Positions 1 to 64,000 of a stretch of DNA of 64,000 nt are shown here, one piece after another. The notes under the pieces were generated by a model. That model was not told the DNA's origin. It did no database searches and saw only the letters and a list, made by a program, of their open reading frames with translations. Location: positions 26,059-90,058 of IMG/VR virus record IMGVR_UViG_3300028854_000012. One strand, 5' to 3'. This stretch comes from a virus. Each line of letters opens with the position of its first letter. Within the stretch, counting starts at the first letter, position 1. The translations under genes were made by a program, and so were the position numbers.

Positions 1-1
1 T

Positions 2-520
2 TATTATGATGGTTCTCTTCAAGTTCTTATAAGAGATGAAAGCAAAAAACCTTATTATGATATAGTTGGAGCAAAATATGTCAGGACTGGAGGAAAAATA
101 GTCATTCATCCAATGAGCATTACTGATTTGTTGTGGGATGATCCAGATGCATCAGTAGATTACTCTCAATTATCAGGTTGGTCTTTGGAAAAATGCACTG
201 AGACTAACGAAAAAACTCGGCAAGCTAGTTTGGATGTAGAAATTAAAGTCGATATGGATGCTTTTTTTAAGTGGGTTAAAAAGAAAACGTCGAATATTTA
301 TGTCGGTAATGGTGTCGCAGATTGTCTTCATGAGGCCAATAGATTCTACACAAATCATTTAAATCCAAAAGACCCAGTTAAAGATTTACCAGCAACTATA
401 GACAAGGATGGAAATAAGTGGTGTGCAAGTTGGAGTGAACAACGAGAAGCAATGTGGGATGATACTATTGATATAAAATGGGAAGGTGAATGGGTAATTA
501 CAAAAAAGGAAATTAAATGA
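2..520 (+). CDS. Unrecognised protein, 5' end cut by window edge
   Basis: The reading frame is open from base 2, with no stop before the first in-frame ATG at 113, so the gene almost certainly begins outside the window and at least 172 residues are visible. The protein is hydrophilic and tryptophan-rich towards its C-terminus (WCASW, WEGEW). I recognise no family. Its stop overlaps the next start (ATGA at 517-520), so the two are probably translationally coupled. Confidence 0.6.
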   Translation, partial: YYDGSLQVLIRDESKKPYYDIVGAKYVRTGGKIVIHPMSITDLLWDDPDASVDYSQLSGWSLEKCTETNEKTRQASLDVEIKVDMDAFFKWVKKKTSNIYVGNGVADCLHEANRFYTNHLNPKDPVKDLPATIDKDGNKWCASWSEQREAMWDDTIDIKWEGEWVITKKEIK

Positions 521-687
521 ATCATGCACAACTTCACGAAGCAGTAAGAAGCCAAGTATTTGTAATAATAAAAAATTTTCCTGCTTGGTTTGTTGGAAAC
601 AGCAGTAGTAATATTAGAGATTTACATAATATTATGGCAGAAAGTTTACAAGAATCTATTGATGAATTAAAAGAAGATGTTGAATAA
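517..687 (+). CDS. Small protein of 56 residues, unknown
   Basis: ATG at 517 overlaps the stop of the upstream gene by four bases. The product is 56 residues, starts MNHAQLHEAV and ends acidic (LKEDVE). A short helical protein is likely. I recognise no family. The tight overlap and the run of small genes after it suggest one operon. Confidence 0.5.
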   Translation: MNHAQLHEAVRSQVFVIIKNFPAWFVGNSSSNIRDLHNIMAESLQESIDELKEDVE

Positions 688-708
688 TAAAATATATAAA
701 GGAGAATT

Positions 709-879
709 ATGGCAAAAGTAATTGAAGAGAAGTATGTAGTTGTTCTTAGTAGATTGGTAAAAACAGATGATCAGAGTGCTGAGACAAATGTATTAAATTC
801 AGATCAACTCGAAACATTAACACAAGCAGTTGAAGGGTTAGTTGATGATCCAACTGTAGTAGTTGAAGTTATAGCGTAG
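709..879 (+). CDS. Small protein of 56 residues, paralogue of the next gene
   Basis: The ATG at 709 follows a good ribosome binding site (AAGGAG). The product starts MAKVIEEKYVVVLSRL and contains LTQAVEGLVDD followed by a valine-rich end. It is clearly paralogous to the gene at 905: both have MAK-V/I-IEEK, S-R-x and QAVEGL-V/I. Function is unknown. A tandem duplication is the simplest explanation for the pair. Confidence 0.6.
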   Translation: MAKVIEEKYVVVLSRLVKTDDQSAETNVLNSDQLETLTQAVEGLVDDPTVVVEVIA

Positions 880-904
880 TCATATTTTAATATAAGGAAA
901 AATT

Positions 905-1084
905 ATGGCAAAAATTATTGAAGAAAAAGTGACGATTGTAATGAGTAGAATAACAACAAATGATACAAAAGAACTTCCATCTATATTAATTGGTGATGAA
1001 TTGATTACTTTACAACAAGCAGTTGAAGGATTAATTAATAATGATTCGGTTATTGTAGAAGTTTTTGCTGAAAGAGCTAGGTAA
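905..1084 (+). CDS. Small protein of 59 residues, paralogue of the previous gene
   Basis: The start follows AAGGAA. The product begins MAKIIEEKVTIVMSR and has the QQAVEGL segment shared with the gene at 709. No known domain can be seen. It is followed by a hairpin at 1098 that may end this small-gene operon. Confidence 0.6.
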   Translation: MAKIIEEKVTIVMSRITTNDTKELPSILIGDELITLQQAVEGLINNDSVIVEVFAERAR

Positions 1085-1097
1085 TATATTAGTAAGT

Positions 1098-1120
1098 TGT
1101 TCCCTGAAAGGGAACATTTT
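1098..1120 (+). terminator. Possible terminator hairpin
   Basis: A perfect 7-bp stem (TGTTCCC with GGGAACA) around a 5-base loop is followed by four T. The T run is short, so it may be weak. It lies between the two small paralogues and the next gene. Confidence 0.35.
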
Positions 1121-1135
1121 GAACATGGAGTAATA

Positions 1136-1576
1136 ATGCGAAATAAAACAGACTATGGGGAAGTATTAGTTAGTGGGTTAAGTTTTGGTGGAAGTGTGGA
1201 AGACCAGCCAACTAAACAGACTAGTTATATAAGTGAACCGGTGAAGGGTGATGGTTTAGTTCATCGTGCCTCTGGTCTTCATACCATACAGATTCATACG
1301 ATTAACACAACAGCCGATATTATGTTTGAGGCCACCCTTGATCGTGACCCATGTTCTACGGCATGGATTCCTATTTCTATTACAAATACTTCCACTGGAA
1401 ATATTTCCACTGTCCTACATTATGTTTATAATTCATCGGTTCCAAACATTCCTTCATCTGGTAAAACAATTGAACTTAATGAGTTTTTTACAGCACAGGG
1501 TCAATATGCTTGGATTCGGGTTAATATCAGTAATATATCAAATGGGATAATTGATAGTATTAAAGTAAGTTTCTAG
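1136..1576 (+). CDS. Unknown protein, possibly a virion surface protein
   Basis: I choose ATG 1136, which has GGAG five bases upstream, over the TTG at 1097 that lies inside the hairpin. The product is 146 residues and rich in S, T, N and I, with a beta-rich look (SGLHTIQIHTINTTADIMFE, WIPISITNTSTGN). Such composition is typical of small phage beta-sandwich virion proteins, but I do not recognise a specific family. Confidence 0.55.
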   Translation: MRNKTDYGEVLVSGLSFGGSVEDQPTKQTSYISEPVKGDGLVHRASGLHTIQIHTINTTADIMFEATLDRDPCSTAWIPISITNTSTGNISTVLHYVYNSSVPNIPSSGKTIELNEFFTAQGQYAWIRVNISNISNGIIDSIKVSF

Positions 1577-1584
1577 GAAAATGA

Positions 1585-2865
1585 ATGGAAGATATTAGAG
1601 AACAAGTTTTAGAAATAGTTAATAACAATGTTACACGAATATCTGATAAACTTAAAAAAGCTAATCTTTGGGATTGGGTTGTTGCACAAGTCCCACCAGA
1701 TAAACTAGAAGTATGTAGAAACACGGCTGAAATAATATATATTGCTTTAAATCCATATAAATCTCCGTTATGTCCAAATGGACGACAAAAATATTTTTAT
1801 AATATTCAACGTGGATTTTCAGAAAGATGCAATGTAAAAACGTTTTGTCCATGTCATACAAATTTTATAGAATCTGATTCATGGAAGGAACGCTCGGTAA
1901 TAGCCAAACAAAAAAGAAAAAAATCTTTTATAAATAAATGGAAGGTAGAAAATCCAAGTCAACATCCCGATATACAACAAAAGAAAATAGAAACAAATCA
2001 AAATAAATTTGGATGTGATTGGGCACCACAATCATCAGAAGTAAAAAATAAAAATAAAAATACTTGTCAAGAAAGATATGGAGTGAATTCTGGTTTGCAA
2101 TTACCTCATGTTAGAGGAGCATTACAAGATTATCGTGTTGCACATTTAGAAGAGATTTTGGAGAAAACAAGAAACACTAATATTGAACGATGTGGTTTTC
2201 CATATTCGTCACAATCAGAGAAACAGAAAGAAAAATATATTAATACTTGTATGGAACGATATGAAGTTCCGTGGACAACACTGTTGCCATCTATGAAAGA
2301 AAAATCTATTAATACATGTATGGAACGATATAATGTTTCAAATGGTGCTCAAAGAAAATTTTCCGAAGAAACCATACAAATTTTAAATGATCCTATTATT
2401 TTAAAAGAACGTGTGGATTTGGTTGGAAAAGTTAAACTATCTATTGCCTTGAATATTAGATTTGGAACATTACAGAGATATATGTTAAAATATGGAATAG
2501 AATCTGATTATGGCAATAGCTATGAAATTGAAATTTCTGAATGGTTAAATGATAACAATATAATTTTTAAATTACATGATAGAACTCAAATAAAACCACT
2601 TGAATTAGATTTTTATATACCAGATAAAAAATTTGCCATTGAATTTCAAGGAGATTATTGGCATATGAATCCAATTATATATGAAGCAACTGATTATAAT
2701 AAAAATATAGAACTTACAGCTAAAGAAATATGGAACAGAGACAAATATAAGATTAGCCGATGTGAAGAGAAAAACATATTAGTGGCTTGTATTTGGGAAA
2801 CAGATTGGAATGAAAACAAAGAATATATAAAAGACAAAATCTTAAAAATTATAAAGGAACTATAA
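1585..2865 (+). CDS. Homing endonuclease-like protein (repeat array plus PD-(D/E)XK-like nuclease)
   Basis: 426 residues. The middle holds several copies of a repeat of the form N-T-C/N-x-E-R-Y/C-G-V followed by x-Q and K-E-K, which is probably a DNA-contacting array. The last 120 residues hold a Vsr/EDxHD-like nuclease core: LELDFYIPDKKFAIEFQGDYWH, read as D in LDFY and E-x-Q in EFQG. The genes at 43250 and 51188 have the same architecture. The ATG at 1585 lies 8 bases after the upstream stop, and the end overlaps the next ATG, so it sits inside an operon as a mobile intruder. Confidence 0.75.
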   Translation: MEDIREQVLEIVNNNVTRISDKLKKANLWDWVVAQVPPDKLEVCRNTAEIIYIALNPYKSPLCPNGRQKYFYNIQRGFSERCNVKTFCPCHTNFIESDSWKERSVIAKQKRKKSFINKWKVENPSQHPDIQQKKIETNQNKFGCDWAPQSSEVKNKNKNTCQERYGVNSGLQLPHVRGALQDYRVAHLEEILEKTRNTNIERCGFPYSSQSEKQKEKYINTCMERYEVPWTTLLPSMKEKSINTCMERYNVSNGAQRKFSEETIQILNDPIILKERVDLVGKVKLSIALNIRFGTLQRYMLKYGIESDYGNSYEIEISEWLNDNNIIFKLHDRTQIKPLELDFYIPDKKFAIEFQGDYWHMNPIIYEATDYNKNIELTAKEIWNRDKYKISRCEEKNILVACIWETDWNENKEYIKDKILKIIKEL

Positions 2866-3776
2866 TGAATATAACACAAGAGCAAGTAGAATTTCTTCGT
2901 AAACAACATATACAATTTTCACTTCCTATGTATGGTGGAATGTGTCACGAATCACTTATGACTGGTATGGTAAAGTTTGCTATTTACGCCCAACGAATTG
3001 GAATGCCATTTTCAATCGATTCGATGTCGAATGAGTCACTTATACAACGTGCAAGATGCCATCTCACAGCGAAATTTCTCGATAATGCTGTAGCAACTCA
3101 TTTAATGTTTATTGATAGTGATATTGGATTTGAACCAGAACATATTTTTAAACTTGTTCTTGCCGATAAAGATATTATTGGAGGATTGTATCCAAAGAAA
3201 TCTATTCCGCCAGATTTTGTTGTTAATGTAAGTCCAGAAGCAGTCGATGAAGCTGGTCAGGTAAAAATGACGGATGGTTTGATTCCTGTTAGTAGATTAG
3301 GAACAGGATTTATGCTTATTAAACGAGAAGTATTTGAAAAGCATATGGCGGCGTATCCACAAACAAAATTTACTAATAATATTGGTCTTGATCCAAAATA
3401 TAATAAATGGTGTTATACTTTCTTTGATTGTGTAATTAGTCAAGATGAGAACCGGGAAATGCTTTCTGAAGATTGGTATTTTTGTGCAAAGAGTAGAGTA
3501 TTAGGAATTGACATTTTTGCCGATCCAACAATTCGTCTCAATCATAGTGGAACATTTGTATTTCCGGGTGATCCAACTGCTCTTTATAATAGCATGGGAT
3601 TGAAATTGGATACAAATCCACATTTAACTCCAAGAATTGCTATGAGAAAAGATGAAGTAAACGATCTTTCTTGTATCAACACAGCTAAACCAGATATGAA
3701 AGCATTTCAAGAATATTTGGATAAGAAAGTCCAAGAAAAAGAAAATGTAAATAATGGAAATATTACTATTCCATAA
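2865..3776 (+). CDS. GT-A fold glycosyltransferase
   Basis: 303 residues. The DxD-type motif FIDSDIGF lies near residues 85-92, followed by DIIGGLYPKK. Later come GTGFMLIKREVF and SEDWYFC with ADPTIRLNHSG, the acceptor-side pattern seen in phage family 2-like transferases. Such enzymes usually act on host surface glycans or phage DNA or virion proteins; the substrate cannot be read here. The start codon overlaps the preceding stop. Confidence 0.75.
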   Translation: MNITQEQVEFLRKQHIQFSLPMYGGMCHESLMTGMVKFAIYAQRIGMPFSIDSMSNESLIQRARCHLTAKFLDNAVATHLMFIDSDIGFEPEHIFKLVLADKDIIGGLYPKKSIPPDFVVNVSPEAVDEAGQVKMTDGLIPVSRLGTGFMLIKREVFEKHMAAYPQTKFTNNIGLDPKYNKWCYTFFDCVISQDENREMLSEDWYFCAKSRVLGIDIFADPTIRLNHSGTFVFPGDPTALYNSMGLKLDTNPHLTPRIAMRKDEVNDLSCINTAKPDMKAFQEYLDKKVQEKENVNNGNITIP

Positions 3777-3784
3777 AGGTAAAT

Positions 3785-4207
3785 ATGATTAACAAAAATG
3801 ATACTTCTAACTATGCGGCAAAGAACTTGCCGCATAGAATTTGTAAGGACTGTAAACAACCTGTAAGTTATGATAACTATTATACTTCATACATTTGTTA
3901 TAATCATCCAAATGCAGGTTGGGAATGGACTAATCCTGTAGAAAATATTAAACCATGTGAACATAAACGGTGTTATATGCGTGATGGATATGATCATCCA
4001 ATATGTGATAACTGTGGTGCCGATAAACCCAAAGAACAATATGATTTCTCTAAAGCAGAGGTTGGTAAGTATTATATTCCAGAAGAAATTAAAGAATTTT
4101 TATGGAAAACAAGACCAGAATATTATGATATTAGCACAGATGCACATTATTCTGCATTAATTCATAATGAACAACTTTTAAAGTTATATAAGAAAATGAA
4201 GGAGTAG
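3785..4207 (+). CDS. Zinc-ribbon protein, unknown function
   Basis: 140 residues with paired cysteines: RICKDCKQP near the N-terminus, CEHKRCYMRDGYDHPICDNC in the middle. Two zinc-binding knuckles are likely. The C-terminal half (PEEIKEFLWKTRPEYYD) is helical and unrecognised. AAGGT lies just upstream of the ATG. Confidence 0.55.
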   Translation: MINKNDTSNYAAKNLPHRICKDCKQPVSYDNYYTSYICYNHPNAGWEWTNPVENIKPCEHKRCYMRDGYDHPICDNCGADKPKEQYDFSKAEVGKYYIPEEIKEFLWKTRPEYYDISTDAHYSALIHNEQLLKLYKKMKE

Positions 4208-4210
4208 GTT

Positions 4211-4615
4211 ATGTTTGTATTACAACCATGGGTATCCACTGTTGGATTAAAGATGCAAAGTATTTTGTTAAGTGGATTAAGAGCGCCAGATTTTAAAACA
4301 AATGCAGTTAAAAAATGTGTTAGATATATGCGCGGCGTATGTCAGATTGATGCTGATCCTGCAAAACAGTCTTATATGCAAAAGATTCCTATTGATAAAA
4401 CACTGTTGGATGAAGCAGTTGATGAATTGGAATATTTAACAGTTCATTATGTTCATCATTTTGCAGATTCAATGAGAATTGTAGCAATATTTCATCCCGA
4501 TAAAGAAGTTAGGGATAATGTATTATATTTACATGAACAAATTGCGGTTGAATTATTTCATTTTAAAATTGAAACAGATGAAGAATTTTTGGAAAGGCAC
4601 AAGGATAAAATTTAA
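4211..4615 (+). CDS. Conserved-looking phage protein, unknown
   Basis: 134 residues, starting MFVLQPWVSTVGLKMQSILL. It appears helical and contains HYVHHFADSMRIVAIF and LHEQIAVELFHFKIETDEEF. I recognise no domain. It sits three bases after the upstream stop and directly abuts the HAD gene, so co-translation is likely. Confidence 0.5.
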   Translation: MFVLQPWVSTVGLKMQSILLSGLRAPDFKTNAVKKCVRYMRGVCQIDADPAKQSYMQKIPIDKTLLDEAVDELEYLTVHYVHHFADSMRIVAIFHPDKEVRDNVLYLHEQIAVELFHFKIETDEEFLERHKDKI

Positions 4616-5158
4616 ATGAAGATAACCGAATTGAAACAAACATCTAAAATTGGTCATGTTTATTTGGACTTAGATGGGGTGATTGCTAATTGTGATCAGG
4701 GTATTGTAGATTACAATCATATAACTATGGAACAGCATAAAGCGGCTGGATGGGATAATGAATACTGGCATAATGTATTAGATAATGCTGATATTAAAGA
4801 ATTTTATATTAATTTAGAATTTGAACCAAATGGACAAGCATTGTTAAATTGGTTTATTAGTCATCATATTCCTTTTACTTTTTTAACACGACCATGCAAA
4901 GAGCCAAATACACAGGCTTGTATTGAAGGTAAGAAAATTTGGTTGAAAAGAAATGGATTGGGAGATATTCCTGTTTTATTTGAAAGAGATAAAGAAAAAT
5001 ATGCTGTTTCTTCTAATGGATTACCAAATATTTTAATTGATGACCACAGCGGAAATATAAGTAAATGGAATAAAGCTGGCGGTGTTGAAATTTTATATAA
5101 ATGGGAATTGTTTCCAGATGTTATAAAGAAACTTGAAAAATTATTGCTTAATCAATAA
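4616..5158 (+). CDS. HAD-superfamily 5'-nucleotidase-like phosphatase
   Basis: 180 residues. HAD motif I is VYLDLDGVIANCD (residues about 15-27, nucleophile in DLDGV). FTFLTRPC fits motif II (T), and NILIDDHSGN fits motif IV (DD). The layout matches small phage/bacterial deoxynucleotidase-like HAD proteins. The protein begins MKITELKQTS, which resembles the short N-terminal leaders on the following genes and contains an I-T-E. If that is a capsid-targeting peptide, the enzyme may be packed in the head; this is inference. Confidence 0.7.
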   Translation: MKITELKQTSKIGHVYLDLDGVIANCDQGIVDYNHITMEQHKAAGWDNEYWHNVLDNADIKEFYINLEFEPNGQALLNWFISHHIPFTFLTRPCKEPNTQACIEGKKIWLKRNGLGDIPVLFERDKEKYAVSSNGLPNILIDDHSGNISKWNKAGGVEILYKWELFPDVIKKLEKLLLNQ

Positions 5159-5161
5159 ATA
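5154..5161 (+). promoter_or_regulatory. T4-late-type promoter, AATAAATA
   Basis: A 7/8 match to TATAAATA lies exactly 5 bases before the ATG at 5167. In T4 late promoters transcription starts six bases after this element, so the mRNA would begin at the A of ATG. The element overlaps the stop codon of the HAD gene. Confidence 0.5.
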
Positions 5162-5166
5162 CTAAT

Positions 5167-5505
5167 ATGAAAATAAACGAAGTTATAATTGATAAGAAAG
5201 CTATATTGTTCACAGTTAAAAATGCTGTTAAAAATAGCGGTGCCGTTTTTAATAAAACCAATTCTTTTCAAGTTTTAGGAATCAATTTTTCTGTAGATGT
5301 TTCAGACGGAGAACCAAAATTATATATTGGCGATATGTTGTCCACTTCAAATATTGAAGGTGGAGCAAAAGGACAATGTATAAATTATCTTTATAATATT
5401 TTGTTGAGCAAAGAACGTGATAAAGAAGAACCATTGGATTTAGATGCATCGGTTGCGAATAAATTTTTTAAGCATGTTGAATCTCAAAAGTGGCGAAATA
5501 GATGA
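5167..5505 (+). CDS. Unknown protein with MKINE N-terminus
   Basis: 112 residues, starting MKINEVIIDKKAILFTVKNA. No Shine-Dalgarno precedes the ATG; a late promoter lies 5 bases upstream. The body (LGINFSVDVSDGEPKLYIGD) looks like a small alpha/beta fold. I-N-E at residues 3-5 is a possible prohead protease site. No family recognised. Confidence 0.55.
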   Translation: MKINEVIIDKKAILFTVKNAVKNSGAVFNKTNSFQVLGINFSVDVSDGEPKLYIGDMLSTSNIEGGAKGQCINYLYNILLSKERDKEEPLDLDASVANKFFKHVESQKWRNR

Positions 5506-5515
5506 AGTCTATTAA

Positions 5516-5636
5516 ATTAAGCTCTCTTTTCCTGATATAGACCGTGGTGAACATTGCCTTTAGGGAGCGGTATGTTAAAAGAAAGTCAGGTGCAGTATAG
5601 CCGAGGATTATATTATAATCTTAAAAACTGCCTCGG
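5516..5636 (+). other. Structured intergenic segment
   Basis: About 130 bases without a gene. They hold nested inverted repeats: CCTGA with TCAGG enclosing AACAT with ATGTT, then CCGAGG with CCTCGG around a near-palindromic GATTATATTATAATC. It could be a terminator complex or a small structured RNA; I cannot tell which. Confidence 0.3.
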
Positions 5637-5640
5637 TAAT

Positions 5641-5648
5641 TATAAATA
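5641..5648 (+). promoter_or_regulatory. T4-late-type promoter, perfect TATAAATA
   Basis: A perfect match, 5 bases before the ATG at 5654, with no Shine-Dalgarno between. It predicts a leaderless late transcript of the ADP-ribosyltransferase-like gene. Confidence 0.65.
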
Positions 5649-5653
5649 GTAGT

Positions 5654-6232
5654 ATGAAAATAACTGAATTATTGGAAGATTCCTCCGACACTATGACTTT
5701 TTGGCATGGTGGGAGGAATTTACAATTTAATCATATGGAAATGCTTGGAGCCAAGCATGGCCGATGGGAATATGGGCCGGGGCTTTATTTGACTAATCAC
5801 TACGAAACTGCAAGAAAATATGCTAAAGGTGGTGGTTCGACATATAAAGTTACGGTAGAAAAAGGAACGGATATTAAACAGATTACCATTGATCTTAAAG
5901 AAGTTATTGATTTTGTAAAAAGATATGTCATTGGAAAACATCGTTCTAATATTATTGATGATTTAAAAAACAATCTTAATAAACTTGGGATATTACAATT
6001 AGAAGTTTTAGTTAACCTTTGTGTGAACTATGATGCCTTATCTCCAAAAAATACTGTTGAACTAAGAAAGTTTTTAGTTAATCATGGTGCAGATTATGAA
6101 ATTGTTCGTGGATATGGTGGAAGAGATGAACATATTGCTATAATTTTTAACCCAACTAAAATTAAAAATATTGAGCCAATTAAAGCATCTGATGTTACGT
6201 TGGATCAATGGAAACTTCTTATAAACAAATAA
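5654..6232 (+). CDS. Putative ADP-ribosyltransferase with capsid-targeting-like N-terminus
   Basis: 192 residues. MKITELLEDSS contains I-T-E and L-L-E, matching the L/I-x-E cleavage rule of T4 prohead protease. The body shows FWHGG (H18), YGPGLYLTN (Y45) and RDEHIAIIF (E159), in the order of the H-Y-E triad of diphtheria-toxin/PARP-type ADP-ribosyltransferases. AAKGGG-like glycines follow strand two. T4 Alt is the precedent: an ADP-ribosyltransferase packed in the head and injected to modify host RNA polymerase. Substrate here is unknown. The fold is inferred from motif order, not from a search. Confidence 0.55.
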   Translation: MKITELLEDSSDTMTFWHGGRNLQFNHMEMLGAKHGRWEYGPGLYLTNHYETARKYAKGGGSTYKVTVEKGTDIKQITIDLKEVIDFVKRYVIGKHRSNIIDDLKNNLNKLGILQLEVLVNLCVNYDALSPKNTVELRKFLVNHGADYEIVRGYGGRDEHIAIIFNPTKIKNIEPIKASDVTLDQWKLLINK

Positions 6233-6235
6233 TCT

Positions 6236-6243
6236 TATAAATA
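6236..6243 (+). promoter_or_regulatory. T4-late-type promoter, perfect TATAAATA
   Basis: A perfect match with 5 bases (CTACT) before the ATG at 6249 and no ribosome binding site. Same geometry as the elements at 5154, 5641 and 34666. Confidence 0.65.
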
Positions 6244-6248
6244 CTACT

Positions 6249-8765
6249 ATGAGATTGCGACATTTATTTGAGGCATTAACACTACGAAAAGAGCTTGTAA
6301 TTTATTCGGGTTCTTTTAGTCCGTGGCATCTCGGTCATTCTGCGGTATATAAATATCTCAATAAAAAATTCCCTCAAGCTGATATTTTTGTTGCATCGTC
6401 TTCAAAAAAGACGGTGGATCGTTCATTTTCGTTTGATGATAAAAAATTTCTTGTCTCTCAAGCTGGAATTCCAGAAGATAAGTTTGTAGAAGTTATCGCT
6501 CCTTATAAAGCAAATGAAATCACGAAGAATTATGATCTAAATAATACTGTTTTAATTTTTGCTATCAGCAGAAAAGATAAAGATCGTTTGGCTCGTCCAA
6601 ATAAGAAAAATGGAGAAGCTCCATATTTTTTGCCATATATTAATTCTGAAGAATGTGAACCATTTTCTAAACATGGATATTTTATAGTAGTTCCTACCGT
6701 TAAGTTTTCATTATTGGGAAAATCAATAAATTCCGCAGCGCAAATCCGTGAAATGTATAAGAATTCAAATGATAGAACCCGTTTGAAAATATCTAAATCT
6801 CTGTATCCTAATTCAAATAAAATTCAAGAAATTAAAGATATTCTTGATACTATTCTTGTGTCATCAACGCTTATTGAATATTCAGGTGTTGTTTCGGATA
6901 AGGTTGATGACGATGGTTGGATTCTCCCAAATGGCGAATTTATACCCAATGGTTATCCTACTGGTTATGGTGGACATAGTTCAACGCTTTATAATTATAA
7001 AATTAAATCATATGATGAAGCCTACGATAAAGGATGGGTTCATTTTATAATTAGGGATAATAACGGGATATTAGATACCGACAATGCAGAGGTAGAAGAT
7101 AACAAAAATATTGATACTTTTGTTCGTAATAGATTAAAAGATTTCCCATATGTGACATTAACTATCTGGCCAAAAAATGACAATGAACGTAAAACAAAAA
7201 AATTTGAATGGAATGGTAGATATTTTAATCAAGTTAATAATACAAAAGTTTATGAGTCATTAGATAACTATAATACTATTACCAATTTTGGTTGGTTACT
7301 CCCCAATGGAACTTTTTTAGAAGGATGGTCACACTCTAAGATTCTTAGAAGAGAAGGCTTGAAGGATTATATTGATGCCTATGAATTGGGATGGCTTCAT
7401 TTTCAATTTGGTAATAATTATAGTAGAAGCGGTAGTATTATTTCATCTTATGGATTATTTGGAACAAACCAAAGTCTTCAAGTAGTCCAAAAAACAGTAA
7501 AAATCGGAGCAAATAGAATATCAAAAAATATTGATAATATCTATATTCAATGTTCGGAAGGTATATTTAGATATGATAGAGATTATTTTACATTTAAAAA
7601 AGTTAGAAATACTGTTCTTGAATCGATAATTACAGAAAATGAGAACATTACAAAAGATGGTTGGTTTACTCCTAACGGCAAATTTGTTGAAAATCGTTTT
7701 GGTAGTGGGCATTTTGGAACATTGCGTAACGTTGGTATAGATTCTTATGATGAAGCCTTTGATTTAGGGTGGGTTCATTTTTCTGGAACTAATAATCCAC
7801 ATGGTGTGTGTAACTTGCAAATAGGAGTTTCTTATTCAGACAATATAGAATTTATTAATAATATTGCTAAAAAACTTGAACATAATTTTCCAATTATTAA
7901 ATTAATAGAAAAATGGTATAAAGTTTTTAATAGATATGAATGGGATGGAAAAGATTTTAGATCGGTAAATCGTAATAAGTTTAATGAATCAGTTATAACA
8001 GAAAACATTAAACAAGATGGTTGGCTTCTTCCATCTGGTCAATTTATTCCTAATCCTTATGGGTCTGGACATTGGGACACTTTAAAGAAAAAAGGATTTA
8101 AATCTTATAGTGATGCATGGCAACGTGGCTGGATGCATATATCATTTTTTAATGATAGTTGTATTATATCAGCATATTCAGAATTGGAAGAAATGGAACC
8201 ATTGTTAACAAAAATTGCAAAACAAACAGAAAAGGTTTATCCAATTATACGAGTTGATTGTGGCTCTGGACGTAATTATAAGAAATATGAATGGACAGGA
8301 AAAGAATTTGTTCCTATTAAAATAAAAATGTTTAATGAATCACCAGATTTCAATTATTCGATGTTTCATAATCGAGATAAAGAATTAAAAAATGTTAAAT
8401 TTAACTGTGTTGTTACTCGTAATAGTGGTGGTGGAACTTATTTAGAAGTTATGGCAATGCTGGATTTAGAACAAATTGGTTATATACATATTTTATATGA
8501 TAAAACAGCTTTCAATTATTCAATTGGTATGGTTAGGAGAAGTGATATTGAATATGAATGGAAGGGAACCGGTCTTGGACAAATGTTATATGATAAAGCA
8601 ATTCATTATGCAAAAGAAAAAGGTTGTAAATATTTATGGTCAGATACAGAACGATCAGTAAATGCAGAAAATGCTTGGAAAAGATTATCGAAGAGATACC
8701 CAATAACTTTTGTAACAAGCAAATCAGGAATGAAATATTATCAAGTTGATTTGGACAAAATATAA
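6249..8765 (+). CDS. Nucleotidyltransferase - fourfold repeat - GNAT fusion, candidate capsid polyprotein
   Basis: 838 residues. Residues 1-9 (MRLRHLFEA) look like a cleavable targeting peptide (L-F-E). Residues 15-200 are a nucleotidylyltransferase domain with HLGH at 27-30, as in NMN adenylyl- and cytidylyltransferases. Residues about 218-690 carry four copies of a repeat with DGW-x-LPNG-x-F, then SYDEAYD-x-GW-x-HF (starts near 220, 347, 470, 589). Residues 697-838 are a GNAT acetyltransferase with WKGTGLGQ as the acetyl-CoA loop. I/L-x-E motifs (LIEY, ITEN twice) sit between units. The gene abuts the next one (ATAATG). Roles are inferred from motifs. Confidence 0.65.
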   Translation: MRLRHLFEALTLRKELVIYSGSFSPWHLGHSAVYKYLNKKFPQADIFVASSSKKTVDRSFSFDDKKFLVSQAGIPEDKFVEVIAPYKANEITKNYDLNNTVLIFAISRKDKDRLARPNKKNGEAPYFLPYINSEECEPFSKHGYFIVVPTVKFSLLGKSINSAAQIREMYKNSNDRTRLKISKSLYPNSNKIQEIKDILDTILVSSTLIEYSGVVSDKVDDDGWILPNGEFIPNGYPTGYGGHSSTLYNYKIKSYDEAYDKGWVHFIIRDNNGILDTDNAEVEDNKNIDTFVRNRLKDFPYVTLTIWPKNDNERKTKKFEWNGRYFNQVNNTKVYESLDNYNTITNFGWLLPNGTFLEGWSHSKILRREGLKDYIDAYELGWLHFQFGNNYSRSGSIISSYGLFGTNQSLQVVQKTVKIGANRISKNIDNIYIQCSEGIFRYDRDYFTFKKVRNTVLESIITENENITKDGWFTPNGKFVENRFGSGHFGTLRNVGIDSYDEAFDLGWVHFSGTNNPHGVCNLQIGVSYSDNIEFINNIAKKLEHNFPIIKLIEKWYKVFNRYEWDGKDFRSVNRNKFNESVITENIKQDGWLLPSGQFIPNPYGSGHWDTLKKKGFKSYSDAWQRGWMHISFFNDSCIISAYSELEEMEPLLTKIAKQTEKVYPIIRVDCGSGRNYKKYEWTGKEFVPIKIKMFNESPDFNYSMFHNRDKELKNVKFNCVVTRNSGGGTYLEVMAMLDLEQIGYIHILYDKTAFNYSIGMVRRSDIEYEWKGTGLGQMLYDKAIHYAKEKGCKYLWSDTERSVNAENAWKRLSKRYPITFVTSKSGMKYYQVDLDKI

Positions 8766-11470
8766 TGATTATTGAAAATTTTATAAATGAATTATATAAC
8801 GATAAGCCACTTAAAAATGCTCTTGTAGCATTGAAGCCAGAAATTGTGCGAAGAGTTCAACGGGAATATGATAAGTGGAGAGGTGGAATGGGTATTTGTG
8901 ATTATATTGCACGGACGATTCGTTATGTCATAGAAGAAGATATTCCAGATGCAAAAGTAAGTATTATAGATAAAGAAAGTTTTCATTATTGGGTAAGAGT
9001 GTGGTTAGGAAAAGAATGTTACGATGTTGATATTCCATTCGGAAAATATGAAAGATATAACTATAAAAATGATAAATTTATAAAAATACCAAATGTAGTA
9101 TTTAATATTCATGATATTTTCATTTATCGAACCTCCACATCATTTTTAAAAGCACCATGGGAAATAAAAAAATCATACGTTCCACACAAAGATGATCAGT
9201 ATTATCATTTAAATGATCATTTACTTGTTAAAGAATCTCCAGATTTTAATTATACAAGATTTAATAACAGAGATGAAGCTATTAAGAAAATAAAATTTAA
9301 AGAAGTTGAGAGTAATTATCTTGGAGAATATTGTAATATTACTGCTTTTTATAAAAATGATGATGTGGGGGTTATAAATTTATTTAAATATAAACCAGAT
9401 TCAGAAGTAATAGTTGAATCTATAGAAATTAAACCACGTTGGAAAGGGACAGGATTGGGGCAGTTGTTATATGAAAAGGGTATAGCATACGCAAAGAAAA
9501 ATGGTTTTGAAAATTTCTGTTCAGATACAAATAGGTCAGATGAAGCAAATAAAGCGTGGCAAAGATTGTCTCAACGATATCCAGTGAGATTACTGAAAAT
9601 AAAAATTAGGGGAGCGATGAAAAATCGTTATGAGATTGATCTTAGTAAAGTTCCTTTAAAAGAATCAATAATATTTGAAGAGCCGGATTTTGGATATAAA
9701 ACCTTCAACAACAGAGACGAGGAATTAGAACAATTAAAATTTAGATATGAGGTTAAAGCATCATTAATAGCTATCACAATTTATAAAAATTCTGATGATA
9801 GTATTAATCAACAATATCCATTAGGAGTTATTGAAGCTATAAAAGATTCTTTATGTATTACAATTGAAGGGGAAGATCAATCTAAAGTTAATTCGTGGTT
9901 TATTACCGTTGCTAGTATACCAAATGATTGGAGAGGAACTGGTTTAGGACAGATATTATATGAAAAAATGATTATTGCGGTTAGAAGTGTTGGTGGAAAA
10001 TATTTATGGAGTGATGTTAGCTTAAATAAAAATTCAAGGTCTGCTTGGGAAAGACTTTCCAAAAGATTTACAGTATTAAAAATTAAAAATAGATATAGAA
10101 TGACTATACCAGAAAAACAAAAAAGATTGAGAATTAAAGAATCGCCAGATTATGGGTATAAAATCTTCAACAACAGAGAAGAAGAAATTTCTAAACTGAA
10201 ATGGGTTGTTATTCATAATGAAGATGGAATTATTGTAAAAGCAGTTGAAGAGAATAGATATAATAGACCAAGTGGTGATAGTATATATGGAAATTATGAA
10301 GGTTTGATAGTTGCAAGACCTATTCCAAAAGATGCAACAATTGGAAAAGGAATTCAAATAACTTTAAGTAAATTACATAATACACAAACAAAAACTTGGC
10401 AAAGCACCGGTTTGGGTCAAATGCTATATGATCGGATTATTCAAGAAGCTAAGAAAGCTGGTTATGATTTTATAACTAGTGATTTCGATAGATCATTAGA
10501 TGCCAATAAAGCATGGAAGAAAATATGTCAACGATATAATGTAACAAAAGTAAAAGCATTTGATGGTGATAAGTATTTTAGAATAGATTTGGAAGATGTT
10601 CCAAATAAAATAAATGAAGATATCGGTAATATTGTAAAAACAAAATCATTATATTATGGAAGTGCGGCGCGTCCAAAAACAAAAACAGAGTTGCTTATCA
10701 ACAACAGGGTTAAAGGAGAGATTTATTTAAGTTCACCTATGGATTTTGATAACGATGATTTGGACTGGTCATTTGATGTTCCTATTGAAAAAACAGAAAT
10801 GATAACCTACGTTGATATTGATCCTATCTATCGTAATAGAGGTTATGGAAAATTATTATATAATGCTGCTATGAAGAATGCAAAACAACGCGGAATAAAA
10901 ATAATTATAAGTGGTATGCCACAATCATCAGATGCATTACGGGTATGGAATAGTTTAGCTAGAGAAGGAAAAGTTAAGAAGAATCATGATTGGGGAATGT
11001 ATATCGATTTAGAGAATATTTCAGATAAAATAAATGAATCACCAGATTTTGGTTATCAACAGTTTAATAATAGGGATGTTGATTTTAAAAAAATTAAATT
11101 TGAAACTGAAATGAATGCAACTGGGTTTTTTATTTTTTCATATTTTGATGGTCGTGATGCCGGTCATATTGGATGCACTATTAGAGAAAAACTTTTTCCG
11201 CCACCAAAAACATATAAAGTCAGTCAATTAGTTATAATACAGAGTGTTGATACAGAAAAAGAATGGAGAGGAACAGGTTTAGGACAAACTCTTTATGATA
11301 TGGCAATTAAGAAAACTAAAGAACTTGGATATAAATATTTTAGAAGTGACATTTCATTATCAAATGATGCATTTAATGCTTGGAAAAAATTATCACAAAG
11401 ATATCCTGTTACAAAATATTTAACAAGTTTAGGAAAACCATATTTTGAAATTGATTTAGAGAATATTTAA
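8765..11470 (+). CDS. Five-GNAT protein with N-terminal cysteine-hydrolase-like domain, candidate capsid polyprotein
   Basis: 901 residues. The N-terminal 140 residues carry GICDYIA (C45), FHYWVRV (H74) and YDVDIP (D87/D89), a C-H-D order seen in papain/transglutaminase-like folds. Five GNAT modules follow, starting near residues 156, 304, 457, 617 and 757. Four start with the same signature (E-PDF/Y-x-Y then F-NNR-D/E) and have GTGLGQ; the fourth has RNRGYGK. The linkers read IFEE, IKES, INED and INES, matching L/I-x-E cleavage sites. The N-terminus MIIENFINEL also holds I-N-E. I infer processing into separate acetyltransferases inside the head. Confidence 0.65.
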   Translation: MIIENFINELYNDKPLKNALVALKPEIVRRVQREYDKWRGGMGICDYIARTIRYVIEEDIPDAKVSIIDKESFHYWVRVWLGKECYDVDIPFGKYERYNYKNDKFIKIPNVVFNIHDIFIYRTSTSFLKAPWEIKKSYVPHKDDQYYHLNDHLLVKESPDFNYTRFNNRDEAIKKIKFKEVESNYLGEYCNITAFYKNDDVGVINLFKYKPDSEVIVESIEIKPRWKGTGLGQLLYEKGIAYAKKNGFENFCSDTNRSDEANKAWQRLSQRYPVRLLKIKIRGAMKNRYEIDLSKVPLKESIIFEEPDFGYKTFNNRDEELEQLKFRYEVKASLIAITIYKNSDDSINQQYPLGVIEAIKDSLCITIEGEDQSKVNSWFITVASIPNDWRGTGLGQILYEKMIIAVRSVGGKYLWSDVSLNKNSRSAWERLSKRFTVLKIKNRYRMTIPEKQKRLRIKESPDYGYKIFNNREEEISKLKWVVIHNEDGIIVKAVEENRYNRPSGDSIYGNYEGLIVARPIPKDATIGKGIQITLSKLHNTQTKTWQSTGLGQMLYDRIIQEAKKAGYDFITSDFDRSLDANKAWKKICQRYNVTKVKAFDGDKYFRIDLEDVPNKINEDIGNIVKTKSLYYGSAARPKTKTELLINNRVKGEIYLSSPMDFDNDDLDWSFDVPIEKTEMITYVDIDPIYRNRGYGKLLYNAAMKNAKQRGIKIIISGMPQSSDALRVWNSLAREGKVKKNHDWGMYIDLENISDKINESPDFGYQQFNNRDVDFKKIKFETEMNATGFFIFSYFDGRDAGHIGCTIREKLFPPPKTYKVSQLVIIQSVDTEKEWRGTGLGQTLYDMAIKKTKELGYKYFRSDISLSNDAFNAWKKLSQRYPVTKYLTSLGKPYFEIDLENI

Positions 11471-11481
11471 AGAGGTATAAT

Positions 11482-11915
11482 ATGCAAAATTTAGAAATGA
11501 TAATGAAAATAGCATCTGCAACGCTTTTTAGTTTTTATCTTAAAAGTCATATGATACATTTTAATATTATTGGACCAAATTTTTTCAATATCATAAACTC
11601 ACGGATGAAATCTGGAAAGATACTATTGAAGAATTTGATGGAATTTCTGAACAGATTAGAGCATTGGATATTATTGCTCCCGCATCATTATCAGAATTTC
11701 AAGAATTATCTCAAATTGAAGATATGATAAAACCGATAGAGGCAAAAGCAATGCTTTATGAACTTCTTCTTGATAATGAAAAATTAATAGAGCTTCTTAA
11801 AGAAGCAAACTCATTATCTGTTCCACACCCCGGACTTGGTAATTTTTTACAATCTTTGATTGATAAACATGAAAAAATAGGATGGTTCCTTCGTGTAACA
11901 GTAAAAGGAATTTAA
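11482..11915 (+). CDS. Dps/ferritin-like protein with a -1 frameshift
   Basis: Two overlapping frames give one Dps-like protein of about 144 residues if joined at 11577-11585. The first frame has SHMIHFNIIGPNFF and the second continues QYHKLTDEIWKDTIEEFDGISEQIRAL, matching the ferroxidase region of Dps (H, H, D, E). Joining needs one extra T in a run of six, or a -1 slip on A AAT TTT, which is a canonical slippery heptamer. Dps proteins bind iron and DNA and protect against peroxide. AGAGG precedes the ATG at 11482. Confidence 0.6.
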
Positions 11916-11917
11916 AA

Positions 11918-12655
11918 ATGAAAATTAAAGAGCTTCTCCAAGAATCAACCATACCACAGAATGTAATTACTATTCTTCGAGAATTGATGCCTGTTTTGAA
12001 ACCGGGATTATCAACACCATTAATTAAAATAGTAAATCATATAAATCCAAAATATTTAGGTATGGATAGTTGGGGTTATAGAATTAAAGGTGGAGTTGAA
12101 TCCTGTGATACATTTACTACCATATATCTTCAAAAATATATTCTTACAGATGAAAAAACATTAAAGAGGGTTTTAGCGCATGAGCTTTGCCATCATGAAA
12201 TTTCACTTACAATAGATACTGAACGATTTAATATATTGGGATTTAAAAGATATATGTCTTATTGTAAATCCCATAGAAATGAAAGTCATGGAAAAGATTG
12301 GAAGGAAGTTGCAAATAGATTTAATGCAATATATGGAAAAGATTTTGTAACTAAAAACTCAGATATAGATTATATTTTAGATACTTCTCTTATGAAACCT
12401 TTTTATGTTGTATTACAAGATTATAAAGGAAGAAAATGGTTTGCAAGCACTGTTAGGTTTGGAGATAAACAGAAACAATATTTATCAAGACAATATTCTC
12501 CTTGGAAAATGTTTAAAACTAATGATCGATCTTTTATGACAAAATATTTTGGTGTTGGGTGGTGTAAAGCCCCACAAACTCATATAGAAGATAAATGGGA
12601 TGATCTTTGGAAGAGCGGCGAAGTCATATTATCTGGAAATTTGGATAAAGAATAA
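11918..12655 (+). CDS. SprT-like zinc metalloprotease with capsid-targeting-like N-terminus
   Basis: I place the start at ATG 11918 (MKIKELLQEST), two bases after the Dps stop, not at 11882 inside Dps. 245 residues. AHELCHHE is the HExxH zinc motif, and SHGKDWKEVANRF supplies the third histidine in the SprT pattern. SprT/Spartan proteins cut DNA-crosslinked proteins. The C-terminal third (FYVVLQDYKGRKWFAST) is beta-rich. L-Q-E at residues 7-9 is a likely prohead protease site, so this protease may be packed in the virion. Confidence 0.7.
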   Translation: MKIKELLQESTIPQNVITILRELMPVLKPGLSTPLIKIVNHINPKYLGMDSWGYRIKGGVESCDTFTTIYLQKYILTDEKTLKRVLAHELCHHEISLTIDTERFNILGFKRYMSYCKSHRNESHGKDWKEVANRFNAIYGKDFVTKNSDIDYILDTSLMKPFYVVLQDYKGRKWFASTVRFGDKQKQYLSRQYSPWKMFKTNDRSFMTKYFGVGWCKAPQTHIEDKWDDLWKSGEVILSGNLDKE

Positions 12656-12658
12656 ATA
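12651..12658 (+). promoter_or_regulatory. T4-late-type promoter, AATAAATA
   Basis: A 7/8 match overlapping the stop of the SprT-like gene. The predicted start is 12664, leaving a short leader with AGGTGAG before the ATG at 12674. Confidence 0.45.
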
Positions 12659-12673
12659 TAGTATAGGTGAGTT

Positions 12674-13174
12674 ATGAAAATTTCTGAACTTTTAAAAGAG
12701 ACTGCCTCTTGTGGTTCAACAAGTGCAGGTTCAATTGCGACTGTTAATGCAACAGGAACTCCACCCAAAGGTCAATTCTTTGGAGGAGACCCATCTAGTT
12801 CAATTTATGGAGTTATACATAAAAATAGAAAAAACAGAAAGAAACCAATTAAAGAAGGTTTAACTAAAAATTCGCGTGGGACATATCTTTTTATATATAA
12901 TCCTGATGTTGGTTTGTTTATTCGTAAAGGAGAATTTTCTAATCATGGTAGATTATTTGGAAAAGTATTTGATAGAGTATATCCAAAAATACAATTTGAT
13001 GAATTTGATCGCGGTTATATAGTAGTTTCTATCGATGATAAGAGTTTACTAATAATGCCAACAAGTGCTCGTGAATATTTTGATTATGACATAGAAAAAA
13101 TATTTGAAAATAAATATTCTAAGAAATATAAAATAAAAATGTCGAATCGTTTTAGAAGTTATTATTTAAATTAG
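12674..13174 (+). CDS. Putative internal head protein sharing the capsid protein's mature N-terminus
   Basis: 166 residues. MKISELLKE (cut predicted after L-K-E, residue 9) is followed by TASCGSTSAGSIATV. The major capsid protein has L-R-E followed by SATTGSTSAGNIATL at its own predicted cleavage site. A second site, I-K-E, precedes GLTKN about 45 residues later. The C-terminal part (LFIYNPDVGLFIRKG, FDEFDRGYIV, MPTSAREYFDYD) is paralogous to the gene at 13182. Function of that domain is unknown. Confidence 0.6.
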   Translation: MKISELLKETASCGSTSAGSIATVNATGTPPKGQFFGGDPSSSIYGVIHKNRKNRKKPIKEGLTKNSRGTYLFIYNPDVGLFIRKGEFSNHGRLFGKVFDRVYPKIQFDEFDRGYIVVSIDDKSLLIMPTSAREYFDYDIEKIFENKYSKKYKIKMSNRFRSYYLN

Positions 13175-13181
13175 AGGTAAT

Positions 13182-13847
13182 ATGAAGATAAAAGATATAA
13201 TTCGTGAAAGTGTCGATATTGGGAAGGGTGTCCCTCCAGAAGAATCAAAAAAATTCACAACATTTTTGTGGATATATCATCGAGATACTGGATTAGTTGT
13301 TCGTAGAGGACGATATGCAATGCATTCCACTATATTTTACGATATGATTCGTGATTGGCGTATGCGTTTTGATGATTTTGATCGAGGTTATATAAAACTT
13401 GATCCAAAAACTAAAACAATGTATGTAATGCCCACCGATCCACGAGAATATTTTGTGTATGATGTTAAAAAAGTATTTGAAAAAGAATTTCCAAAATGGC
13501 ATATCGAATTATTTGAAAAATGTAAATATGCCTTTAATCCCGGAAACAGATTACGCGATTCTGTTAAAGAAGCAATAAAAGAAACAATATACCTAATTCA
13601 ATATAAACTTCGTTTCTACACACCAGAAGATATACCGGATATTAAAATACAAGTATTAAATAGATTTAAGGAAACGATTGAAAGGGAAAGTTATCGAAAG
13701 AATATGATAGTTAATACAGAAATTAAAGATGAGATAGTATACGTAAAATCATCTTATGAAGGTTATAAAATAGAATTACCAAAAGTATTATCTAATAAAA
13801 ATACAATTAAAGATTTTAAAGTAACATCGGTGGCAAATGAAAAATAA
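13182..13847 (+). CDS. Paralogue of 12674 with targeting-like N-terminus
   Basis: 221 residues. MKIKDIIRES carries I-R-E. The segment WIYHRDTGLVVRRGRYAMH, FDDFDRGYIKL and MPTDPREYFVYDVKKVFEKEF matches the 12674 protein step by step. An extra C-terminal helical region of about 100 residues has no counterpart there. AGAGGTAAT lies before the start. Function unknown; tandem duplication with later divergence is likely. Confidence 0.55.
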   Translation: MKIKDIIRESVDIGKGVPPEESKKFTTFLWIYHRDTGLVVRRGRYAMHSTIFYDMIRDWRMRFDDFDRGYIKLDPKTKTMYVMPTDPREYFVYDVKKVFEKEFPKWHIELFEKCKYAFNPGNRLRDSVKEAIKETIYLIQYKLRFYTPEDIPDIKIQVLNRFKETIERESYRKNMIVNTEIKDEIVYVKSSYEGYKIELPKVLSNKNTIKDFKVTSVANEK

Positions 13848-15033
13848 AACAATAATTGGATCGACCAAACCGTTTCGTGAACCGGGTGTCTTAAAGGCAA
13901 CTGACAAAGTTAAATCAGTTGGAAAGGTTCTTGGTGGTAATCCAAAAAAAGGAACATTGAGTAAGAAATTTTTTGGTTGTTCAGTTATTAAAGATATGAG
14001 TAATAAAAAAATATTGGATGAAGAAATTAATTCGTTTTCTAAATTACATGAGCTAAATGATCATGAAGGTGCAGCTTTAATATTACAGAATAAAGAAGTT
14101 TTTATTGGAATATGGCATGCAGAATTAAGAAAAGAAGCAAGTATACAATATGGTTATAAAATGGCATCTCTTTCAAACGGCGCAATTAGAGTTAGATATA
14201 CTGGTAGTGTTGAAGGGTATGGTGATGGAACAGTTATAGAATTTGAAAAGAAAGATATTAAAGTAATTTCAAATATTATAGAAGTTATAGATAATATTAA
14301 TTCTCCGGCTGATATGTTTTTATTGGAATATACCGGGCCATTGGGTTATTGGTCTGCTAAAGGAAATTCATCAGAAGTAATAGAAAAATTAGAAAAATGG
14401 GGAAATCCAGATAAACCATCTATGTCTACTAGTGTATCATATTGGCATAATTCTAATTTAGATGAATCAAAAGATAAAATTTTAGAATATAATTACAATA
14501 ATGATACACCAACACCAATGATTGGTGGTTTAGAACTTTTAAAACAAATTAATATACGAAATAGTGCAGCATTAATATCGGCGGATAACAATGTTTATTT
14601 GGGAGATGAACATTATTTACTACGAAGATATTTTAGAAGCGTTGGTATTAATCCCGAACTTCAAACTGGTGTAGTTAGAATTAGATTCGAAGGAACCGAA
14701 GGATTTTATAATACAACTATTGAATTTGCTAAAAAAGATACAGAAACAATTCAGCGCGTGTTTACAGCATTGGATTATGTTGCTGCACCAAATGGAACAT
14801 ATGTAGTTGAATATACTATGTCAAATGTAAGAAAGGATTTTAGGGGAACATCTGAAGAAATAAAAAAAGAAATAGAAAAATGGTTAAATCCAGTAGCGCC
14901 ATCTTATAGTAGTAATATGAATTATTGGAGAACACAGGAATCTAAAAAATCTCTCGGTAGATTATTGGATGAAGCAAAACAAAAAAGAGAATTAACAAAA
15001 AGATTGCAGGAAGAATTTGGTAAATTTGTATGA
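13837..15033 (+). CDS. Internally duplicated protein with LDE linkers
   Basis: 398 residues. Two related halves, about 75-205 and 235-375, share SAALI, GVVRIR-x-EGTEG/GAIRVRYTGSVEG, EFAKKDTETI and an end pattern of P-x-x-YS/MSTS-x-x-YW. L-D-E motifs (KKILDEE, SNLDES, RLLDEA) lie before, between and after the halves, so it could be cut by the prohead protease. No family recognised. It overlaps the 13182 stop and the 15030 start, giving tight coupling. Confidence 0.5.
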   Translation: MKNKTIIGSTKPFREPGVLKATDKVKSVGKVLGGNPKKGTLSKKFFGCSVIKDMSNKKILDEEINSFSKLHELNDHEGAALILQNKEVFIGIWHAELRKEASIQYGYKMASLSNGAIRVRYTGSVEGYGDGTVIEFEKKDIKVISNIIEVIDNINSPADMFLLEYTGPLGYWSAKGNSSEVIEKLEKWGNPDKPSMSTSVSYWHNSNLDESKDKILEYNYNNDTPTPMIGGLELLKQINIRNSAALISADNNVYLGDEHYLLRRYFRSVGINPELQTGVVRIRFEGTEGFYNTTIEFAKKDTETIQRVFTALDYVAAPNGTYVVEYTMSNVRKDFRGTSEEIKKEIEKWLNPVAPSYSSNMNYWRTQESKKSLGRLLDEAKQKRELTKRLQEEFGKFV

Positions 15034-15515
15034 GATTAATTGAAATGTTTTCTGATTCAGATGAGATGGCTAAAAAATATCCTGTAACTTTAAATAATTA
15101 TGATACTAAACAAATTATTAGTGATTTGAAAACGTTGTCCATAGAAAAATTTACATGGATAACCTCACCGTTAAAATACTCAGATTATATGAATTGGGGT
15201 AATATTCCATCTGAAACTAAAATGGATACATTGATAAAACATAATGAATTTGAATTTAAAAATATAAATCCGCATACATTAATAACTTATCAGAAAGAAG
15301 TGTCAATTGAAACTATTTTATTAGCTATGAAAAATATAAATATGGGACAAGATAATAAAAGATCATATGAAAGATTTCCAATAATTAAACAGTGGAATGG
15401 GAAAAATTATTTAATAGACGGAAATCATCGAGCCGTAGCAGCACTGTGGTCAAATAGATTACTACCTTGTAGATGTTTAAATATAGAAATATTTTTTGAT
15501 GTGGAGCCATTTTAA
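15030..15515 (+). CDS. ParB/sulfiredoxin-fold protein with targeting-like N-terminus
   Basis: 161 residues, starting MR-LIE-MFSDSD, close to the MIITEMFQDED start at 40156. Near the C-terminus, YLIDGNHRAVAAL matches the GxHR-type motif of ParB N-terminal/sulfiredoxin folds, which include ATPases, CTPases and kinases. No DNA-binding domain is visible. It overlaps the upstream stop by four bases. Confidence 0.5.
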   Translation: MRLIEMFSDSDEMAKKYPVTLNNYDTKQIISDLKTLSIEKFTWITSPLKYSDYMNWGNIPSETKMDTLIKHNEFEFKNINPHTLITYQKEVSIETILLAMKNINMGQDNKRSYERFPIIKQWNGKNYLIDGNHRAVAALWSNRLLPCRCLNIEIFFDVEPF

Positions 15516-15516
15516 T

Positions 15517-16359
15517 ATGAGGCTGAACGAGTTGGCAAGAAAAAAGAAAATTGTTACTCCATATGATCCTGTTGAAGCCGCGCGTGAAAGCCTTGAATGG
15601 TATAAAGAAGATGGTATTAAAAGATGTCCAAATAATACATTACAACTTTTTGTTCCTCGAAAAATAGAACGATATGCAACAAAGAAAGAACGCGAAGAAC
15701 ATATTTTACGAGATAGAGCCAAATATGCATATGACGATAATGGTGATATGATTCCTCAATATAGAGATTGGGTCAATAATGTCCACGAATCTATAATAGA
15801 TGAAGGTGCTCCGGTGCTTGCTGGTGGAAATCCATTAATTGGTGGAAGCAAACCTTTAAGTGCGTTATTATGGACAAGCACAGCTAAAAAATTAGATAAT
15901 GGTAAGTGGACAAGTGACTGGAATAATTTTATCCAAGGTGGAAATCTCGGTAGTTCCATACCATCAAAAATTGGATACTTATATAAAGTTCTGCCAAATA
16001 CATTAGTATATGAATTAGATAGTGCTCAAGATGCATTAATTATATATAAAATTTTTAAAGATTTGGGAAGACCTAATAAAGCATTAGATGATCCAAATAA
16101 TTGGGAACGAACAAGTGAATTTTATAGGAATAGTAATGATACAGATATAAGTATTATACAAAAAGATTTTCCGTGGCCAGATTTGTCAGCTAATTTCGAT
16201 TGTATACATCATTGGGGTGGTAGAAATAGTTTTAATTATGATTCTTTTACTGGTGGATACGATGTGGAAAGTTCGTGTTTTTTCAAACCAAATCAACTTG
16301 AATTGCTTGGACAAGTTCCACTATGGACGCCCGAAGATGATAAAGAAGATGATTTTTAA
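15517..16359 (+). CDS. Unknown protein with I-D-E linker, possible ART-like C-terminal domain
   Basis: Start at ATG 15517 (MRLNELARKKK, L-N-E), two bases after the upstream stop. 280 residues. The first 90 residues are basic. HESIIDEGAP gives an I-D-E site, then a domain with LLWTST, WTSDWNNF, GYLYKV and VYELDS. That order recalls phage ADP-ribosyltransferase-like domains, but I am not sure. Convergent with the GIY-YIG gene, overlapping it by four bases. Confidence 0.45.
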   Translation: MRLNELARKKKIVTPYDPVEAARESLEWYKEDGIKRCPNNTLQLFVPRKIERYATKKEREEHILRDRAKYAYDDNGDMIPQYRDWVNNVHESIIDEGAPVLAGGNPLIGGSKPLSALLWTSTAKKLDNGKWTSDWNNFIQGGNLGSSIPSKIGYLYKVLPNTLVYELDSAQDALIIYKIFKDLGRPNKALDDPNNWERTSEFYRNSNDTDISIIQKDFPWPDLSANFDCIHHWGGRNSFNYDSFTGGYDVESSCFFKPNQLELLGQVPLWTPEDDKEDDF

Positions 16360-17135
16360 ATTTTATGTCTAATCACTCCTTGAATATAACCTAAATCTTT
16401 AAAAGATGAAAATTCTACTGGATTAATAACCTTGCAAATTCCTAATGATACGTTTTTAATATATATTTTTCCAGTGTTAGTGTGTGCTTGTTTCTTATTT
16501 GATTCTTCTTTTCTTATTCTTCCTTGAATAAATCCTTGAATTTCATATATAGGCCAGTCATTTAATTTTATAAATTTTGCTGTTTTTAAAAGCGCATGAT
16601 AAATATGAATTCTATTTTTACTTGATTCTGAAACCTTTTCTTTAGTGGAAAGCGATGATTTTTTCTTACCTAAAGAAAATCCCAAATTTATATAATATTG
16701 TAATTCTGATAGTTTAATTGGAAATTGAACTACTCCATTATTAATCCATTTTCTACCAATTTTTGATTTAGATTTTCTGGAACGAGTTATTGCGCTATTT
16801 GGAAATGGACCAAGGGGAACACTTTCGTGTTGATTATACCACATTGGATTATTGGCGGCTTTGATTTTTGTAAGAAATTTAGATTCATATAATAAACATT
16901 GTTTGGAATTTGTAAAAATTTTTCTAACTTCTACAATAAAAGAATCTTTGCCTTCTATTTTAATAATATTCTTTACAATTTTACTGGATGAAAAATATTT
17001 AGTCCATAAATCAGAAGGTAGACAGCCTATTCTTGTTTTGCTTCCAGCATATCTTTTTCCATCTGAAATATGTGTTAAAATATAAAAGAACGGTGTTCGA
17101 TCTGTTGCGGTGAATAATTCTGAATAAATAGGCAT
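16356..17135 (-). CDS. GIY-YIG homing endonuclease
   Basis: 259 residues. The N-terminal domain reads FFYILTHISDGKRYAGSKTR (the GIY-YIG core as YIL and YAG), with CLLYESKFL supplying the catalytic glutamate. SKIGRKWINNGV and KWINNG-type motifs follow, as in phage seg-like enzymes. Two later -GY/F-I-Q-G-x-I-R repeats are probably DNA-binding. It is on the strand opposite to its neighbours, with its own late promoter and leader. Confidence 0.8.
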   Translation of the reverse strand: MPIYSELFTATDRTPFFYILTHISDGKRYAGSKTRIGCLPSDLWTKYFSSSKIVKNIIKIEGKDSFIVEVRKIFTNSKQCLLYESKFLTKIKAANNPMWYNQHESVPLGPFPNSAITRSRKSKSKIGRKWINNGVVQFPIKLSELQYYINLGFSLGKKKSSLSTKEKVSESSKNRIHIYHALLKTAKFIKLNDWPIYEIQGFIQGRIRKEESNKKQAHTNTGKIYIKNVSLGICKVINPVEFSSFKDLGYIQGVIRHKI

Positions 17136-17162
17136 ATGCTGTTGCTCCTTAAAAGCGATAGA

Positions 17163-17201
17163 ATTGGTGGGACAGTGAATCCGCGACCAATAGTATTTAT
17201 C
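17163..17201 (-). promoter_or_regulatory. Late promoter and leader hairpin of the GIY-YIG gene
   Basis: GATAAATA (17201-17194) is followed by ATTGGT-CGCGG ... CCC-ACCAAT, then TCTATC and AAGGAG before the ATG. The endonuclease at 30572 has the same arrangement at 31574-31613, although the two proteins are unrelated. Confidence 0.45.
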
Positions 17202-17249
17202 TTTTTGAAATAAAAATTATGTTGTTGAAAATAATGAACTTATTTTTAG

Positions 17250-17278
17250 TTGACAACAGGACAAAACTTTGATATACT
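17250..17278 (+). promoter_or_regulatory. Sigma70-like early promoter
   Basis: TTGACA (17250-17255), 17-bp spacer, TATACT (17273-17278). It lies 36 bases upstream of the ATG at 17314. Confidence 0.75.
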
Positions 17279-17313
17279 AATATTGTAGTTGAGAAAAAGA
17301 AAGGAATACTAAA

Positions 17314-17658
17314 ATGTTCACTCCATTGACCCCGCGCCAAAAGACCTTGCTTGTGAATAATGTCTTGTCTGCATGTAAGGACATTAGAACGCTAAAGAAA
17401 AATGGTTACCATTTTTTATATTTGTCAAGTGGAATGATAGCCCATTATAATCGTGGAGGATTCATTGATTATTATATGGATAATGATCTTGCCACTGATA
17501 TTATCAATAATGCGCAAATGAATCAGTGGAATAATTTTAGGTTCGGTGATCGGGATTATGATTATATGATGGAAAAAAAGGATATTTATAATCGTATTCT
17601 CGCTGGTCTTGGTATAGTTGATTTGGGAGAACATATTCCAAATAAGTTTTGGTTTTAA
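17314..17658 (+). CDS. Unknown early protein
   Basis: 114 residues, starting MFTPLTPRQKTLLVNN. It contains a G-rich/aromatic stretch (YHFLYLSSGMIAHYNRGGFIDYYMDNDLA). GAAAGGAAT precedes the ATG, and a strong early promoter lies upstream. No family recognised. Followed by a long structured region without genes. Confidence 0.6.
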   Translation: MFTPLTPRQKTLLVNNVLSACKDIRTLKKNGYHFLYLSSGMIAHYNRGGFIDYYMDNDLATDIINNAQMNQWNNFRFGDRDYDYMMEKKDIYNRILAGLGIVDLGEHIPNKFWF

Positions 17659-17756
17659 CATAATTTCAATTGGGAGGTCGGCTTAAAGGTAGCCATCCTT
17701 TAAAGAGTGAGTCGTGATACAGGGATTGCGGAAGTTATATCGGAATGATATGCAAG

Positions 17757-17917
17757 GGCAATCTTGGGTGCAGTTGTTTAGACCGATTGCCAAGATTAAC
17801 TGCATTACAACCAAACACTATTGGCACGTGGATAATAGTTGATACGTTTTTTGCTACGCAAACTATTGTTGGTCTGATAAGGCAAGATATGGACTCTTTG
17901 GTGTAGAAACACACCAA
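17757..17917 (+). ncRNA. Possible structured RNA with a pseudoknot
   Basis: Interleaved complementary segments: AATCTTGG (17760-17767) with CCAAGATT (17790-17797), and TGCAGTT (17769-17775) with AACTGCA (17798-17804). The order A-B-A'-B' is that of an H-type pseudoknot. AATAGTT with AACTATT (17832-17838, 17861-17867) forms a hairpin downstream. No ORF is credible here; the segment would be transcribed from the promoter at 17250. Confidence 0.35.
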
Positions 17918-17922
17918 TTGAA

Positions 17923-18178
17923 ATTTTATCAATCTTAGAAAAGAAAATACAAATGAATTTTATGTAAATTAATCCTTGACAAACAACAAATTATATAGTA
18001 TCATAATAATGTGATGATAATCAAATCACATATGTAACAAGAAAATATAGGGATGGAATGTCCCGAATTTACGCTTGTGGAGATACCACTACTGGGCAAC
18101 GTTGATAAAAAATCAATCTTGTAGGCATGTGTCGATGAAACAAGAAGCCATAATTGCTTTAGCAATTGGGTGATTCAC
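17923..18178 (+). mobile_element. tnpB-less IS605-type remnant with omega-RNA-like right end
   Basis: The left part (AGAAAAGAAAATAC then ATGAATTTT, from 17938) matches the segment upstream of tnpB at 34587. The right part (18049-18178) matches the tnpB 3' end and right end (35782-35906), including TACGCTTGTGGAGATACC, CGATGAAACAAGAAGCCA and GGGTGATTCAC. TTGAA precedes the left end here, TTGAT at the tnpB copy. The tnpB gene is absent. A promoter lies between the ends, so the RNA may still be made. Confidence 0.6.
17976..18004 (+). promoter_or_regulatory. Sigma70-like promoter inside the IS remnant
   Basis: TTGACA (17976-17981), 17-bp spacer, TATCAT (17999-18004). It reads into the omega-RNA-like segment and the structured RNA at 18219, with a terminator at 18384. 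Confidence 0.6.
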
Positions 18179-18218
18179 AAAGGAATAAAGAATGTTGGTA
18201 GTTTGTAATGTTAAAAGT

Positions 18219-18356
18219 TTGTGTGGGCAGCGTGGATGAACACGTTTTGGGTCTTAAAGGTTTAACTCTTTTGAGGTAAGACTCGCCATAAATACGGAAG
18301 GAACGCCGTTGAGGAGTAACGATAAAATTGTTGGTATCCAATCCAACTCCACACAA
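18219..18356 (+). ncRNA. Structured RNA 1 (stem-closed, multi-hairpin)
   Basis: Closed by TTGTGTGG (18219-18226) with CCACACAA (18349-18356). Inside is a hairpin GTGGATGAACAC (18232-18243), then GTCTTA with TAAGAC and GTTGG with CCAAC. The 12-base GTGGATGAACAC also occurs at the same place in the minus-strand element at 58061-58183, which has the same overall shape. No protein-coding frame is plausible. Confidence 0.5.
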
Positions 18357-18383
18357 TTTATATAGATACCATATATTAGAAAA

Positions 18384-18422
18384 GGCCACTCTTACTACTG
18401 GTTTAACCAGAGCGGAGTGGCC
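18384..18422 (+). terminator. Terminator hairpin
   Basis: GGCCACTC (18384-18391) pairs with GAGTGGCC (18415-18422), with an inner CTGGT/ACCAG hairpin, followed by ATATTATTTTA. It ends the unit starting at 17976. Confidence 0.6.
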
Positions 18423-18436
18423 ATATTATTTTATGC

Positions 18437-18465
18437 TTGACATTTGAAAATGATTACTATATCAT
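18437..18465 (+). promoter_or_regulatory. Sigma70-like promoter
   Basis: TTGACA (18437-18442), 17-bp spacer, TATCAT (18460-18465). It drives the gene at 18489 and probably the tRNA-Trp and downstream RNAs. Confidence 0.65.
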
Positions 18466-18488
18466 CGTAAATGAGGAGAAATATAACA

Positions 18489-18746
18489 ATGGCAATAACT
18501 ACATTAGGACCAAATGAAATTAATAAATTACAAGATATTATTTTTGATGGTGTGCGCAATCTTGAAGAGTGCGAGGCACTACAAACCGGTATGGCAGATA
18601 CAATTAAAAGTGTGGCAGAGGAATTGCAAATTCCAGCAAGTCTATTAAAAAAGGCAATAAAAACGGCATTCAAAGGTAATTATGCTGAATTAGAAGCTGA
18701 GTTAAATGACCTTGATGCTTTGCTTCAAGCTGCGGGTAAAAAGTAA
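18489..18746 (+). CDS. Small DsbA-like protein (tentative)
   Basis: 85 residues from ATG 18489 (GGAG upstream); an ATG at 18471 would add MRRNIT and would lie almost at the transcription start. The order helix - LEECEALQTGMADTIKSVAEEL - helix-turn-helix-like IPASLLKKAIKTAFKGN resembles small dsDNA-binding DsbA proteins of T4-like cyanophages as I recall them. This assignment is tentative. It precedes tRNA-Trp and gene 43. Confidence 0.5.
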   Translation: MAITTLGPNEINKLQDIIFDGVRNLEECEALQTGMADTIKSVAEELQIPASLLKKAIKTAFKGNYAELEAELNDLDALLQAAGKK

Positions 18747-18759
18747 ATAAATTAAAAAT

Positions 18760-18834
18760 GCGGGGTTAGCTCAATGGTCGAGCGCCAGAAACCAATTCTG
18801 GAGGTTGCTATTTCGATATTAGCACCCCGCTCCA
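18760..18834 (+). tRNA. tRNA-Trp(CCA)
   Basis: Acceptor GCGGGGT/ACCCCGC, D-stem GCTC/GAGC, anticodon arm CCAGA-AACCAAT-TCTGG with anticodon CCA, TTCGATA T-loop, and encoded 3' CCA. It is the only tRNA on the plus strand. Confidence 0.9.
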
Positions 18835-18843
18835 ATAACAAGT

Positions 18844-18920
18844 TTATGTGAATGACTAAAGCAGGAAAAATATGCCTTCCGCCGTAAAATCGGGCTGGAA
18901 TTAACCAGAAGTTCACATAA
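18844..18920 (+). ncRNA. Structured RNA 2 (stem-closed)
   Basis: Closed by a perfect 9-bp stem, TTATGTGAA (18844-18852) with TTCACATAA (18912-18920). Inner hairpins: CTGG-AATTAA-CCAG and CCG-CGG. The flanks AGT before and TTTAAATTA after the stem resemble those of RNAs 1 and 3. It starts 9 bases after tRNA-Trp. Confidence 0.45.
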
Positions 18921-18936
18921 TTTAAATTATAATAGT

Positions 18937-19076
18937 TTGTGCAGAGTGTGTTTTGAACGGATAACAAGTTGGACTCCATGCGCGTATACATTGGTAAAGA
19001 CGCTGATAGGGCCAACCGGCTGTTGCGAACGGGGGATAACCAAGAAGACCCTAAAGTCTGTGACTGCTCTGCACAA
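18937..19076 (+). ncRNA. Structured RNA 3 (stem-closed)
   Basis: Closed by a perfect 10-bp stem, TTGTGCAGAG (18937-18946) with CTCTGCACAA (19067-19076). Inside, GTTGG pairs with CCAAC around GCGT/ACGC, and GGATAAC occurs twice. It lies immediately upstream of the polymerase gene, so it might act as a leader for gene 43 as well as a free RNA. Confidence 0.45.
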
Positions 19077-19105
19077 TTTATATATTAAAGTAAAACAGGA
19101 ATATA

Positions 19106-21760
19106 ATGAGTTATATTAGTGCAAAAATAAATAAAAAATCAGAACGTATAGAAGTTGTAGAAAGAATAAATGACAAACGCATTTATAACAGCTATCCAAT
19201 TGACTATTCATTTTATGTAGATGATCCAAATGGTCAATATAAAACAATATATAATACTCCTGTAACAAAAATTACACCAAGATCATCATCGGAATTTCAT
19301 AAAGAGTTAGCAAGACTTGGTAATAAAAAAGTTTGGGAAAGTGATTTAAATCTGGTTTATAAATGTCTTTCTCAAAATTATCGTCACAAAAATGCTCCAG
19401 AATTACATATTACCTTGTTTGATATAGAAGTGGATTTTGATTCTGTGCGCGGTTATGCTCCAATTGATGATCCGTTTGCTGCTATTACCGCAGTAACAAT
19501 GCAACACCAATGGAATAAAGAATTAATTACTTTAGCTCTTAAACCCAAAACATATACTATAGAAAAAGCAAATGAAATTGCTGCAAAATTTGAAAATACG
19601 ATAATTTTTGAAAATGAAGTTGATATGCTTTCTGCCATTCTTGATTTATTAGAAGATACTGATATTATTAGTGGATGGAATAGTTCTGGTTTTGATATTC
19701 CTTATCTTATCAATCGAATCACAAGAATTATGAGTAAAGATGATACAAGTAGACTATGCCTATGGAATGAAAAACCAAAAGAAAAAACAGTAGAAAAATA
19801 TGGAAAAGAAATTTCCACTTATGAACTAGTAGGTAGAGTTCATTTGGATTTAATGGAAGTTTATATTAAGTTCACTTATGAAGAACGCCACAGCTATAGT
19901 TTAAATGCTATTGCAGAACATGAGTTGGGTCAAAGTAAAACACCATATACCGGTAGTCTTGATAAATTATATAATGAAGATTTTGAAAAGTTTATTGAAT
20001 ATAACAGGCAAGATGTTATACTTTTATCTCTTCTTGAAGATAAATTGAAGTTTATTGATTTATTAAATGGAATGGCCCATGATACAACAACTCTTCTTTC
20101 AACATGCATGGGAACAGTTGCAGTTATTGACCAAGCTATAGTCAATAGAATTCATGATAGGGGTCAGATTGCTCCAAATAGAAAAAATAATTCATATGAA
20201 GGTAATGAGTCTGTCGCAGGAGCATATGTTGCAACGCCAAAAAGCGGAGCACATGAATGGGTTGGAGTAATTGATATTAATTCACTATACCCAAGCACTA
20301 TTAGAGCATTGAATATGGGATTGGAAACAATTGTTGGGCAAATTAGACCTACCCTAACAGATGATTATATTTCAGAACAATTCAAAAAGCAAAATATGAC
20401 ATTTGCTCATGCTTGGGAAAATCAATTTGGGTCTCATGAGTATCAAGCGGTTATGGCTCGTAAACAAGGTATTGATTTAATTATTGATTGGGAAGAAACA
20501 GGAAAAAATGATACAGTTACAGCAGATCAATGTTATGATTTAATTTTTAATAGTGGGCAACCTTGGATGCTTAGTGGTAACGGAACAATTTTTACATATG
20601 CACATAACGCTATTATTCCGGGATTATTACTGGATTGGTATACAGATCGTAAAGAATTTCAAAAGAAACAACGAGAAGCCACAGATTTAAAAATTGAGTC
20701 TTTTTTTAATCGCCGTCAGCATATAGAAAAAATAAAACTTAATAGTTTATATGGTGCATTATTAAGTCCAGCTTCTCGTTTCTTTGATAAAAGATTAGGA
20801 CAAAGCGTAACTTTATCGGGTCGTATTATTTGCAAACATATTAATTCTTTTGCGAATGAATGTATTACTGGAGAATATAATATCGAAGGCGCAGCAATTT
20901 GTGCTGCTGATACTGATAGCACCCAATTTAGTGCATGGACAACAATTAAACCAATGGTTGATCGTAAAGAATTGGAATGGAATAAAGAGGCAGCGGTTCA
21001 ATTATATACTGCTATTGGAGAAAAAGTTAACGAGTCTTTTCCAACTCTTATGGAAAAAATGTTTAATTGTCCACAAGAATTTGGATCGCTTATTAAGGCA
21101 AGTTGTGAAAGTGTTGGTTATCGCGGATTATATATTACTAAAAAAAGATATGCAATTTTAAATTATTGGAAAGATGGTAAGTATTTAAAAGAGTCAAAAT
21201 TAAAAGCAATGGGATTGGACCTTAGACGCAGTGATACACCAGTAGTATGTCAGAAATTTTTAAAAACTATTCTTATGGAATTTTTAACAACTGGCTCAGA
21301 GCAAAATATTATCAAAATGATAAATGATTTTAAAATTAAATTTAAAGCATTACCGCCATCCGACAGAGGAACACCAAAACGAGTAAATAATTTAACTAAT
21401 TATATGGACCTTATTCAAAAAGGAAAAGGTAATAGAGTTCCGGGGCATGTTCGTGCCGCTATAAATTGGAATATACTTCGTGAAATAAATAATGATAAGA
21501 TTCATACTAAAATTGTTGATGGAATGAAATGTGTCGTTTGTCCATTAAAGAATAATATTAATCAAATGACAAGTATTGCATATCCAACAGATGAAATAAG
21601 TTTACCTAATTGGTTCACTGTATTACCCTTTGATGAAGAATCAATGATTAAAAGCGTAGTAGAAAAAAAGATTGAGAATCTTTTTGGTAAATTACCAAAT
21701 TGGAAAACAATAGAAAATGCAACTAAGAAAATTAATACTTATGAAGATTTTTTTGAATAG
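19106..21760 (+). CDS. 43: Family B DNA polymerase, T4 gp43-like
   Basis: 884 residues, close to T4 gp43 (898). Exonuclease motifs: FDIEVDFD (Exo I), SGWNSSGFDIPYL (Exo II), YNRQDVILL (Exo III). Polymerase motifs: DINSLYPSTI (A), KLNSLYGALLS (B), ADTDSTQF (C), then KKRYAIL. All key acidic residues are present, so both activities should be intact. ACAGGAAT lies just upstream of the ATG. It replicates the phage genome with the clamp encoded at 22526. Confidence 0.95.
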   Translation: MSYISAKINKKSERIEVVERINDKRIYNSYPIDYSFYVDDPNGQYKTIYNTPVTKITPRSSSEFHKELARLGNKKVWESDLNLVYKCLSQNYRHKNAPELHITLFDIEVDFDSVRGYAPIDDPFAAITAVTMQHQWNKELITLALKPKTYTIEKANEIAAKFENTIIFENEVDMLSAILDLLEDTDIISGWNSSGFDIPYLINRITRIMSKDDTSRLCLWNEKPKEKTVEKYGKEISTYELVGRVHLDLMEVYIKFTYEERHSYSLNAIAEHELGQSKTPYTGSLDKLYNEDFEKFIEYNRQDVILLSLLEDKLKFIDLLNGMAHDTTTLLSTCMGTVAVIDQAIVNRIHDRGQIAPNRKNNSYEGNESVAGAYVATPKSGAHEWVGVIDINSLYPSTIRALNMGLETIVGQIRPTLTDDYISEQFKKQNMTFAHAWENQFGSHEYQAVMARKQGIDLIIDWEETGKNDTVTADQCYDLIFNSGQPWMLSGNGTIFTYAHNAIIPGLLLDWYTDRKEFQKKQREATDLKIESFFNRRQHIEKIKLNSLYGALLSPASRFFDKRLGQSVTLSGRIICKHINSFANECITGEYNIEGAAICAADTDSTQFSAWTTIKPMVDRKELEWNKEAAVQLYTAIGEKVNESFPTLMEKMFNCPQEFGSLIKASCESVGYRGLYITKKRYAILNYWKDGKYLKESKLKAMGLDLRRSDTPVVCQKFLKTILMEFLTTGSEQNIIKMINDFKIKFKALPPSDRGTPKRVNNLTNYMDLIQKGKGNRVPGHVRAAINWNILREINNDKIHTKIVDGMKCVVCPLKNNINQMTSIAYPTDEISLPNWFTVLPFDEESMIKSVVEKKIENLFGKLPNWKTIENATKKINTYEDFFE

Positions 21761-21768
21761 AGGAGATT

Positions 21769-22242
21769 ATGAAATTTTATACACTTATTTTTTTATTTTT
21801 TGTAACTTATGCTGCTTTAGCGCAAACACCGATTAAAAATATATATGCCGTTGGTAGTTCGTATAATTTTAACGCAACTCCAAATATTGCTGGAACCGCT
21901 TTATATGCCCATTATATTACAAGTCCGGGAACTTATGCTTTTACTGTTATCGATGTGCTTCCGACCAATATAAAACCACTTACTGTAACTAATAATATTG
22001 GAGCAGGTTTGGCTCAGAAGATGTTCACTATTGGAAAAGCAAGTTTAATTATGCCAACTACTGCGGGTATAAGTTGGAGTGGAACAAACACTGGCTGGCA
22101 ATGGACCGGTGGCACTGCGGTAATCATTTCTTTAAAATCTAATTTTTATCTTATACCAACAGTTCGTTTTCTAAAATCGTCGGTTTCTGGAGGATCAGGA
22201 TACCAACCAATTTTAGGTTTGTTAGTAGGATGGGGAAAATAA
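21769..22242 (+). CDS. Secreted/periplasmic small protein, unknown
   Basis: 157 residues. A clear signal peptide, MKFYTLIFLFFVTYAALAQT, with cleavage likely after ALA. The mature part is beta-rich with many G, T and S (GSSYNFNATPNIAG, WSGTNTGWQWTGG). GAGGAG precedes the ATG. It may be an envelope-located protein; I recognise no family. Confidence 0.6.
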   Translation: MKFYTLIFLFFVTYAALAQTPIKNIYAVGSSYNFNATPNIAGTALYAHYITSPGTYAFTVIDVLPTNIKPLTVTNNIGAGLAQKMFTIGKASLIMPTTAGISWSGTNTGWQWTGGTAVIISLKSNFYLIPTVRFLKSSVSGGSGYQPILGLLVGWGK

Positions 22243-22245
22243 TAC

Positions 22246-22274
22246 TTGACTTTTTATTTGTTTTAAACTAATAT
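22246..22274 (+). promoter_or_regulatory. Sigma70-like promoter predicting a leaderless mRNA
   Basis: TTGACT (22246-22251), 17-bp spacer, TAATAT (22269-22274), then six bases and the ATG at 22281. The start of transcription should fall at the A of the ATG. Confidence 0.55.
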
Positions 22275-22280
22275 ACTTAT

Positions 22281-22502
22281 ATGCAAGATTATTTAGGAAC
22301 AACTATTGAGATTGGTGATTATATTTTTGGTGGAGAGTCTTCTCAACTTTTTAAAGTAACGGACAAAGATAAACTGGATGATTGTGCCAACGTTACGAGA
22401 CTTGGAGAACGAACTACACGAAGAGTTTTCCTTCGCAATTTTGTTAGAATTTCTGAGGAACAACTTACCTTATATTTTTTGACAAAAGGTTATAAAACGT
22501 AA
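22281..22502 (+). CDS. Small protein, unknown, SEEQ-LYFL C-terminus
   Basis: 73 residues. MQDYLGTTIEIGDYIFGG suggests a small beta-barrel; VRISEEQLTLYFLTKGY at the end resembles the TEEQA-x-LY-I/M-LE ends of the minus-strand genes at 63652 and 63874, so the three may be distant paralogues. No Shine-Dalgarno; leaderless expression predicted. Confidence 0.55.
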   Translation: MQDYLGTTIEIGDYIFGGESSQLFKVTDKDKLDDCANVTRLGERTTRRVFLRNFVRISEEQLTLYFLTKGYKT

Positions 22503-22525
22503 ATTATATAAAAGGAAATTATAAA

Positions 22526-23257
22526 ATGATAGATGAATTGCGCGAAATACTCGCATATACACATGCTCTTGGATTTCTTGAACTAGTTAAGGTAACTGGA
22601 ACAATTAGTTCAACCGAATTAAATTCAATGGCCGTAGATAAAAAGGTTGTTTTAAATTCTAAGTTTGTTCAACCAGTAAATGATTTTCAAGGAACATTTG
22701 GTCTTCATGATCTTGGCAGATTGAATACAATTCTTAATATTCCAGAATATAAAGAAAAAGCTATCATTACTGTAAACAAACAAACAGTCAATGGTAATGA
22801 AGTTTTAACTGGAATAACATTTACAAATGCAAATAAAGATTTTAAAAATGAATATCGTTTCATGAGCAAGGATGTAGTTGAAATTCAATTGCCACCCAAG
22901 ACACGAAAGAATATTTCATGGGATATATCTATTCAACCAACAGTAAGTGCCATTCAACGTTTGAAGTTTCAATCTCAGGCCGCAGGTAATTCAATTGGAA
23001 ATTTTCATGCAGGAGTAGATAATCACAATCTTGTTTTTTCATTGGGAGACCATAGCACACATAGCGGAGAATTTGTATTTCAAAGTGGAGTTACTGGTTC
23101 GTTAAAAACAGTTAGGGAATGGCCATTATCTCATGTTCAGGGTATTCTTGGATTAACAGGTGATAAGGTATTAGAAATTTCAGATGCAGGAGTCATGCAA
23201 ATTACAGTTACTACAGGACAAGCAGTTCATCAATATACAATTTTGGCTTCTTGTTAA
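22526..23257 (+). CDS. 45: Sliding clamp, T4 gp45-like
   Basis: 243 residues (T4 gp45 is 228). Two clamp-like halves can be followed: FQGTFGLHDLGRLNTILNIPEY in the first and WPLSHVQGILGLTGDKVLEIS in the second, with a hydrophobic linker. It forms the trimeric ring that tethers gp43 and, in T4, activates late transcription. The late promoters found here fit that role. AAAGGAAAT precedes the start. Confidence 0.8.
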   Translation: MIDELREILAYTHALGFLELVKVTGTISSTELNSMAVDKKVVLNSKFVQPVNDFQGTFGLHDLGRLNTILNIPEYKEKAIITVNKQTVNGNEVLTGITFTNANKDFKNEYRFMSKDVVEIQLPPKTRKNISWDISIQPTVSAIQRLKFQSQAAGNSIGNFHAGVDNHNLVFSLGDHSTHSGEFVFQSGVTGSLKTVREWPLSHVQGILGLTGDKVLEISDAGVMQITVTTGQAVHQYTILASC

Positions 23258-23270
23258 TAAGGAATAATTT

Positions 23271-23570
23271 ATGAGACAAATTGATTTAGTTTTAGACCCA
23301 ACAAATTATATACCACAAGTGTGGGTTCTTATTGAACATGGGCAGGTTTTAAAATTTGAAATTTTAGAACCATTGGTAAGTAAAGATATAGACTCATATA
23401 GTGTAATTAATAAAACTTTGGTAGAGAATAATCTCGCACCATTAACGAAGGAAGATATAGATTATTATTTTGAACGATGTGGTCAATCATTATTGGAAGT
23501 TAAAGAAAATATTGAATTGATTTGTCGTTATGAAAAATCGAAAACTTGTCAGGGAGTAAATAAAATATGA
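23271..23570 (+). CDS. Unknown protein, paralogue of the next gene
   Basis: 99 residues. VINKTLVENNLAPLTKEDIDYYFERCG corresponds to VNHTLAKNNLYTMTEEEMEHYIYPAG in the gene at 23567, in the same position. Function is unknown. It lies between the clamp and exonuclease genes and overlaps the next start by four bases. Confidence 0.6.
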   Translation: MRQIDLVLDPTNYIPQVWVLIEHGQVLKFEILEPLVSKDIDSYSVINKTLVENNLAPLTKEDIDYYFERCGQSLLEVKENIELICRYEKSKTCQGVNKI

Positions 23571-23920
23571 GAAAATTTGCAACATTTTTTAATACAGAAA
23601 CATTTAATATAGAACTCTTAGTAAAAAACGAAGATGGTTCTGTTTCGTCGTTAGTAATTAATGATGAATCATCAGTGTCAAAATATAAGTATAATTTAGA
23701 AGAAAAAGAAAAAATTCACACGGTTAATCATACTTTAGCTAAGAATAATTTATATACAATGACCGAAGAAGAAATGGAACATTATATATATCCAGCAGGA
23801 AGATTGATTGGTAGCGGCGACGGTAATGAGTTATCAGAAATAGAAATACAGAAGTTAGCTGGTTTTACTGTTGAAAAGAAAATTGTTTATGATAAACCAA
23901 TAGAATCAAAGGAGAAATAA
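23567..23920 (+). CDS. Unknown protein, paralogue of the previous gene
   Basis: 117 residues. It shares the TLxxNNLxxxTxEE core with 23271 and adds an acidic/serine N-terminal region and a C-terminal helix (LSEIEIQKLAG). Overlaps both neighbours. No family recognised. Confidence 0.55.
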   Translation: MRKFATFFNTETFNIELLVKNEDGSVSSLVINDESSVSKYKYNLEEKEKIHTVNHTLAKNNLYTMTEEEMEHYIYPAGRLIGSGDGNELSEIEIQKLAGFTVEKKIVYDKPIESKEK

Positions 23921-24141
23921 TGAGCCTTCTTAGTATTATATTATTTTTATTTATGTGGTGGGCAATAGGTGTCTGTGGGTATATTTTTTGGTGGACGACA
24001 GAATATGATTTTACTACTAAGCGCCTTACACTTGCTATATATGCAGGTATTTGTGGACCAATGTCTTGGTATATTGGTTGGCGTATCCATGGTAAATCAA
24101 ATGATATTATAATTTTACAACGTAGGAAAGATAGACAATAA
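23920..24141 (+). CDS. Small membrane protein
   Basis: 73 residues. Two hydrophobic helices: LLSIILFLFMWWAIGVCGYIF and LTLAIYAGICGPMSWYIGW, with a basic tail (RRKDRQ). An inner-membrane location is likely. Role unknown. Confidence 0.55.
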   Translation: MSLLSIILFLFMWWAIGVCGYIFWWTTEYDFTTKRLTLAIYAGICGPMSWYIGWRIHGKSNDIIILQRRKDRQ

Positions 24142-24151
24142 AGGTATAATT

Positions 24152-24520
24152 ATGGCACAATTTGATCTTAAAGAAGATATTTTTAACAACGAAATAATTA
24201 GAAATAATGTTCGTAGTGAATGTTATGCTCAAAATTTATATGCCGCTCTTTGTAATATTGGATGGCGCAAGCAAGATATGCTTTCTATGTTAGAAGGATT
24301 TGAATGGGGAACAAGTTGGCGTGGAGCAGGACATTTAGTTGCTGATTTAAGAAATTCTGCATGGGATACAAAAGAAAATTATATGGATTGGTATTGTTCT
24401 GGTATTAGATCAGATGATCCAGATAAAAATATAACAGGTTTTGTTAGAGAAGGAGAAGTTACTCTTGAAATACAAAAAGATTTAGCTGATTTGGGGTGGG
24501 TAGTAAATAAAGTGTATTAG
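24152..24520 (+). CDS. Unknown protein
   Basis: 122 residues, starting MAQFDLKEDIFNNEII. Contains GFEWGTSWRGAGHLVADLR and NYMDWYCSGIRSDD, tryptophan- and glycine-rich segments that look like a compact enzyme or binding fold. No family recognised. AAAGGTATAATT precedes the start. Confidence 0.55.
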   Translation: MAQFDLKEDIFNNEIIRNNVRSECYAQNLYAALCNIGWRKQDMLSMLEGFEWGTSWRGAGHLVADLRNSAWDTKENYMDWYCSGIRSDDPDKNITGFVREGEVTLEIQKDLADLGWVVNKVY

Positions 24521-24528
24521 GAGATGTT

Positions 24529-24933
24529 ATGGGATTTTTTTCTGATTTTTTGAAAGCGTTAAAAACTGCTAAAGCTGAACGCGATTGGCAAAAAAAATTT
24601 AATAAGAAAGTTATTGTTCCTCCTGAAATTATTTCTGAAAAAGATACAATGACAGCTAAGGGAGAACCATGGGTTGGAATTTTAAGATTGGATGTTGATC
24701 CAGATGATTTATCATCGGGAATGATAGAATTGGATTGGAATGAAAAATTTATTATTAAATTGGCACGTGCTGGTTATAAAGGAAAAGATGATAAAGCTAT
24801 GGTAGATCAATGGTTTGCTAACATTTGCACAGGTATTATAACTGGTGAGTATGAAAATGAAATAGCTGATCCAGATAACCGCAAAAGAATTCAAAGAAAA
24901 CAGTTGGATGATGAAAGGACAGAAATTTCATAA
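24529..24933 (+). CDS. Unknown protein in replication operon
   Basis: 134 residues. A basic amphipathic N-terminus (FLKALKTAKAERDWQKKFNK) is followed by PWVGILRLDVDPDDLSSGMIELDWNEKFI. GAGAT precedes the ATG. Its stop overlaps the ATG of the exonuclease gene (TAATGG), suggesting a linked role in replication, but I recognise no domain. Confidence 0.5.
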   Translation: MGFFSDFLKALKTAKAERDWQKKFNKKVIVPPEIISEKDTMTAKGEPWVGILRLDVDPDDLSSGMIELDWNEKFIIKLARAGYKGKDDKAMVDQWFANICTGIITGEYENEIADPDNRKRIQRKQLDDERTEIS

Positions 24934-25931
24934 TGGCTAAATTTTTATTATTTGACGCTAGTAATATTTTCTACCGTTGCAAATATACAATTCGCGGTGA
25001 TCAATCTGAAAAACAAGGAATGTTATTACATACTTTATTTTCAAGTTTGAACAAGGTATGGAGAACATATAATGCAGATCATATTATTTTTGCATTTGAC
25101 GGAAAGAATAATTGGCGCAAAGATATATATGCACCATACAAAGCAAATAGAATAGAAAAGAGAGCAAAACGCACTCCAACAGAAATGGCAGAAGATGTTT
25201 TGTTTTTTGAAGCATTTGATATTTTTAAAGATTTTATAAAAACAAAAACAAATTGCACGGTTCTTGAAAATGATAGTCTTGAAGCCGATGATTTATTGGC
25301 GGGATTTTGTCAATCTCATCCAAATGATACACATATTATTATTAGTGGTGATGCTGATTTTGAACAGCTTTTAGCACCAAATGTAATTTTATATAATGGT
25401 GTTACTGATACAACAACTACATTAACTGGAATTGTTGATTATAAAGGAAAAGCCATAATAGAAAAGAAAACTGGGAATCCTAAACCTGCCCCCGATCCAC
25501 AGTGGAGTGTTTTTGAAAAATGTATGCGAGGTTGCACAACTGATAATATATTTTCAGCTTATCCCGGTATACGAGAAAAAGGATCAAAAAATAAAACTGG
25601 ATTACGAGAAGCATTTGAAGATAGATATAAGCATGGATTTGCATGGAGTTCAGTTATGCAATATCGATGGGCAGATCATTTAGGTAATGAACACAAAGTA
25701 TATGATGATTATATTCGTAATAAACAATTGGTGGATTTGACAGATCAGCCAGAAAATATAAAAATTAAAATTTATGAAACTATTTTAAATGCTTGTGTTT
25801 CGTTGAATCGCCCAATGATTGGTTTATTGTTTCTAAAATTATGTGGTAAATTTGAATTACAAAAAATAAGTGAACGAGCCAATGATTTTTCTGTATTATT
25901 AAGTGCAAAATATCCAGCAAATGACAAATAG
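24933..25931 (+). CDS. rnh: 5'-3' exonuclease / RNase H, T4 Rnh-like
   Basis: 332 residues (T4 RNase H is 305). FEN-family acidic motifs: FDASNIFYR near the start, FAFDGKNNWRK, NDSLEADDLLAGF and ISGDADFEQLL. It would remove RNA primers from lagging-strand fragments. Co-located with polymerase and clamp as in T4-like phages. Confidence 0.75.
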   Translation: MAKFLLFDASNIFYRCKYTIRGDQSEKQGMLLHTLFSSLNKVWRTYNADHIIFAFDGKNNWRKDIYAPYKANRIEKRAKRTPTEMAEDVLFFEAFDIFKDFIKTKTNCTVLENDSLEADDLLAGFCQSHPNDTHIIISGDADFEQLLAPNVILYNGVTDTTTTLTGIVDYKGKAIIEKKTGNPKPAPDPQWSVFEKCMRGCTTDNIFSAYPGIREKGSKNKTGLREAFEDRYKHGFAWSSVMQYRWADHLGNEHKVYDDYIRNKQLVDLTDQPENIKIKIYETILNACVSLNRPMIGLLFLKLCGKFELQKISERANDFSVLLSAKYPANDK

Positions 25932-26298
25932 ATTAACTAAAACGGAATGGGAAAATATGGTAATCAAATACCATACTGATGTTCTAGGTAAACAAATACC
26001 TGATGTAGAAATAAAAATTTTGTGGCATAATTATACAAGAGAATCATTGCGGTTAGACATTTGTGGATTTAAAAGATTTAAAGAAGCACAGATAGAATTT
26101 CATAAATATGATTGTATAATATCAGCATGGACTGGTTTAGTATATTTGGGATTAGCTCGTATTCCATGTCCATATTATTTGGAAATAAAAAAAGATTCTC
26201 CATATCAATATGATTTTTATATTTCCGATCCTGAACTTGCAATGATGCTTATGTTCATGGATAATGATTTAGTTCAATTTGTAAAGGGGTTTTTATGA
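25921..26298 (+). CDS. Unknown protein
   Basis: 125 residues from ATG 25921, overlapping the end of rnh by 11 bases. Contains HKYDCIISAWTGLVYLGLARIPCPYYLE and an acidic end (DPELAMMLMFMDNDLVQF). No family recognised. It overlaps the next start by four bases. Confidence 0.5.
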   Translation: MTNRLTKTEWENMVIKYHTDVLGKQIPDVEIKILWHNYTRESLRLDICGFKRFKEAQIEFHKYDCIISAWTGLVYLGLARIPCPYYLEIKKDSPYQYDFYISDPELAMMLMFMDNDLVQFVKGFL

Positions 26299-26780
26299 AA
26301 TTGTTTAGTGAATACTTGATGGAAGCAGAACAACATAAAAGTGGAACATATGCTGCGCTTTTATTAAAAAATGAAAGTCGAACGAAATTATATGCTTGGA
26401 TGGAAGAACATAATATAGCAAGAAAAATTCCGGCAAAAGAATATCATTGCACTGTAGTTTATTCGACTACACCTGTTCCAAATGTATCAGATATATCAAT
26501 AAATTTTCCAATCAAAGCAAAATTTAAAGAATGGAAAATTTTTGGTGATGATAAATTATTAGTTGCTGTTTTAACCTGTCCAAAAGCTGTAAAATTATTT
26601 AAAGAGACTATTAAAATGGGAGCTAAATCGGATTATCCAACATTTATACCACATATCAGTGTTGCCAAAAATTTTAAGGGAGATGTTCCTGCTGATATTC
26701 CTGATTTTGAGATAATATTCTATAAATTTAAGAGCGATTCATTAGATACCGATTTTAAATATAATGACAATGATTCTTAA
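26295..26780 (+). CDS. 2H phosphoesterase, candidate anti-CBASS Acb1, with targeting-like N-terminus
   Basis: 161 residues. Two H-x-S/T motifs: EYHCTVVYS (residues about 51-59) and FIPHISVAK (about 115-123), the 2H phosphoesterase signature. Size and motif spacing fit T4 57B, now known as Acb1, which degrades CBASS cyclic oligonucleotides; other 2H members are RNA ligases or cyclic phosphodiesterases. The N-terminus MKLFSEYLMEAEQ carries L-M-E, so the enzyme may be packed in the head and injected. Acb1 identity is a proposal, not shown. Confidence 0.6.
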   Translation: MKLFSEYLMEAEQHKSGTYAALLLKNESRTKLYAWMEEHNIARKIPAKEYHCTVVYSTTPVPNVSDISINFPIKAKFKEWKIFGDDKLLVAVLTCPKAVKLFKETIKMGAKSDYPTFIPHISVAKNFKGDVPADIPDFEIIFYKFKSDSLDTDFKYNDNDS

Positions 26781-26787
26781 ATAATAT

Positions 26788-26816
26788 TTGACAAACAAAC
26801 CAAATTCTGATATACT
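26788..26816 (+). promoter_or_regulatory. Sigma70-like promoter predicting a leaderless mRNA
   Basis: TTGACA (26788-26793), 17-bp spacer, TATACT (26811-26816), six bases, then ATG at 26823. Same geometry as 22246 and 29181. Confidence 0.7.
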
Positions 26817-26822
26817 AGATTT

Positions 26823-27152
26823 ATGAATGAAAAAGATTACAATTCGATGTTAGAATCAGAGCAATTGGCTGCTGTTAAACAAAATTATTATGCCATTAGA
26901 TACATCGAGAATCCAAGCGAAAAAGTGCAATTGGCGGCTGTTAATCAAGATGGTTCTGCCATCGATTATATTGAAAACCCAAGCGAAGATGTTCAACTGG
27001 CGGCGGTTAATCAAGATGGTTATGCCATTCAATATATCAAAAACCCAAGCGAAGATGTTCAACTGGCTGCGGTTAATCAAAATGGTAATGTCATTCGATT
27101 TATCAAGAAACCAACAATATCTGTTCAAATGATGGCCAAATTATTGTCTTGA
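26823..27152 (+). CDS. DUF4116-type repeat protein
   Basis: 109 residues made of four repeats of about 23 residues: V-Q-LAAV-N-QDG-x-AI-x-YI-x-NPSED. This is the DUF4116-like pattern found in many bacterial and giant-virus proteins, of unknown function. The nucleotide repeats are very similar, which suggests recent expansion. No Shine-Dalgarno. Confidence 0.65.
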   Translation: MNEKDYNSMLESEQLAAVKQNYYAIRYIENPSEKVQLAAVNQDGSAIDYIENPSEDVQLAAVNQDGYAIQYIKNPSEDVQLAAVNQNGNVIRFIKKPTISVQMMAKLLS

Positions 27153-27177
27153 CAAACAAACCAAAGTTTGGTATTCT
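27149..27177 (+). promoter_or_regulatory. Sigma70-like promoter for the MoxR gene
   Basis: TTGACA (27149-27154, overlapping the upstream stop), 17-bp spacer, TATTCT (27172-27177). Leaves a leader of about 175 bases. Confidence 0.65.
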
Positions 27178-27182
27178 ATATA

Positions 27183-27269
27183 TGTTGATGAGGAATGGTA
27201 ATCGGTCAATGCCGATCTAACCTGCAAAACATAGCATATGGAGCACACCAGAGTGTGCCTTTCTCAACA
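27183..27269 (+). promoter_or_regulatory. Structured 5' leader of the MoxR gene
   Basis: TGTTGA (27183-27188) pairs with TCAACA (27264-27269), enclosing ATCGG-TCAATG-CCGAT and GCACAC-CAGA-GTGTGC. The three-way structure starts at the predicted transcription start. It could be a regulatory leader or a processed RNA. Confidence 0.4.
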
Positions 27270-27360
27270 AAAGAAAGATTTCCACATTTCCACAGTTTAC
27301 AAACAAATCTAAATAAGCGATAATAAAAGAGTAGGAAAAATCAGAAAGGAAAAATACGAA

Positions 27361-28548
27361 ATGGCGACTGGAAACAAGATCGATATGACTGAACCTCTAA
27401 CAATTAATGAGGTTATTCCTCGTTTGCAGCGGTGTATGATGGTTAAACTTCCTGCATTTCTTTGGGCTGGCCCCGGTGTTGGGAAGTCCTCGATTATCAA
27501 TGCTTTGGCCAAGTCACACGGTGGTATCTGCGTCGATATGCGCCTTAGCCAAATGTCTCCAACCGATATTATCGGTATTCCATATTTCGACCATACAACC
27601 AACACAATGCGTTTTGCGCCTCCATCTCGCCTTCCGTCAGAGGAATTGGCGAAGAAGTATCCGCTTATTGTTCTGTTTCTTGACGAGATGAATAGTGCAC
27701 CGCCAGCAGTTCAGGCAGCGGCTTATGAATTGGTTCTGGATCGCCGTTGCGGTGATTATAAGTTGCCGGATAACGTGGTTGTTTTTGCGGCTGGTAATCG
27801 TGAGTCGGATCGCGGAGTCACTTATCGTCTTGCTACGCCTCTTGCCAATCGTCTTCTCCACTTTGACCTCAAGGTTGACTATAATTCTTGGTTGGATTGG
27901 GCATTGGAACAGGCCATCAATTCGGATGTTGTTGCTTATCTCAGCACTTTCAAGTCTTCATTGTTCGATTTTGATCCGAATAGTGTCAGCAAGAGTTTTC
28001 CGACTCCGCGTTCTTGGGAGTTTGTAAGCAAGCTGTTGCAGACGAATACTGAGGCAAACCCAATGACCGATAGTGAAATTCGTGATTTGGTTGGTTCTGC
28101 GGTTGGTTCCGGTGAAGCCACGAAGTTTATGAATTATCTCAAGGTTGGGAAGAATCTTCCTAAGCCAGCCGATGTTCTGAGCGGTAAGGTAAAGGAAATC
28201 AAGACTCGTGAGATTTCCGCTCATTATCAGCTTATTATCAGCATGTTGTATGAGATGCGCGATTATTGGCACAACAACAGTGTGCTCCTTGATTCATATG
28301 CAGTTGTTGGTAACAATAAGAAGGTTCAGCAGCGCAAGTGGAATTCCGATAAGTTGCAGGAAAACTGGCTACGTATGTTCGATACGTTCAACACCTTCAT
28401 TATCACACAGATTTCTCTGGAAATCGGGATCATGGCAATGCGTATGGCGGTTTCAAACTACTACTTCTCTCAGTCTACGGATATGACGAAGTTGAAAACT
28501 TGGCCGAAGATGTGTGAGAGCTACTTCCCATACATGAAGGAAACGTAG
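27361..28548 (+). CDS. MoxR-type AAA+ ATPase
   Basis: 395 residues. Walker A GPGVGKSS (residues about 39-46), Walker B LIVLFLDEMN, sensor region FAAGNRESDRG, and an arginine-finger-like LANRLLHF. MoxR ATPases usually work with a VWA protein as chaperones; such a partner lies at 29216. The C-terminal domain (WNSDKLQENWLRMFDTF ... FPYMKE) is duplicated as a separate gene at 28803. Codons are more GC-ending than in most neighbours, either from strong expression or recent acquisition. Confidence 0.85.
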   Translation: MATGNKIDMTEPLTINEVIPRLQRCMMVKLPAFLWAGPGVGKSSIINALAKSHGGICVDMRLSQMSPTDIIGIPYFDHTTNTMRFAPPSRLPSEELAKKYPLIVLFLDEMNSAPPAVQAAAYELVLDRRCGDYKLPDNVVVFAAGNRESDRGVTYRLATPLANRLLHFDLKVDYNSWLDWALEQAINSDVVAYLSTFKSSLFDFDPNSVSKSFPTPRSWEFVSKLLQTNTEANPMTDSEIRDLVGSAVGSGEATKFMNYLKVGKNLPKPADVLSGKVKEIKTREISAHYQLIISMLYEMRDYWHNNSVLLDSYAVVGNNKKVQQRKWNSDKLQENWLRMFDTFNTFIITQISLEIGIMAMRMAVSNYYFSQSTDMTKLKTWPKMCESYFPYMKET

Positions 28549-28563
28549 AGTGTAAAATAAACT

Positions 28564-28614
28564 AATGTGAATAGGTGAGAACTTTTGGTAATTGTCCACT
28601 CACCTATTCACATT
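28564..28614 (+). terminator. Terminator hairpin after MoxR
   Basis: A perfect 16-bp stem, 28564-28579 with 28599-28614 (core GAATAGGTGAG/CTCACCTATTC), around a 19-base loop, followed by ATTTATTC. The weak T run leaves some doubt about how it terminates. Confidence 0.55.
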
Positions 28615-28741
28615 ATTTATTCTCTAATCGTTTCTGGACACTATACAACCTATTGATTCTAAAGGGTCAAAAATACAAATTTTAACATATTTTGAAGAAT
28701 AAGATCATTTACTGTATCCAAGTGTGTTTTTAATTAAATTG

Positions 28742-28770
28742 TTGACAAATGAACCAAAATTTGATATACT
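28742..28770 (+). promoter_or_regulatory. Sigma70-like promoter
   Basis: TTGACA (28742-28747), 17-bp spacer, TATACT (28765-28770). Drives the small gene at 28803 after a leader of about 26 bases with AAGGTG. Confidence 0.75.
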
Positions 28771-28802
28771 AATCTTGTAGTCAAATTTGAAAGGTGAAAA
28801 TT

Positions 28803-29168
28803 ATGACAGGGGATCAATACAAAACGCTAATAACCACTACAATTTTGCCCAATGATATTTTTGGCAAGATTGAAGAAATGAACGATTATTTTCTAGAAAA
28901 TAGTTATGTATTGGATAAACCGTTTCATAATCATAATTATAATTATACGGTAATTCGAGAGTGGAATACAAAAGAAAACCAGCAAATTCTATCAAATATG
29001 TTTGACTCCTTTATGTCATTCATTCTAAATGCTGTTTCACCGGAAATTATTATAGCAGCAATGCATAAAGCGGTGATTATCTATAATCTTCGGGGTGTAA
29101 TTGAAATGACAAGTTTGCAAAATTGGTCAGCAATTTCTGACAGGGTATTTCCGCTTATTAAAGAATAG
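28803..29168 (+). CDS. Stand-alone copy of the MoxR C-terminal domain
   Basis: 121 residues from ATG 28803 (AAGGTG upstream). The second half, WNTKENQQILSNMFDSFMSF then IIAAMHKAVIIYNLRG and FPLIKE, aligns along its length with the last 70 residues of the MoxR protein at 27361. The ATPase domain is missing. It has its own early promoter. It may modulate the MoxR ring by occupying its partner or oligomer surface; this is inference. Confidence 0.6.
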   Translation: MTGDQYKTLITTTILPNDIFGKIEEMNDYFLENSYVLDKPFHNHNYNYTVIREWNTKENQQILSNMFDSFMSFILNAVSPEIIIAAMHKAVIIYNLRGVIEMTSLQNWSAISDRVFPLIKE

Positions 29169-29180
29169 TAAAAGTTTTTA

Positions 29181-29209
29181 TTGACATTTTGAATGAAAGT
29201 TGGTATACT
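29181..29209 (+). promoter_or_regulatory. Sigma70-like promoter predicting a leaderless mRNA
   Basis: TTGACA (29181-29186), 17-bp spacer, TATACT (29204-29209), six bases, then ATG at 29216. Confidence 0.7.
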
Positions 29210-29215
29210 AAGAGT

Positions 29216-30532
29216 ATGAGAAATGAAGTTCTACATCTCGCAACCATTGCAAAAAAGTCCTCAAAAGAGGAAAAGGCTATGCGTCTTACCGATAAGCCGA
29301 TTCCAAAGGATTTGGCAAAGCGCGTAGAAACCAAAATCATCAAGGCTCGTGTCAAGATGCTTTTTCAGCAACCATTTTTTGGAACTTTGGTAACACGTCT
29401 CCAGATTTTCGCGGCTGACAAATGGCTTCCTACTATGGCCGTTGATGGCAAGTATATGTATTTCAATCATGCATTTGTTGATGCTTTGGAATTGGACGAA
29501 TTGGTTTTTGTTTTTGCCCACGAAATTCTCCATATGGTTTATGGACATTTGGATAGAGGTAAGGGACTTGATCAGCAATTGTATAATTGTGCCGCTGATT
29601 ATGTTGTCAACGATGAATTGAAGCAGGTAAATGTTGGAACGTTTCCAACAACTGTTCCGGGTTTGCACGATATAAAGTATCGCGGTTGGAATAGTGAAAA
29701 GGTTTATGAAGATTTGCTGAAACAGCAGAAGAATAATCCAAATTCTGGTAAGTCACTTGAAGAAATGATTGACAAGATGCTTGATGAGCATTTGACTGGT
29801 AAGAGTGTATCAAGCGAGAATGAAGGACCATCATCTGGAACGTCTAAACCAAGTCCCGATGGCCCTGCAAAAATGTCTGAGGAAGATCGCAAGCAGCTAA
29901 AGGCAGACCTCAAGCAGCAAATTATTAGCAGTGCGCAGATGGTTGGTATTGGAAAATTACCATCTGGTGTTCAACGCCTTGTTAACGAACTTCTTGCTCC
30001 GAAGATGGATTGGAAGACGCTGTTGCAAAGTCAGTTGAATAGCATTGTTCCTGCTGATTATAGTTTTCTTCGGGTGAATCGTAAGGGATGGCATCTTGAT
30101 GCAATTCTTCCCGGTATGACCGAAGAACCAATGCTTAATATTGCAGTTGCATTGGATATGAGTGGTAGCATTTCTAACGAAATGGTTCAGGAATTCTTGT
30201 CTGAGATTAAGGGAATTATGGATCAGTATCCAATGTATGAGATTCGAGTGTTTTGTTTTGATACTCGTTGCTATTCTGACAGAACGTTTAGTAGCGACAA
30301 TGGCGAAGATATTCGGACTTATGAAGCCAAGGGTGGTGGTGGAACCGACGGTGGCGCAATATTCCGGTATATGAAGGATGAGAATTTTATTCCTTTGAAG
30401 TTGGTAGTTTTTACAGACGGGTATGTCGGTGATTTCGGTGATGAGAACTATTGTCCTACAGTGTGGGTAATTAAGGGATCGAATGTTGTTCCCCCGTTTG
30501 GAACCCATGCCTATTTCGATGATGAGAATTAA
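29216..30532 (+). CDS. Metallopeptidase-like / VWA protein, MoxR partner
   Basis: 438 residues from ATG 29216 (leaderless geometry); an internal ATG at 29279 has a good GAGG and would give 417 residues. VFAHEILHMVYGH is an HExxH zinc motif, as in the DUF2201 N-terminal domain. The second half holds VALDMSGSISNEM, a MIDAS-type DxSxS of a VWA domain, with GGGGTDGGAIF and VFTDGYVG. With the ATPase at 27361 it forms a MoxR-VWA pair. GC-ending codons are frequent in both. Confidence 0.8.
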   Translation: MRNEVLHLATIAKKSSKEEKAMRLTDKPIPKDLAKRVETKIIKARVKMLFQQPFFGTLVTRLQIFAADKWLPTMAVDGKYMYFNHAFVDALELDELVFVFAHEILHMVYGHLDRGKGLDQQLYNCAADYVVNDELKQVNVGTFPTTVPGLHDIKYRGWNSEKVYEDLLKQQKNNPNSGKSLEEMIDKMLDEHLTGKSVSSENEGPSSGTSKPSPDGPAKMSEEDRKQLKADLKQQIISSAQMVGIGKLPSGVQRLVNELLAPKMDWKTLLQSQLNSIVPADYSFLRVNRKGWHLDAILPGMTEEPMLNIAVALDMSGSISNEMVQEFLSEIKGIMDQYPMYEIRVFCFDTRCYSDRTFSSDNGEDIRTYEAKGGGGTDGGAIFRYMKDENFIPLKLVVFTDGYVGDFGDENYCPTVWVIKGSNVVPPFGTHAYFDDEN

Positions 30533-30571
30533 CTTTTCATTAAACAACTGATATGTAATATTTGAAATCTT

Positions 30572-31546
30572 TTAAAGGTCTGTTTCGGCAGACCTTTTCT
30601 TTTGTTTAAGATCAAGTGTGAAATTGGCCACCAATTCTTCTATTTTTGAAAAATACCAATATGGAATTATAAGCAATGGAATGTTGTTTTTCTGACAATA
30701 TTCTTGTTTAATTTTGTCCCTCTTTTGAAGTTCTATAAAAGTTTCTTCACCACCCCAATATGGAACAGAATCATAATGTTGTTCTCCTTGATATTCTATC
30801 AAACCATATAATTTATTATTTTTATCAAATACACCAAAATCAAACGGAAGAACTCGTTTATTACGACATTCATTTATTGTTGTTTGTGTTTCAAAAATCA
30901 TATGTAAATTTTCAAGTATTTTATATATTGCTTTTTCACCACGACTAACAAAACAATTTGGGCATCCATTTCCATTTAAATGATTAGCGGGTGATTGTTT
31001 GAAAAAACCATGTATTGGACATTTTATTTTTATTTTGGTGCGACCTCGTATATAAACAGATTCATTATAATCAAACCATATTCCATGAATTTTTATTGCA
31101 TCCACAACAAACTGTTCTTTTGATTTTACTCTATGCAATCGTTGCGATTCTCTCCCACAAAAAGAACAGCCATTACCATTTAAATGACAGTTTGGGATTT
31201 GCAAAAAATCTCCATGAATTGGGCAGGTAATACAAATTAATTTATAAACTCCAGAATATACAGCTTTTTTATACGAATATTTAAAATTATGAATGATATT
31301 TGCTTTTGAAATAAATGTTTCAGTAGTTTTTGTAGTGTTCAACCTAGCCTTTTCCTTCCCACAAATAGGACAACCATGATAATTTAAATGATCATGGGGA
31401 GTTTGTTTAAAAATTATATTATGTTTACGACATGTAATTTTAACTTTTTTATTTGATCTATCATATTCAACTTCAGAATAGTCATATAAATCACCATGTA
31501 TAAATTGTGCTCTTTGAATGAATTTTTCTGTGGTATAAATACGCAT
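30572..31546 (-). CDS. Homing endonuclease-like protein, zinc-module array plus PD-(D/E)XK-like nuclease
   Basis: 324 residues. Three repeats of about 55 residues, each with F-I-x-A-x-I/H-H, YDY-x, K-I-x-C-P-I-H-G and H-L-N-G-x-G-C-x-x-C, bind zinc (DUF723-like). The C-terminal nuclease has LPFDFGVF, GLIEYQGEQHY and RDKIKQEYC then IPLLIIPYW. The genes at 41517 and 47493 belong to the same family. It is on the strand opposite to its neighbours. Confidence 0.75.
   Translation of the reverse strand: MRIYTTEKFIQRAQFIHGDLYDYSEVEYDRSNKKVKITCRKHNIIFKQTPHDHLNYHGCPICGKEKARLNTTKTTETFISKANIIHNFKYSYKKAVYSGVYKLICITCPIHGDFLQIPNCHLNGNGCSFCGRESQRLHRVKSKEQFVVDAIKIHGIWFDYNESVYIRGRTKIKIKCPIHGFFKQSPANHLNGNGCPNCFVSRGEKAIYKILENLHMIFETQTTINECRNKRVLPFDFGVFDKNNKLYGLIEYQGEQHYDSVPYWGGEETFIELQKRDKIKQEYCQKNNIPLLIIPYWYFSKIEELVANFTLDLKQKKRSAETDL
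30574..30598. terminator. Bidirectional terminator hairpin
   Basis: AAAGGTCTG (30574-30582) with CAGACCTTT (30589-30597) around a 6-base loop, flanked by T or A runs. It serves the convergent VWA and endonuclease genes; the endonuclease stop codon lies inside it. Confidence 0.7.
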
Positions 31547-31573
31547 AAGCTGTCGTTTCCTCCAAATGATAGA

Positions 31574-31613
31574 GTAGTTGGGTTCCTACACCGCGAACTA
31601 CATTATTATTTAG
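31574..31613 (-). promoter_or_regulatory. Late promoter and leader hairpin of the 30572 gene
   Basis: CTAAATA (31613-31607), five bases, then GTAGTT-CGCGG ... CCC-AACTAC (31601-31574), TCTATC and GGAGGA before the ATG. The predicted start is the first base of the stem. Matches the leader at 17163-17201. Confidence 0.45.
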
Positions 31614-31721
31614 TCGTTCAGAACAGAAAACCATAAAAATAAATTAATTATTGAATTATAATTGCCTAATTTCTTTTTTTCGTGCTAAATAAAGTTGTAA
31701 CAGAAAAGGAGAATTAATTTT

Positions 31722-32456
31722 ATGATGAAACATATCGGATTATATAATGCACAGCATATTACTATAGTTTTACATCAAATGCCAAATGAGGAGCATATGT
31801 GTTTAGTTTTAGTAGATCAGAAAGTTCCACCTAGATATTATCAGGCAGTTCAAAATGTTCTCAATAGCACTGCTGGACAAGAAGCAAAAGATTTAGCTAC
31901 TGCATTGGAAGGCGTCACGCTTGATGACAACCGAAACCTTGCTCGCGTTCTTTACACAGAGGGACATCTCAAAAAAGTTCCTTGTAATCAAGTGTTTGCT
32001 ACACCTTATGGATTCCAAAATTCCAATAAAATGAAATTGAATGATCTTAATGAGTATCTCAAGAAGATTGAGGAAGGCAGCGATGCTGCTAAGAAAATGA
32101 AGGAATTGGATGAAAATAAAGGATTACATAGTAAGACCAAATCCAGTCAATCTTTGGTTTCTCCACAGCCAGAACAAAATAAAAATCAAAAAATGTTGGT
32201 TGATCCAGTGGCATTTGCACCAGTAGTAGCTGATCATGAAGTAGAACGTGTTAAACAATTAGCTAATATTAGTCCTCAACAAGCAAGCGATGATTTGAAA
32301 GCACAAGGTGAAAATCTTAGATCGGTTGCTTGTCAACTTCTTCAACAGGCAAAGATTCTTGCTGAGAAAGCAGAATTACTTTACCCGCCGCTTGCCAAGC
32401 GGAAGGCAGGAAGACCTATAGGAACTGGGTTGAAATTGAAAACAGTAAAGAAATAA
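31722..32456 (+). CDS. Unknown protein with AT-hook-like tail
   Basis: 244 residues. The first 120 residues form an alpha/beta domain (HITIVLHQMPNEEHMCLVLVD). A low-complexity linker (SKTKSSQSLVSPQPEQNKNQ) leads to a helical segment and a basic end with KRKAGRPIGTG, an AT-hook-like GRP core. It may contact DNA. AAGGAG precedes the start. No family recognised. Confidence 0.6.
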   Translation: MMKHIGLYNAQHITIVLHQMPNEEHMCLVLVDQKVPPRYYQAVQNVLNSTAGQEAKDLATALEGVTLDDNRNLARVLYTEGHLKKVPCNQVFATPYGFQNSNKMKLNDLNEYLKKIEEGSDAAKKMKELDENKGLHSKTKSSQSLVSPQPEQNKNQKMLVDPVAFAPVVADHEVERVKQLANISPQQASDDLKAQGENLRSVACQLLQQAKILAEKAELLYPPLAKRKAGRPIGTGLKLKTVKK

Positions 32457-32471
32457 ATTTAACTATAAAAG

Positions 32472-32496
32472 AAACCTAGCCATGGATAGGTTTTTT
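32472..32496 (+). terminator. Rho-independent terminator
   Basis: AAACCTA (32472-32478) with TAGGTTT (32487-32493) and a T run, just after the 31722 gene. Confidence 0.7.
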
Positions 32497-32522
32497 GTTT
32501 GTGTAGGAATTCATATATGGAA

Positions 32523-33539
32523 TTACACAAATGGCATTCCAGATTCTTTTGTGATGTTTATATTTTCTTCAATTATTTTAGCAATACATTGACGATCATG
32601 TAATGTGAGGGAGTAGGCTTCACTATACGAAATACTTCCTCGCATAAACCAACACATTTTCAGAAGATCGTTTGATAGTTCTTTAGTTTCATCTCCCATT
32701 TTTTTGATTATACCTATAATTTCTTCGTCTGATGCCGGTATTAGTCTTTGTCTAAATTGTGAACATACATCTAGATCAATTGGAACTATAAAATTGTGTT
32801 GACATTCAGAGCATGTAATTGAAAAATCATTAAGATATGATTCTTTTATAGCAGATTCAATGTATTCTACTAATTTGCGTTGAATAGAAATATCACATTG
32901 ATTGAACCATTCTGTTATGAATTGATTATTGGTTATAATATCGTGGTTTTCTATAGTAATAGTATTCAAACAATTGGCATAAAAGAGAGTAGTTAGTTTT
33001 GATTTTTGATCCAACAAAAATTCCATAGTAGAACTATATTCTTCTGGAGATTCACAATGGGAAATAAAATACAATTGTTTTAAAATTCTAAAATTGGAAA
33101 TAGAAAATGCTGTATATTCTTTATATGTCGGAGAACGAAACGAAAATGTTAGTTTATCGATAGTGAGAGGTTGAAACCATTTTTTAACGCTTATGTTTGG
33201 AAGATTTGCCTGTAAATTAATTTCATATGGATCATGTTCTTTGCATTGTGGACACTGTAACATAACCTCTAATTCATTTCCATAAGATGCTATTTTTATA
33301 CTTGCTAATATATGTTGAATATCACATAATAAAAGTTTATCTGGATTTATTAAATCTGGACATGAACTTTTAATAATCAATTCTGTAGCAAGTCCAGACA
33401 TCAATGCATCTGGTGTTCTAATAGTGAATTCATCTGCTATAACATTTGCAAAAATTGCATGATTACCAATTATACCTGTTTCTTGTTCAGTTAACAAAGA
33501 TGTATATATTACTGGCCGACTAAAAAATGGTTTATTCAT
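32523..33539 (-). CDS. Baseplate hub protein, gp26-type paralogue with zinc knuckles
   Basis: 338 residues. It aligns in outline with the next gene: TPDALMSGLATELIIKSSCPD, DIQHILASIKIASYGNELEV, then a beta domain and a helical end (FMRGSISYSEAYSLTLHDRQCI). CPQC and CSEC pairs add a probable zinc site. T4 gp26 is a small hub/assembly factor of the baseplate centre. The lack of the usual LPS-GxWY start suggests divergence. Confidence 0.55.
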   Translation of the reverse strand: MNKPFFSRPVIYTSLLTEQETGIIGNHAIFANVIADEFTIRTPDALMSGLATELIIKSSCPDLINPDKLLLCDIQHILASIKIASYGNELEVMLQCPQCKEHDPYEINLQANLPNISVKKWFQPLTIDKLTFSFRSPTYKEYTAFSISNFRILKQLYFISHCESPEEYSSTMEFLLDQKSKLTTLFYANCLNTITIENHDIITNNQFITEWFNQCDISIQRKLVEYIESAIKESYLNDFSITCSECQHNFIVPIDLDVCSQFRQRLIPASDEEIIGIIKKMGDETKELSNDLLKMCWFMRGSISYSEAYSLTLHDRQCIAKIIEENINITKESGMPFV

Positions 33540-33540
33540 A

Positions 33541-34551
33541 TTAACTCATGAGTGTTTTTGTTTCAGGTAGAAAATTACTTCCCATAAAAGTTAATTCAGT
33601 TGTCCATTTTTCTGGAGCACCGGCGTTTATTTCTGCTTCTGTGCTGATTTGTTCCGATGACATAAATACATATTTTTTACGCTGCATATCAATATGATCT
33701 CTAATTGAATTAAAATATGCGATATCAATTTGATGAATGGTTTGTTTTATTTGCAAAGAATCTTGTAGGTTTTCCGATGATAAATTTAATATTGTATTAC
33801 CGGATGAATCAATGATTGATAATTTTTTAATACTGGAACATAACAAGTCAATAGCACTAATAGTTAAAGAATTCATATTATTTGAAAAAGCGCCTTCATC
33901 TTTAATGTTTTCATCTTGATCAAAATTTTTTGTTAGTGATTTACGAAGCATAAAAATGTTTTTAGATGTATCAAATAGGTTTTTCATTGGGATTGGTTGA
34001 ACTAAAAGAGATAAAACTTGACCCGTTTCATCCTCAATATTTATTTCTTCATCCCAATGATCTGTTCTGTTGGCAATATCACGAAGAAGATCATTTGCAT
34101 CTATTTGTATAGTTCGAGTGAGCGTTGTTTTTGGAACACTGACAACAAAATCAAAATTTGATCCATAGCTTGCAACACGTATAGCCAATAAAATTGCATC
34201 AATATCAATATTAGGAATTTGATCTGGTTGTTGAATATTTGGAATACAACTTTGAATAACCTCATATATATTTTTTCCGGTCATTGTTGCATCACCGGTT
34301 CTAAATTTCATGTCATCGGACGCATTCATTGCAAATACTGGAAGTTGCCCAGATATATTAAAAGTCAAGCTATTTTTTGGATACCAATTTCCATGACTTG
34401 GAAGAGTTAAAGAAAGTTTATTTTTTCTGAAAAAAGCCGCCAATGGATTAGTTTGGGGTTCAGGTTCCATTTTTTGTTGTAATGTCTTTAGAGGTCCAGT
34501 TGGAATAGTGGAGGAACCCACAACTGGGAATTGTTGCGAACGTTTTGTCAT
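33541..34551 (-). CDS. 26: Baseplate hub protein, T4 gp26-type (T4_baseplate family)
   Basis: 336 residues. LTLPSHGNWYPKN, FAMNASDDMKFRTGDATMTGKNIYEVIQSCI and ILLAIRVASYGSNFDF follow the T4_baseplate family pattern (pyramid of LPS-G-x-Y, a dE-x-l segment and an RxxxYG motif). These proteins belong to the baseplate hub assembly. It runs opposite to the neighbouring late genes, directly upstream of the 32523 paralogue with one base between. Confidence 0.6.
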   Translation of the reverse strand: MTKRSQQFPVVGSSTIPTGPLKTLQQKMEPEPQTNPLAAFFRKNKLSLTLPSHGNWYPKNSLTFNISGQLPVFAMNASDDMKFRTGDATMTGKNIYEVIQSCIPNIQQPDQIPNIDIDAILLAIRVASYGSNFDFVVSVPKTTLTRTIQIDANDLLRDIANRTDHWDEEINIEDETGQVLSLLVQPIPMKNLFDTSKNIFMLRKSLTKNFDQDENIKDEGAFSNNMNSLTISAIDLLCSSIKKLSIIDSSGNTILNLSSENLQDSLQIKQTIHQIDIAYFNSIRDHIDMQRKKYVFMSSEQISTEAEINAGAPEKWTTELTFMGSNFLPETKTLMS

Positions 34552-34665
34552 TTTATTGATTTACTCCTGTTGATATTTATCTTTTCAGAAAAGAAAATAC
34601 GGATGAATTTTCTGTTCCCAAACCAAAATAAACATTTGGCATTTATATAAAAACAAAATAAAATG

Positions 34666-34673
34666 TATAAATA
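34666..34673 (+). promoter_or_regulatory. T4-late-type promoter, perfect TATAAATA
   Basis: Five bases (GATAT) before the tnpB ATG at 34679, no Shine-Dalgarno. A phage late promoter thus drives tnpB, and the message would be leaderless. Confidence 0.6.
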
Positions 34674-34678
34674 GATAT

Positions 34679-35901
34679 ATGCACAAAGCATTTAAATATC
34701 GGGTATATCCAACCAAAGAACAAGATAAAATCTTGAACGAATGGCAAGGACAACTGCGATTTATTTGGAATCAATTTCTTGATGGAAATATTAAGAGATA
34801 TGAATTAGAAAAGAAATTCAATTTTAAATTTGAAATGGCAAATGCTTTACCGATATTAAAACAAGAACACAAATGGATTTCTGCTCCAAGTCAAAGTTTA
34901 CAACAAATCGCTCTACAAATGGATGGAGCACTTAGAAATTGTTACAAGCGAAAACTTGGTTTCCAAAATTCAAAAAGAAAAACGGAAGGCAACAAGGAAT
35001 TAAAATACCTCAACAATATGATCAAATAAAAACAGGTTCTAAATTTATCAAAATACCCAAATTAGGTGAAGTGAAATGGATTAGACACAGAGAACTACAA
35101 GGAAAACTTAAATCAGTTACAATAACCAAAGACGTAGATCAATGGTATGTTTCGTGTCTCTGCGATATAGATTTTGTTCCATCGCCCAAAGAAGTAAAAT
35201 CCATTGAAAATGATATAACAGGAATTGATTTGGGTATTACTAACTTCATAGTTGACAGCAACGGAGTTGTTGTGGACTCACCAAAATATCTCAAGAAGTC
35301 AGAGAAGAAATTAAAAAGATATGCAAGGCAATACTCTAATAAAAAGAAAGGAAGTAATAATCAAAACAAAGCACGAATAGTATTAGCAAAACAACATAGA
35401 AAAGTAAGGTTTCAAAGAAAGGATTTTCTCCACAAATTGAGTTCTCAGATAGCCAATGAGAATGTGATTGTTATATGTGAAGACCTAGCAGTTAAAAATA
35501 TGAGTAAAAATAGATGCTTGTCAAAAGCAATAAGTGATCAGGGATGGAGTCAGTTCATTACATATTTGACCTATAAACTGGATTGGTGCGGAGGGGAACT
35601 AATTAAAATACCGAGATTTGCTCCTTCAAGTCAGATATGTTCGTCTTGTGGCAATAAACAGAAAATGGATTTGTCTCTGAGAACTTATCTCTGTCCTTCT
35701 TGTAATTTGGTCATAGATAGAGATTACAATGCATCTCTTAATATAAAAGCATTTGGTCTTAAAATTTTAAATGAAACAAATAGGGCAGGAATTGCCCGAA
35801 TATACGCTTGTGGAGATACCTCCAATGGGATATTTGGTATACCGAATATTAGTTGTGTCTCGATGAAACAAGAAGCCAAAGTTGCTTTAGCAACTGGGTG
35901 A
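34679..35901 (+). CDS. tnpB: TnpB RNA-guided endonuclease, frameshifted
   Basis: About 407 residues after joining two frames at 34960-34962, where one extra T would restore LGFPKFKKKNGR. The N-terminus HKAFKYRVYPTKEQ is typical. RuvC residues: GIDLGITN (D), CEDLAVKN (E), DRDYNASLN (D). Zinc site: CSSCG and CPSC. The active-site residues are intact, so only the frameshift would block function. TnpB cuts DNA next to a TAM using an omega-RNA from its own 3' end. Confidence 0.8.
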
Positions 35902-35906
35902 TTCAC
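35782..35906 (+). ncRNA. omega-RNA region of the tnpB element
   Basis: The segment overlapping the end of tnpB and running to the right end is the part conserved in the tnpB-less copy (18049-18178). That is where omega-RNA scaffolds lie in known TnpB systems. The guide would be the bases just after the right end. Confidence 0.5.
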
Positions 35907-35919
35907 CATTGAAAAATTG

Positions 35920-35927
35920 GATAAATA
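35920..35927 (+). promoter_or_regulatory. T4-late-type promoter, GATAAATA
   Basis: Seven of eight matches, with predicted start at 35933 and AAAGGTGA before the ATG at 35944. Confidence 0.5.
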
Positions 35928-35943
35928 AAGTAAAGGTGAAAGA

Positions 35944-38325
35944 ATGGCTTCTACTGTTAAAATAAAAACACATGGTAATACTACTTTGGAAGGTTTGGAA
36001 TTAGAAAATTTCAGTACCGAAGAAACCCTTGTTGCTATTTTAGACCAGATAAAAACACTTTCTACTGGTGTTTTTACTAAAGAAGATGATACAAAAAAGA
36101 AAACAGAAAAACACCAATCCAAACTAGAAAAATGGTTTCAACAATTAACTGGAGGTGCAGTTGGAGGCGTTGTTGGTGGTGAAGTTGCTGCCGGGAGCAA
36201 CGAGGCGATTGGAGCAGTTTCTAATATAATTACACCATTATTGAATTCAATTATTCCATTTGGTGATTTATTAATTGATTTTGCAGAGTTAACACCAGAA
36301 ATTTTATTAGTAGTTGTTGCTTTCAAAGCAGTTACAGCAGTGTTGCATATATTTCAAAGTGGATTAAATTTGGTTTCTCGATCCATAACTTCTATTTTTA
36401 CTGTAGCTGGAAATTTTATAGGAACTATTTTATCTGGTAAAACAGCTATGAGCGACTATTTTGCTGCATTGCAAAGAGGAACAGATACTATTCCAATTAT
36501 TGGAACTTTGACAAAATTTTTATCTGAAGGAATTAATATTATTGACTCTTGGAATCAATCCTTAATTGAACTAACAAAAAATGGAGCAAATTTTGGTGGT
36601 AATATTACAGATTTAGTAAATGGTGCAGCCGACGCTGGATTAACAGTTGAAGAATTTTCTCGTGTTATTAAAGAAAATGTAGATAGTTTATCTACATTTG
36701 GTTCTGTGATGAATGGTGTGAATACTTACACAAAAGTTTCCAAAATAGGAATGGCTGACTTTTCTGGGCAATTAGCCGATATGGGAATTTCATTTTCACA
36801 ATATAGTGAAGAGCTTCCAAAGATTTTAAATTTGTTTGGTGCTTCTGCAAAGGCGCACGGTGCAAGTGATAGAGACCTTGCACAAAGTTCCATTAATTTA
36901 ATTGCTCAATTTGATACTATGAGTCAATTAACTGGAAAAACTCGTGAACAACAAGAAGCTGACTTGGCAAAACTAACAGACGATGCTGCGTGGCAACAAA
37001 AATTAACACATATGACACAATCAGAAGCAGCTAATTATACACAAGCACTAAGTGAAATTCAAAGCACTACTGGTAATGCGTATGCAGAATTATATAAATT
37101 AAGTGTTTTAGGTATTCCTCCATTAACAAAAGAATTACAAAATATTTTATCTACTACGCCGGGATTGAGAACTGAATTTGAACGCATGACTGCGGCTGTT
37201 AAAGCAGGAGGACCACAATTAGGAGAAAAATTAGATACTGTGGCCTCGCATATGGTTGCTATTGGATTAAAAGCTGGGCAATCTTATGAAACTTTAATTG
37301 CAGCATCAACAGCCGGGATGTCTGGAGCAGCTACAGATATAGCAGCAGTTCAGAAAGATTTATTAGCAAATAGACTATCCTTTTATAAAAATGGTGTTTT
37401 TCAAGAAGAAGAATATAAAAAACAAATAACAGCACAACGTATACATCTCGAAAATGTTAATAAACTATCTAGTGGATTATTGGAATTCAGTAATATCATG
37501 ATGGTTTTGCGAGACAATATAACTACTAATGTGATTGTTCCATTAGTTAGTAAAATTGGACCACTTATTAATATGATTACTACAGAATTAGGTGGAAGTA
37601 CTGGTCCATTAAATAATCTTGTTTCAATGATATCTAATATGGTTGATCAATTTGGTGGTTGGCTAAAAAAAGAAATTGCAAGCGGAAATTTTAAAATTGG
37701 TATAGATAGATTTATTAAAGTGATTGTGGGCGCGATTACTATTATGGTTGATTTAATTCCAATGGTTGGAAGTATGATTGCATGGGTAGTAGAAAATTGG
37801 GATTCAATAAAATCAATATCTGTAGCGATTATGCAACAAGTTATATATCCTATATTAGTTTTGGTTTTAGCTCTTACTGGTGTTATAATATTAGCTTTGT
37901 GGCCATTAATAATGTTTGGACAAGCACTGATCAGTGCAGTTAAATTACTTACAAAATTTACTAATGGTCTTCATCATATGACCGATGGTATTGCTCATGA
38001 TATTGCCAAGTTTTTTGGAGTTGAATCACCAAATAATATTACAGATTCGGTTGGATCAATTCCAGAAAACAATACTCCAAAATTACTTGTTAATAATCAA
38101 CTATATGACCATTTTAAAAATACAAACGAAGAAAAGGCTAAAGAAAATCCAGAAAATGTTTCAACACAAAATACAAGTAATCCTTTACCGGTAGATACAA
38201 TGACTGATAAATTAGATGCATTGAATTCATCAATGTTGGAACAAAATCATTGGCTAAGAGGAATTCATGAAAATACGGCTGGTTCTTTAAATATTAACAA
38301 GAAACAATTAGCTGTTACACAATAA
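35944..38325 (+). CDS. Tape measure-like tail protein
   Basis: 793 residues. Long helical and hydrophobic segments: LLNSIIPFGDLLIDFAELTPEILL near the start and a strong membrane-like stretch LVLALTGVIILALWPLIM near residue 640. Between them lies a long A/Q/S-rich helical body. This is the composition of tape measure proteins, which set tail length and may insert in the host membrane during injection. It stands before the portal gene. The assignment rests on composition and position. Confidence 0.55.
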   Translation: MASTVKIKTHGNTTLEGLELENFSTEETLVAILDQIKTLSTGVFTKEDDTKKKTEKHQSKLEKWFQQLTGGAVGGVVGGEVAAGSNEAIGAVSNIITPLLNSIIPFGDLLIDFAELTPEILLVVVAFKAVTAVLHIFQSGLNLVSRSITSIFTVAGNFIGTILSGKTAMSDYFAALQRGTDTIPIIGTLTKFLSEGINIIDSWNQSLIELTKNGANFGGNITDLVNGAADAGLTVEEFSRVIKENVDSLSTFGSVMNGVNTYTKVSKIGMADFSGQLADMGISFSQYSEELPKILNLFGASAKAHGASDRDLAQSSINLIAQFDTMSQLTGKTREQQEADLAKLTDDAAWQQKLTHMTQSEAANYTQALSEIQSTTGNAYAELYKLSVLGIPPLTKELQNILSTTPGLRTEFERMTAAVKAGGPQLGEKLDTVASHMVAIGLKAGQSYETLIAASTAGMSGAATDIAAVQKDLLANRLSFYKNGVFQEEEYKKQITAQRIHLENVNKLSSGLLEFSNIMMVLRDNITTNVIVPLVSKIGPLINMITTELGGSTGPLNNLVSMISNMVDQFGGWLKKEIASGNFKIGIDRFIKVIVGAITIMVDLIPMVGSMIAWVVENWDSIKSISVAIMQQVIYPILVLVLALTGVIILALWPLIMFGQALISAVKLLTKFTNGLHHMTDGIAHDIAKFFGVESPNNITDSVGSIPENNTPKLLVNNQLYDHFKNTNEEKAKENPENVSTQNTSNPLPVDTMTDKLDALNSSMLEQNHWLRGIHENTAGSLNINKKQLAVTQ

Positions 38326-38330
38326 TTAAA

Positions 38331-38338
38331 GATAAATA
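38331..38338 (+). promoter_or_regulatory. T4-late-type promoter, GATAAATA
   Basis: Upstream of the portal gene; predicted start at 38344, leader of about 30 bases with GGAG. Confidence 0.45.
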
Positions 38339-38374
38339 ATATACGAAATAGATTAATAAAATTGGAGTTGCATA

Positions 38375-40123
38375 GTGAGTTGGAAAAAATACTTCCGATC
38401 TTCAAATAAATCAGGAACAATGAGTCCCTTATCTCGTAGGGGTGGTCATTCCCTTGGTAGCGATTCAGGGCAAGGCGTTTTGAATTATCCTAATTTACTT
38501 CAAGAATCGTACATGGGTTGTCCAAATAGAATAGAAAGATATCAACAAATGGAAAGTATGGATGGAGATTCAGAAATTAATGCTGCATTGGATATTCTTG
38601 CAGAATTTAGCACACAAAGTGGTCCAGATGATCAACTATGTTTTGATATTCATTATAAAGAACCACCAACAGAAACAGAATCAAAGATTATTAAGGAACG
38701 TTTAGATAAATGGTATCATCTCAGCGAATTTGATAAACGAGCATTTAGAATGTTTCGTAATGTATTGAAATATGGCGACCAAGTTTTTTTGCGCGATCCA
38801 GAAACGTTTAAACTTTTTTATGTTGAAATGGATAATGTTATTAAAGTAATTGTAAATGAAAGCAAAGGTAAAAAACCAGAACAATATATCATTCGAAATA
38901 TTAATCCAAATTTTCAAAATCTAACTGTTACACAAGTTACGTCTCAAAATTTATATAATGTAATACCAAGCGGCCCCGGATTTGGATCGGCTGCTGGTAA
39001 TAATATGCCAGTTTCGCCAATGAGTGGAAGTAGTAGGTTTACTCATGGACAAAATGAACATGCTATCGAAGCACAACATGTATTGCATCTTTCATTAACC
39101 GAAGGTCTTGATCCAAACTGGCCGTTTGGAACAAGTATTTTGGAAATGGTATTTAAAGTTTATAAACAAAAAGAATTGTTGGAAGATAGTATTGTAATTT
39201 ATAGAATTCAAAGAGCGCCAGAAAGAAGAGTTTTTAATATTGATGTTGGAGAAATGCCAAGCCATTTAGCAATGGCATTTATTGAAAAAGTAAAAAATGA
39301 AATTCACCAACGAAGAATACCATCAATGGGAGAAGGTCAACATTTTCAGGATAGTTCATATCAAGGACTTGCACCCAATGCTGATTTTTTCTTTCCAAGA
39401 ACTGCATCGGGCAAAGGATCAGAAGTAACGCAATTGGCTGGTGGTCAAAATTTGGACCAAATCAATGACTTGTTATATTTTAATAACAAAATGGCAAGAG
39501 CTTTAAGAATTCCAAGTAGTTATTTACCAACTGGTCCAGAAGAAAGTGCCGCAACTATGAACGATGGAAGAGTAGGAACAGCATTAATTCAAGAATATAG
39601 ATTTAATCAATATTGTCAAAGATTGCAACGATTGATTTGTGCGCCATTGGATTTAGAATTTAAAGCATATTTAAAATGGTGTGGAGTTAATATTGATTCT
39701 AGTATGTTTAAACTTATGTTTAAACCTCCACAAAACTTTGCTCATTATCGTCAAGCAGAATTAGATTCTACTAAAATTGGAACATTTTCTCAACTTGAAG
39801 GATATCCATATTTTAGCAAACGCTGGTTAATGGAAAGATTCCTTGGTCTTACACAAGATGAAATTGTGGAAAATCAAAAATTATGGCGTGAAGAAAAAGA
39901 AGAAACGGCTGGAGCAGATGGAGAACCACCATCTTCTCGTAATTTAGGTATAACACCGGGTGGAATTCAATCAGATATGGATATGTTTAATTCAAATGAA
40001 AATCCAGAAGGAACCATGGAGGGTCCAGAAGGACCGGAATCTCCCGGTGCTAACGAAGGAGAATCTCCAACGGGTGGTGAAGGTGGAGCAGCACCTACTG
40101 GTGGCCCACAACCAGAATTTTAA
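38375..40123 (+). CDS. 20: Portal protein, T4 gp20-like
   Basis: 582 residues (T4 gp20 is 524). GTG start with GGAG seven bases upstream; MSWKKYFRSS is the usual start. DGDSEINAALDILAEFST, QHVLHLSLTEGLDPNWPFGTSILE and KMARALRIPSSYLPTGPEE are portal hallmarks. The C-terminus is a G/P/E-rich tail. The dodecamer forms the DNA entry channel and starts prohead assembly. Confidence 0.9.
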   Translation: MSWKKYFRSSNKSGTMSPLSRRGGHSLGSDSGQGVLNYPNLLQESYMGCPNRIERYQQMESMDGDSEINAALDILAEFSTQSGPDDQLCFDIHYKEPPTETESKIIKERLDKWYHLSEFDKRAFRMFRNVLKYGDQVFLRDPETFKLFYVEMDNVIKVIVNESKGKKPEQYIIRNINPNFQNLTVTQVTSQNLYNVIPSGPGFGSAAGNNMPVSPMSGSSRFTHGQNEHAIEAQHVLHLSLTEGLDPNWPFGTSILEMVFKVYKQKELLEDSIVIYRIQRAPERRVFNIDVGEMPSHLAMAFIEKVKNEIHQRRIPSMGEGQHFQDSSYQGLAPNADFFFPRTASGKGSEVTQLAGGQNLDQINDLLYFNNKMARALRIPSSYLPTGPEESAATMNDGRVGTALIQEYRFNQYCQRLQRLICAPLDLEFKAYLKWCGVNIDSSMFKLMFKPPQNFAHYRQAELDSTKIGTFSQLEGYPYFSKRWLMERFLGLTQDEIVENQKLWREEKEETAGADGEPPSSRNLGITPGGIQSDMDMFNSNENPEGTMEGPEGPESPGANEGESPTGGEGGAAPTGGPQPEF

Positions 40124-40131
40124 AATAAAAT

Positions 40132-40139
40132 CATAAATA
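40132..40139 (+). promoter_or_regulatory. T4-late-type promoter, CATAAATA
   Basis: Seven of eight matches, 16 bases before the ATG at 40156, which has GGTGA upstream. Confidence 0.45.
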
Positions 40140-40155
40140 CAGTTGGTGAATAATT

Positions 40156-40383
40156 ATGATCATTACTGAAATGTTTCAAGATGAAGATACATTAGAGAAC
40201 GAATACATGGACCCATCCGAAGATAATGAGGTTCCAAAATTAAATGATCTTCGTAAAACAAAATTGACTCTTGGACAAATAAATAGAATGCGTCTAATTA
40301 GAGATGTAAGAAATTTTGAGAAAAAACATAGTCTGGAAAATATACGAAAGCAGTATGGAATACCTCCAGCCGAACCCATGTAA
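40156..40383 (+). CDS. Small head-region protein with Alt-like N-terminus
   Basis: 75 residues. MIITEMFQDEDTLE closely resembles the T4 Alt N-terminus as I recall it (MELITELFDED). The C-terminal half KLTLGQINRMRLIRDVRNFEKK and IRKQYGIPPAEP is the pattern of a small protein next to gene 20 in T4-like cyanophages. It may be a prohead core component that is processed. Function unproven. Confidence 0.6.
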   Translation: MIITEMFQDEDTLENEYMDPSEDNEVPKLNDLRKTKLTLGQINRMRLIRDVRNFEKKHSLENIRKQYGIPPAEPM

Positions 40384-40412
40384 TACAACGTATATATACG
40401 TAGGAAAATCCA

Positions 40413-41510
40413 ATGGCTCTATGTAATACAAAAATACTATTCATATTAAAACGTCGAGATTTGTATGGGGATTATGATTGTCTTGGGCAAGCATCAAATA
40501 CAATCGATGGTCTTCCTAGATTAACAAGTGGATTATTTAACAGTGCTTTTTTTGTTGAACAGATGCTTTCCAGTTCAGGAATATTTTGTAAACTGGTTGA
40601 AGTAATAGATAATAATGAAATAGATAGAGTAGTCCATGAATATAAACCAACACATGTTATTATTGAAGGTTTGTGGGTAGTTCCAGAAAAATTTGTAATC
40701 CTTTCTAAATTACATCCAAAGGTAAAATGGATTGTTAGAATACATTCTGAGATTCCATTTTTAGCTATGGAGGGAGTTGCCATTGATTGGATTATAAAAT
40801 ATATGGCATATGAAAGTGTTATAGTTGCTTGTAACTCTATTATTGCCACACGAGATTTAAGACATCTGATTGCTTCTTATTATGAAAATTGGAATCAATA
40901 TAAGATAGAACAGAAGATTATTTTACTTCCAAATTATTATCCTATTCAAGAAAAACCAGATACAAAATATGATGATGATAAACACGCACCATTAAATATT
41001 GCTTGTTTTGGAGCAATTCGTCCTTTAAAGAATCAATTAGTTCAGGCAATGGCCGCGATTAAATATGCTAAAAAACATAATCGTTCATTAAATTTTCATA
41101 TGAATAGCACTAGAACAGAACAAGGCGGTAATAATAATTTCAAAAATATTTTAGCATTATTTGATGGAGATAGATATAAATTGATAACTCATCCATGGAT
41201 GCCACATGATGAATTTTTATTAATTGTTCGTCAAATGGATGTATCTATGTGTGTTTCTTTTTCGGAAACATTTTGTATTGTAGCGGCAGATAGTGTAAAT
41301 GAAAGAATTCCACTGGTTGCATCTAAAGAAGTAAATTGGTGTGATGTTTTTTCACACGCTGATCCTACAAATATAGATTCAATTGAAGATGCTATTGGTA
41401 GAGTTTTGAATCCAATAACAAGAAGTATTTTTGTGGCTATTAATTATAGAAAACTGTGTTCATATTGTGAAAATTCTAAAAATATATGGACAGCATATTT
41501 TAAAAAATAA
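40413..41510 (+). CDS. GT-B fold glycosyltransferase
   Basis: 365 residues. The C-terminal Rossmann half has NIACFGAIRPLKNQLVQAMAAI and SMCVSFSETFCIVAADSVN then PLVASKEVNW, the family 1/4 nucleotide-sugar site with its E-x7-E-like region. The N-terminal half (THVIIEGLWVV, VKWIVRIHSEIPF) is the acceptor domain. It sits between portal and prohead core genes, an unusual place; it may decorate virion proteins. Confidence 0.7.
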   Translation: MALCNTKILFILKRRDLYGDYDCLGQASNTIDGLPRLTSGLFNSAFFVEQMLSSSGIFCKLVEVIDNNEIDRVVHEYKPTHVIIEGLWVVPEKFVILSKLHPKVKWIVRIHSEIPFLAMEGVAIDWIIKYMAYESVIVACNSIIATRDLRHLIASYYENWNQYKIEQKIILLPNYYPIQEKPDTKYDDDKHAPLNIACFGAIRPLKNQLVQAMAAIKYAKKHNRSLNFHMNSTRTEQGGNNNFKNILALFDGDRYKLITHPWMPHDEFLLIVRQMDVSMCVSFSETFCIVAADSVNERIPLVASKEVNWCDVFSHADPTNIDSIEDAIGRVLNPITRSIFVAINYRKLCSYCENSKNIWTAYFKK

Positions 41511-41516
41511 AGTTAG

Positions 41517-42224
41517 ATGAGAAAAAAACTTACATATGATGAATTTGTAAACAGAGCCAATATTGTTTTTAATAACATATATGACTATAGTAAATTTGTC
41601 TATATTAATAACTACACTAAAGGAATTATAATATGTTCATTACATGGCCAATTCTTACAAAAACCAAATAATCATTTACACGGTCAACGATGCTCTCAAT
41701 GCACTAACAATAAAAAATTAGACACTTTTGGTTTCATAGAAAAAGCAAAATACATTCATCAAAATAAATATGATTACTCACAGTCTAATTATATAAACAG
41801 TGCTACTAAAATAAAAATTGTTTGTCCTATTCATGGAGTGTTTGAACAAAAACCAAACAATCATCTATCTTCGGCACAAGGTTGTCCAAAATGTAAAGAA
41901 GCTAAAGGAGAACGATTAATACGAAGTTGGTTAGTGAAAAATAAAATAAAGTTTGATAGTCACTTTACTGTTTTTGGTTATAAAAATGAAAAATCTTTGC
42001 TTTTTGATTTTGCTATATTTGATGATCAAAAACTTGTTGGTTTAATAGAATACAATGGAGAATCTCATTCTAAAATAATACTGAATGAAACAAAGACATA
42101 TCACAAGGATCAAATTAAAATTGATTATTGTAAAACACATAATATTCCATTACTGATAGTTTCCTATGAAGAAGTAACACAACTCAATACATTTTTAAAA
42201 GAATTTGTGGCTAAACAAGCATAA
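41517..42224 (+). CDS. Homing endonuclease-like protein, two zinc modules plus PD-(D/E)XK-like nuclease
   Basis: 235 residues. Two modules of the KYDYS-x-S/F-x-YIN ... CPIHG-x-F-x-QKPNNHL ... C-x-x-C type, then LLFDFAIFDD and GLIEYNGESH. Smallest of three such genes in the window (also 30572, 47493). No Shine-Dalgarno before ATG 41517. It stands between the glycosyltransferase and prohead core genes. Confidence 0.7.
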   Translation: MRKKLTYDEFVNRANIVFNNIYDYSKFVYINNYTKGIIICSLHGQFLQKPNNHLHGQRCSQCTNNKKLDTFGFIEKAKYIHQNKYDYSQSNYINSATKIKIVCPIHGVFEQKPNNHLSSAQGCPKCKEAKGERLIRSWLVKNKIKFDSHFTVFGYKNEKSLLFDFAIFDDQKLVGLIEYNGESHSKIILNETKTYHKDQIKIDYCKTHNIPLLIVSYEEVTQLNTFLKEFVAKQA

Positions 42225-42275
42225 TATTATAAAATAAGTAAATAGCTATAGAAGTGAAACCAAGGAGATTATAAA

Positions 42276-43154
42276 ATGCAAACAAAATTTGAGAAGTTAA
42301 TTGAATACGTTGTTGCCAATGACGAAAAGAGAGCACGTTCTTTATTTCATCAAATCGTAATTGACAAGAGTCGTAAAATTTATGAAGCGTTAGATATGGA
42401 TAATACCGAACGCGCATTTGATGATGTAGAAGCAGATCATTCTGCATCTGACCAACATTTTGATGAATTTGGTGGTGATGAATCTGATGATTTAGAAACC
42501 GACGTATTTGATGACACCGATAGTGATGGCCTTGGTGATATGGGCGATGAAACTGGTGAACTTAATCCAGAAATCGATGACCGTGTTGCTGATCTAGAAC
42601 AAGAGTTTGATGCTCTTAAAGCAGAATTTGAAGAACTTCTTCACTCCGAAGAAGGTGAAGGCGAAGAAGAGTTAGAAGGTCTTGATGATGAGGAAGAAGG
42701 ACTAGAAGGTCTTGAATCTGCTGTTGACGACGAAGAAGGCGAAGAAGAACATGTTGAAGACGAAGTTGAAGGTGATGAATCTGTTGATGAAGTAGAGGAT
42801 GACACCGAAGATGACGATGACGAAGAAGAAAAGGAAGCACCAGTAGATGAAAGCATTATTCGTGAGTATGTTCTCAAGGTAACTCAAGGACTTGCTAACT
42901 CTTCCGAAGAAGGTTTTGTCCAAAAGAAAAGCCCAGTTTCAGCAAAGCCAAGTATCGTTCCCGGTATTTCCGCAAAGAACTTGAACAAAGGCGGAACTTC
43001 CGAAGGACGCCCAGTTCCAAAGTCAACTGAAATGATTGGTGATGCAGAAGTTGTAAATCGCCCCGGTCGTAAAACAGTTACTTTGAAACCAACACCAAAA
43101 CCAGTAACTACAAAAGAAGAACCTTCTGTAAATAAGAAGTCAGTAGAAGCATAA
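42276..43154 (+). CDS. 67: Prohead core protein, gp67-like, extended
   Basis: 292 residues. MQTKFEKLIEYVVANDEKRARSLFHQIV resembles the T4 gp67 start in arrangement. A very acidic central region (E/D runs, about 60-190) follows, as in gp67, then VDESIIREYVLKVTQ and a basic P/K/T tail. Much longer than T4 gp67 (80). It should form part of the head scaffold core and be degraded by gp21. CAAGGAG precedes the start. Confidence 0.65.
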   Translation: MQTKFEKLIEYVVANDEKRARSLFHQIVIDKSRKIYEALDMDNTERAFDDVEADHSASDQHFDEFGGDESDDLETDVFDDTDSDGLGDMGDETGELNPEIDDRVADLEQEFDALKAEFEELLHSEEGEGEEELEGLDDEEEGLEGLESAVDDEEGEEEHVEDEVEGDESVDEVEDDTEDDDDEEEKEAPVDESIIREYVLKVTQGLANSSEEGFVQKKSPVSAKPSIVPGISAKNLNKGGTSEGRPVPKSTEMIGDAEVVNRPGRKTVTLKPTPKPVTTKEEPSVNKKSVEA

Positions 43155-43181
43155 AATTAAAAACTTAAATTATATTAAATC

Positions 43182-43205
43182 AAAAGCTAGGCTAGCCTAG
43201 CTTTT
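43182..43205 (+). terminator. Terminator, perfect palindrome
   Basis: A 24-base palindrome (AAAAGCTAGGC and its complement) ending in TTTTG, 27 bases after the prohead core gene. Confidence 0.7.
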
Positions 43206-43249
43206 GTGTTATAATAAACATATATTGTGGTAACTATAAAGAGGTATCA

Positions 43250-44965
43250 TTGAATAAATATCAAGAAAAGATAACAGAATTATATTTAAAACAGCCCAAA
43301 CACGCCATAAAAATGATTTTTTCTAATACTGACTTAAAAAAATGGGTTGAAAATAATTGTGATCCTGCTAGTCCAAATAAATTAACAATGGTTTATACTG
43401 CTTATCATAACATTTTGCTTGTTTGTCCATGTGGGTCGGGTAAGTTAAGAAAATGTAATCGTTTTAATAACGGGCTTGCGTTTTGTGGAACGCGCTCGTG
43501 TTCTATAAATGCTATTATAATTAAAGAAAAAACAAAACAAACCAATCTTGAAAGATATGGTGTTGTTGATCCAATGTCTAACTTTGAAGTTCAAGAAAAA
43601 GGAAGGAAAACAAATCTTGAAAGATATGGAACAGAATTTACATTTCAAAATAAAGATGTTAAAGAAAAAATAAAAAATACTAATGTTGAAAGATATGGAT
43701 TTGAAAATGTTTCACAAAATAGTAATATCCAAAGAAAAAGAAAATTATCAAATTTAGAAAAATATGGATTTAACCATCCGTCTTCAACTATTGCTTTTAG
43801 GGAAAGAGTAAAAAACACTAATCTTGAAAGATATGGTGTGGATAATCCTCAAAAAATAAATGAAGTTAAAGAAAAAACAAAACAAACTAATCTTGAAAGA
43901 TATGGATTTGCATATATTAATCAAAGACATTATTCTAAATTAGCAAAAGAGATATTATTTGATATTGAAAAATTTAAAAGTTTTCTCGAACAACATGGTG
44001 TAAAAAATATGGCTTTATTATTAGAAACCAGCGAATCAAATATATATGTAAAACATCTAAATTTTGGTTTAAATATTATTAGTGCCTCTTCGTCATCTTA
44101 TGAAAGCGAAATAGCTACTTGGCTTTTAAGTCATAATATTGAATTTATTCAAAATTCAAAAAAAATTATTTCTCCATTGGAGTTAGATTTTTATTTACCA
44201 AATCAAAAAGTAGCTATAGAATTTAATGGTTTATATTGGCATAGTGAGATTGAATGTAAAAATAAAAATTATCATTTTGATAAAATGCAAAGATGTAATA
44301 AATTAGGTATTCGGTTAATTCATATATTTGAAGACGAATGGCGAAATAAACGAGAAGTTTGTTTGGATGTTTTATCTCGTATTTTAAATATTAAGATGAT
44401 CCATGTGGCTGCAAGAAAATGTCAAATTAAAGAACTTACTAATAAAGATTCACGTGAGTTTTTAGAAAATAATCACCTTCAAGGATATGCCTCTGCCACC
44501 ATTAATCTTGGTATGTTTTATGAAAATAATTTAATTCAGCTTTTAACCTTTAGAAAACCGAGATATAATAAAAATATTCAATGGGAAAATGTGCGGTGTT
44601 GTAATAAAATAGGATATCAAATCATCGGTGGTGTGGGAAAATTATGGACATATTTTCTTAGAAAATATAATCCAGAATCGGTGGTTTCTTATTGTGATTT
44701 GCGCTGGTTTACTGGAGAAACATATAAAAAATTATTATTTCATTTGAATCATATTACAAAAATTCAATATTATTATACAAATTATAAAAATAGATGGCAT
44801 CGATCTTTATTTACCAAAAAGAAATGTATTAAAAAAGCAATATCATTAAATAATATAACCGAAAATCTATTAAACCAAATGACAGAAAATCAAATTACAA
44901 AAGAAATTTTGCATTTAGATAGAATATGGGATTGTGGACAACAAACATGGATTTGGAAACAATAG
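43250..44965 (+). CDS. Homing endonuclease-like protein (ERYG-repeat family)
   Basis: 571 residues. TTG start with GAGGT upstream, supported by homology of its N-terminus (KQPKHAIKMIFSN) with the 51188 protein. CPCGSGKLRKCN suggests a zinc site. At least seven TNLERYG-V repeats follow. Nuclease core: LELDFYLPNQKVAIEFNGLYWHSE, then IHIFEDEW. C-terminus LDRIWDCGQQTW is shared with 51188 and the fragment at 53098. Confidence 0.75.
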   Translation: MNKYQEKITELYLKQPKHAIKMIFSNTDLKKWVENNCDPASPNKLTMVYTAYHNILLVCPCGSGKLRKCNRFNNGLAFCGTRSCSINAIIIKEKTKQTNLERYGVVDPMSNFEVQEKGRKTNLERYGTEFTFQNKDVKEKIKNTNVERYGFENVSQNSNIQRKRKLSNLEKYGFNHPSSTIAFRERVKNTNLERYGVDNPQKINEVKEKTKQTNLERYGFAYINQRHYSKLAKEILFDIEKFKSFLEQHGVKNMALLLETSESNIYVKHLNFGLNIISASSSSYESEIATWLLSHNIEFIQNSKKIISPLELDFYLPNQKVAIEFNGLYWHSEIECKNKNYHFDKMQRCNKLGIRLIHIFEDEWRNKREVCLDVLSRILNIKMIHVAARKCQIKELTNKDSREFLENNHLQGYASATINLGMFYENNLIQLLTFRKPRYNKNIQWENVRCCNKIGYQIIGGVGKLWTYFLRKYNPESVVSYCDLRWFTGETYKKLLFHLNHITKIQYYYTNYKNRWHRSLFTKKKCIKKAISLNNITENLLNQMTENQITKEILHLDRIWDCGQQTWIWKQ

Positions 44966-44990
44966 TTTTGAAATTTAATTATATTAAAGG

Positions 44991-45019
44991 TTCGGTTGGA
45001 TAATACCAACCGAATTTTT
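44991..45019 (+). terminator. Rho-independent terminator
   Basis: TTCGGTTGG (44991-44999) with CCAACCGAA (45006-45014) and five T. Ends the 43250 gene. Confidence 0.8.
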
Positions 45020-45026
45020 GTTTCTG

Positions 45027-45034
45027 TATAAATA
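45027..45034 (+). promoter_or_regulatory. T4-late-type promoter, perfect TATAAATA
   Basis: Predicted start at 45040, leader of 22 bases with GAGG before the protease ATG at 45062. Confidence 0.65.
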
Positions 45035-45061
45035 CTATTGACAATATTATGAGGTAAAACT

Positions 45062-45706
45062 ATGAATAAACAATCTCTATTTGAATATCAAAATCCATCT
45101 ACTATGACAATTGAAATTGATGAGTCCATAGATGCCACTGGAAAGAAACAAAAAGACCTTTATATGAAGGGTATTTTTATTCAGGGTGATGTTCGTAACC
45201 ATAATCAGCGCATTTACCCTGTTAGTGAAATTAAATCGGCTGTTGATTCTTTAAATAAATTAATTGAGGGGAATATTCCAGTTTTTGGACAACTCGATCA
45301 TCCAGATGATTTAAAAATTAGTTTGGATAGAGTATCGCATGTCATTACTAGTATGTGGATGGAGGGAGCTAATGGTTTAGGAAAATTAAAAGTTCTTCCT
45401 ACACCCATGGGTAATATTATTCGTTCAATTCTTGAAAGTGGTGTTAAACTTGGTGTAAGTAGCCGTGGTAGTGGTAATGTTAATGAGAGCACAGGAACGG
45501 TTTCTGATTTTGAGATTATTACAGTAGATTGTGTTGCACAACCATCGGCACCAAATGCTTTTCCAATTCCAGTATATGAAGGTTTATTAAATCGTAATCA
45601 TGGATATAAAACATTGGAATTAGCAGAAGAAGTTAATTCAAACCCAAGAGTTCAGAAATATTTGGCTGAAGAGATTACTCGTTTTATTAAAGATTTAAAG
45701 AGATAA
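45062..45706 (+). CDS. 21: Prohead protease, T4 gp21-like
   Basis: 214 residues (T4 gp21 is 212). FGQLDHPDD carries the catalytic histidine, LGVSSRGSGN the serine, and ITVDCVAQPSAPNAF is a family hallmark. This serine protease cleaves prohead proteins after L/I-x-E. Its presence makes the many L/I-x-E N-termini in this window meaningful. Confidence 0.9.
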   Translation: MNKQSLFEYQNPSTMTIEIDESIDATGKKQKDLYMKGIFIQGDVRNHNQRIYPVSEIKSAVDSLNKLIEGNIPVFGQLDHPDDLKISLDRVSHVITSMWMEGANGLGKLKVLPTPMGNIIRSILESGVKLGVSSRGSGNVNESTGTVSDFEIITVDCVAQPSAPNAFPIPVYEGLLNRNHGYKTLELAEEVNSNPRVQKYLAEEITRFIKDLKR

Positions 45707-45716
45707 GGAAAATAAA

Positions 45717-46235
45717 ATGCCAACTATTCTCGAAGAACTAACTAACTATCGAAATATTCTTACTGAATCATATGTTGAAAAATATACAGAAGTAAGATGT
45801 CCATATGATGGTGGTTTCATTGGAGAAGATGGACATTGTGAAGAATGCGGAGAAGCATATGGCCGAGTTTGTGCCAAATGCAAGGGAATAAATGGTTGCT
45901 CGTGCAAAGATTTAAAAGAATATTATACTCCACAAGAACAAGAATACTCTCAAGATTTAATGTATGGTAAAAAACAAGCAATTGATGGTCTTTTTGCGTG
46001 TTCTGAAAGAATTCCAGATGGAGAAACAATAAGTTATAAAGCATTTGAAGAATTTTTAATTAAACACCGTAAACAAACATCAGGTAGATTAGCGAATAAA
46101 GTTTTTCAATTTAGCAATGGTTGGAATTTAATTCTACGTAAAGTTCAAGAAATGTGTCCAAAAAATAAAATTACAAAAGAAGAACTTGAATCAATTCTTG
46201 TGTTTATTGGACAAAAAGAATTGAATTGGAACTAA
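45717..46235 (+). CDS. Zinc-ribbon protein in head cluster with L-T-E N-terminus
   Basis: 172 residues. MPTILEELTNYRNILTES contains L-E-E and L-T-E. CPYDGGFIGEDGHCEECGEAYGRVCAKC gives two or more zinc knuckles. The C-terminal 90 residues are helical. The start resembles MKTLTETMSNYRDMVISE of the next gene. Probably a head-internal protein; function unknown. Confidence 0.55.
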   Translation: MPTILEELTNYRNILTESYVEKYTEVRCPYDGGFIGEDGHCEECGEAYGRVCAKCKGINGCSCKDLKEYYTPQEQEYSQDLMYGKKQAIDGLFACSERIPDGETISYKAFEEFLIKHRKQTSGRLANKVFQFSNGWNLILRKVQEMCPKNKITKEELESILVFIGQKELNWN

Positions 46236-46247
46236 TTTAATAAAAGA

Positions 46248-46255
46248 AATAAATA
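46248..46255 (+). promoter_or_regulatory. T4-late-type promoter, AATAAATA
   Basis: Seven of eight matches; predicted start 46261, then AAGGAG before ATG 46275. Confidence 0.45.
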
Positions 46256-46274
46256 GAAATAAGGAGTTATCATA

Positions 46275-47162
46275 ATGAAAACCTTAACTGAAACAATGTC
46301 TAATTATCGTGATATGGTTATATCCGAAAAATGGGATGAAAAAATGCACACACCCAAAGATGAAAAAGGTAAATGGGATGATTGGTCTCTTGCTGATTTA
46401 AAGGGTGAACTTTCTAAATTGAAGAATAATCCAAAGAAATCTGATGCTCTAAAGAAACGCGAAAAACAAGTAGAGTTTGCTATTCGTTCCAAGCAGAAAA
46501 ATAAATGGGGTAAGATTAAGGAAGCTAAAACTCTTAAAGAAAGTGCTCATCCTAAGATGGAAGCTATTCTTAATAAATATGCCTCAGATGTTGATAAATT
46601 TATTGAAGATGGTTTTTATTTACCTTCTACAAGTAAAGAATTTCAATACGCTTTATATGAATATTATGTATCTGATATGCCATATGGAACTGCCAAGGCA
46701 CGAACAGGTGATCCTGATGAATTTGTCACCGAACATTTTTCAAAATATTTAATAGACAATGGTTTAGTTCCAGATGACGAAGACACACCTACTAATTTTT
46801 TGTCTAGCCCACAGATTGCACCAATTCCACCAGACACTCTTGGAGAAAGTAGAACAAACCGTAAATGTAATGGAAAAGGATGTGATAAGAAGTGTGTTGA
46901 TGGAAAGAACTATTGTAGTAAGAAGTGTCAGAGCAATACTATAAATCTTAAAAAAGAAGTTCCCATTGATAAGAAACTAAAAGAAAATAAATTTACTCCC
47001 GGACCATGGACTAAAGCTGGAGCAATTCAAGAAGGAAAAGCCGCTGATAAAAATAAGAACTGTAAATCTTGTAAGGCAGAATTAAAAGGTCTTGATAGCA
47101 AGGAACGTGCATTATGCTCAGCTTGCTGGAAGAAAGAAAAAGAATCATTTAAGAAGAAATAA
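46275..47162 (+). CDS. Head-cluster protein with LxE sites and C-terminal zinc knuckles
   Basis: 295 residues. MKTLTETMSNYRDMVISE (L-T-E, I-S-E), LKES near residue 90 and LGES near 192 would each be prohead protease sites. Zinc pairs: CNGKGCDKKC ... CSKKC and CKSCKAEL ... CSACW. The piece between (KMEAILNKYASDVDKFIEDGF) is helical. It may be a multi-part internal head protein. Confidence 0.5.
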   Translation: MKTLTETMSNYRDMVISEKWDEKMHTPKDEKGKWDDWSLADLKGELSKLKNNPKKSDALKKREKQVEFAIRSKQKNKWGKIKEAKTLKESAHPKMEAILNKYASDVDKFIEDGFYLPSTSKEFQYALYEYYVSDMPYGTAKARTGDPDEFVTEHFSKYLIDNGLVPDDEDTPTNFLSSPQIAPIPPDTLGESRTNRKCNGKGCDKKCVDGKNYCSKKCQSNTINLKKEVPIDKKLKENKFTPGPWTKAGAIQEGKAADKNKNCKSCKAELKGLDSKERALCSACWKKEKESFKKK

Positions 47163-47164
47163 TC

Positions 47165-47506
47165 ATGCATACTTTAAGAGAGTTATCTAATATCATATCC
47201 GAAGCCGAAACAATCTTGGTTGAATCTGAGCAAGAATGTAAATGGTGTCAAGAAGTTTATCCTCTTAGTAGGTTATCTAAGTTTTGCAGCAAAAAATGTC
47301 GAGATGCATATAATGATCATTTTGAGGATAAATCTGATGATCCAATAAAGAAAGAAGTTAAGGAAGGATTTCCATATACCGACGATAGGCCATCTCCTAT
47401 AACTTGCAAAGCGTGTGAAACAGTAAATTTTGTAAATCGTAAAACTTGTCGTAATTGTGGAGAAAGTCTTATTCCAAATAAAAATATTATATTCAACTTT
47501 GAATGA
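47165..47506 (+). CDS. Zinc-finger protein with LxE N-terminus
   Basis: 113 residues. MHTLRELSNIISEAETILVESE carries I-S-E and L-V-E. CKWCQEVYPLSRLSKFCSKKC and CKACETVNFVNRKTCRNC are two zinc modules; the second is RanBP2-like. Third gene in a row with this layout. Its 3' end overlaps the convergent endonuclease gene by 14 bases. Confidence 0.5.
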   Translation: MHTLRELSNIISEAETILVESEQECKWCQEVYPLSRLSKFCSKKCRDAYNDHFEDKSDDPIKKEVKEGFPYTDDRPSPITCKACETVNFVNRKTCRNCGESLIPNKNIIFNFE

Positions 47507-48608
47507 ACAACCGCAATAAATTTTTTAACAATTTTTCTGTATTATTTTTATCTTTATAGTTTACCACAAGAAGTGGAATATTATTGACCTCACAATACTG
47601 TATTTTTACACCATCTCTTTTTTTCTGCAACAAAAAATCATTACTAGCTTGTTCTTGAGTATTATTATACCATCGGAGTGGAAAAAAATGTTGTTCCCCT
47701 TGATATTCGATTAACCCGATCATTTTTTTATCTTTAAAGATAGCGAAATCAAATGGTAATGGAAGAATATGTTTACATTCTGGTATGCGAAATTGTCTAA
47801 TATATTGTATGTCTAAAATTTTAAGAACATTGTCAATTAATCGTTCTCCAATAGATTCGTTACAACTCGGACAACCTATATTTCTTAGATGATTGTTAGG
47901 TAATTGATTAAAATCTCCGTGTATTGGACAGGTAATTGTAACTTTAGTTGTTGAATTGATATAGTTAGTTTTTGAGTAATCATATTTGCCCATATGGGTT
48001 TTGTTTGCTTTTTCAATAAATAAAGAAGCAGACATACTTAATGTTTTAGCTCTATGAGAAACAGCACAAATGCTACATCCAGCACCAAATAAATGGGCAG
48101 ATGATGTTTGATTAAAATCTCCGTGTATTGGACAGGTAATTGTAACTTTAGTTGTTGAATTGATATAGTTAGTTTTTGAGTAATCATATTTGCCCATATG
48201 AGTTTTGTTTGCTTTTTCGATAAATATTTCGAGGGACATTTTTTTAATATTACTTCTTCCACATTGAACACACCCATGACCAGTTAAATGACTATTCGGT
48301 GTTTGATTAAAATCTCCGTGTATTGGACAGGTAATTGTAACTTTTTTAAGAGCGCCACAATACAAAGTTTTTTCATAAATATATTTGTTATTGTGTTTTG
48401 AATTGGCAGAGACTACGAAATTTTTATTTAGGCTATTAGCACAATTTTTACACCCATGACCAGCTAAATGACTATTCGGTGTTTGATTAAAATATCCGTG
48501 TATTGGACAGGTAATTGTAACTTTAGTTGTTGAATTGATATAGTTAGTTTTTGAGTAATCATATTTGCCCATATGGGTTTTGTTTGCTTTTTCGATGAAG
48601 TAAGTCAT
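47493..48608 (-). CDS. Homing endonuclease-like protein, four zinc modules plus PD-(D/E)XK-like nuclease
   Basis: 371 residues from ATG 48608, which has CATAAATA five bases upstream on the minus strand. Four modules of FIEKANKTHMGKYDYSKTNY ... CPIHGDFNQ ... GC-x-x-C. Three of them are almost identical in DNA as well as protein. The nuclease core is LPFDFAIF, GLIEYQGEQHF. It lies between head genes and opposite to them. Confidence 0.75.
   Translation of the reverse strand: MTYFIEKANKTHMGKYDYSKTNYINSTTKVTITCPIHGYFNQTPNSHLAGHGCKNCANSLNKNFVVSANSKHNNKYIYEKTLYCGALKKVTITCPIHGDFNQTPNSHLTGHGCVQCGRSNIKKMSLEIFIEKANKTHMGKYDYSKTNYINSTTKVTITCPIHGDFNQTSSAHLFGAGCSICAVSHRAKTLSMSASLFIEKANKTHMGKYDYSKTNYINSTTKVTITCPIHGDFNQLPNNHLRNIGCPSCNESIGERLIDNVLKILDIQYIRQFRIPECKHILPLPFDFAIFKDKKMIGLIEYQGEQHFFPLRWYNNTQEQASNDFLLQKKRDGVKIQYCEVNNIPLLVVNYKDKNNTEKLLKNLLRLFIQS
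47904..48595 (-). repeat. Near-identical DNA repeats inside the 47493 gene
   Basis: A unit of about 112 bases (starting at ATTAAAATCTCCGTGTATTG on the plus strand) occurs near 47904-48015, 48107-48218 and 48481-48595 with a few differences. A shorter copy lies at 48304-48345. The unit encodes one zinc module each time. Confidence 0.7.
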
Positions 48609-48613
48609 AACCT

Positions 48614-48621
48614 TATTTATG
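48614..48621 (-). promoter_or_regulatory. T4-late-type promoter, CATAAATA
   Basis: Five bases (AGGTT) before ATG 48608 on the minus strand, predicting a leaderless mRNA. Confidence 0.5.
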
Positions 48622-48725
48622 ATAGAAAATATGTTATTCATAAATAAAATTTTTGTTGTTTTAATACCGTTAATAATCAAAAAATATTAGTTATAAGTAA
48701 ATATTACTATAATAGGAGATACATT

Positions 48726-49814
48726 ATGTTGGATGCCCTAGCACCGTTACTTGAAAGTGGGTTAGTAAATGAAGCCACTCGTGACGCCATTCAAAAAGCG
48801 TGGGAAGGAAAGCTCAAGGAAATTCAGACTCAAGTTAGAACTGAAATTCGTGAAGAGTTTGCTGGCCGTTACGAACACGATAAAGAGGTTATGGTTAAGA
48901 CCTTGGATAAGATGGTTTCAGAAACACTAACTAACGAAGTAAATAATGTTAAAGCGGAACGCAATGAAGTTGCAAAATTAAAACTTGCAACTGTAAAAGA
49001 AATGCGCAATGCAGCAACTAAATTCAATAAGTTTGCAACTCGCGCTTTGGCAGAAGAATTAGCAGAGTTTGCAACAGACCGCAATAAGAGTGTTGCCCAT
49101 CAAAATAAACTAGAGCGTTTTATTATGAGTTCTCTAGCTGAAGAAATTAATGAATTTTCAGAAGATAAACAATCTCTTCGTGAAACACGTGTTCGTTTAA
49201 TTGCAGAAGCAAAAACACAATTGGATGAATTGAAACAGAAGTTTGTAGCACGTAGCAGTAATGCCATTAGTAAAATTGTTTCTGAAACATTAAATCACGA
49301 AATTACTCAACTTCACGAAGATATCAAGGTTGCTCGTCAGAATAATTTTGGCCGTAAGATTTTTGAAGCCTTTGCAACAGAATTTACCGGAACTTATCTT
49401 AATGAAAATGCAGCAGTAAAAGAACTTAAACATAAAACAGAAGTTGCAGAAAAGAATCTTTCAGAAGCTCGTAAAGAAATTTCTGAAAAGAACAAGATTG
49501 TAGAATCAAAGAACAATGAATTTAAGCGTCTTGAGGGAAGAGTTCAAAGAGAAAAAGTATTATCTGAACTATTAACTCCTCTTGATAAAAACAAACGTGA
49601 AGTAATGACTCAACTCTTAGAAAGTGTGCAAACAGATCGTTTAAGAATTGCATATGATAAGTATCTTCCAGCAGTTTTAAACAACAGACAGCAACCAGTA
49701 GTAACATCTGGACGCAACATGTTGCACGAATCAACTGGGGATAAAACTAATAAAGTAGTTCCAATTGATGAAACCGACCTTAGCGAAATTAAGCGTTTGG
49801 CAGGGCTACAGTAA
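48726..49814 (+). CDS. 22: Prohead scaffold core protein, T4 gp22-like
   Basis: 362 residues. Almost entirely charged helix (ALAEELAEFATDRNK, ALLE-type repeats), a long coiled coil as in gp22 (269 in T4). It sits directly before the capsid gene, as in all T4-like phages. L-x-E sites such as LLES near residue 10 fit its breakdown by gp21. Confidence 0.8.
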   Translation: MLDALAPLLESGLVNEATRDAIQKAWEGKLKEIQTQVRTEIREEFAGRYEHDKEVMVKTLDKMVSETLTNEVNNVKAERNEVAKLKLATVKEMRNAATKFNKFATRALAEELAEFATDRNKSVAHQNKLERFIMSSLAEEINEFSEDKQSLRETRVRLIAEAKTQLDELKQKFVARSSNAISKIVSETLNHEITQLHEDIKVARQNNFGRKIFEAFATEFTGTYLNENAAVKELKHKTEVAEKNLSEARKEISEKNKIVESKNNEFKRLEGRVQREKVLSELLTPLDKNKREVMTQLLESVQTDRLRIAYDKYLPAVLNNRQQPVVTSGRNMLHESTGDKTNKVVPIDETDLSEIKRLAGLQ

Positions 49815-49833
49815 ATATTAAAGGAGAAGCAAA

Positions 49834-51018
49834 ATGTCAACACCGTTACTAGAAAATCGTTGGGATGATACCAAAACCGCCCTGCTTGAAGGACTAACAG
49901 GAAATCGCCGTTCGGTTATGAGTGTAGTCCTAGAAAATACTCGCAAGCAATTGCGTGAGAGTGCTACCACTGGTTCTACATCTGCTGGTAACATCGCAAC
50001 CCTTAACCGCGTCATTCTTCCAGTTATTCGACGTGTAATGCCAACAGTTATTGCTAATGAGTTGGTAGGCGTTCAGCCAATGACAGGTCCAGTTGGACAG
50101 ATTCAGACTCTTCGTGTTCGTTACGGACAGACTGATAACGTTACTGCTCCTTATCCTTGGAATACTGGCACCGTGGCTGGTGACGAAGCATTATCACCAT
50201 TCAAGATTGCCACTGCATACTCTGGTAGTGCAACTACTGGTCAAGCAGATTGGACAGCAAATTTGGAAGGTCAGGCTGGTAACAAGATCAATGTTCAGAT
50301 TCTTCGTCAGACTGTTGAAGCAAAATCACGTAAATTGTCTGCACGTTGGACATTTGAAGCTGCACAGGATGCACAAGCTATGCACGGCATCGATATTGAA
50401 GCCGAAATCATGGCTGCTTTGGCTCAAGAAATTACTGCTGAAATCGATCAGGAAATTCTTGGTTCATTGTATTCACTATCTGGAACCGATCAGACTTTCG
50501 ATCAGTCTTTAGTTAGCGGAACTGCAACCTATGTTGGTGATGAACATGCTGCTCTTGCAATTATGATCAATCGCGCAAGCAACTTGATTGCACAGAGAAC
50601 TCGTCGTGGTGCAGGTAACTGGGCAGTTGTAAGTCCAATCGCTCTCACCGTATTGCAGAGTGCAACAACTTCTGCTTTTGCAAGAACAACTGAGGGCGTT
50701 TTTGAAGCCCCAACGAACACAAAATTTGTTGGAACCCTTAATGGCAGTATGAAGATTTATGTGAATGGTTATGCAAATGACTCAGTTCCAGTGCTTGTTG
50801 GTTATAAGGGCGCAAGTGAATCAGATGCAGCAGCATTCTATTGCCCATACATTCCTTTGATGAGTTCTGGTGTTGTTCTTGACCCAGTTACCTTCGAGCC
50901 AGTGACGAGCTTCCTTACCAGATATGGCTATGTGGAATTAACAAATTCGAGTTCATCTCTTGGTAATGCTGGCGATTATTTGAGCAGCATTTCGGTAGCA
51001 AACTTGAGCTTCAGCTAA
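49834..51018 (+). CDS. 23: Major capsid protein, T4 gp23-like
   Basis: 394 residues. MSTPLLENRW, then RKQLRES with predicted cleavage after E42, leaving SATTGSTSAGNIATLNRVILP. RRVMPTVIANELVGVQPMTGPVG and LRVRYG are strongly conserved in gp23. HK97 fold. Forms the head hexamers. AAAGGAG precedes the start, and a strong terminator follows. Confidence 0.95.
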   Translation: MSTPLLENRWDDTKTALLEGLTGNRRSVMSVVLENTRKQLRESATTGSTSAGNIATLNRVILPVIRRVMPTVIANELVGVQPMTGPVGQIQTLRVRYGQTDNVTAPYPWNTGTVAGDEALSPFKIATAYSGSATTGQADWTANLEGQAGNKINVQILRQTVEAKSRKLSARWTFEAAQDAQAMHGIDIEAEIMAALAQEITAEIDQEILGSLYSLSGTDQTFDQSLVSGTATYVGDEHAALAIMINRASNLIAQRTRRGAGNWAVVSPIALTVLQSATTSAFARTTEGVFEAPTNTKFVGTLNGSMKIYVNGYANDSVPVLVGYKGASESDAAAFYCPYIPLMSSGVVLDPVTFEPVTSFLTRYGYVELTNSSSSLGNAGDYLSSISVANLSFS

Positions 51019-51041
51019 TACAAACAAGTTACAAACCAATC

Positions 51042-51068
51042 AACCCTTGATTAAATCAAGGGTTTTTT
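51042..51068 (+). terminator. Rho-independent terminator after the capsid gene
   Basis: AACCCTTGAT (51042-51051) with ATCAAGGGTT (51055-51064), a 3-base loop and TTTT. Confidence 0.85.
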
Positions 51069-51083
51069 GTTTCTATTTATCTT

Positions 51084-51124
51084 ATCGGTCAAGCATCACA
51101 GTTGCAAGTTAATTTATTTAATAA
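51084..51124 (+). repeat. Direct repeat, left copy, flanking the 51188 endonuclease
   Basis: The segment containing GTTGCAAGTTAATTTATTTA (51101-51120) recurs at 53070-53110 with few differences (about 36 of 41). The two copies flank the endonuclease gene. Confidence 0.65.
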
Positions 51125-51134
51125 TTTATTTGAC

Positions 51135-51163
51135 TTGACTTCAAATGTAACTTGGTCTATAGT
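51135..51163 (+). promoter_or_regulatory. Sigma70-like promoter for the 51188 endonuclease
   Basis: TTGACT (51135-51140), 17-bp spacer, TATAGT (51158-51163), overlapping a late-type TATAAATA at 51163-51170. Both early and late expression are possible. Confidence 0.5.
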
Positions 51164-51187
51164 ATAAATAGTAATGAAAGGATAATT

Positions 51188-53050
51188 ATGAAAGATCAAA
51201 TATTGAAGTTATTAAAAGAAAAACCAAAACATGCAATAAGAATGATTGTATCCGATTTAGAATTATGGTCATGGATCGAAAATCATTGTGATCCACGCAG
51301 TAATTCAAATGCTATAAAAGTATACACTGCGATATCAGACGAAAAAGTTTTATGCCCCTGTGGTTCTGGAAAATTGCGCAAGTTGAATTCCATTAAAAAT
51401 GGATTCTTTTTTTGTGGAAGAGCAAAAGATTGTTCTGCTTGTAGGAATGCAGTTAGCACTAATTGTATTAAATCTGCAAAACTATGGGATAAAGAAGTAG
51501 CACAAGAAAAAAGAAACAATACCAATATGAAAAAATATGGTATGGAAAATGTTGGACAACTTCCAAAAGCCATAGAAACTCGTAAAAAACTTTATGACAA
51601 CAAAGAATGGGTTCAGGCCATTGTTACAGTGATTCAAAATACCTGTCAAGAAAAATATGGTGTTAAAAATCCGTTACAAGTAAAATCATTTTTAGAAAAA
51701 CAAATGATCACCATGCAATCGAAATATAGAGTTGAACACCCAATACAAAATAAAGAAATAAAAGAAAAAACACGAAAAACAAACCAAAAAAAATACGGTG
51801 TTGATTTTCCAGTATCATCGCACATTGTTCAAGACAAAATAAAAAATACATGTATTAAAAAATATGGTGTTGATTATGCATTGGAATCTCCAGAAATTAG
51901 AAAGAAGATTGAAGAAACAATAAAAGAAAAATATGGAGAAAAATATACATCAATTTTACAAGTTCCAGAAATGCGTGATATAATACTGGTAACATTTCGT
52001 GAAAAATATGGAGTTAATTCTCCGTCTCAGATAAATTTTCCAAAAGAAGTAGTAAACATTCTATTTGATAAAGAAAAATTTTCTGAACTGTTGAGAAATA
52101 CTTCTGTAAGACAAGTATGCGAAAAATTAAATATTTCTCGGTCGCTGGTTAAAAATTATCACGATAAATATGAACTTGATATTATTCCAAAGAAAAGTAA
52201 AAGTGGATATGAAGACGAGATCGAAAAATGGTTACAAGAAAATAATATACCAGCTAAAAAGAATGATAGGAAGATTTGTAAGCCGTTGGAATTAGATTTC
52301 TATATACCAGAATATAATTTAGCAATCGAATTTAATGGTTTGTATTGGCATTCAGAAAAATCTGGAGGGAAAGGTAGAAATTACCATAAAACTAAATTTT
52401 TTAAATGTCAAGAACAGAACATTCAACTTCTAACAATATTTGAAGATGAATGGGTAGAAAAATCAGAAATTATTAAACACCATATTTTACACCTCTGTCA
52501 TAAAACAGAAAAAACTATCGGAGCACGAAAGATTAATATTCGGCCAATTGATTCTGGAAAATGTTCAGTATTTTTAGAAAAACATCATATTCAAGGATCG
52601 ACCAGTGGAAGTTTTTTATTGGGAGGATTTGTTGATTCTAAGTTAGTTGCAGTGATTACCTTATTAAAAACAAAAAATGGAACATTTGATATCAATCGTT
52701 ATGCAACAGATCAAGAAGCATCATATGCTGGTTTGTTTTCAAAATTTTTGAAATATGTAGAGAGAAATTTTCCATTTATTAAGAAAGTAACCACATTTGC
52801 TGATTGCAGATGGAGTATGGGTGATGTTTATATAAAATCTGGATTTGATAAAATGTATTATTTGCGACCAGATTATAGCTATACTGATTATAATATTCGT
52901 CATCACAAGTTCAATTATAGAAAAAGAAAATTGAAAATGTTTTTTGAAAATGCTGATAGTATGACAGAAAAAATGATGACTGATATATTGGAGTTGGATC
53001 GTATTTGGGATTGTGGGAAGATAAAGTTTGAAAAGACGTTACGACCATAA
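51188..53050 (+). CDS. Homing endonuclease-like protein (ERYG/KYG-repeat family)
   Basis: 620 residues from ATG 51188 (AAAGGA upstream). KPKHAIRMIVSD and CPCGSGKLRKLN match the 43250 protein. About eight KKYGV/KYGVNSP-Q repeats form the array. LELDFYIPEYNLAIEFNGLYWHSE is the nuclease core. A further domain ends in LDRIWDCGKIKF. It follows the capsid gene's terminator. Confidence 0.75.
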   Translation: MKDQILKLLKEKPKHAIRMIVSDLELWSWIENHCDPRSNSNAIKVYTAISDEKVLCPCGSGKLRKLNSIKNGFFFCGRAKDCSACRNAVSTNCIKSAKLWDKEVAQEKRNNTNMKKYGMENVGQLPKAIETRKKLYDNKEWVQAIVTVIQNTCQEKYGVKNPLQVKSFLEKQMITMQSKYRVEHPIQNKEIKEKTRKTNQKKYGVDFPVSSHIVQDKIKNTCIKKYGVDYALESPEIRKKIEETIKEKYGEKYTSILQVPEMRDIILVTFREKYGVNSPSQINFPKEVVNILFDKEKFSELLRNTSVRQVCEKLNISRSLVKNYHDKYELDIIPKKSKSGYEDEIEKWLQENNIPAKKNDRKICKPLELDFYIPEYNLAIEFNGLYWHSEKSGGKGRNYHKTKFFKCQEQNIQLLTIFEDEWVEKSEIIKHHILHLCHKTEKTIGARKINIRPIDSGKCSVFLEKHHIQGSTSGSFLLGGFVDSKLVAVITLLKTKNGTFDINRYATDQEASYAGLFSKFLKYVERNFPFIKKVTTFADCRWSMGDVYIKSGFDKMYYLRPDYSYTDYNIRHHKFNYRKRKLKMFFENADSMTEKMMTDILELDRIWDCGKIKFEKTLRP

Positions 53051-53069
53051 GTAAAGGGTGATTCACCTT

Positions 53070-53110
53070 ATCTTTCAAGCATTGCTGTTGCAAGTTAATT
53101 TATTTAATAA
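53070..53110 (+). repeat. Direct repeat, right copy
   Basis: Matches 51084-51124. It joins directly to the endonuclease remnant that follows. Confidence 0.65.
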
Positions 53111-53351
53111 AGAAACTCTTGGATTTACAAAAGCATTGAATGCAAAACCAACATATTGGTATACAGATTATGAAAAGAGATTTCATCGTAGTAAATTCAC
53201 AAAAAAGAACGCCGTAAAAACGGCGCTCATATTGTATCCAGAATTAATAGAAGATATTTCTAAATATTCAGAAAATCAAATTACAAAAGATATTTTAGGC
53301 TTGGATCGTATTTGGGATTGTGGTCAAGATAGTTGGGTTTGGAAGAAGTAA
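53098..53351 (+). pseudogene. Remnant of a homing endonuclease C-terminus
   Basis: About 80 residues with no credible start: YWYTDYEKRFHRSKFTKKNA and ITKDILGLDRIWDCGQDSWVW match the last part of the 43250 protein (YYTNYKNRWHRSLFTKKK, LDRIWDCGQQTWIW). The rest of the gene is missing. An earlier endonuclease probably occupied this site. Confidence 0.7.
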
Positions 53352-53356
53352 TCATA

Positions 53357-54103
53357 TTATCTTCTTCCATTCGGAATATCTTTAAGAGAACTCAAAAGCC
53401 AATAATCAGCCGCATTACCGACATCAAGAGATACTTTTGGAATACCAGAATTTGCGATTCTATCACCAATATATTTGGATGCTGGACCCGCACTAAACAG
53501 AACCAATGGTGCATCTATTTGTGATCCGCGCTTAATAACATCTTCTGATTGTTCCCAATTTTCCAATTTTAAATATGTTACTTTTATATCTAGTGCATAT
53601 TTTGCACGAATTTGCATGGCATCGGCACATGAAGTATTTCTATGAATGAAGAGAACGTGTTTTGCAGTTTTGAAAAGTTGAATTTTCATTTCTTCTGTCC
53701 ATGCATTACAAAAAAAATTATCAACATATTGATTGCGTGGTCGAAAAATATTATATAAATTAAAATTTTCTAATTGAATACCTGTAACAGATGGAGCAAA
53801 ATATGTGCAATCATTAGCGGCGTGTTCTAATCTCTCAATGAGTCCTATATTTGAAATACCATAGCACCCCATTCGTTTCATCCAATCATCAGGGTTCGCT
53901 TGTTCAGAAATAGTTGCTTGGTTATGTGGATTGTTTTTTTTAGCAAGCGTCATTAATTGACGTTCACCATCTCCCATACGAACAACCGAGAATGGTTTTG
54001 AATTAACTAAAGCATCTCCAACAAGCATATAAAAAGCATTGGAACTTATCGTTGATTCACACAATTTAATCTGATTTTTTGATAGTGATATTGGTTCAAA
54101 CAT
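53357..54103 (-). CDS. GT-D-type glycosyltransferase-like protein
   Basis: 248 residues. FSVVRMGDGERQLM near residue 38 matches the R-x-GDGE motif of GT-D/DUF1792 enzymes; DAPLVLFSAGPASKYIGD and SLDVGNAADYW near the end complete the pattern. It could modify surface glycans or virion proteins. First gene of the minus-strand region; its start abuts the 54103 gene. Confidence 0.6.
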   Translation of the reverse strand: MFEPISLSKNQIKLCESTISSNAFYMLVGDALVNSKPFSVVRMGDGERQLMTLAKKNNPHNQATISEQANPDDWMKRMGCYGISNIGLIERLEHAANDCTYFAPSVTGIQLENFNLYNIFRPRNQYVDNFFCNAWTEEMKIQLFKTAKHVLFIHRNTSCADAMQIRAKYALDIKVTYLKLENWEQSEDVIKRGSQIDAPLVLFSAGPASKYIGDRIANSGIPKVSLDVGNAADYWLLSSLKDIPNGRR

Positions 54104-54432
54104 TACTTGATACTCGATATTTTATTATTTATATTTAGTGGAGATGCAGATGCTTGAGAATTATATACTTTTACTTGGTATTCTTTTGATTTACTTTCTG
54201 ATTCTTCTAATTTACGCAAAAAATTAAGAGTTTTTCTTTCACTATAATAAAAAGACCACAGTTTGTTTTCTTTTCTATCATGTTTATATACTTTTACGTA
54301 ACTTTCCAACCAAATAATTTCACCAGTTTTATCATATGGCTCTCGTTTCATTCTTGTTGGAAATAATGCATATTTTTCTATTTCTTTGGTATCATAATAA
54401 TTTGGTAATGGTTTTGTATTTCTTAAAATCAT
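54103..54432 (-). CDS. Unknown protein, member of a tandem family
   Basis: 109 residues. MILRNTKPL, KYALFPTRMK and GEIIWLESYVKVYK correspond to the genes at 55173 (frameshifted) and 55452. Family function unknown; the basic, tryptophan-containing core may bind nucleic acid. A longer C-terminal tail is specific to this copy. Confidence 0.55.
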   Translation of the reverse strand: MILRNTKPLPNYYDTKEIEKYALFPTRMKREPYDKTGEIIWLESYVKVYKHDRKENKLWSFYYSERKTLNFLRKLEESESKSKEYQVKVYNSQASASPLNINNKISSIK

Positions 54433-54458
54433 AATTCTCCTTTACTGACGTTTCCATA

Positions 54459-54908
54459 TTAACCAAGTTTCTTAAAATCTGTCATTGGAATTTCATAAAC
54501 TAAATCTGCCAATTCTTGTCTATCTCTTCGTTTTTGCAATTTAGATGGATACATTGTTCCTCTCTTAACTGGTTCTGGAATATCTAAACAACGAACATCA
54601 CCCAACCATGACACCAATAGATATGCATATACATGTTCTCGATTGGCAATAGAAGATAGATCATCAATTTTATTAGCATCGATAGTATAAGTTGAATACA
54701 ATGATGCAGGAGTATTTCTAAATTTTACTTCAATAATACCAGCATAGATATTGTTATAGAAAAATTTAGCATCGTATGTAGAAGAAGAGGAAGACATCGC
54801 CGTTGTAAAACCATTTCCCATTGATGCAGTAAATGAATCCAAAATTTCTTGCTGTCGAATTCTATCAATAGCTTTTTCTTGAGTTTTATTTTGGTCTGGA
54901 TAATACAT
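54459..54908 (-). CDS. Putative PD-(D/E)XK-type nuclease
   Basis: 149 residues. STYDAKFFYNNIYAGIIEVKFRN gives D ... E-x-K (IEVKF), then a helix and AYLLVSWLGDVRCLDI, which is the usual restriction-endonuclease-like core order. A serine-rich segment (AMSSSSSTYDA) precedes it. It abuts the 54909 gene. Activity is inferred only from this motif. Confidence 0.45.
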   Translation of the reverse strand: MYYPDQNKTQEKAIDRIRQQEILDSFTASMGNGFTTAMSSSSSTYDAKFFYNNIYAGIIEVKFRNTPASLYSTYTIDANKIDDLSSIANREHVYAYLLVSWLGDVRCLDIPEPVKRGTMYPSKLQKRRDRQELADLVYEIPMTDFKKLG

Positions 54909-55172
54909 TTATGATGTCTCCGTCTTTGGTAATTGATTTAAAATCTTAACTGCCTTTTTCCAAGCTCCTCTAACAGTATGTGCCGAACAAATTATACATA
55001 ATTTATTGTAGTTTTCAAACGTTTTCATGGAAGTATTACATAAATAATAATACGTGTCTATATATTTATCAGTTACAATGTAAACTTTATTGAAACGTTT
55101 ATAAGTTATTAGCGTCTCGTTACTAAATAATCTTGCTGCAAATTCATATTGATCTGTTGAAGTTTTTTTCAT
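54909..55172 (-). CDS. Unknown protein
   Basis: 87 residues, starting MKKTSTDQYEFAARLF. Y-rich middle (YIDTYYYLCNTS) and CIICSAHTVRGAWKKAVKIL, possibly a small metal-binding or helical protein. No family recognised. It abuts the gene at 54459. Confidence 0.5.
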   Translation of the reverse strand: MKKTSTDQYEFAARLFSNETLITYKRFNKVYIVTDKYIDTYYYLCNTSMKTFENYNKLCIICSAHTVRGAWKKAVKILNQLPKTETS

Positions 55173-55444
55173 TTAAAATCTTAATCCCCTTTCTAATTTT
55201 TCCAACATTAATTTTTTGAGTCTTACTTCTCGTGATATTTTCCATGTATATTTATCTGGTCTATAACCGGGATATGAAACATTACATACAAAAATTTGAA
55301 CATATTTTTCTAGCCATATTAATTCACCCTTTGTTTCATTTTCGTTTGGCATTAAACGTTTTGGAAAAAATGCAAATTTAACTATTTCTTTTATTGAATT
55401 TTGTTTAGGTGGTATTAGTTTTTTGTTGGTTGTTGTAAAACCAT
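55173..55444 (-). pseudogene. Tandem-family gene broken by one missing base
   Basis: From ATG 55444 (AAGGA upstream) the frame stops after MVLQQPTKN. In the -1 frame it continues LIPPKQNSIKEIVKFAFFPK and GELIWLEKYV, matching the genes at 54103 and 55452. The break is at an A6 run (minus 55424-55419) that forms the slippery heptamer A AAA AAC. Either a sequencing/real deletion or -1 frameshifting would explain it. Confidence 0.5.
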
Positions 55445-55451
55445 ATTATCC

Positions 55452-55682
55452 TTATTTTTCTAATTTATCCATAATGAATTGATTATATGTTATTGAAGAA
55501 TTAAATCTCCAACATTTATTATCTGAATTATATCTATACTCAATTATATATTTTTCCAACCAAATTATTGGACCATCACTGTCATTTTTGCCTTCTTTTA
55601 TTTTCTTTGGAAGAAACGCAAATTTAACAACTTGTTTTGTTGATCCATGAAGTATTGGTGTTTTACGTTGTCTAAGAATCAT
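55452..55682 (-). CDS. Unknown protein, member of a tandem family
   Basis: 76 residues. MILRQRKTPI, KQVVKFAFLPKK and GPIIWLEKYIIEYRY define the family with 54103 and 55173. AAAGGCAAT lies upstream. Function unknown. Confidence 0.55.
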   Translation of the reverse strand: MILRQRKTPILHGSTKQVVKFAFLPKKIKEGKNDSDGPIIWLEKYIIEYRYNSDNKCWRFNSSITYNQFIMDKLEK

Positions 55683-55703
55683 TTATTGCCTTTCTTTGTT
55701 TAA

Positions 55704-55779
55704 TGGTGCCGATGGGGAGCATCGAAATCCCAATTTACGCTTATGAGACGCATGTTATAGCCATTTTAACTACTTCGGC
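55704..55779 (-). tRNA. tRNA with CAT anticodon (elongator Met or Ile2)
   Basis: Acceptor GCCGAAG/CATCGGC (one mismatch), D-arm GTT/AAC, anticodon loop CTCATAA, T-loop TTCGATG, encoded CCA. It could be Met or, if C34 is lysidinylated, Ile(AUA). Confidence 0.75.
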
Positions 55780-55802
55780 AAAATTTATTTGCTATTAAAT
55801 TT

Positions 55803-55879
55803 TGGTTGCGGAATCAACACCCGATGTTGACGATTTCAAGTTTATGAGACTTGTGAGCCGCCATTGCTCCATTTCCGCT
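55803..55879 (-). tRNA. Initiator tRNA-fMet(CAT)
   Basis: 77 bases. The 1-72 pair is unpaired (A-A), a mark of initiators. The D-arm GGAGCAATGGCGGCTC is close to that of bacterial initiators, the anticodon loop is CTCATAA, and the 3' end is CCGCAACCA. The T-loop is unusual (ATCGGGT). Confidence 0.75.
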
Positions 55880-55884
55880 TCAAT

Positions 55885-56253
55885 TTATTCTTCAAACTTC
55901 TTTAAAACCCATTCCTGTTTATTTTGATAATAAAAAGCGAAATATGGATAATAATCATCGTAATTGTCAGTTCCAAAAGTTAACCATATAAAACCATCAT
56001 TCACATCAACAAGATTATAACCATTAAAAGTTTGATCACATTGGCCCACTAAACAATCTTCAACTCTTATTCTCGCTAACGGAGTGTTAAAAAATATTAA
56101 ATCTTTGGTATCATCCTTCATGCGAACTTCTTCCATACAAGAACGATATCCATCACTTTCATTTTCAACAGCTTCAAAAATACAATTATTCAGTTTAAAA
56201 CAATTACAATCTACTCCATAAAAATCTGCTTCTACTCCAATTTCAAATACCAT
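55885..56253 (-). CDS. Unknown protein
   Basis: 122 residues from ATG 56253 (AAGGAG seven bases upstream); the upstream in-frame start at 56280 is less likely. Acidic, with CNCFKLNNCIFEAV, DCLVGQCDQTF and WLTFGTDNYDDYYPYFAFYY. Several cysteines could bind a metal. An early promoter lies at 56315-56343. Confidence 0.55.
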   Translation of the reverse strand: MVFEIGVEADFYGVDCNCFKLNNCIFEAVENESDGYRSCMEEVRMKDDTKDLIFFNTPLARIRVEDCLVGQCDQTFNGYNLVDVNDGFIWLTFGTDNYDDYYPYFAFYYQNKQEWVLKKFEE

Positions 56254-56314
56254 TTCAATTCTCCTTTTTGATTTATACATCAGGTATAACGCAGAGGATC
56301 ATTGAACTATATTT

Positions 56315-56343
56315 AGTATATCACACTGCACACTATAATGCAA
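56315..56343 (-). promoter_or_regulatory. Sigma70-like promoter
   Basis: On the minus strand TTGCAT (56343-56338), 17-bp spacer, TATACT (56320-56315). It drives the 55885 gene and probably the tRNAs beyond. Confidence 0.55.
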
Positions 56344-56352
56344 GTTTAAAAA

Positions 56353-56442
56353 TGGCGGATAGTTGAGAGCACGATTCCCATGCCCGTTAAGGCATCATCT
56401 GTTTTCGAAACAGAGTTGTTGCCGACCAACAATAAACTATCC
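56353..56442 (-). tRNA. tRNA-Ser(CGA)
   Basis: 90 bases with long variable arm (GATGCC/GGCAT), acceptor GGATAGTT/AACTATCC, discriminator G and encoded CCA. The T-loop is atypical (ATCGTGC). Confidence 0.75.
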
Positions 56443-56460
56443 AAAAATTTAATAAAATTT

Positions 56461-56551
56461 TGGCGGTGAAAGTGAGATTCGAACTCACGAAACCTTTATG
56501 GGTTTACTATTTTTCCAGAATAGTCGCTTAATCCATCTCGCGCATTCCACC
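56461..56551 (-). tRNA. tRNA-Ser(GGA)
   Basis: 91 bases. Acceptor GGTGGAA/TTTCACC, anticodon loop CTGGAAA, variable arm AAACC/GGTTT, T-arm GTGAG-TTCGAAT-CTCAC, discriminator G, CCA. Confidence 0.85.
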
Positions 56552-56561
56552 ATATCATTAT

Positions 56562-56876
56562 TTATACTGAAAAACTTGTTCCACAACCACAAGATTTAAC
56601 TGCTTTTGGATTTATAAATGTGAAACCACTATGCATCAAGGTTTTTTCATAATCCAACGTAACTTCCTCCAAAAATACAAAAGATTTTGGATCAACAAAT
56701 ACATTATGGTTATCCTTAGAAAATATATGATCATTTTCTTTTAGTATATCAATTTGAAAAGCATAAGATAGACCAGAACATCCACCACCCCTGATACCAA
56801 TTCTTAATCCAATTTCTGGTATCAAGGGTATTTTCATTGTTTTAATATGATCCCACGCTGTTTCAGTTATATTCAT
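56562..56876 (-). CDS. A-type iron-sulfur carrier protein, IscA/HesB-like
   Basis: 104 residues. The three conserved cysteines are present: GGGCSGLSY and KSCGCGTSF at the C-terminus. IscA-type proteins pass Fe-S clusters to target enzymes; T4-like cyanophages and pelagiphages often carry one. Its start overlaps the stop of the PEP-CTERM gene (ATGA), so the two form an operon. Confidence 0.85.
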   Translation of the reverse strand: MNITETAWDHIKTMKIPLIPEIGLRIGIRGGGCSGLSYAFQIDILKENDHIFSKDNHNVFVDPKSFVFLEEVTLDYEKTLMHSGFTFINPKAVKSCGCGTSFSV

Positions 56877-57481
56877 CTGTTTGTTTTAATGGCTATAATC
56901 TTTGGAACATACTTCAATGATGACAATAGCAATAGACCAGTTCCAAGTAACATTAAACTGTTTGGCTCAGGTGTTTGATTCAAACCAACAAAAATCTGCG
57001 GAGGCCCAAGTAGCGAAGGATCAGAAATAACATCACCATCTGGAACATAAATAACAAATTTATTCCAAAAATCTGGTGATTCTGTATTTACTCCAGCAAT
57101 AGCCTTGGCTAATTGAATATCACTTGCTGGTGTTGTTGGGACATTGTTTGAAAATAGACTCCATGCCGCCAAATTATCATTTACGTCATTTGTTGAATTC
57201 AGACCTGCATCATTATAAAGCCATGCCGATTCCTTTTCTGAATTTGTAGTGATAGCTACATCATAAACACGCCAGCTTTCACCAGTTGTAATTTCATTAT
57301 CGTAACTAAGACACATTAATGTTTCTTGTGTTGCTGAACCATTAACTGAAAAATAATATGGATATGTATAAACTCCATTTACTGAATTTGATCCTGTTCC
57401 TGTAAAAGTTAACGTGTCTGCTGTGGCAGTGCCAACAAACAAACTAAAAAGCATTGTAAAAAATAAAGCATACTTTGTCAT
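56873..57481 (-). CDS. PEP-CTERM sorting-signal protein
   Basis: 202 residues. Signal peptide MTKYALFFTMLFSLFVGTATA, beta-rich middle (FTGTGSNSVNGVYTYPYYFS), and a C-terminus of TPEPNSLMLLGTGLLLLSSL followed by a basic tail: the PEP motif, hydrophobic helix and basic end that exosortase recognises. This sorting works only in a host with EpsH-type exosortase. Such a protein is rare in phages. It overlaps the IscA-like gene. Confidence 0.75.
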   Translation of the reverse strand: MTKYALFFTMLFSLFVGTATADTLTFTGTGSNSVNGVYTYPYYFSVNGSATQETLMCLSYDNEITTGESWRVYDVAITTNSEKESAWLYNDAGLNSTNDVNDNLAAWSLFSNNVPTTPASDIQLAKAIAGVNTESPDFWNKFVIYVPDGDVISDPSLLGPPQIFVGLNQTPEPNSLMLLGTGLLLLSSLKYVPKIIAIKTNR

Positions 57482-57535
57482 AAATTTCCTTTCTATAGTT
57501 GAAGGTTATTGTTGAGGGGATTTAATTTTGTAATG

Positions 57536-57629
57536 TGGCGGGGAGCACAGGATTCGAACCTGCGGAACCTGTTTTTGCAGGTTCGAGACTTTAGCAAAGT
57601 CTTGGCATAAGCCACTCGCCCAACTCCCC
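57536..57629 (-). tRNA. tRNA-Ser(GCT)
   Basis: 94 bases. Anticodon arm AGACT-TTGCTAA-AGTCT, variable arm AACCTG/CAGGTT, T-arm GCAGG-TTCGAAT-CCTGT, discriminator G, CCA. Confidence 0.85.
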
Positions 57630-57674
57630 ATTAATATTATTTATCATTTTCATATTTTCCTTTCAAAATATTTT

Positions 57675-57752
57675 TGGTGAGCAGAGTGGGCGTCGAACCC
57701 ACAAACATCAGATTCTTAGTCTAATAGGTATTCCAATTCCCTTCATCTGCTC
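57675..57752 (-). tRNA. tRNA-Leu(AAG), short variable arm
   Basis: Acceptor GAGCAGA/TCTGCTC, anticodon stem TTAGA/TCTGA with loop CTAAGAA, T-loop TTCGACG, CCA. The D-arm GGGAATTGGAATACC is like that of tRNA-Leu at 57972. An A34 leucine tRNA with only 78 bases is unusual. Confidence 0.65.
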
Positions 57753-57763
57753 AAAAATATGTT

Positions 57764-57846
57764 TGGTGCCCATAGAGGGACTCGAACCCCCACACCTTTC
57801 AGCAATGCGGTCTAAGCGCATCGTGTCTGCATTCCACCATACGGGC
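57764..57846 (-). tRNA. tRNA-Leu(TAG)
   Basis: Acceptor GCCCGTA/TATGGGC, anticodon stem ATGCG/CGCAT with loop CTTAGAC, longer variable region, T-loop TTCGAGT, discriminator A, CCA. Confidence 0.8.
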
Positions 57847-57861
57847 ACATTTAAAAAACCA

Positions 57862-57968
57862 TTATAAAAGATAGGTAGGTCTCGAAGCCTACAATCCTCG
57901 TCAGGCACCGGCTTCGCCCCGTCAGGCTAGTCCAGTCGCTATACCAATTCGCAAACTATCTTTTATAA
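57862..57968 (-). other. tRNA-like element closed by a 13-bp stem
   Basis: A perfect 13-bp stem, 57862-57874 with 57956-57968 (TTATAAAAGATAG). Inside are a D-arm-like ATTGGTATAGCG and a T-arm-like GTAGG ... TTCGAGA ... CCTAC, but no normal anticodon arm. GCCTGACG occurs twice around GGCGAAGCC. No CCA. Probably a degraded tRNA or a tRNA-derived RNA. Confidence 0.4.
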
Positions 57969-57971
57969 ACT

Positions 57972-58049
57972 TGGTGGGCGCAGTGGGCCTCGAACCCACA
58001 AACAAAAGTTTTTGAAACTTTTAGGTATGCCAATTCCCATCACACGCCC
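57972..58049 (-). tRNA. tRNA-Leu(CAA), short variable arm
   Basis: Acceptor GGGCGTG/TGCGCCC, anticodon stem AAAGT/ACTTT with loop TTCAAAA, T-arm GTGGG-TTCGAGG-CCCAC, discriminator A, CCA. 78 bases. Confidence 0.75.
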
Positions 58050-58060
58050 ATAAAACTATA

Positions 58061-58183
58061 TGAAGTAGACCGAGTTAAAACTATCGGCTTGGATTACCAA
58101 TATCTTTCAATTGGATTCCATTTTGAGAGGCACACTGATAACTTAATATCAGGGACCATGTGTTCATCCACATCGCTACTTCA
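58061..58183 (-). ncRNA. Structured RNA 4, same family as RNA 1
   Basis: Closed by TGAAGTAG/CTACTTCA. In order: ATGTG-GATGAA-CACAT, CTGATA/TATCAG, CCAAT/ATTGG and CCGA/TCGG hairpins, a five-way layout. The 12 bases GTGGATGAACAC (58171-58160) are identical to those at 18232-18243, in the same place after the closing stem. It lies between tRNA-Leu and structured RNA 5. Confidence 0.5.
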
Positions 58184-58188
58184 ATTTT

Positions 58189-58338
58189 TAATAATGGGTG
58201 GCTCTTTGTGTAGCTACGACTAGTGATGTCTCCGCTGTCATTTTTTATAATGACTCTTCCTCATTGTATTGTCTGTCTCAGTAACGACCTGTTTTATCGG
58301 CAAACAAACTAGAGAACCCTGCCCCAACCCCATCATTA
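58189..58338 (-). ncRNA. Structured RNA 5 (stem-closed)
   Basis: Ends pair over 10 bp on the minus strand with one G-U (TAATGATGGG with CCCATTATTA). An inner GTCATT/AATGAC hairpin and GTAGCTAC palindrome are visible. The wobble pair is possible only in the minus-strand RNA, which supports that strand. Confidence 0.35.
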
Positions 58339-58348
58339 AAACTATTTA

Positions 58349-58394
58349 TTCTACTACAACCGAATTCGGTTGTAGTAGAAATCTACTACAACCG
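58349..58394 (-). repeat. Overlapping palindromes at the end of the 58354 gene
   Basis: CTACTACAACCGA occurs twice around its inverse complement, so two mutually exclusive hairpins can form: a perfect 32-base palindrome at 58349-58380 and a second at about 58367-58394. The first is followed by AATAAATAG on the minus strand and could act as a terminator. Confidence 0.6.
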
Positions 58395-58539
58395 AAACAT
58401 CAACATTGTTATAACCAGCATCAAATTTAATTATAGCATCTTCTCCATAACTATCCAAAAGTTCAGCTAAAATATCTTGTAGTTCTCCAATAGTTCCACT
58501 AAAATCTGTGAGTTCTGGAATATTGTATTCGTACTTCAT
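58354..58539 (-). CDS. Small protein, unknown
   Basis: 61 residues, MKYEYNIPELTDFSGTIGEL, with acidic helix ILAELLDSYGEDAIIKFD. AAAGGAAAT precedes the start. Its last 14 codons form part of the palindromic repeat. No family recognised. Confidence 0.55.
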   Translation of the reverse strand: MKYEYNIPELTDFSGTIGELQDILAELLDSYGEDAIIKFDAGYNNVDVSVVVDFYYNRIRL

Positions 58540-58541
58540 TT

Positions 58542-58883
58542 TTATTTCCTTTCGTGTTTACTTGTAAAAGTTACATTTGATTTTTCTTCCATCAAATCTT
58601 CAATATCTCGCATGATATTATTTATTCTTTGTCTAGAACCTATAATATCACACCACGGAACTTCAAAAATAACAAAATATGAATGATTTATAGTCCCATC
58701 TGGAAATTTAAATCTTTCTCTAAATTTCAGTTCTTTTACTAATCCAAAATTCTTAGCAATCAAGTCTGCCATTTTATTTGAATCAAATGTTCCAGAATCA
58801 TTCATTTTAAAACTTAATGTTCTTGTTAACAGGGAAGGTTCACATATTTCAATAACCGTTCCCTTTTCAGCAATGTATTTCAT
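58542..58883 (-). CDS. Unknown protein
   Basis: 113 residues, starting MKYIAEKGTVIEICEPS. FKMNDSGTFDSNKMADLIAKNFG and WCDIIGSRQRINNIMRDIEDLMEE suggest a small alpha/beta protein. No family recognised. The stop is two bases before the 58354 gene start. Confidence 0.5.
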   Translation of the reverse strand: MKYIAEKGTVIEICEPSLLTRTLSFKMNDSGTFDSNKMADLIAKNFGLVKELKFRERFKFPDGTINHSYFVIFEVPWCDIIGSRQRINNIMRDIEDLMEEKSNVTFTSKHERK

Positions 58884-58997
58884 TTTATTAAAATCTCGCT
58901 TCTCTTGGATATATCTACTTTCGTTGAAACCAAATGGTGGTTGCCTAAGTGGTGGATCGGTATCACGATTACTCGCTGCGTTTATACCGAAAATTAA

Positions 58998-59086
58998 TGG
59001 ACGCCATGATGAGATTCGAACTCATGATTAGCTTGCGCTTACGATTTTGCAGATCGTTGGGTTAGGCCATCTCCCCGCACATGGCG
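58998..59086 (-). tRNA. tRNA-Cys(GCA) with class-II-like variable arm
   Basis: Acceptor CGCCATG/CATGGCG, anticodon stem ACGAT/ATCGT with loop CTGCAAA, T-arm ATGAG-TTCGAAT-CTCAT, discriminator T (a Cys identity base), CCA. A long variable region (AGC-GCAA-GCT) and a Ser-like D-arm (GGGGAGATGGCC) are not normal for tRNA-Cys. Confidence 0.7.
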
Positions 59087-59095
59087 TTTTATAAA

Positions 59096-59377
59096 TTAAA
59101 ACCTACGTCTAAACTTTCTCTCTGGTGTTCCTTCGCTGAACACAATAAAAAGGTTAGCCAACATAAAACCGATAATCAAACAAATGATTGGGATTTCTAT
59201 TCCACCCAATAGAGCAATTGCAATATAAACTAGAACTCCAAACAACTTATGATATTCTCCGTTTGGAATCACTGATACAATATATGGTGCCAGCTTACCA
59301 AACAAAAGCCAAACAGAAACAAAAGCTGGCCCAATTCCAATCAAGGATGCAATTAAAATTCTAATAAAAGTCTTCAT
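59096..59377 (-). CDS. Small membrane protein
   Basis: 93 residues from ATG 59377 (AAGGTG upstream), not the longer in-frame start. Three hydrophobic segments: FIRILIASLIGIGPAFVSVW, LFGVLVYIAIALLGG and IPIICLIIGFMLANLFIVF, then a basic tail (RKFRRRF). Could be a holin-like or other inner-membrane protein; nothing shows which. Confidence 0.6.
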   Translation of the reverse strand: MKTFIRILIASLIGIGPAFVSVWLLFGKLAPYIVSVIPNGEYHKLFGVLVYIAIALLGGIEIPIICLIIGFMLANLFIVFSEGTPERKFRRRF

Positions 59378-59381
59378 CAAT

Positions 59382-59531
59382 TCACCTTTCAAGAGAAATG
59401 TTTTGTGGTTGTGGTAATGTATCTTCGCGTTCACGCATATTTTTCAAGAACATATCTATAATTTCATATTGATGTTCATCAAGCCATTTAACTTCATCGG
59501 CTTCGTTTTCAAATTTTGGAATTTTCAACAT
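59382..59531 (-). CDS. Small early protein of 49 residues
   Basis: From ATG 59531 with AAGGA six bases upstream and a strong early promoter at 59558-59586. MLKIPKFENEADEVKWLDEH, then a helix and a Q/P end. Its stop is four bases before the membrane-protein start, so they share a transcript. Confidence 0.55.
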   Translation of the reverse strand: MLKIPKFENEADEVKWLDEHQYEIIDMFLKNMREREDTLPQPQNISLER

Positions 59532-59557
59532 ATTCATTCCTTTCTTGATCTATATAT

Positions 59558-59586
59558 AGTATATCAAACTTTGATACAGTTGTCAA
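59558..59586 (-). promoter_or_regulatory. Sigma70-like early promoter
   Basis: Minus strand TTGACA (59586-59581), 17-bp spacer, TATACT (59563-59558). It overlaps the 3' end of the endonuclease gene. Confidence 0.75.
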
Positions 59587-60436
59587 CTACAAAATTTACT
59601 ATTTCCTGTTTTAATATTTCTATATCTCCATATATAATATTAACTTTTTTGGATATGGCCAACATTTTTTCTTCACTGTTTCCTAATGTCATAGCATATG
59701 GATTTTTAGGGTCCAAATATAAATCATATTTTGGAAGATAAAAATCTGGAAAATATCTTCTAGTTATTCCCTGTAAATCTATCCATTTAATAAATTTTGG
59801 TCGAATCCATTCAATATTGTTATTTGTTAAAAATTCAGCTAAATCTAATTCCCAACCTGATTCCAATAATATTTTTTTATTTTGGTAAGGATTAAAAAAC
59901 CAAAATAGTTTTTTCCTAAAATTTGGATATGTTCGACATCCAACACTTGCTTCAATTATACAGTCTTTTGAACCACAAGTTTTTTGATTTCTTTTGCGAT
60001 ATGGAACTATTAATTCTTTATTACAAATTTTACAAATAATAATTATTTCTGGATGTGCTTTTCTACCACCCATTCCACGAGATATTTGTATTTCTCCTTT
60101 TGCATATTTCTCTTTCATTAACATAGACAAATTTTGTTTATATTGTGCAAATTTTTCAGTTTTATAATATCCATTTTCTTTTCTTTGAATATTATGATAT
60201 ATTCCACTACATGAACTACTACAAAAATTTCCAAGAGTAGAGATACTACTTTTATTTTTATAAAAATTTAAACCACAATTAGTGCATAATATATTTTTAC
60301 CAGTTTTTCTTGATGCAAGATTACACTCTTTACTACATAAAAATTTACTTCCTAATTTTTTACTTTCATTTATTCTTTTTATGGACTTTTCAAATAAATT
60401 ACTACAATAATCACATTTAACAGTTTTAGTTCGCAT
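59564..60436 (-). CDS. Zinc-finger PD-(D/E)XK-like homing endonuclease
   Basis: 290 residues. The first half has six or more C-x-x-C pairs (CDYCSNLF, CSKECN, CTNCGLNF, CSSSC, CKICNKEL). The second half has SGWELDLAEFLTNNNIEWIRP, RRYFPDFYLPKYDLYLDPKN: glutamate, aspartate and D-x-K in the usual order. GAGGTAAT precedes the start. It lies among tRNAs. Confidence 0.65.
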   Translation of the reverse strand: MRTKTVKCDYCSNLFEKSIKRINESKKLGSKFLCSKECNLASRKTGKNILCTNCGLNFYKNKSSISTLGNFCSSSCSGIYHNIQRKENGYYKTEKFAQYKQNLSMLMKEKYAKGEIQISRGMGGRKAHPEIIIICKICNKELIVPYRKRNQKTCGSKDCIIEASVGCRTYPNFRKKLFWFFNPYQNKKILLESGWELDLAEFLTNNNIEWIRPKFIKWIDLQGITRRYFPDFYLPKYDLYLDPKNPYAMTLGNSEEKMLAISKKVNIIYGDIEILKQEIVNFVVDNCIKV

Positions 60437-60492
60437 ATCATTACCTCTAATATCTATTTAGTCGAGATGATGAATTTTGAACTATTAATTTT

Positions 60493-60578
60493 TGGTCGGG
60501 GTGGCTGAACTCGAATCAGCATACACCTTTCGGATTCTGGTTCCCAAAACCAGCGGCCTTCCATTGACCCACACCCCG
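60493..60578 (-). tRNA. tRNA-Pro(TGG)
   Basis: Acceptor CGGGGTG/CACCCCG, D-stem GGTC/GGCC, anticodon arm CTGGT-TTTGGGA-ACCAG, T-arm GCTGA-TTCGAGT-TCAGC, CCA. The variable region (16 bases, CC-GAAA-GG) is longer than usual for Pro. Confidence 0.75.
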
Positions 60579-60595
60579 ATATATAAACTTAACCT

Positions 60596-60748
60596 TTAAT
60601 TACCAACTTTCTTTTTCAACACAACAATTTCATGTGCTTCATTTAAAAGTTTGATAGTTCTCTCGCAATATTCCTTACGCTCCTTGGGGAGACTGGTAGA
60701 TACAGTTTTGAAATATTGCATATCTTCGTAATCATGTGTAATATTCAT
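60596..60748 (-). CDS. Small protein of 50 residues
   Basis: ATG 60748 with AGGAGA upstream. MNITHDYEDMQYFKTVSTSL then a basic helix (PKERKEYCERTIKLLNEAHE). It stands between two tRNAs. No family recognised. Confidence 0.5.
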   Translation of the reverse strand: MNITHDYEDMQYFKTVSTSLPKERKEYCERTIKLLNEAHEIVVLKKKVGN

Positions 60749-60775
60749 ATTAATCTCTCCTATTATTAAAATTTT

Positions 60776-60852
60776 TGGTGGGGAGTGAGGCGCTCGAATC
60801 CTCGTCTAGACCTTTTCGGAGTCCCGCTAAAAGCCATCTCAGCTAACTCCCC
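60776..60852 (-). tRNA. tRNA, probably Phe(GAA), atypical
   Basis: Acceptor GGGGAGT/ACTCCCC, encoded CCA. Anticodon stem GGACT/GGTCT with loop CCGAAAA reads GAA, but has C instead of U at 33. The T-arm has one mismatch. It may be impaired or differently charged. Confidence 0.5.
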
Positions 60853-60956
60853 ATTGTTATTATTAAAACTTATTACCGTTTTCCAAATACTTCATCTTTC
60901 AATGGCATGACTGTGTGAGAGGCCAGAAGCGATAGGTGCATACGAAGTTAAAACTT

Positions 60957-61043
60957 TGGTCAGGATGAGAGGATTTGAACCTCTGATGTCGTAATGACGC
61001 TCGTTTCCAGAACGAGGGGCAAACCAGACCTGCCGCCACCCTG
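60957..61043 (-). tRNA. tRNA with long variable arm, anticodon TGG or GGA (Pro or Ser)
   Basis: Acceptor CAGGGTG/CATCCTG, D-arm GGCA/TGCC, stem CTCGT/ACGAG with loop TCTGGAA, T-arm AGAGG-TTCAAAT-CCTCT, CCA. Standard geometry gives TGG with C33; the same bases shifted by one give GGA with U33, as in the tRNA-Ser at 56461. Confidence 0.55.
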
Positions 61044-61054
61044 ACTATTAAATT

Positions 61055-61129
61055 TGGTATTCCCGGTAAGAATCGAACTTACATCAGAACCTTCGCAGGG
61101 TTGTATTCTATCCGTTGAACTACGGGAAT
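61055..61129 (-). tRNA. tRNA-Arg(GCG)
   Basis: Acceptor ATTCCCG/CGGGAAT, anticodon loop CTGCGAA (stem of four pairs plus one mismatch), T-arm GTAAG-TTCGATT-CTTAC, CCA. Confidence 0.75.
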
Positions 61130-61147
61130 ATAATTAATCTCTTATAA

Positions 61148-61315
61148 CTATTTTCTTACTTGTTTTTTTAAACCATGTCTTGATCCGCAAACTCTACATT
61201 TTGAACCTTCTCTAACCATTATACTATCACAACCAAAACAAATTCCAGCACCTTTTGGTTCTTGAACCATTTCTCTATTTGTTCTTTTATAACCATCATC
61301 TGTTTCTCTTTGCAT
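61148..61315 (-). CDS. Small zinc-ribbon protein of 55 residues
   Basis: ATG 61315 with GAGGTAAAG upstream. ICFGCDSIMVREGSKCRVCGSRHG is a C-x-x-C pair, spacer, C-x-x-C-type zinc ribbon with a basic tail. Probably nucleic-acid binding. It lies among tRNAs. Confidence 0.6.
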   Translation of the reverse strand: MQRETDDGYKRTNREMVQEPKGAGICFGCDSIMVREGSKCRVCGSRHGLKKQVRK

Positions 61316-61328
61316 AATTCTTTACCTC

Positions 61329-61429
61329 GTATCGTGAGCAGTAGGCGAAGCTGCATTATTTAACCCGGTTAAATGTCCTCGAATACTCAAGACGTTCGAG
61401 TAATTCTGCGCCTTAGACGATCACGATAC
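61329..61429 (-). ncRNA. Structured RNA 6 (stem-closed)
   Basis: A perfect 9-bp closing stem, GTATCGTGA with TCACGATAC. Inner hairpins on the minus strand: CTCGAA/TTCGAG, ATTTAAC-CGG-GTTAAAT and GCAG/CTGC. It lies between the zinc-ribbon gene and tRNA-Tyr. Confidence 0.4.
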
Positions 61430-61438
61430 AACAACGCT

Positions 61439-61526
61439 TGGTGCAAGGGGTGAGGCTCAAACTCACCATGCCTCGAAAGGCGACGATTTTACAGACCGTT
61501 GGCCGTTCACCCGGACCATCCCTTGC
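61439..61526 (-). tRNA. tRNA-Tyr(GTA)
   Basis: 88 bases. Acceptor GCAAGGG/CCCTTGC, anticodon arm ACGGT-CTGTAAA-ATCGT, variable arm GCCT-TTCG-AGGC, T-arm GTGAG-TTTGAGC-CTCAC, CCA. Its 5' part encodes the last codons and stop of the HNH gene. Confidence 0.85.
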
Positions 61527-62364
61527 ATAAATCAAATTTATACTTCTTATTCCAATTTTCTATTCTCATTATTAACTCTTCAATCGTTATTGTGCATTTA
61601 ATATTTTTTGATGCATTTTGTGATTGAAATATTAATTTACAATTTGCAGGATGACTAATTATTTCAGAAGGTATTTTATTTTTAAATCCAAATGAAATAC
61701 TTACCATATGATCCCTTGAAATACCCTTCATATTATTGCCATGGTTTTTAGCTGAATACATACCATGTTCTTTTAAAAATTCAAAATCAAATTCGTTAGG
61801 AAAATTTCTTAATAAAAAATTAAATTTGCATTCTTTCCTATATCTTTTTATTTCTGGTAATGTGCTTAAATATTGATCATGTTTTCTATTAAAATAAATT
61901 TTCCGACATTGTTCACTACATAATTTTTTTGTGCTGTAATTTGAAAATTGTAAATCACAAATAACGCATTTATTATCACCACATTTTCTTTGTTTTCTTC
62001 CTTTTGCATCAGCTTTTGCAATCATTAATATGGATAAATTTTTACGACATTCATCTGACATTTGATGTGAATTGGCACAACTTCTGCCACAAAATCTAAC
62101 TCTTTCAAATTCTACTGATGTTTTTCTTCCCCTCCAAATAAAATTTTTATTACACCGTTCGCATATTTTTTTATGATCTTCTATTGGTCCTACTCTATTT
62201 TCATATGCTAATTTACTTCGTTCTTTAAATTCAATATTACTATATTTTCCGTTATTTCCACTGCTATATTTTGAATTTAAGCCCAAGTGCATTCTTTCTT
62301 TATGACAATGAATTCCTTTAATACTAAATTCTTTATTACAAAATTCACATATTACTTTTTCCAT
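61507..62364 (-). CDS. HNH homing endonuclease with zinc fingers
   Basis: 285 residues from ATG 62364 (GGGGTG upstream); the GTG at 62370 is also possible. Zinc pairs CEFCNKEF, CERCNKNF, CVICDLQF and CSEQC. The HNH core is ISRDHMVSISFGF, SHPANCKLIFQSQNASKN. The stop lies inside the tRNA-Tyr gene. A late-type CATAAATA precedes the gene. Confidence 0.75.
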   Translation of the reverse strand: MEKVICEFCNKEFSIKGIHCHKERMHLGLNSKYSSGNNGKYSNIEFKERSKLAYENRVGPIEDHKKICERCNKNFIWRGRKTSVEFERVRFCGRSCANSHQMSDECRKNLSILMIAKADAKGRKQRKCGDNKCVICDLQFSNYSTKKLCSEQCRKIYFNRKHDQYLSTLPEIKRYRKECKFNFLLRNFPNEFDFEFLKEHGMYSAKNHGNNMKGISRDHMVSISFGFKNKIPSEIISHPANCKLIFQSQNASKNIKCTITIEELIMRIENWNKKYKFDLCKGWSG

Positions 62365-62427
62365 AATCACCCCGCATCTTTATTTATGCTTGGTGGACAT
62401 AATTTCATTTGAACTATATAAATATTT

Positions 62428-62502
62428 CTGTGGATGATTCGGGAACCGCCCCCGACCCCATAGTTTGCAGGACTATTGTGCTCCTATCAACACCTATCAC
62501 CC
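62428..62502 (-). tRNA. Degenerate tRNA-like, anticodon TGC (Ala)
   Basis: Acceptor GGGTGAT/ATCATCC, D-arm GTG/CAC, anticodon stem ATAGT/ACTAT with loop CCTGCAA (TGC, but C33). The T-stem TCGGG/CCCGA encloses an abnormal loop (GGCGGTT), and the 3' end is CAG, not CCA. Probably non-functional or a derived RNA. Confidence 0.45.
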
Positions 62503-62538
62503 ATGTTAAAAATTACTAAACTTATCCCCCAAAACTTT

Positions 62539-62575
62539 AAAGCCTCTAACCATTTTCATTTTGGTTAGAGGCTTT
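62539..62575 (-). terminator. Strong terminator hairpin
   Basis: A perfect 13-bp stem (AAAGCCTCTAACC and complement) around an 11-base loop. On the minus strand it is followed by AAAGTTTT. Ends the unit starting at 62815. Confidence 0.65.
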
Positions 62576-62597
62576 GGAATATTAATTTCCATTTACC

Positions 62598-62681
62598 TTA
62601 ACCATTAGCACCAAATACTGGACGGGCGCAATAACTTGCGGGGGCCAGTGCGAGTTGTAACGGGTTTGTAAAATGGATCAT
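62598..62681 (-). CDS. Candidate small ORF of 27 residues
   Basis: ATG 62681 with GAAGGAA upstream; begins MIHFTNPLQLALAPASY and ends GANG. It stands alone between a sigma70-like promoter with a strong hairpin and a terminator. Codon statistics are useless at this length, so it may be a non-coding RNA instead. Confidence 0.35.
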   Translation of the reverse strand: MIHFTNPLQLALAPASYCARPVFGANG

Positions 62682-62722
62682 TTTCCTTCTCCAACCTTTT
62701 AATAATTATGCGGTATAAAAAT

Positions 62723-62761
62723 CGATAATGACAACTACCATTGTAAACATTGTCATTATCG
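62723..62761 (-). other. 12-bp hairpin in the leader of the small ORF
   Basis: CGATAATGACAA (62723-62734) and TTGTCATTATCG (62750-62761) pair perfectly around 15 bases, between the promoter and the ORF. Confidence 0.6.
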
Positions 62762-62786
62762 TAGCCTATATTCTTGCTACTCTTTT

Positions 62787-62815
62787 ATACTACATCTTTA
62801 TTTATCATTTGTCAA
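62787..62815 (-). promoter_or_regulatory. Sigma70-like promoter
   Basis: Minus strand TTGACA (62815-62810), 17-bp spacer, TAGTAT (62792-62787), just after the truncated ligase gene. Confidence 0.6.
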
Positions 62816-62840
62816 CAACTATTTTTGGTATAAACCAAAA

Positions 62841-63230
62841 TTATTTTAACGGGGTGGTGTGGTTTTGCCCGCGCTTATAAAGATTCACATCAAATAATTT
62901 CAATTCTTTTGGATCGGAAGGTTCGTGAATACCAGTGAAACTATTCGGACCAAAAAATTCTGTATAAACAATTGCGCTTTGAACTCCACGTTCAATATCT
63001 TTAATACGCTTCACAATCTCTGGACCCATAATATCTTGAAAAATGGGAATGGCTTCACCAAAAATTGGATCAGATTTATCAAATAAACGAGTTCGTGTGC
63101 CATATTTATACCAACCACTCTTAGATGACCATTCCCACCGTAAATTACTTCCATCATATTTTGTGAAAGCAATACATGGTTCTCCAATCGGTGCCTTGTT
63201 ACTTCCCGGTATTTCTGGATATTGTTTCAC
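62841..63230 (-). CDS. RNA ligase-like protein, truncated
   Basis: 129 residues, GTG start with AAGGAG upstream. FTKYDGSNLRWEW is the K-x-DG nucleotidyl-transfer motif; YGTRTRLF, FGEAIPIF, YTEFFGPNSFTG and LFDVNLYKRG match phage RNA/DNA-ligase-like proteins of about 200 or more residues. It ends just after motif III, so motifs IV and V are missing. It is probably inactive, or the rest was lost by recombination. Confidence 0.6.
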   Translation of the reverse strand: MKQYPEIPGSNKAPIGEPCIAFTKYDGSNLRWEWSSKSGWYKYGTRTRLFDKSDPIFGEAIPIFQDIMGPEIVKRIKDIERGVQSAIVYTEFFGPNSFTGIHEPSDPKELKLFDVNLYKRGQNHTTPLK

Positions 63231-63377
63231 TTACTAACTCCTTTGATTCTGCATGACATCCAACATTGTATGTTGAATATAGTTTACACCAATAACAACC
63301 ACCACCACTTAAATATTCAGCATTTTTTTACAATCATGCTTTGGGCAGCAACACTTCGGATATTTATCGTGTTTCAT
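63199..63377 (-). CDS. Small zinc protein, frameshifted (tentative)
   Basis: From ATG 63377 the frame gives MKHDKYPKCCCPKHDCKK and soon stops. One extra A in the A7 run (63329-63323) would continue to EYLSGGGCYWCKLYSTYNVGCH, giving about 59 residues with paired cysteines. The cysteine pattern on both sides supports one gene. It overlaps the ligase start. Confidence 0.35.
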
Positions 63378-63392
63378 TATTTTCCTTAATTG

Positions 63393-63608
63393 TTAAAATT
63401 GTAATCTTGCTAAAAATTCATTTTCAGTATCCAACACAGATATATCATCATTCATAATATTTCTTGAATAAGATACATAATCTTTAATTAAATCAATTCT
63501 TTCAATTTCAACATTCTGTCCTGTACAAGCAACAATTTTACCTAATGCTTTGCCCGCACATCCAGTTCTAAAACTTTCAAAAATTACGTATTTTCCAATA
63601 TAGTCCAT
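63393..63608 (-). CDS. Small protein, unknown
   Basis: 71 residues. MDYIGKYVIFESFRTGCAGKALGKIV looks like a small SH3-like beta-barrel; the C-terminus is acidic and helical. No family recognised. Confidence 0.5.
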   Translation of the reverse strand: MDYIGKYVIFESFRTGCAGKALGKIVACTGQNVEIERIDLIKDYVSYSRNIMNDDISVLDTENEFLARLQF

Positions 63609-63651
63609 TATTTTTAGCTCTCATATATTAAAGTTTGTTTTTATATTATTT

Positions 63652-63873
63652 TTAATGTTCAAGTATATAAAGCATTGCTTGTTCTTCGGTAATAGCTTCT
63701 AAGTCTTTTACAAAAAGTAAAACTGTTTTATCAAAAATAGGAAATTTGACATGACACATTTTTTCATATTCATCATCATATGATGAAACTGTGCCAACTT
63801 TCCCGACAACATATTTAGATATAATTGTTTGCCCAATTGGAACTGGCTTTCCGTTTTTATCAACATATTTCAT
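63652..63873 (-). CDS. Small protein, paralogue of 63874
   Basis: 73 residues. MKYVDKNGKPVPIGQTIISKYVVGKVGTVSSY suggests a small barrel; ITEEQAMLYILEH at the end matches LTEEQALLWMLEQ in the next gene and SEEQLTLYFLTK in 22281. Confidence 0.55.
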   Translation of the reverse strand: MKYVDKNGKPVPIGQTIISKYVVGKVGTVSSYDDEYEKMCHVKFPIFDKTVLLFVKDLEAITEEQAMLYILEH

Positions 63874-64000
63874 TTATTGCTCCAACATCCATAGTAATGC
63901 TTGTTCTTCTGTTAATATTCGTAAACTCTGTGGCCAATATTTACCGGCATATGATTTGTTAAAATATTTTACATTATAAAATATTGAACCTGCGTCATCT
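63874..64000 (-). CDS. Partial gene, cut by window edge, paralogue of 63652
   Basis: The C-terminal 41 residues are visible, ending RILTEEQALLWMLEQ. The stop lies just before the 63652 start (TAAATG). The start lies beyond the window. Confidence 0.5.
   Translation of the reverse strand, partial: DDAGSIFYNVKYFNKSYAGKYWPQSLRILTEEQALLWMLEQ

What the first reader, a model, noticed from the sequence alone, without database searches (positions are those of the whole stretch)
6249..11470. Multi-domain GNAT polyprotein with protease sites between domains
The two adjacent proteins hold six GNAT domains, a nucleotidyltransferase, four DGW-x-LPNG repeats and a cysteine-hydrolase-like domain. Linkers before most GNAT units read I-K-E-S, I-N-E, I-F-E-E or F-N-E-S, followed by the same PDF/Y-x-Y signature. 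This arrangement suggests a phage polyprotein cut by the prohead protease into several acetyltransferases inside the head.
Basis: partly seen in the sequence, partly recalled or inferred. Interest (0 to 1): 0.85.

Follow-up and report, generated by a model that had tools for sequence, protein, structure and literature searches.

The report
Phage-head polyprotein of cleavable effector domains
Two genes of a T4-like virus of bacteria encode strings of 12 small enzyme-like domains, joined by the short signal at which the virus's own head-building protease is expected to cut, so two packaged proteins probably become a dozen separate proteins delivered into the host cell with the viral DNA.

Summary
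ORFs 6249-8765 (838 aa) and 8765-11470 (901 aa) of a T4-like phage contig hold a nucleotidyltransferase, four DGW repeats, a Cys-hydrolase-like domain and six GNATs. Every module boundary carries a hydrophobic-x-E site. Cutting there gives 12 modules, 117-159 aa except the 202-aa nucleotidyltransferase. The polyprotein reading holds up on comparative evidence. (1) Both proteins and 9 of 10 neighbouring late ORFs have a site within their first 18 residues (11/12 observed, 2.7 expected), like T4 capsid-targeting sequences (CTS). (2) A related phage encodes one GNAT alone as MLLRELFE|SPDFGY, so 'SPDF' sits exactly where CTS cleavage would leave the mature N-terminus. (3) At least six domain families occur both stand-alone after a CTS and internally after phi-x-E. 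(4) phi-x-E-S precedes 14/22 modules (0.46 expected). (5) In phages with an unrelated head protease (Tunturi_5 type) the same GNAT follows K-x-A instead (E 13/13, A 9/9), and the units intermix in a tree. Cleavage itself is inferred. P3 is often V/F/M rather than T4's L/I, and no proteomics exist. The closest known systems are T4 internal proteins and the 'polyvalent proteins' of Iyer et al. Cutting at inter-module linkers by a separate prohead protease was not found in the literature searched.

The parts
6249..6272 (+). Predicted CTS of the 838-aa polyprotein, MRLRHLFE|A
   Evidence: the same MRLR[HN]LFE on cytidylyltransferase-like proteins of other phage contigs
6273..6878 (+). Module 1: nucleotidyltransferase (CTP_transf_like), ends at LIE|Y
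   Evidence: Pfam PF01467 22.6 bits; 44% identical to L013
6879..7256 (+). Module 2: DGW-x-LPNG repeat 1, ends at VYE|S
7257..7622 (+). Module 3: DGW repeat 2 (FGW), ends at VLE|S (and ITE|N 5 aa later)
7623..7988 (+). Module 4: DGW repeat 3, ends at FNE|S (and ITE|N 5 aa later)
7989..8339 (+). Module 5: DGW repeat 4, ends at FNE|SPDF
8340..8762 (+). Module 6: GNAT 1, AcCoA loop KGTGLGQ
   Evidence: Pfam PF00583
8765..8791 (+). Predicted CTS of the 901-aa polyprotein, MIIENFINE|L
   Evidence: aligned with MFVDDLISE|S of L011; predicted unstructured, pLDDT under 50
8792..9235 (+). Module 7: Cys-hydrolase-like domain (C45, H74, D87), ends at VKE|SPDF
   Evidence: Alignment A3; found mid-protein after VQLKE|S in L013
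9236..9679 (+). Module 8: GNAT 2, ends at LKE|SIIFE|EPDF (two candidate sites)
   Evidence: Pfam PF00583
9680..10141 (+). Module 9: GNAT 3, ends at IKE|SPDY
   Evidence: Pfam PF00583
10142..10618 (+). Module 10: GNAT 4 (QSTGLGQ), ends at INE|DIGN
10619..11038 (+). Module 11: GNAT 5, divergent (RNRGYGK), ends at INE|SPDF
   Evidence: Pfam Acetyltransf_CG / Acetyltransf_7 best stretch here
11039..11467 (+). Module 12: GNAT 6
   Evidence: AlphaFold model pLDDT 82.7, with the cleavage-site segment (residues 7-15) below 50; GNAT fold in PDB
4616..5158 (+). Neighbouring ORF with phi-x-E N-terminus (MKITE), 5'-3' deoxyribonucleotidase-like
   Evidence: PHROG 2643, 1.5e-18
5167..5505 (+). Neighbouring ORF with phi-x-E N-terminus (MKINE|V); a similar N-terminus is retained inside a fusion in G009 as TINE|V
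5654..6232 (+). Neighbouring ORF with phi-x-E N-terminus (MKITELLE): ADP-ribosyltransferase-like (ART-PolyVal, below cut-off)
   Evidence: Pfam PF18760, E 0.0011, below its cut-off
11918..12655 (+). Neighbouring ORF with CTS-like N-terminus (MKIKELLQE|S): SprT-like metallopeptidase
   Evidence: Pfam PF10263 over cut-off
12674..13174 (+). Neighbouring ORF with CTS-like N-terminus MKISELLKE|TASCGSTSAGSIAT, resembling the capsid-protein site LRE|SATTGSTSAGNIAT
13182..13847 (+). Neighbouring ORF with CTS-like N-terminus MKIKDIIRE|S; its relative in G001 is fused after VVE|G
45062..45706 (+). gp21-type prohead (head maturation) protease, the predicted processing enzyme
   Evidence: phrog_207, 6.6e-55
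49951..49962 (+). Predicted maturation site LRE|S in the major capsid protein (ORF 49834-51018)
   Evidence: phrog_138, 2.5e-97; N-terminal sequence

Best explanation
The two ORFs encode head-cargo polyproteins. Each precursor carries an N-terminal capsid-targeting sequence of 8-9 residues and is built into the prohead core. During head maturation the phage's gp21-type protease cuts after Glu at phi-x-E, removing the CTS and cutting each linker. This releases about 12 compact modules: a nucleotidyltransferase, four DGW domains, a Cys-hydrolase-like domain and six GNATs. They would be injected with the DNA and act early on host targets. Protein acetylation, for example of RNA polymerase or ribosomal proteins, is the most likely activity of the GNATs. 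Shown by sequence: modules, sites, CTS-like N-termini, presence of the protease, fusion/fission pairs, and replacement of the linker motif in phages with another protease. Inferred: packaging, cleavage, injection and target modification.
For: Protease and capsid protein are present. Sites lie at every boundary and give evenly sized products. Linker enrichment: [LIVFM]xES at 14/22 module starts against 0.46 in shuffles. In the surrounding ORF cluster 11/12 N-termini carry phi-x-E against 2.7 expected, binomial 7e-7. Stand-alone GNAT MLLRELFE|SPDFGY in G009. Stand-alone versus fused pairs: 28/41 junctions carry a site against 10.9 expected, controls without an N-terminal site 7/23 against 5.7; families include GNAT, MKINE|VIID vs TINE|VTID, FIVE|NKLNGLT vs KISE|GMLNGLT, LISE|S vs LKE|S, IIQE|T vs LEE|S. 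Same GNAT after K-x-A in phages with a Tunturi_5-type protease, E 13/13 vs A 9/9. Head genes and linker type never disagree: gp21/gp23 in G000, G001, G009; Tunturi_5-type protease/capsid in Tunturi_5, G007, G008, G010, G011. GNAT units of L020 (E) and L021 (A) are sisters at 100/97. Sites fall in segments predicted unstructured. T4 gp21 cuts after L/I-X-E and removes CTSs (PMC9026906).
Against: No cleavage or virion proteomics data exist for this phage. T4's published consensus is L/I at P3; 6 of 13 GNAT junctions have V, F or M there, so this gp21 must be more permissive or those sites are weak. Two of three DGW starts in L047/G013 lack a phi-x-E site in the preceding 20 residues. About 13 of the 41 fusion pairs come from one stand-alone GNAT, so they are not independent, and a few of the counted sites come from pairs unrelated to this cargo. 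The multi-domain model has low overall confidence (pLDDT 58).
Confidence: 0.76

Rival explanations
1. Classical polyvalent protein: the multidomain protein is packaged and injected whole, with only the N-terminal CTS removed, or is processed by a zincin/SprT metallopeptidase (the mechanism proposed by Iyer et al.); the internal phi-x-E motifs are relics of gene fusion.
For: Iyer et al. describe ART, GNAT and metallopeptidase modules in phage polyvalent proteins and propose processing by zincin-like peptidases; a SprT-like ORF lies in this cluster and SprT-like modules occur in L011 and L047; large internal proteins such as N4 vRNAP are packaged uncut.
Against: Relics should decay, but P1 Glu is kept at 13/13 GNAT junctions over long branches while P2/P3 vary. 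In phages with another protease the junction reads K-x-A instead of decaying. Linkers are rewritten although domains are exchanged (L020/L021 sisters).
Confidence: 0.16
2. ESPDF is simply the conserved N-terminal strand or cap of this GNAT subfamily, with no processing role.
For: The Ser-Pro-Asp-Phe part is conserved in both phage classes.
Against: The Glu is replaced by Ala in 9/9 units of the other class, with Lys/Arg at P3 in all (one shifted by a residue). The segment is low-confidence and outside the core in the model. Unrelated modules (DGW, Cys-hydrolase, SprT, NUDIX, NTase) have phi-x-E before them too.
Confidence: 0.04
3. Partial processing: only the strongest sites (L/I-x-E) are cut, so multi-domain blocks are delivered alongside single modules.
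For: Strict [LI]xE precedes only 13/22 module starts; T4's consensus is strict.
Against: V/F/M-x-E-S sites are as well placed and as conserved as the strict ones.
Confidence: 0.2

Closest known systems
T4 internal proteins IPI-IPIII and Alt, with capsid-targeting sequences removed by gp21 (PMC9026906)
   Same: Short N-terminal CTS ending in a gp21-type site; packaged effectors including an ART; gp21-type protease present
   Different: T4 cargo is one protein per gene; Alt is trimmed at both ends but not cut into several enzymes. Here up to six predicted modules share one ORF
Phage polyvalent proteins (Iyer et al. 2017, PMC5512222) and P1 DarB-type antirestriction proteins
   Same: Multidomain, predicted head-delivered, module stock of ART, GNAT, NUDIX and metallopeptidase; Tunturi_5 gp273 is a relative of this type
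   Different: Iyer et al. propose processing by zincin or embedded assemblin-like peptidase domains; the literature searched does not describe linkers tuned to the phage's separate prohead protease
Giant phages phiKZ and SPN3US: ejection proteins processed by the prohead protease (PMC5694885, PMC10052503)
   Same: Prohead protease cuts many head and ejection proteins after Glu, sometimes at several sites of one propeptide
   Different: Multiple cuts there trim propeptides; the passages read do not report release of several folded enzymes from one precursor
Polyproteins of eukaryotic RNA viruses
   Same: Several functional domains released from one precursor by a viral protease
   Different: Analogy only: DNA phage, herpesvirus-type serine protease acting inside a capsid, modules shuffled between genes; Iyer et al. 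drew the analogy but with embedded peptidases

Membership tests
T4-type CTS cargo (internal proteins) | Short N-terminal peptide ending in a gp21-type site | tested here: met
   MRLRHLFE|A and MIIENFINE|L; 11/12 cluster N-termini with phi-x-E, 2.7 expected
T4-type CTS cargo (internal proteins) | Phage encodes a gp21-type prohead protease | tested here: met
   phrog_207, 6.6e-55
T4-type CTS cargo (internal proteins) | Found in the mature head and injected | not testable with these tools
   Needs virion proteomics; none found for this phage
gp21 prohead-protease substrate | L/I-X-E at the cleavage site | tested here: inconclusive
   phi-x-E at all boundaries, strict L/I in about half
gp21 prohead-protease substrate | Actual cleavage after Glu | not testable with these tools
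   Bench assay needed
Polyvalent proteins (Iyer et al.) | Two or more unrelated catalytic domains in one phage polypeptide from the known module stock | tested here: met
   NTase and GNAT in one ORF, Cys-hydrolase-like domain and GNATs in the other; relatives add NUDIX, SprT, ART, GP88
Polyvalent proteins (Iyer et al.) | Processing by a peptidase domain within the polypeptide | tested here: inconclusive
   No peptidase family hit within either ORF; the Cys-hydrolase-like domain's function is unknown
GNAT acetyltransferase | Acetyl-CoA loop [RQ]xxGx[GA] and GNAT fold | tested here: met
   Loop in all six units (K for R/Q in GNAT 1 and 2); fold match to RimI, NatF, PaiA at prob 1.00
Tunturi_5-type (K-x-A) head polyproteins | K-x-A before modules and a Tunturi_5-type protease in the genome | tested here: not met
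   The window has phi-x-E and gp21; the K-x-A class is a separate group

The most novel reading that the evidence does not exclude
Head polyproteins are a general delivery architecture of DNA phages: single-domain, CTS-tagged effector genes fuse and split freely, the CTS cleavage site becoming an inter-module linker, and modules move between phage lineages with unrelated head proteases while the linkers are rewritten to fit the recipient's protease (phi-x-E for gp21-type, K-x-A for Tunturi_5-type). Linker motifs would then reveal both the cargo list of a virion and the specificity of an uncharacterised head protease.
Probability: 0.6. Interest if true: 0.82.

Novelty: new variant of a known kind. 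Interest (0 to 1): 0.72.

Why it matters
Which proteins a phage injects with its DNA is a long-standing question that annotation cannot answer. If this is right, simple sequence signals (a CTS at the N-terminus, the same site between modules) mark the cargo and predict each mature product. It would also give phages a compact way to deliver a dozen effectors through one or two targeting signals in fixed stoichiometry. The module stock (GNAT, ART, SprT, NUDIX, nucleotidyltransferases) is a catalogue of candidate host-takeover or counter-defence enzymes. It also gives a sequence-only route to the specificity of uncharacterised head proteases, with K-x-A in Tunturi_5 as a first case.

Tried and rejected
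(a) 'ESPDF is just part of the GNAT fold': rejected because Glu is replaced by Ala in the other phage class and unrelated modules carry the same site. (b) 'The motif is common in these proteins by composition': rejected by shuffling. (c) 'Motif shared by common descent only': weakened by the E/A sister pair in the tree; the tree has many unresolved branches. (d) Naming the Cys-hydrolase domain: no Pfam hit and only a marginal PDB hit, E 7e-4, so it is left as 'Cys/His/Asp hydrolase-like'. (e) The automated fusion test was first swamped by homing endonucleases and repeat proteins; those families were excluded and the test repeated. (f) An AlphaFold model of residues 1-610 with two sequences gave low confidence; used only for where it is least ordered. 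(g) No match to GNAT unit 3 in plasmids, none to the DGW block in annotated phages. (i) The Tunturi_5 paper's text has no mass spectrometry or SDS-PAGE.

Full report
WHAT IS THERE. The window is part of a 90,058-base virus contig with a T4-type head module: portal (phrog_213), gp21-type head maturation protease at 45062-45706 (phrog_207, 6.6e-55) and gp23-type capsid protein at 49834-51018 (phrog_138, 2.5e-97). ORFs 6249-8765 and 8765-11470 meet at a stop/start overlap. Pfam finds a cytidylyltransferase-like domain and one GNAT in the first, and GNATs in the second. By alignment the first is NTase, four DGW repeats, GNAT; the second is a Cys/His/Asp domain followed by five GNATs, the fourth of them divergent. 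All six GNATs keep the acetyl-CoA loop, and a model of the last unit has a GNAT fold similar to RimI, NatF and PaiA.

THE SITES. Between all neighbouring modules there is a hydrophobic-x-Glu followed mostly by Ser: LIE|Y, VYE|S, VLE|S, FNE|S, FNE|S in the first protein; VKE|S, LKE|S/IFE|E, IKE|S, INE|D, INE|S in the second. Cutting there yields 202, 126, 122, 122, 117, 141 and 148, 148, 154, 159, 140, 143 residues. With module starts anchored independently of the site, [LIVFM]xES lies within 20 residues upstream of 14 of 22 starts in seven proteins of five related contigs. Composition shuffles give 0.46 on average (maximum 4 in 2000), and the density is 21.7 times that elsewhere in the same proteins. 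The sites tested by modelling fall in segments with pLDDT under 50, although the larger model is poor.

N-TERMINAL TARGETING SEQUENCES. T4 internal proteins enter the head through a CTS of about 10 residues that gp21 removes after L/I-X-E (PMC9026906). In the surrounding ORF cluster, 11 of 12 N-termini have phi-x-E within 18 residues, against 2.7 expected (binomial 7e-7), for example MKITELLE, MKIKELLQE, MKISELLKE, MKIKDIIRE and MRLRHLFE. Among them are an ART-like protein (weak Pfam match), a SprT-like metallopeptidase and a deoxyribonucleotidase-like protein. The predicted capsid-protein site of the same phage is LRE|SATTGSTSAG, the same Glu|Ser junction.

FUSION AND FISSION. The strongest evidence is that the same domain occurs alone after a CTS in one phage and inside a polyprotein after phi-x-E in another. 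A 164-aa protein of contig G009 reads MLLRELFE|SPDFGY: a lone GNAT whose CTS joins the SPDF start exactly as the internal linkers do. Other pairs: MKINE|VIIDNENG alone in G004 against TINE|VTIDNKKG fused behind an ART in G009 (45%, 3e-41); MRFEEFIVE|NKLNGLT alone in G009 against KISE|GMLNGLT inside a G004 protein with a NUDIX domain (60%, 8e-154); MFVDDLISE|S (N-terminal Cys-hydrolase) against VQLKE|S mid-protein in G004; MRISEIIQE|TSSGGSTSAG against DLEE|SASCGSTSSG; MKIKDIIRE|S of window ORF 13182 against VVE|G in a G001 fusion; and DGW proteins after FIPE|V alone against IFE|S, INE|S and LKE|G internally. Over all pairs 28 of 41 junctions have a site (10.9 expected); pairs whose stand-alone member lacks an N-terminal site give 7 of 23 (5.7 expected). 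About 13 GNAT pairs share one member, and a few counted pairs are unrelated to this cargo, so the number of independent families (at least six) is the safer count. Some automated misses are DGW pairs whose site lies nearer the repeat than the tested window.

A NATURAL EXPERIMENT. The same GNAT occurs in giant multidomain proteins of another phage group, of which Tunturiibacter phage Tunturi_5 is the cultivated member. There the linker is K-x-A|S-PDF. At P1 the T4 class has Glu in 13/13 and the other class Ala in 9/9, counting one unit shifted by a residue (Fisher 2e-6, not corrected for relatedness). Contigs with identifiable head genes separate cleanly: gp21/gp23 types in G000, G001 and G009; Tunturi_5-type protease and capsid protein in Tunturi_5, G007, G008, G010 and G011. 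In a tree of the GNAT units neither class is one clade, and L020 (Glu) and L021 (Ala) are sisters with 100/97 support. Modules therefore appear to have moved between groups, with the linker changed to suit the recipient. In Tunturi_5, K-x-A-[AS] is in excess in head and cargo proteins: 10 vs 1.75 in the ejection protein, 9 vs 1.45 in the DarB-like protein, 2 vs 0.17 in the capsid protein. Outside the 28 most enriched proteins there is no excess, 36 vs 45, but that split was made after ranking.

EVOLUTION. The capsid proteins of G000, G001 and G009 are 95-96% identical and their proteases 77-80%, while the polyproteins differ in module number and order and the 901-aa protein is 49% identical to its G001 counterpart over the shared part. 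[quoted passage not shown]

HOW IT PROBABLY WORKS. The precursor is recruited by its CTS into the prohead core, gp21 cuts CTS and linkers, and the modules remain in the head and are injected. Packaging, cleavage and injection are inferred from homology and site patterns. The targets are unknown. Phage GNATs such as phiKMV Rac acetylate host RNA polymerase (cited in PMC7824862), and the fold resembles protein N-acetyltransferases, so modification of host proteins is the most likely activity, with low certainty.

KNOWN OR NEW. T4 internal proteins and polyvalent proteins are the two parents of this idea. Iyer et al. proposed processing of polyvalent proteins by zincin or assemblin-like peptidase domains. 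Searches for polyvalent or polyprotein together with prohead or head maturation protease found no report of linker cutting by the separate prohead protease; the library holds only open-licence papers. I therefore call it a new variant of a known kind.

LIMITS. No experiment shows cleavage. P3 deviates from T4's L/I in about half the sites. The relatives are few (five T4-class contigs; G004 and G013 are fragments in which gp21 was not found, though G004 has a terminase 66% identical to the window's). A cultivated test case exists: Microcystis phage Mel-JY01 has a gp21-type protease and a nucleotidyltransferase fused through IIAE|GG to a second domain.

Noticed in passing
12674-13174 and 49834-51018: A neighbouring ORF with a CTS-like N-terminus has about 18 residues (KETASCGSTSAGSIATVN) that resemble the region around the capsid protein's predicted maturation site (RESATTGSTSAGNIATLN); relatives G001, G004 and G009 have it too.
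   Followed up: partly
L008, L029-L035 (Tunturi_5): K-x-A-[AS] is enriched in head, ejection and multidomain proteins, suggesting the specificity of an uncharacterised head protease (gp331).
   Followed up: partly
L011 1546-6237; L047 4743-8558; L106 16625-19999: Even larger T4-class polyproteins (1564, at least 1272 and at least 1125 aa) with NTase, DUF6267, SprT, NUDIX, DGW and GP88 modules, many preceded by phi-x-E sites.
   Followed up: partly
L061-L070: Cytidylyltransferase-like proteins of other phage contigs share the N-terminus MRLR[HN]LFE although the matched part is only 28-41% identical, as expected of a targeting sequence.
   Followed up: no
window 1585-2865, 30572-31546, 41517-42224, 43313-44965, 47493-48680, 51188-53050: Several ORFs that look like homing endonucleases or are related to each other sit between the structural genes.
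   Followed up: no
L056 7605-8354: A distant relative of the Cys-hydrolase module (29% identity) in an otherwise unexamined viral contig.
   Followed up: no

What the first reader, a model, noticed from the sequence alone, without database searches (positions are those of the whole stretch)
18219..18356. A structured RNA family present at two distant places, on opposite strands
RNA 1 (18219-18356, plus) and RNA 4 (58061-58183, minus) have a closing stem of different sequence, then the identical hairpin GTGGATGAACAC, then three more hairpins in the same order. Different stems with kept pairing mean covariation. I recognise no known RNA family. T4 makes two stable RNAs (C and D) from its tRNA region, and these could be counterparts.
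Basis: seen in the sequence. Interest (0 to 1): 0.75.

Follow-up and report, generated by a model that had tools for sequence, protein, structure and literature searches.

The report
Widespread tRNA-like phage RNA family
Two look-alike RNA genes in this large phage belong to an RNA family that I could not find in Rfam or in the papers searched; it is found in many unrelated phages, is built at both ends like a transfer RNA but carries a variable body in place of the anticodon arm, and its function is unknown.

Summary
RNA1 (18219-18356, +) and RNA4 (58061-58183, -) are homologous. A model built from RNA4 alone finds RNA1 as the only good other hit in the 90-kb contig. Pattern, BLAST and covariance searches gave 17 distinct copies in about 14 unrelated genomes: metagenomic phages, Caulobacter phage DMCA, Komagataeibacter phages phiKX1/2, Pseudanabaena phage Pan3, Alcaligenes phage QDWS595, three alphaproteobacterial genomes (two beside phage-repressor genes) and a Roseomonas plasmid. 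In the five isolated phage records the place is unannotated.

The shared core has tRNA spacing: 7-bp acceptor-like stem, 2-nt linker (CR), 5-bp hairpin with a GAUGRA-type loop, a 67-169-nt body that I could not align, then a 5-bp T-arm-like hairpin (8-nt loop, UAUCMARY) abutting the 3' acceptor strand. In 16 copies 97% of the 18 core pairs form, with 51 compensatory cells (shuffled 11). Rfam has no family for it; T4, source of the suggested counterparts, has no match.

Best reading: a trans-acting, tRNA-mimicking phage RNA, often encoded among tRNA genes. The mimicry is inferred from anatomy and context; the target (decoy for a host tRNA-binding factor?) is a guess. No transcript was tested.

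The parts
18219..18356 (+). RNA1, whole element (138 nt)
   Evidence: 99.5 bits with the family model it helped to build
18221..18227 (+). RNA1 acceptor-like 5' strand GTGTGGG (7 bp with 18348-18354; extended to 9 bp by flanking bases), then linker CA 18228-18229
18230..18245 (+). RNA1 hairpin 1: GCGTG-GATGAA-CACGT
18246..18329 (+). RNA1 variable body (own fold, not alignable to other members)
18330..18347 (+). RNA1 T-arm-like hairpin GTTGG-TATCCAAT-CCAAC, abutting the acceptor
18348..18354 (+). RNA1 acceptor-like 3' strand TCCACAC, followed by A
17976..18004 (+). Sigma-70-like promoter TTGACA-17-TATCAT (11 of 12) upstream of RNA1; consensus match only
   Evidence: promoter-like sites in the region are no more numerous than in shuffles
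18384..18422 (+). GC-rich hairpin GGCCACTC...GAGTGGCC downstream of RNA1, terminator-like, with a weak T tract
   Evidence: not called by the terminator scan
58061..58183 (-). RNA4, whole element (123 nt)
   Evidence: 68.5 bits with the family model it helped to build
58176..58182 (-). RNA4 acceptor-like 5' strand GAAGTAG (pairs with CTACTTC 58062-58068), then linker CG 58174-58175
58158..58173 (-). RNA4 hairpin 1: ATGTG-GATGAA-CACAT
58089..58157 (-). RNA4 variable body with two predicted hairpins
58069..58088 (-). RNA4 T-arm-like hairpin GCCGA-TAGTTTTAAC-TCGGT (10-nt loop, the longest in the family)
57972..58047 (-). tRNA-Leu(caa), 14 nt downstream of RNA4 on the same strand
18760..18834 (+). 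tRNA-Trp(cca), 405 nt downstream of RNA1 on the same strand

Best explanation
RNA1 and RNA4 are two diverged copies of a phage-borne noncoding RNA family with a tRNA-like frame. SHOWN by sequence comparison: homology of the two; 7-bp acceptor-like stem, 2-nt linker, 5-bp hairpin with GAUGRA-type loop, variable body, 5-bp T-arm-like hairpin abutting the acceptor; compensatory changes in all three helices; presence in many unrelated phages and prophage-like loci, in several of them among tRNA genes and in several followed by a terminator-like hairpin. INFERRED: the RNA is made as a free transcript (alone, or within a tRNA operon and then trimmed by the host's tRNA-processing enzymes such as RNase P), folds into a tRNA-like elbow from its two end arms, and acts in trans as a tRNA mimic that engages a host factor which reads the acceptor/T-arm half of tRNA. 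The most likely use is a decoy or sponge, for example against a tRNA-targeting defence nuclease or a tRNA-handling enzyme, with the variable body as the changeable part. Probability: that it is a real RNA family, about 0.97; that it works through tRNA mimicry in trans, about 0.5; that it is a decoy against tRNA-directed defence, about 0.2.
For: CM from RNA4 alone finds RNA1 and L019. 38 genome contigs carrying the same 19-mer serve as a control: 0 of 38 show the anatomy, the window's two copies and L019 all do; given a 5-bp/6-nt hairpin, the background chance is 0.4-0.5% (0.07% for a stem of 9 bp or more). Further members L330, L356, L361, L312. Family model R3 then finds copies not used to build it in DMCA, phiKX1/2, Pan3 (62-66 bits), QDWS595 (35 bits) and a second copy in L330 (32 bits), three alphaproteobacterial genomes and a Roseomonas mucosa plasmid (55 bits). 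Sixteen-copy alignment: 97.2% of cells paired (shuffled 76.9; slid 32-45), 51 compensatory cells (shuffled 11.2), 0 of 500 shuffles as high. Copies not used in the model form 17-18 of 18 pairs. The match lies outside every annotated feature in the five isolated phage records. tRNA context: RNA4 14 nt from tRNA-Leu; L402 lies between tRNA-Trp (29 nt) and tRNA-Met (7 nt); phiKX1/2 116 nt from tRNA-Met; QDWS595 about 0.95 kb from a run of tRNAs. L402 and L404 sit near CI/S24-type repressor genes. Terminator-like hairpins follow L356, DMCA, phiKX and Pan3 copies.
Against: No expression data. The frame has tRNA spacing, but hairpin 1 (5 bp, 6-nt loop) is not a canonical D-arm, the T-loop has 8 rather than 7 nt, there is no recognisable anticodon arm in most copies and no encoded CCA in nearly all. 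A tRNA-like elbow needs loop-loop contacts that I could not demonstrate: a GAU/AUC complementarity between the two loops holds in many copies but not in all. Tandem or paired copies (L330, L312) and the two in this contig do not themselves point to a decoy role.
Confidence: 0.5

Rival explanations
1. Degenerate tRNA genes: leftovers of tRNA arrays that keep acceptor and T-arm while the rest has decayed or been filled with insertions.
For: They lie among tRNA genes in several genomes; the window's cluster holds other odd tRNA-like sequences; the Pan3 copy holds an inner sequence scoring as tRNA in Rfam (34.9 bits).
Against: Compensatory changes in the core across unrelated phages, a fixed 2-nt linker, and a hairpin 1 and 8-nt T-loop shared by unrelated phages but unlike tRNA. 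The family model matches none of the 12 tRNAs of the window nor the 34 of relative G005 at E<=0.001. Many copies stand alone with a terminator-like hairpin.
Confidence: 0.15
2. A cis-acting leader (attenuator or riboswitch-like, perhaps sensing tRNA-related signals) of the gene that follows.
For: L019 and L330 copies end a few to about 25 nt before a start codon; RNA1 lies upstream of an HU-like regulator gene.
Against: No common downstream gene; RNA4 is followed by tRNA-Leu and L402 by tRNA-Met; several copies are followed by terminator-like hairpins; the HU-like gene has its own promoter-like site TTGACA-17-TATCAT at 18437-18465. In 79 phages with a related DNA polymerase the HU-like gene is kept next to it and the RNA is absent there.
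Confidence: 0.12
3. A functional adaptor: an unusual tRNA or tmRNA-like RNA that is aminoacylated and used in translation.
For: Acceptor-like stem of exactly 7 bp and T-arm; the outermost eighth pair fails in 7 of 16 copies.
Against: ARAGORN, which looks for tRNA and tmRNA, calls neither; Rfam tRNA and tmRNA models do not match; body of 67-169 nt without a common anticodon arm; no encoded CCA in nearly all copies.
Confidence: 0.08
4. Counterpart (homologue) of the T4 stable RNAs C and D.
For: Similar size and position among tRNA genes; T4 rnaC ends in a T-arm.
Against: Family model has no match at E<=0.001 in the T4 genome; rnaC carries a normal 7-nt T-loop; no shared hairpin 1.
Confidence: 0.05
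5. Part of a mobile DNA element (the structure acts as DNA or as a guide RNA of a transposase).
For: Two copies in one phage, tandem and opposed pairs in L330 and L312; the DMCA copy lies between transposase and integrase genes.
Against: No common flanking gene or end repeat was seen; the bodies of copies in one genome do not align.
Confidence: 0.05

Closest known systems
Transfer RNA (Rfam RF00005)
   Same: 7-bp acceptor, 2-nt linker, 5-bp T-arm abutting the acceptor; encoded within or beside tRNA arrays in several genomes; T-loop of some copies (UGUCGAGU, UUUCGAGU) resembles UUCGAGU plus one base
   Different: 8-nt T-loop, 5-bp/6-nt first hairpin with GAUGRA-type loop, 67-169-nt variable body instead of anticodon arm, no CCA encoded in nearly all, not detected by ARAGORN or the Rfam tRNA model
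Phage T4 stable RNAs C and D (species 1 and 2)
   Same: Small RNA genes in a phage tRNA region; rnaC has a T-arm
   Different: No match of the family model in T4; no GAUGRA hairpin; 7-nt T-loop in rnaC
Bacterial Y RNAs with tRNA-like domain (YrlA; from memory)
   Same: Noncoding RNA with tRNA-like fold, reported in some phages
   Different: No Rfam match to any Y RNA model at the searched thresholds; the Ro-binding motif was not looked for
tmRNA (tRNA-like domain)
   Same: Acceptor and T-arm enclosing a long insert
   Different: No tmRNA detector or model match; has a true 5-bp first hairpin, whereas tmRNA lacks a D-stem (from memory)

Membership tests
The family described here (working name: phage tRNA-like RNA with GAUGRA hairpin) | 7-bp acceptor-like stem, 2-nt linker, 5-bp hairpin with 6-nt loop | tested here: met
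   RNA1 and RNA4 pair 18 of 18 core pairs
The family described here (working name: phage tRNA-like RNA with GAUGRA hairpin) | 5-bp T-arm-like hairpin abutting the 3' acceptor strand, 8-nt loop UAUCMARY | tested here: met
   RNA1 exactly 8 nt (UAUCCAAU); RNA4 keeps the stem and UA...AAC but with a 10-nt loop
tRNA | Match to tRNA detectors | tested here: not met
   ARAGORN; Rfam RF00005 searches report nothing at RNA1 or RNA4
tRNA | Anticodon arm of 5 bp with 7-nt loop | tested here: not met
   Predicted bodies show no such arm
tRNA | Aminoacylation | not testable with these tools
   needs experiment
tmRNA | tmRNA detector or model match with tag frame | tested here: not met
   ARAGORN (tmRNA search); Rfam
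T4 RNA C / RNA D | Sequence-structure homology | tested here: not met
   No R3 match at E<=0.001 in NC_000866; sequences
T4 RNA C / RNA D | Stable transcript from the tRNA operon | not testable with these tools
   RNA4 position fits; no expression data
Any Rfam 15 family | Score above gathering threshold | tested here: not met
   (only tRNAs, including one inside the Pan3 copy, and sub-threshold chance hits)

The most novel reading that the evidence does not exclude
A broadly distributed family of phage RNAs that mimic the acceptor/T-arm half of tRNA and use an exchangeable body to capture or misdirect host tRNA-binding enzymes, possibly as an RNA-based counter-defence against tRNA-targeting immunity.
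Probability: 0.2. Interest if true: 0.88.

Novelty: new variant of a known kind. Interest (0 to 1): 0.74.

Why it matters
Structured noncoding RNA families shared by unrelated phages are few, and I know of none with this frame (in Rfam 15 I found none). This one occurs in cultivable phages (Caulobacter, Komagataeibacter, Pseudanabaena, Alcaligenes), each in an unannotated gap, so expression, processing and knock-out tests can be done at once. Phages carry many tRNAs for reasons still debated; an RNA that copies the tRNA frame but apparently cannot decode, often encoded among tRNA genes, makes the idea of tRNA mimicry by phages directly testable.

Tried and rejected
Rfam searches at gathering and permissive thresholds: nothing. 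Pattern GTGGATGAACAC+GGTATC in viral contigs: apart from RNA1 and L019, hits inside probable coding sequence without the anatomy. The same 19-mer in 38 genome contigs: all fail the anatomy; high R2/R3 scores there come from the pre-selected hairpin alone, so I count only matches that show the whole frame. L019 was first doubted because it lies in a 91-aa ORF; neither ORF nor RNA is conserved in UvsX relatives, but later members settled it. Synteny: 79 related phages (50-54% DNA polymerase identity) lack RNA1 upstream of the HU-like gene; ten longer relatives (one of 374 kb with 34 tRNAs), Phosso, Atu_ph07 and CBB have no R3 match. Weak R2 hits in Phosso: the one looked at lies in coding sequence. 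Upstream structured segments 18035-18200 (+) and 58186-58345 (-): no abutting T-arm, so not members. Gammaproteobacteria: 0 of 369 genomes (no positive control in that set). The plasmid hit L413 (Caballeronia): no model match. Loop-loop kissing between hairpin 1 and the T-loop: not consistent. Literature searches found no description of this family; most subscription journals are not held.

Full report
WHAT WAS CLAIMED AND WHAT IS THERE. Both are at the stated places. RNA1 folds at -38.9 kcal/mol (z -2.1), RNA4 at -36.2 (z -4.1; 0 of 200 shuffles as low). Both read GCRRYGTGGATGAACACRT around the hairpin. Rfam finds no family in either.

NOT CHANCE. A covariance model from RNA4 alone, searched in the 90-kb contig, gives RNA1 as the only other good hit (21.9 bits, E 0.0033; next 8.7 bits). 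A descriptor of pairing only (no sequence) finds exactly these two places in the contig, with six chance hits in a 374-kb relative. The same 19-mer occurs in 38 bacterial genome contigs, none of which shows the closing stem plus final hairpin; the window's two copies and the metagenomic phage L019 all do.

THE FAMILY. A wider pattern scan filtered by the anatomy gave L330, L356 and L361; L312, which has one mismatch in the closing stem, was added by inspection and model score. A model of eight sequences (R3) then matched copies found by BLAST in isolated phages: Caulobacter phage DMCA, Komagataeibacter phages phiKX1 and phiKX2, Pseudanabaena phage Pan3 (62-66 bits), and Alcaligenes phage QDWS595 (35 bits). 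The match lies outside every annotated feature in all five. It also matched a second copy next to the first in L330, three of 385 alphaproteobacterial genomes and a Roseomonas mucosa plasmid (55 bits), but none of 369 gammaproteobacterial genomes. In all, 17 distinct sequences in about 14 unrelated genomes.

ANATOMY. In 16 aligned copies the constant frame is: 7-bp acceptor-like stem, usually ending GG; linker CR (CT in QDWS595); 5-bp hairpin GCGUG-GAUGRA-CACGC or variants; 67-169 nt of body that differs in every copy; 5-bp hairpin GCNGG-UAUCMARY-CCNGC; then, without a gap, the 3' acceptor strand. The eighth, outer pair fails in 7 of 16 copies, so the stem is 7 bp. These are the spacings of tRNA: acceptor 7, linker 2, T-stem 5 with no gap to the acceptor. 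Two T-loops, UGUCGAGU (L312+) and UUUCGAGU (L400), look like the tRNA loop UUCGAGU with one base added. The Pan3 copy even encloses an inner sequence that scores as tRNA (34.9 bits).

COVARIATION. 97.2% of cells form standard pairs (shuffled 76.9%), 14 of 18 pairs carry changes on both sides, 51 compensatory cells against 11.2 in shuffles, 0 of 500 shuffles as high, and sliding the partners by 1-3 columns gives 32-45% paired. The alignment is fitted to the model, but the copies not used to build it still form 17 or 18 of 18 pairs. The constancy of hairpin 1 is partly a result of how copies were sought; acceptor and T-arm were not part of the DNA pattern that found the first new members, though they were the filter applied to its hits, with the chance rate measured on controls.

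CONTEXT. RNA4 lies 14 nt before tRNA-Leu in the phage's tRNA cluster. RNA1 lies behind a promoter-like site TTGACA-17-TATCAT (such sites are not more frequent than in shuffles), is followed by a GC-rich hairpin, and tRNA-Trp follows on the same strand. The L402 copy sits between tRNA-Trp and tRNA-Met (29 and 7 nt away) near a CI-like repressor gene; L404 is near an S24/CI-type repressor gene. phiKX copies are 116 nt from tRNA-Met. Terminator-like hairpins follow L356, DMCA, phiKX and Pan3 copies. No protein gene was seen to recur beside the copies. This favours a free, trans-acting RNA over a leader.

MECHANISM (inferred). The frame would let host tRNA-processing enzymes and other proteins that read the acceptor/T-arm half of tRNA bind the RNA, while the lack of an anticodon arm and, in nearly all copies, of CCA speaks against decoding. 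I therefore favour a tRNA mimic acting as decoy, sponge or scaffold, with the body as the variable part. The steps 'transcribed', 'processed', 'binds a tRNA-reading factor' and 'protects the phage' are not shown.

COMPARISON. T4 RNAs C and D are the nearest in kind (small RNAs among phage tRNA genes), but the family model has no match at E<=0.001 in T4 and rnaC has a normal T-loop. tRNA and tmRNA detectors do not call the elements. No paper describing the family turned up in the open library, which lacks most subscription journals.

LIMITS. The window's phage has no close relative in the collections searched; its 50-54% relatives lack the RNA, so its copies were probably gained laterally. E-values of the home-made models are rough. 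Expression is untested.

Noticed in passing
window 57862-57968 (-): A 13-bp closing stem with T-arm-like GTAGGCTTCGAGACCTAC between tRNA-Leu genes: looks like a tRNA gene with a long variable arm that ARAGORN and Rfam (gathering) did not call.
   Followed up: partly
window 61327-61431 (-): Another tRNA-like element: 11-bp closing stem TTGTATCGTGA/TCACGATACGA with an abutting hairpin GCAG-CTTCGCCTA-CTGC; not a member of the family described (no GAUGRA hairpin).
   Followed up: partly
window 56356-56443, 60957-61032 and 60785-60853 (-): Further tRNA-like sequences not called by ARAGORN, with atypical D-arms; the tRNA cluster seems to hold many divergent tRNAs.
   Followed up: no
window 58186-58345 (-): Structured 160-nt stretch just upstream of RNA4 with a long closing stem TTTTAATGATGGG/CCCATTATTAAAA; no abutting T-arm.
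   Followed up: partly
window 62371-62840 (-): Noncoding stretch with strongly folding segments (z to -6.8 against mononucleotide shuffles) at the head of the tRNA region, with a TTGACA-17-TAGTAT promoter-like site.
   Followed up: no
window 17674-17721 (+): Weak sub-threshold Rfam match to bacterial LSU rRNA (16.4 bits).
   Followed up: no
L394 2560-2625 (+) (Pseudanabaena phage Pan3): A sequence scoring as tRNA in Rfam lies inside the body of the tRNA-like RNA: one cloverleaf-like element nested in another.
   Followed up: partly
L330 12152-12502 (-) and L312 551-881: Two family copies side by side (tandem in L330, opposite strands in L312), as if the RNA were duplicated locally.
   Followed up: partly
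G005 (L216-L234), contig position 176114-176189: The 374-kb relative has 34 tRNA calls, one with anticodon CUA called tRNA-Pyl, standing apart from the cluster: possible amber suppressor.
   Followed up: no
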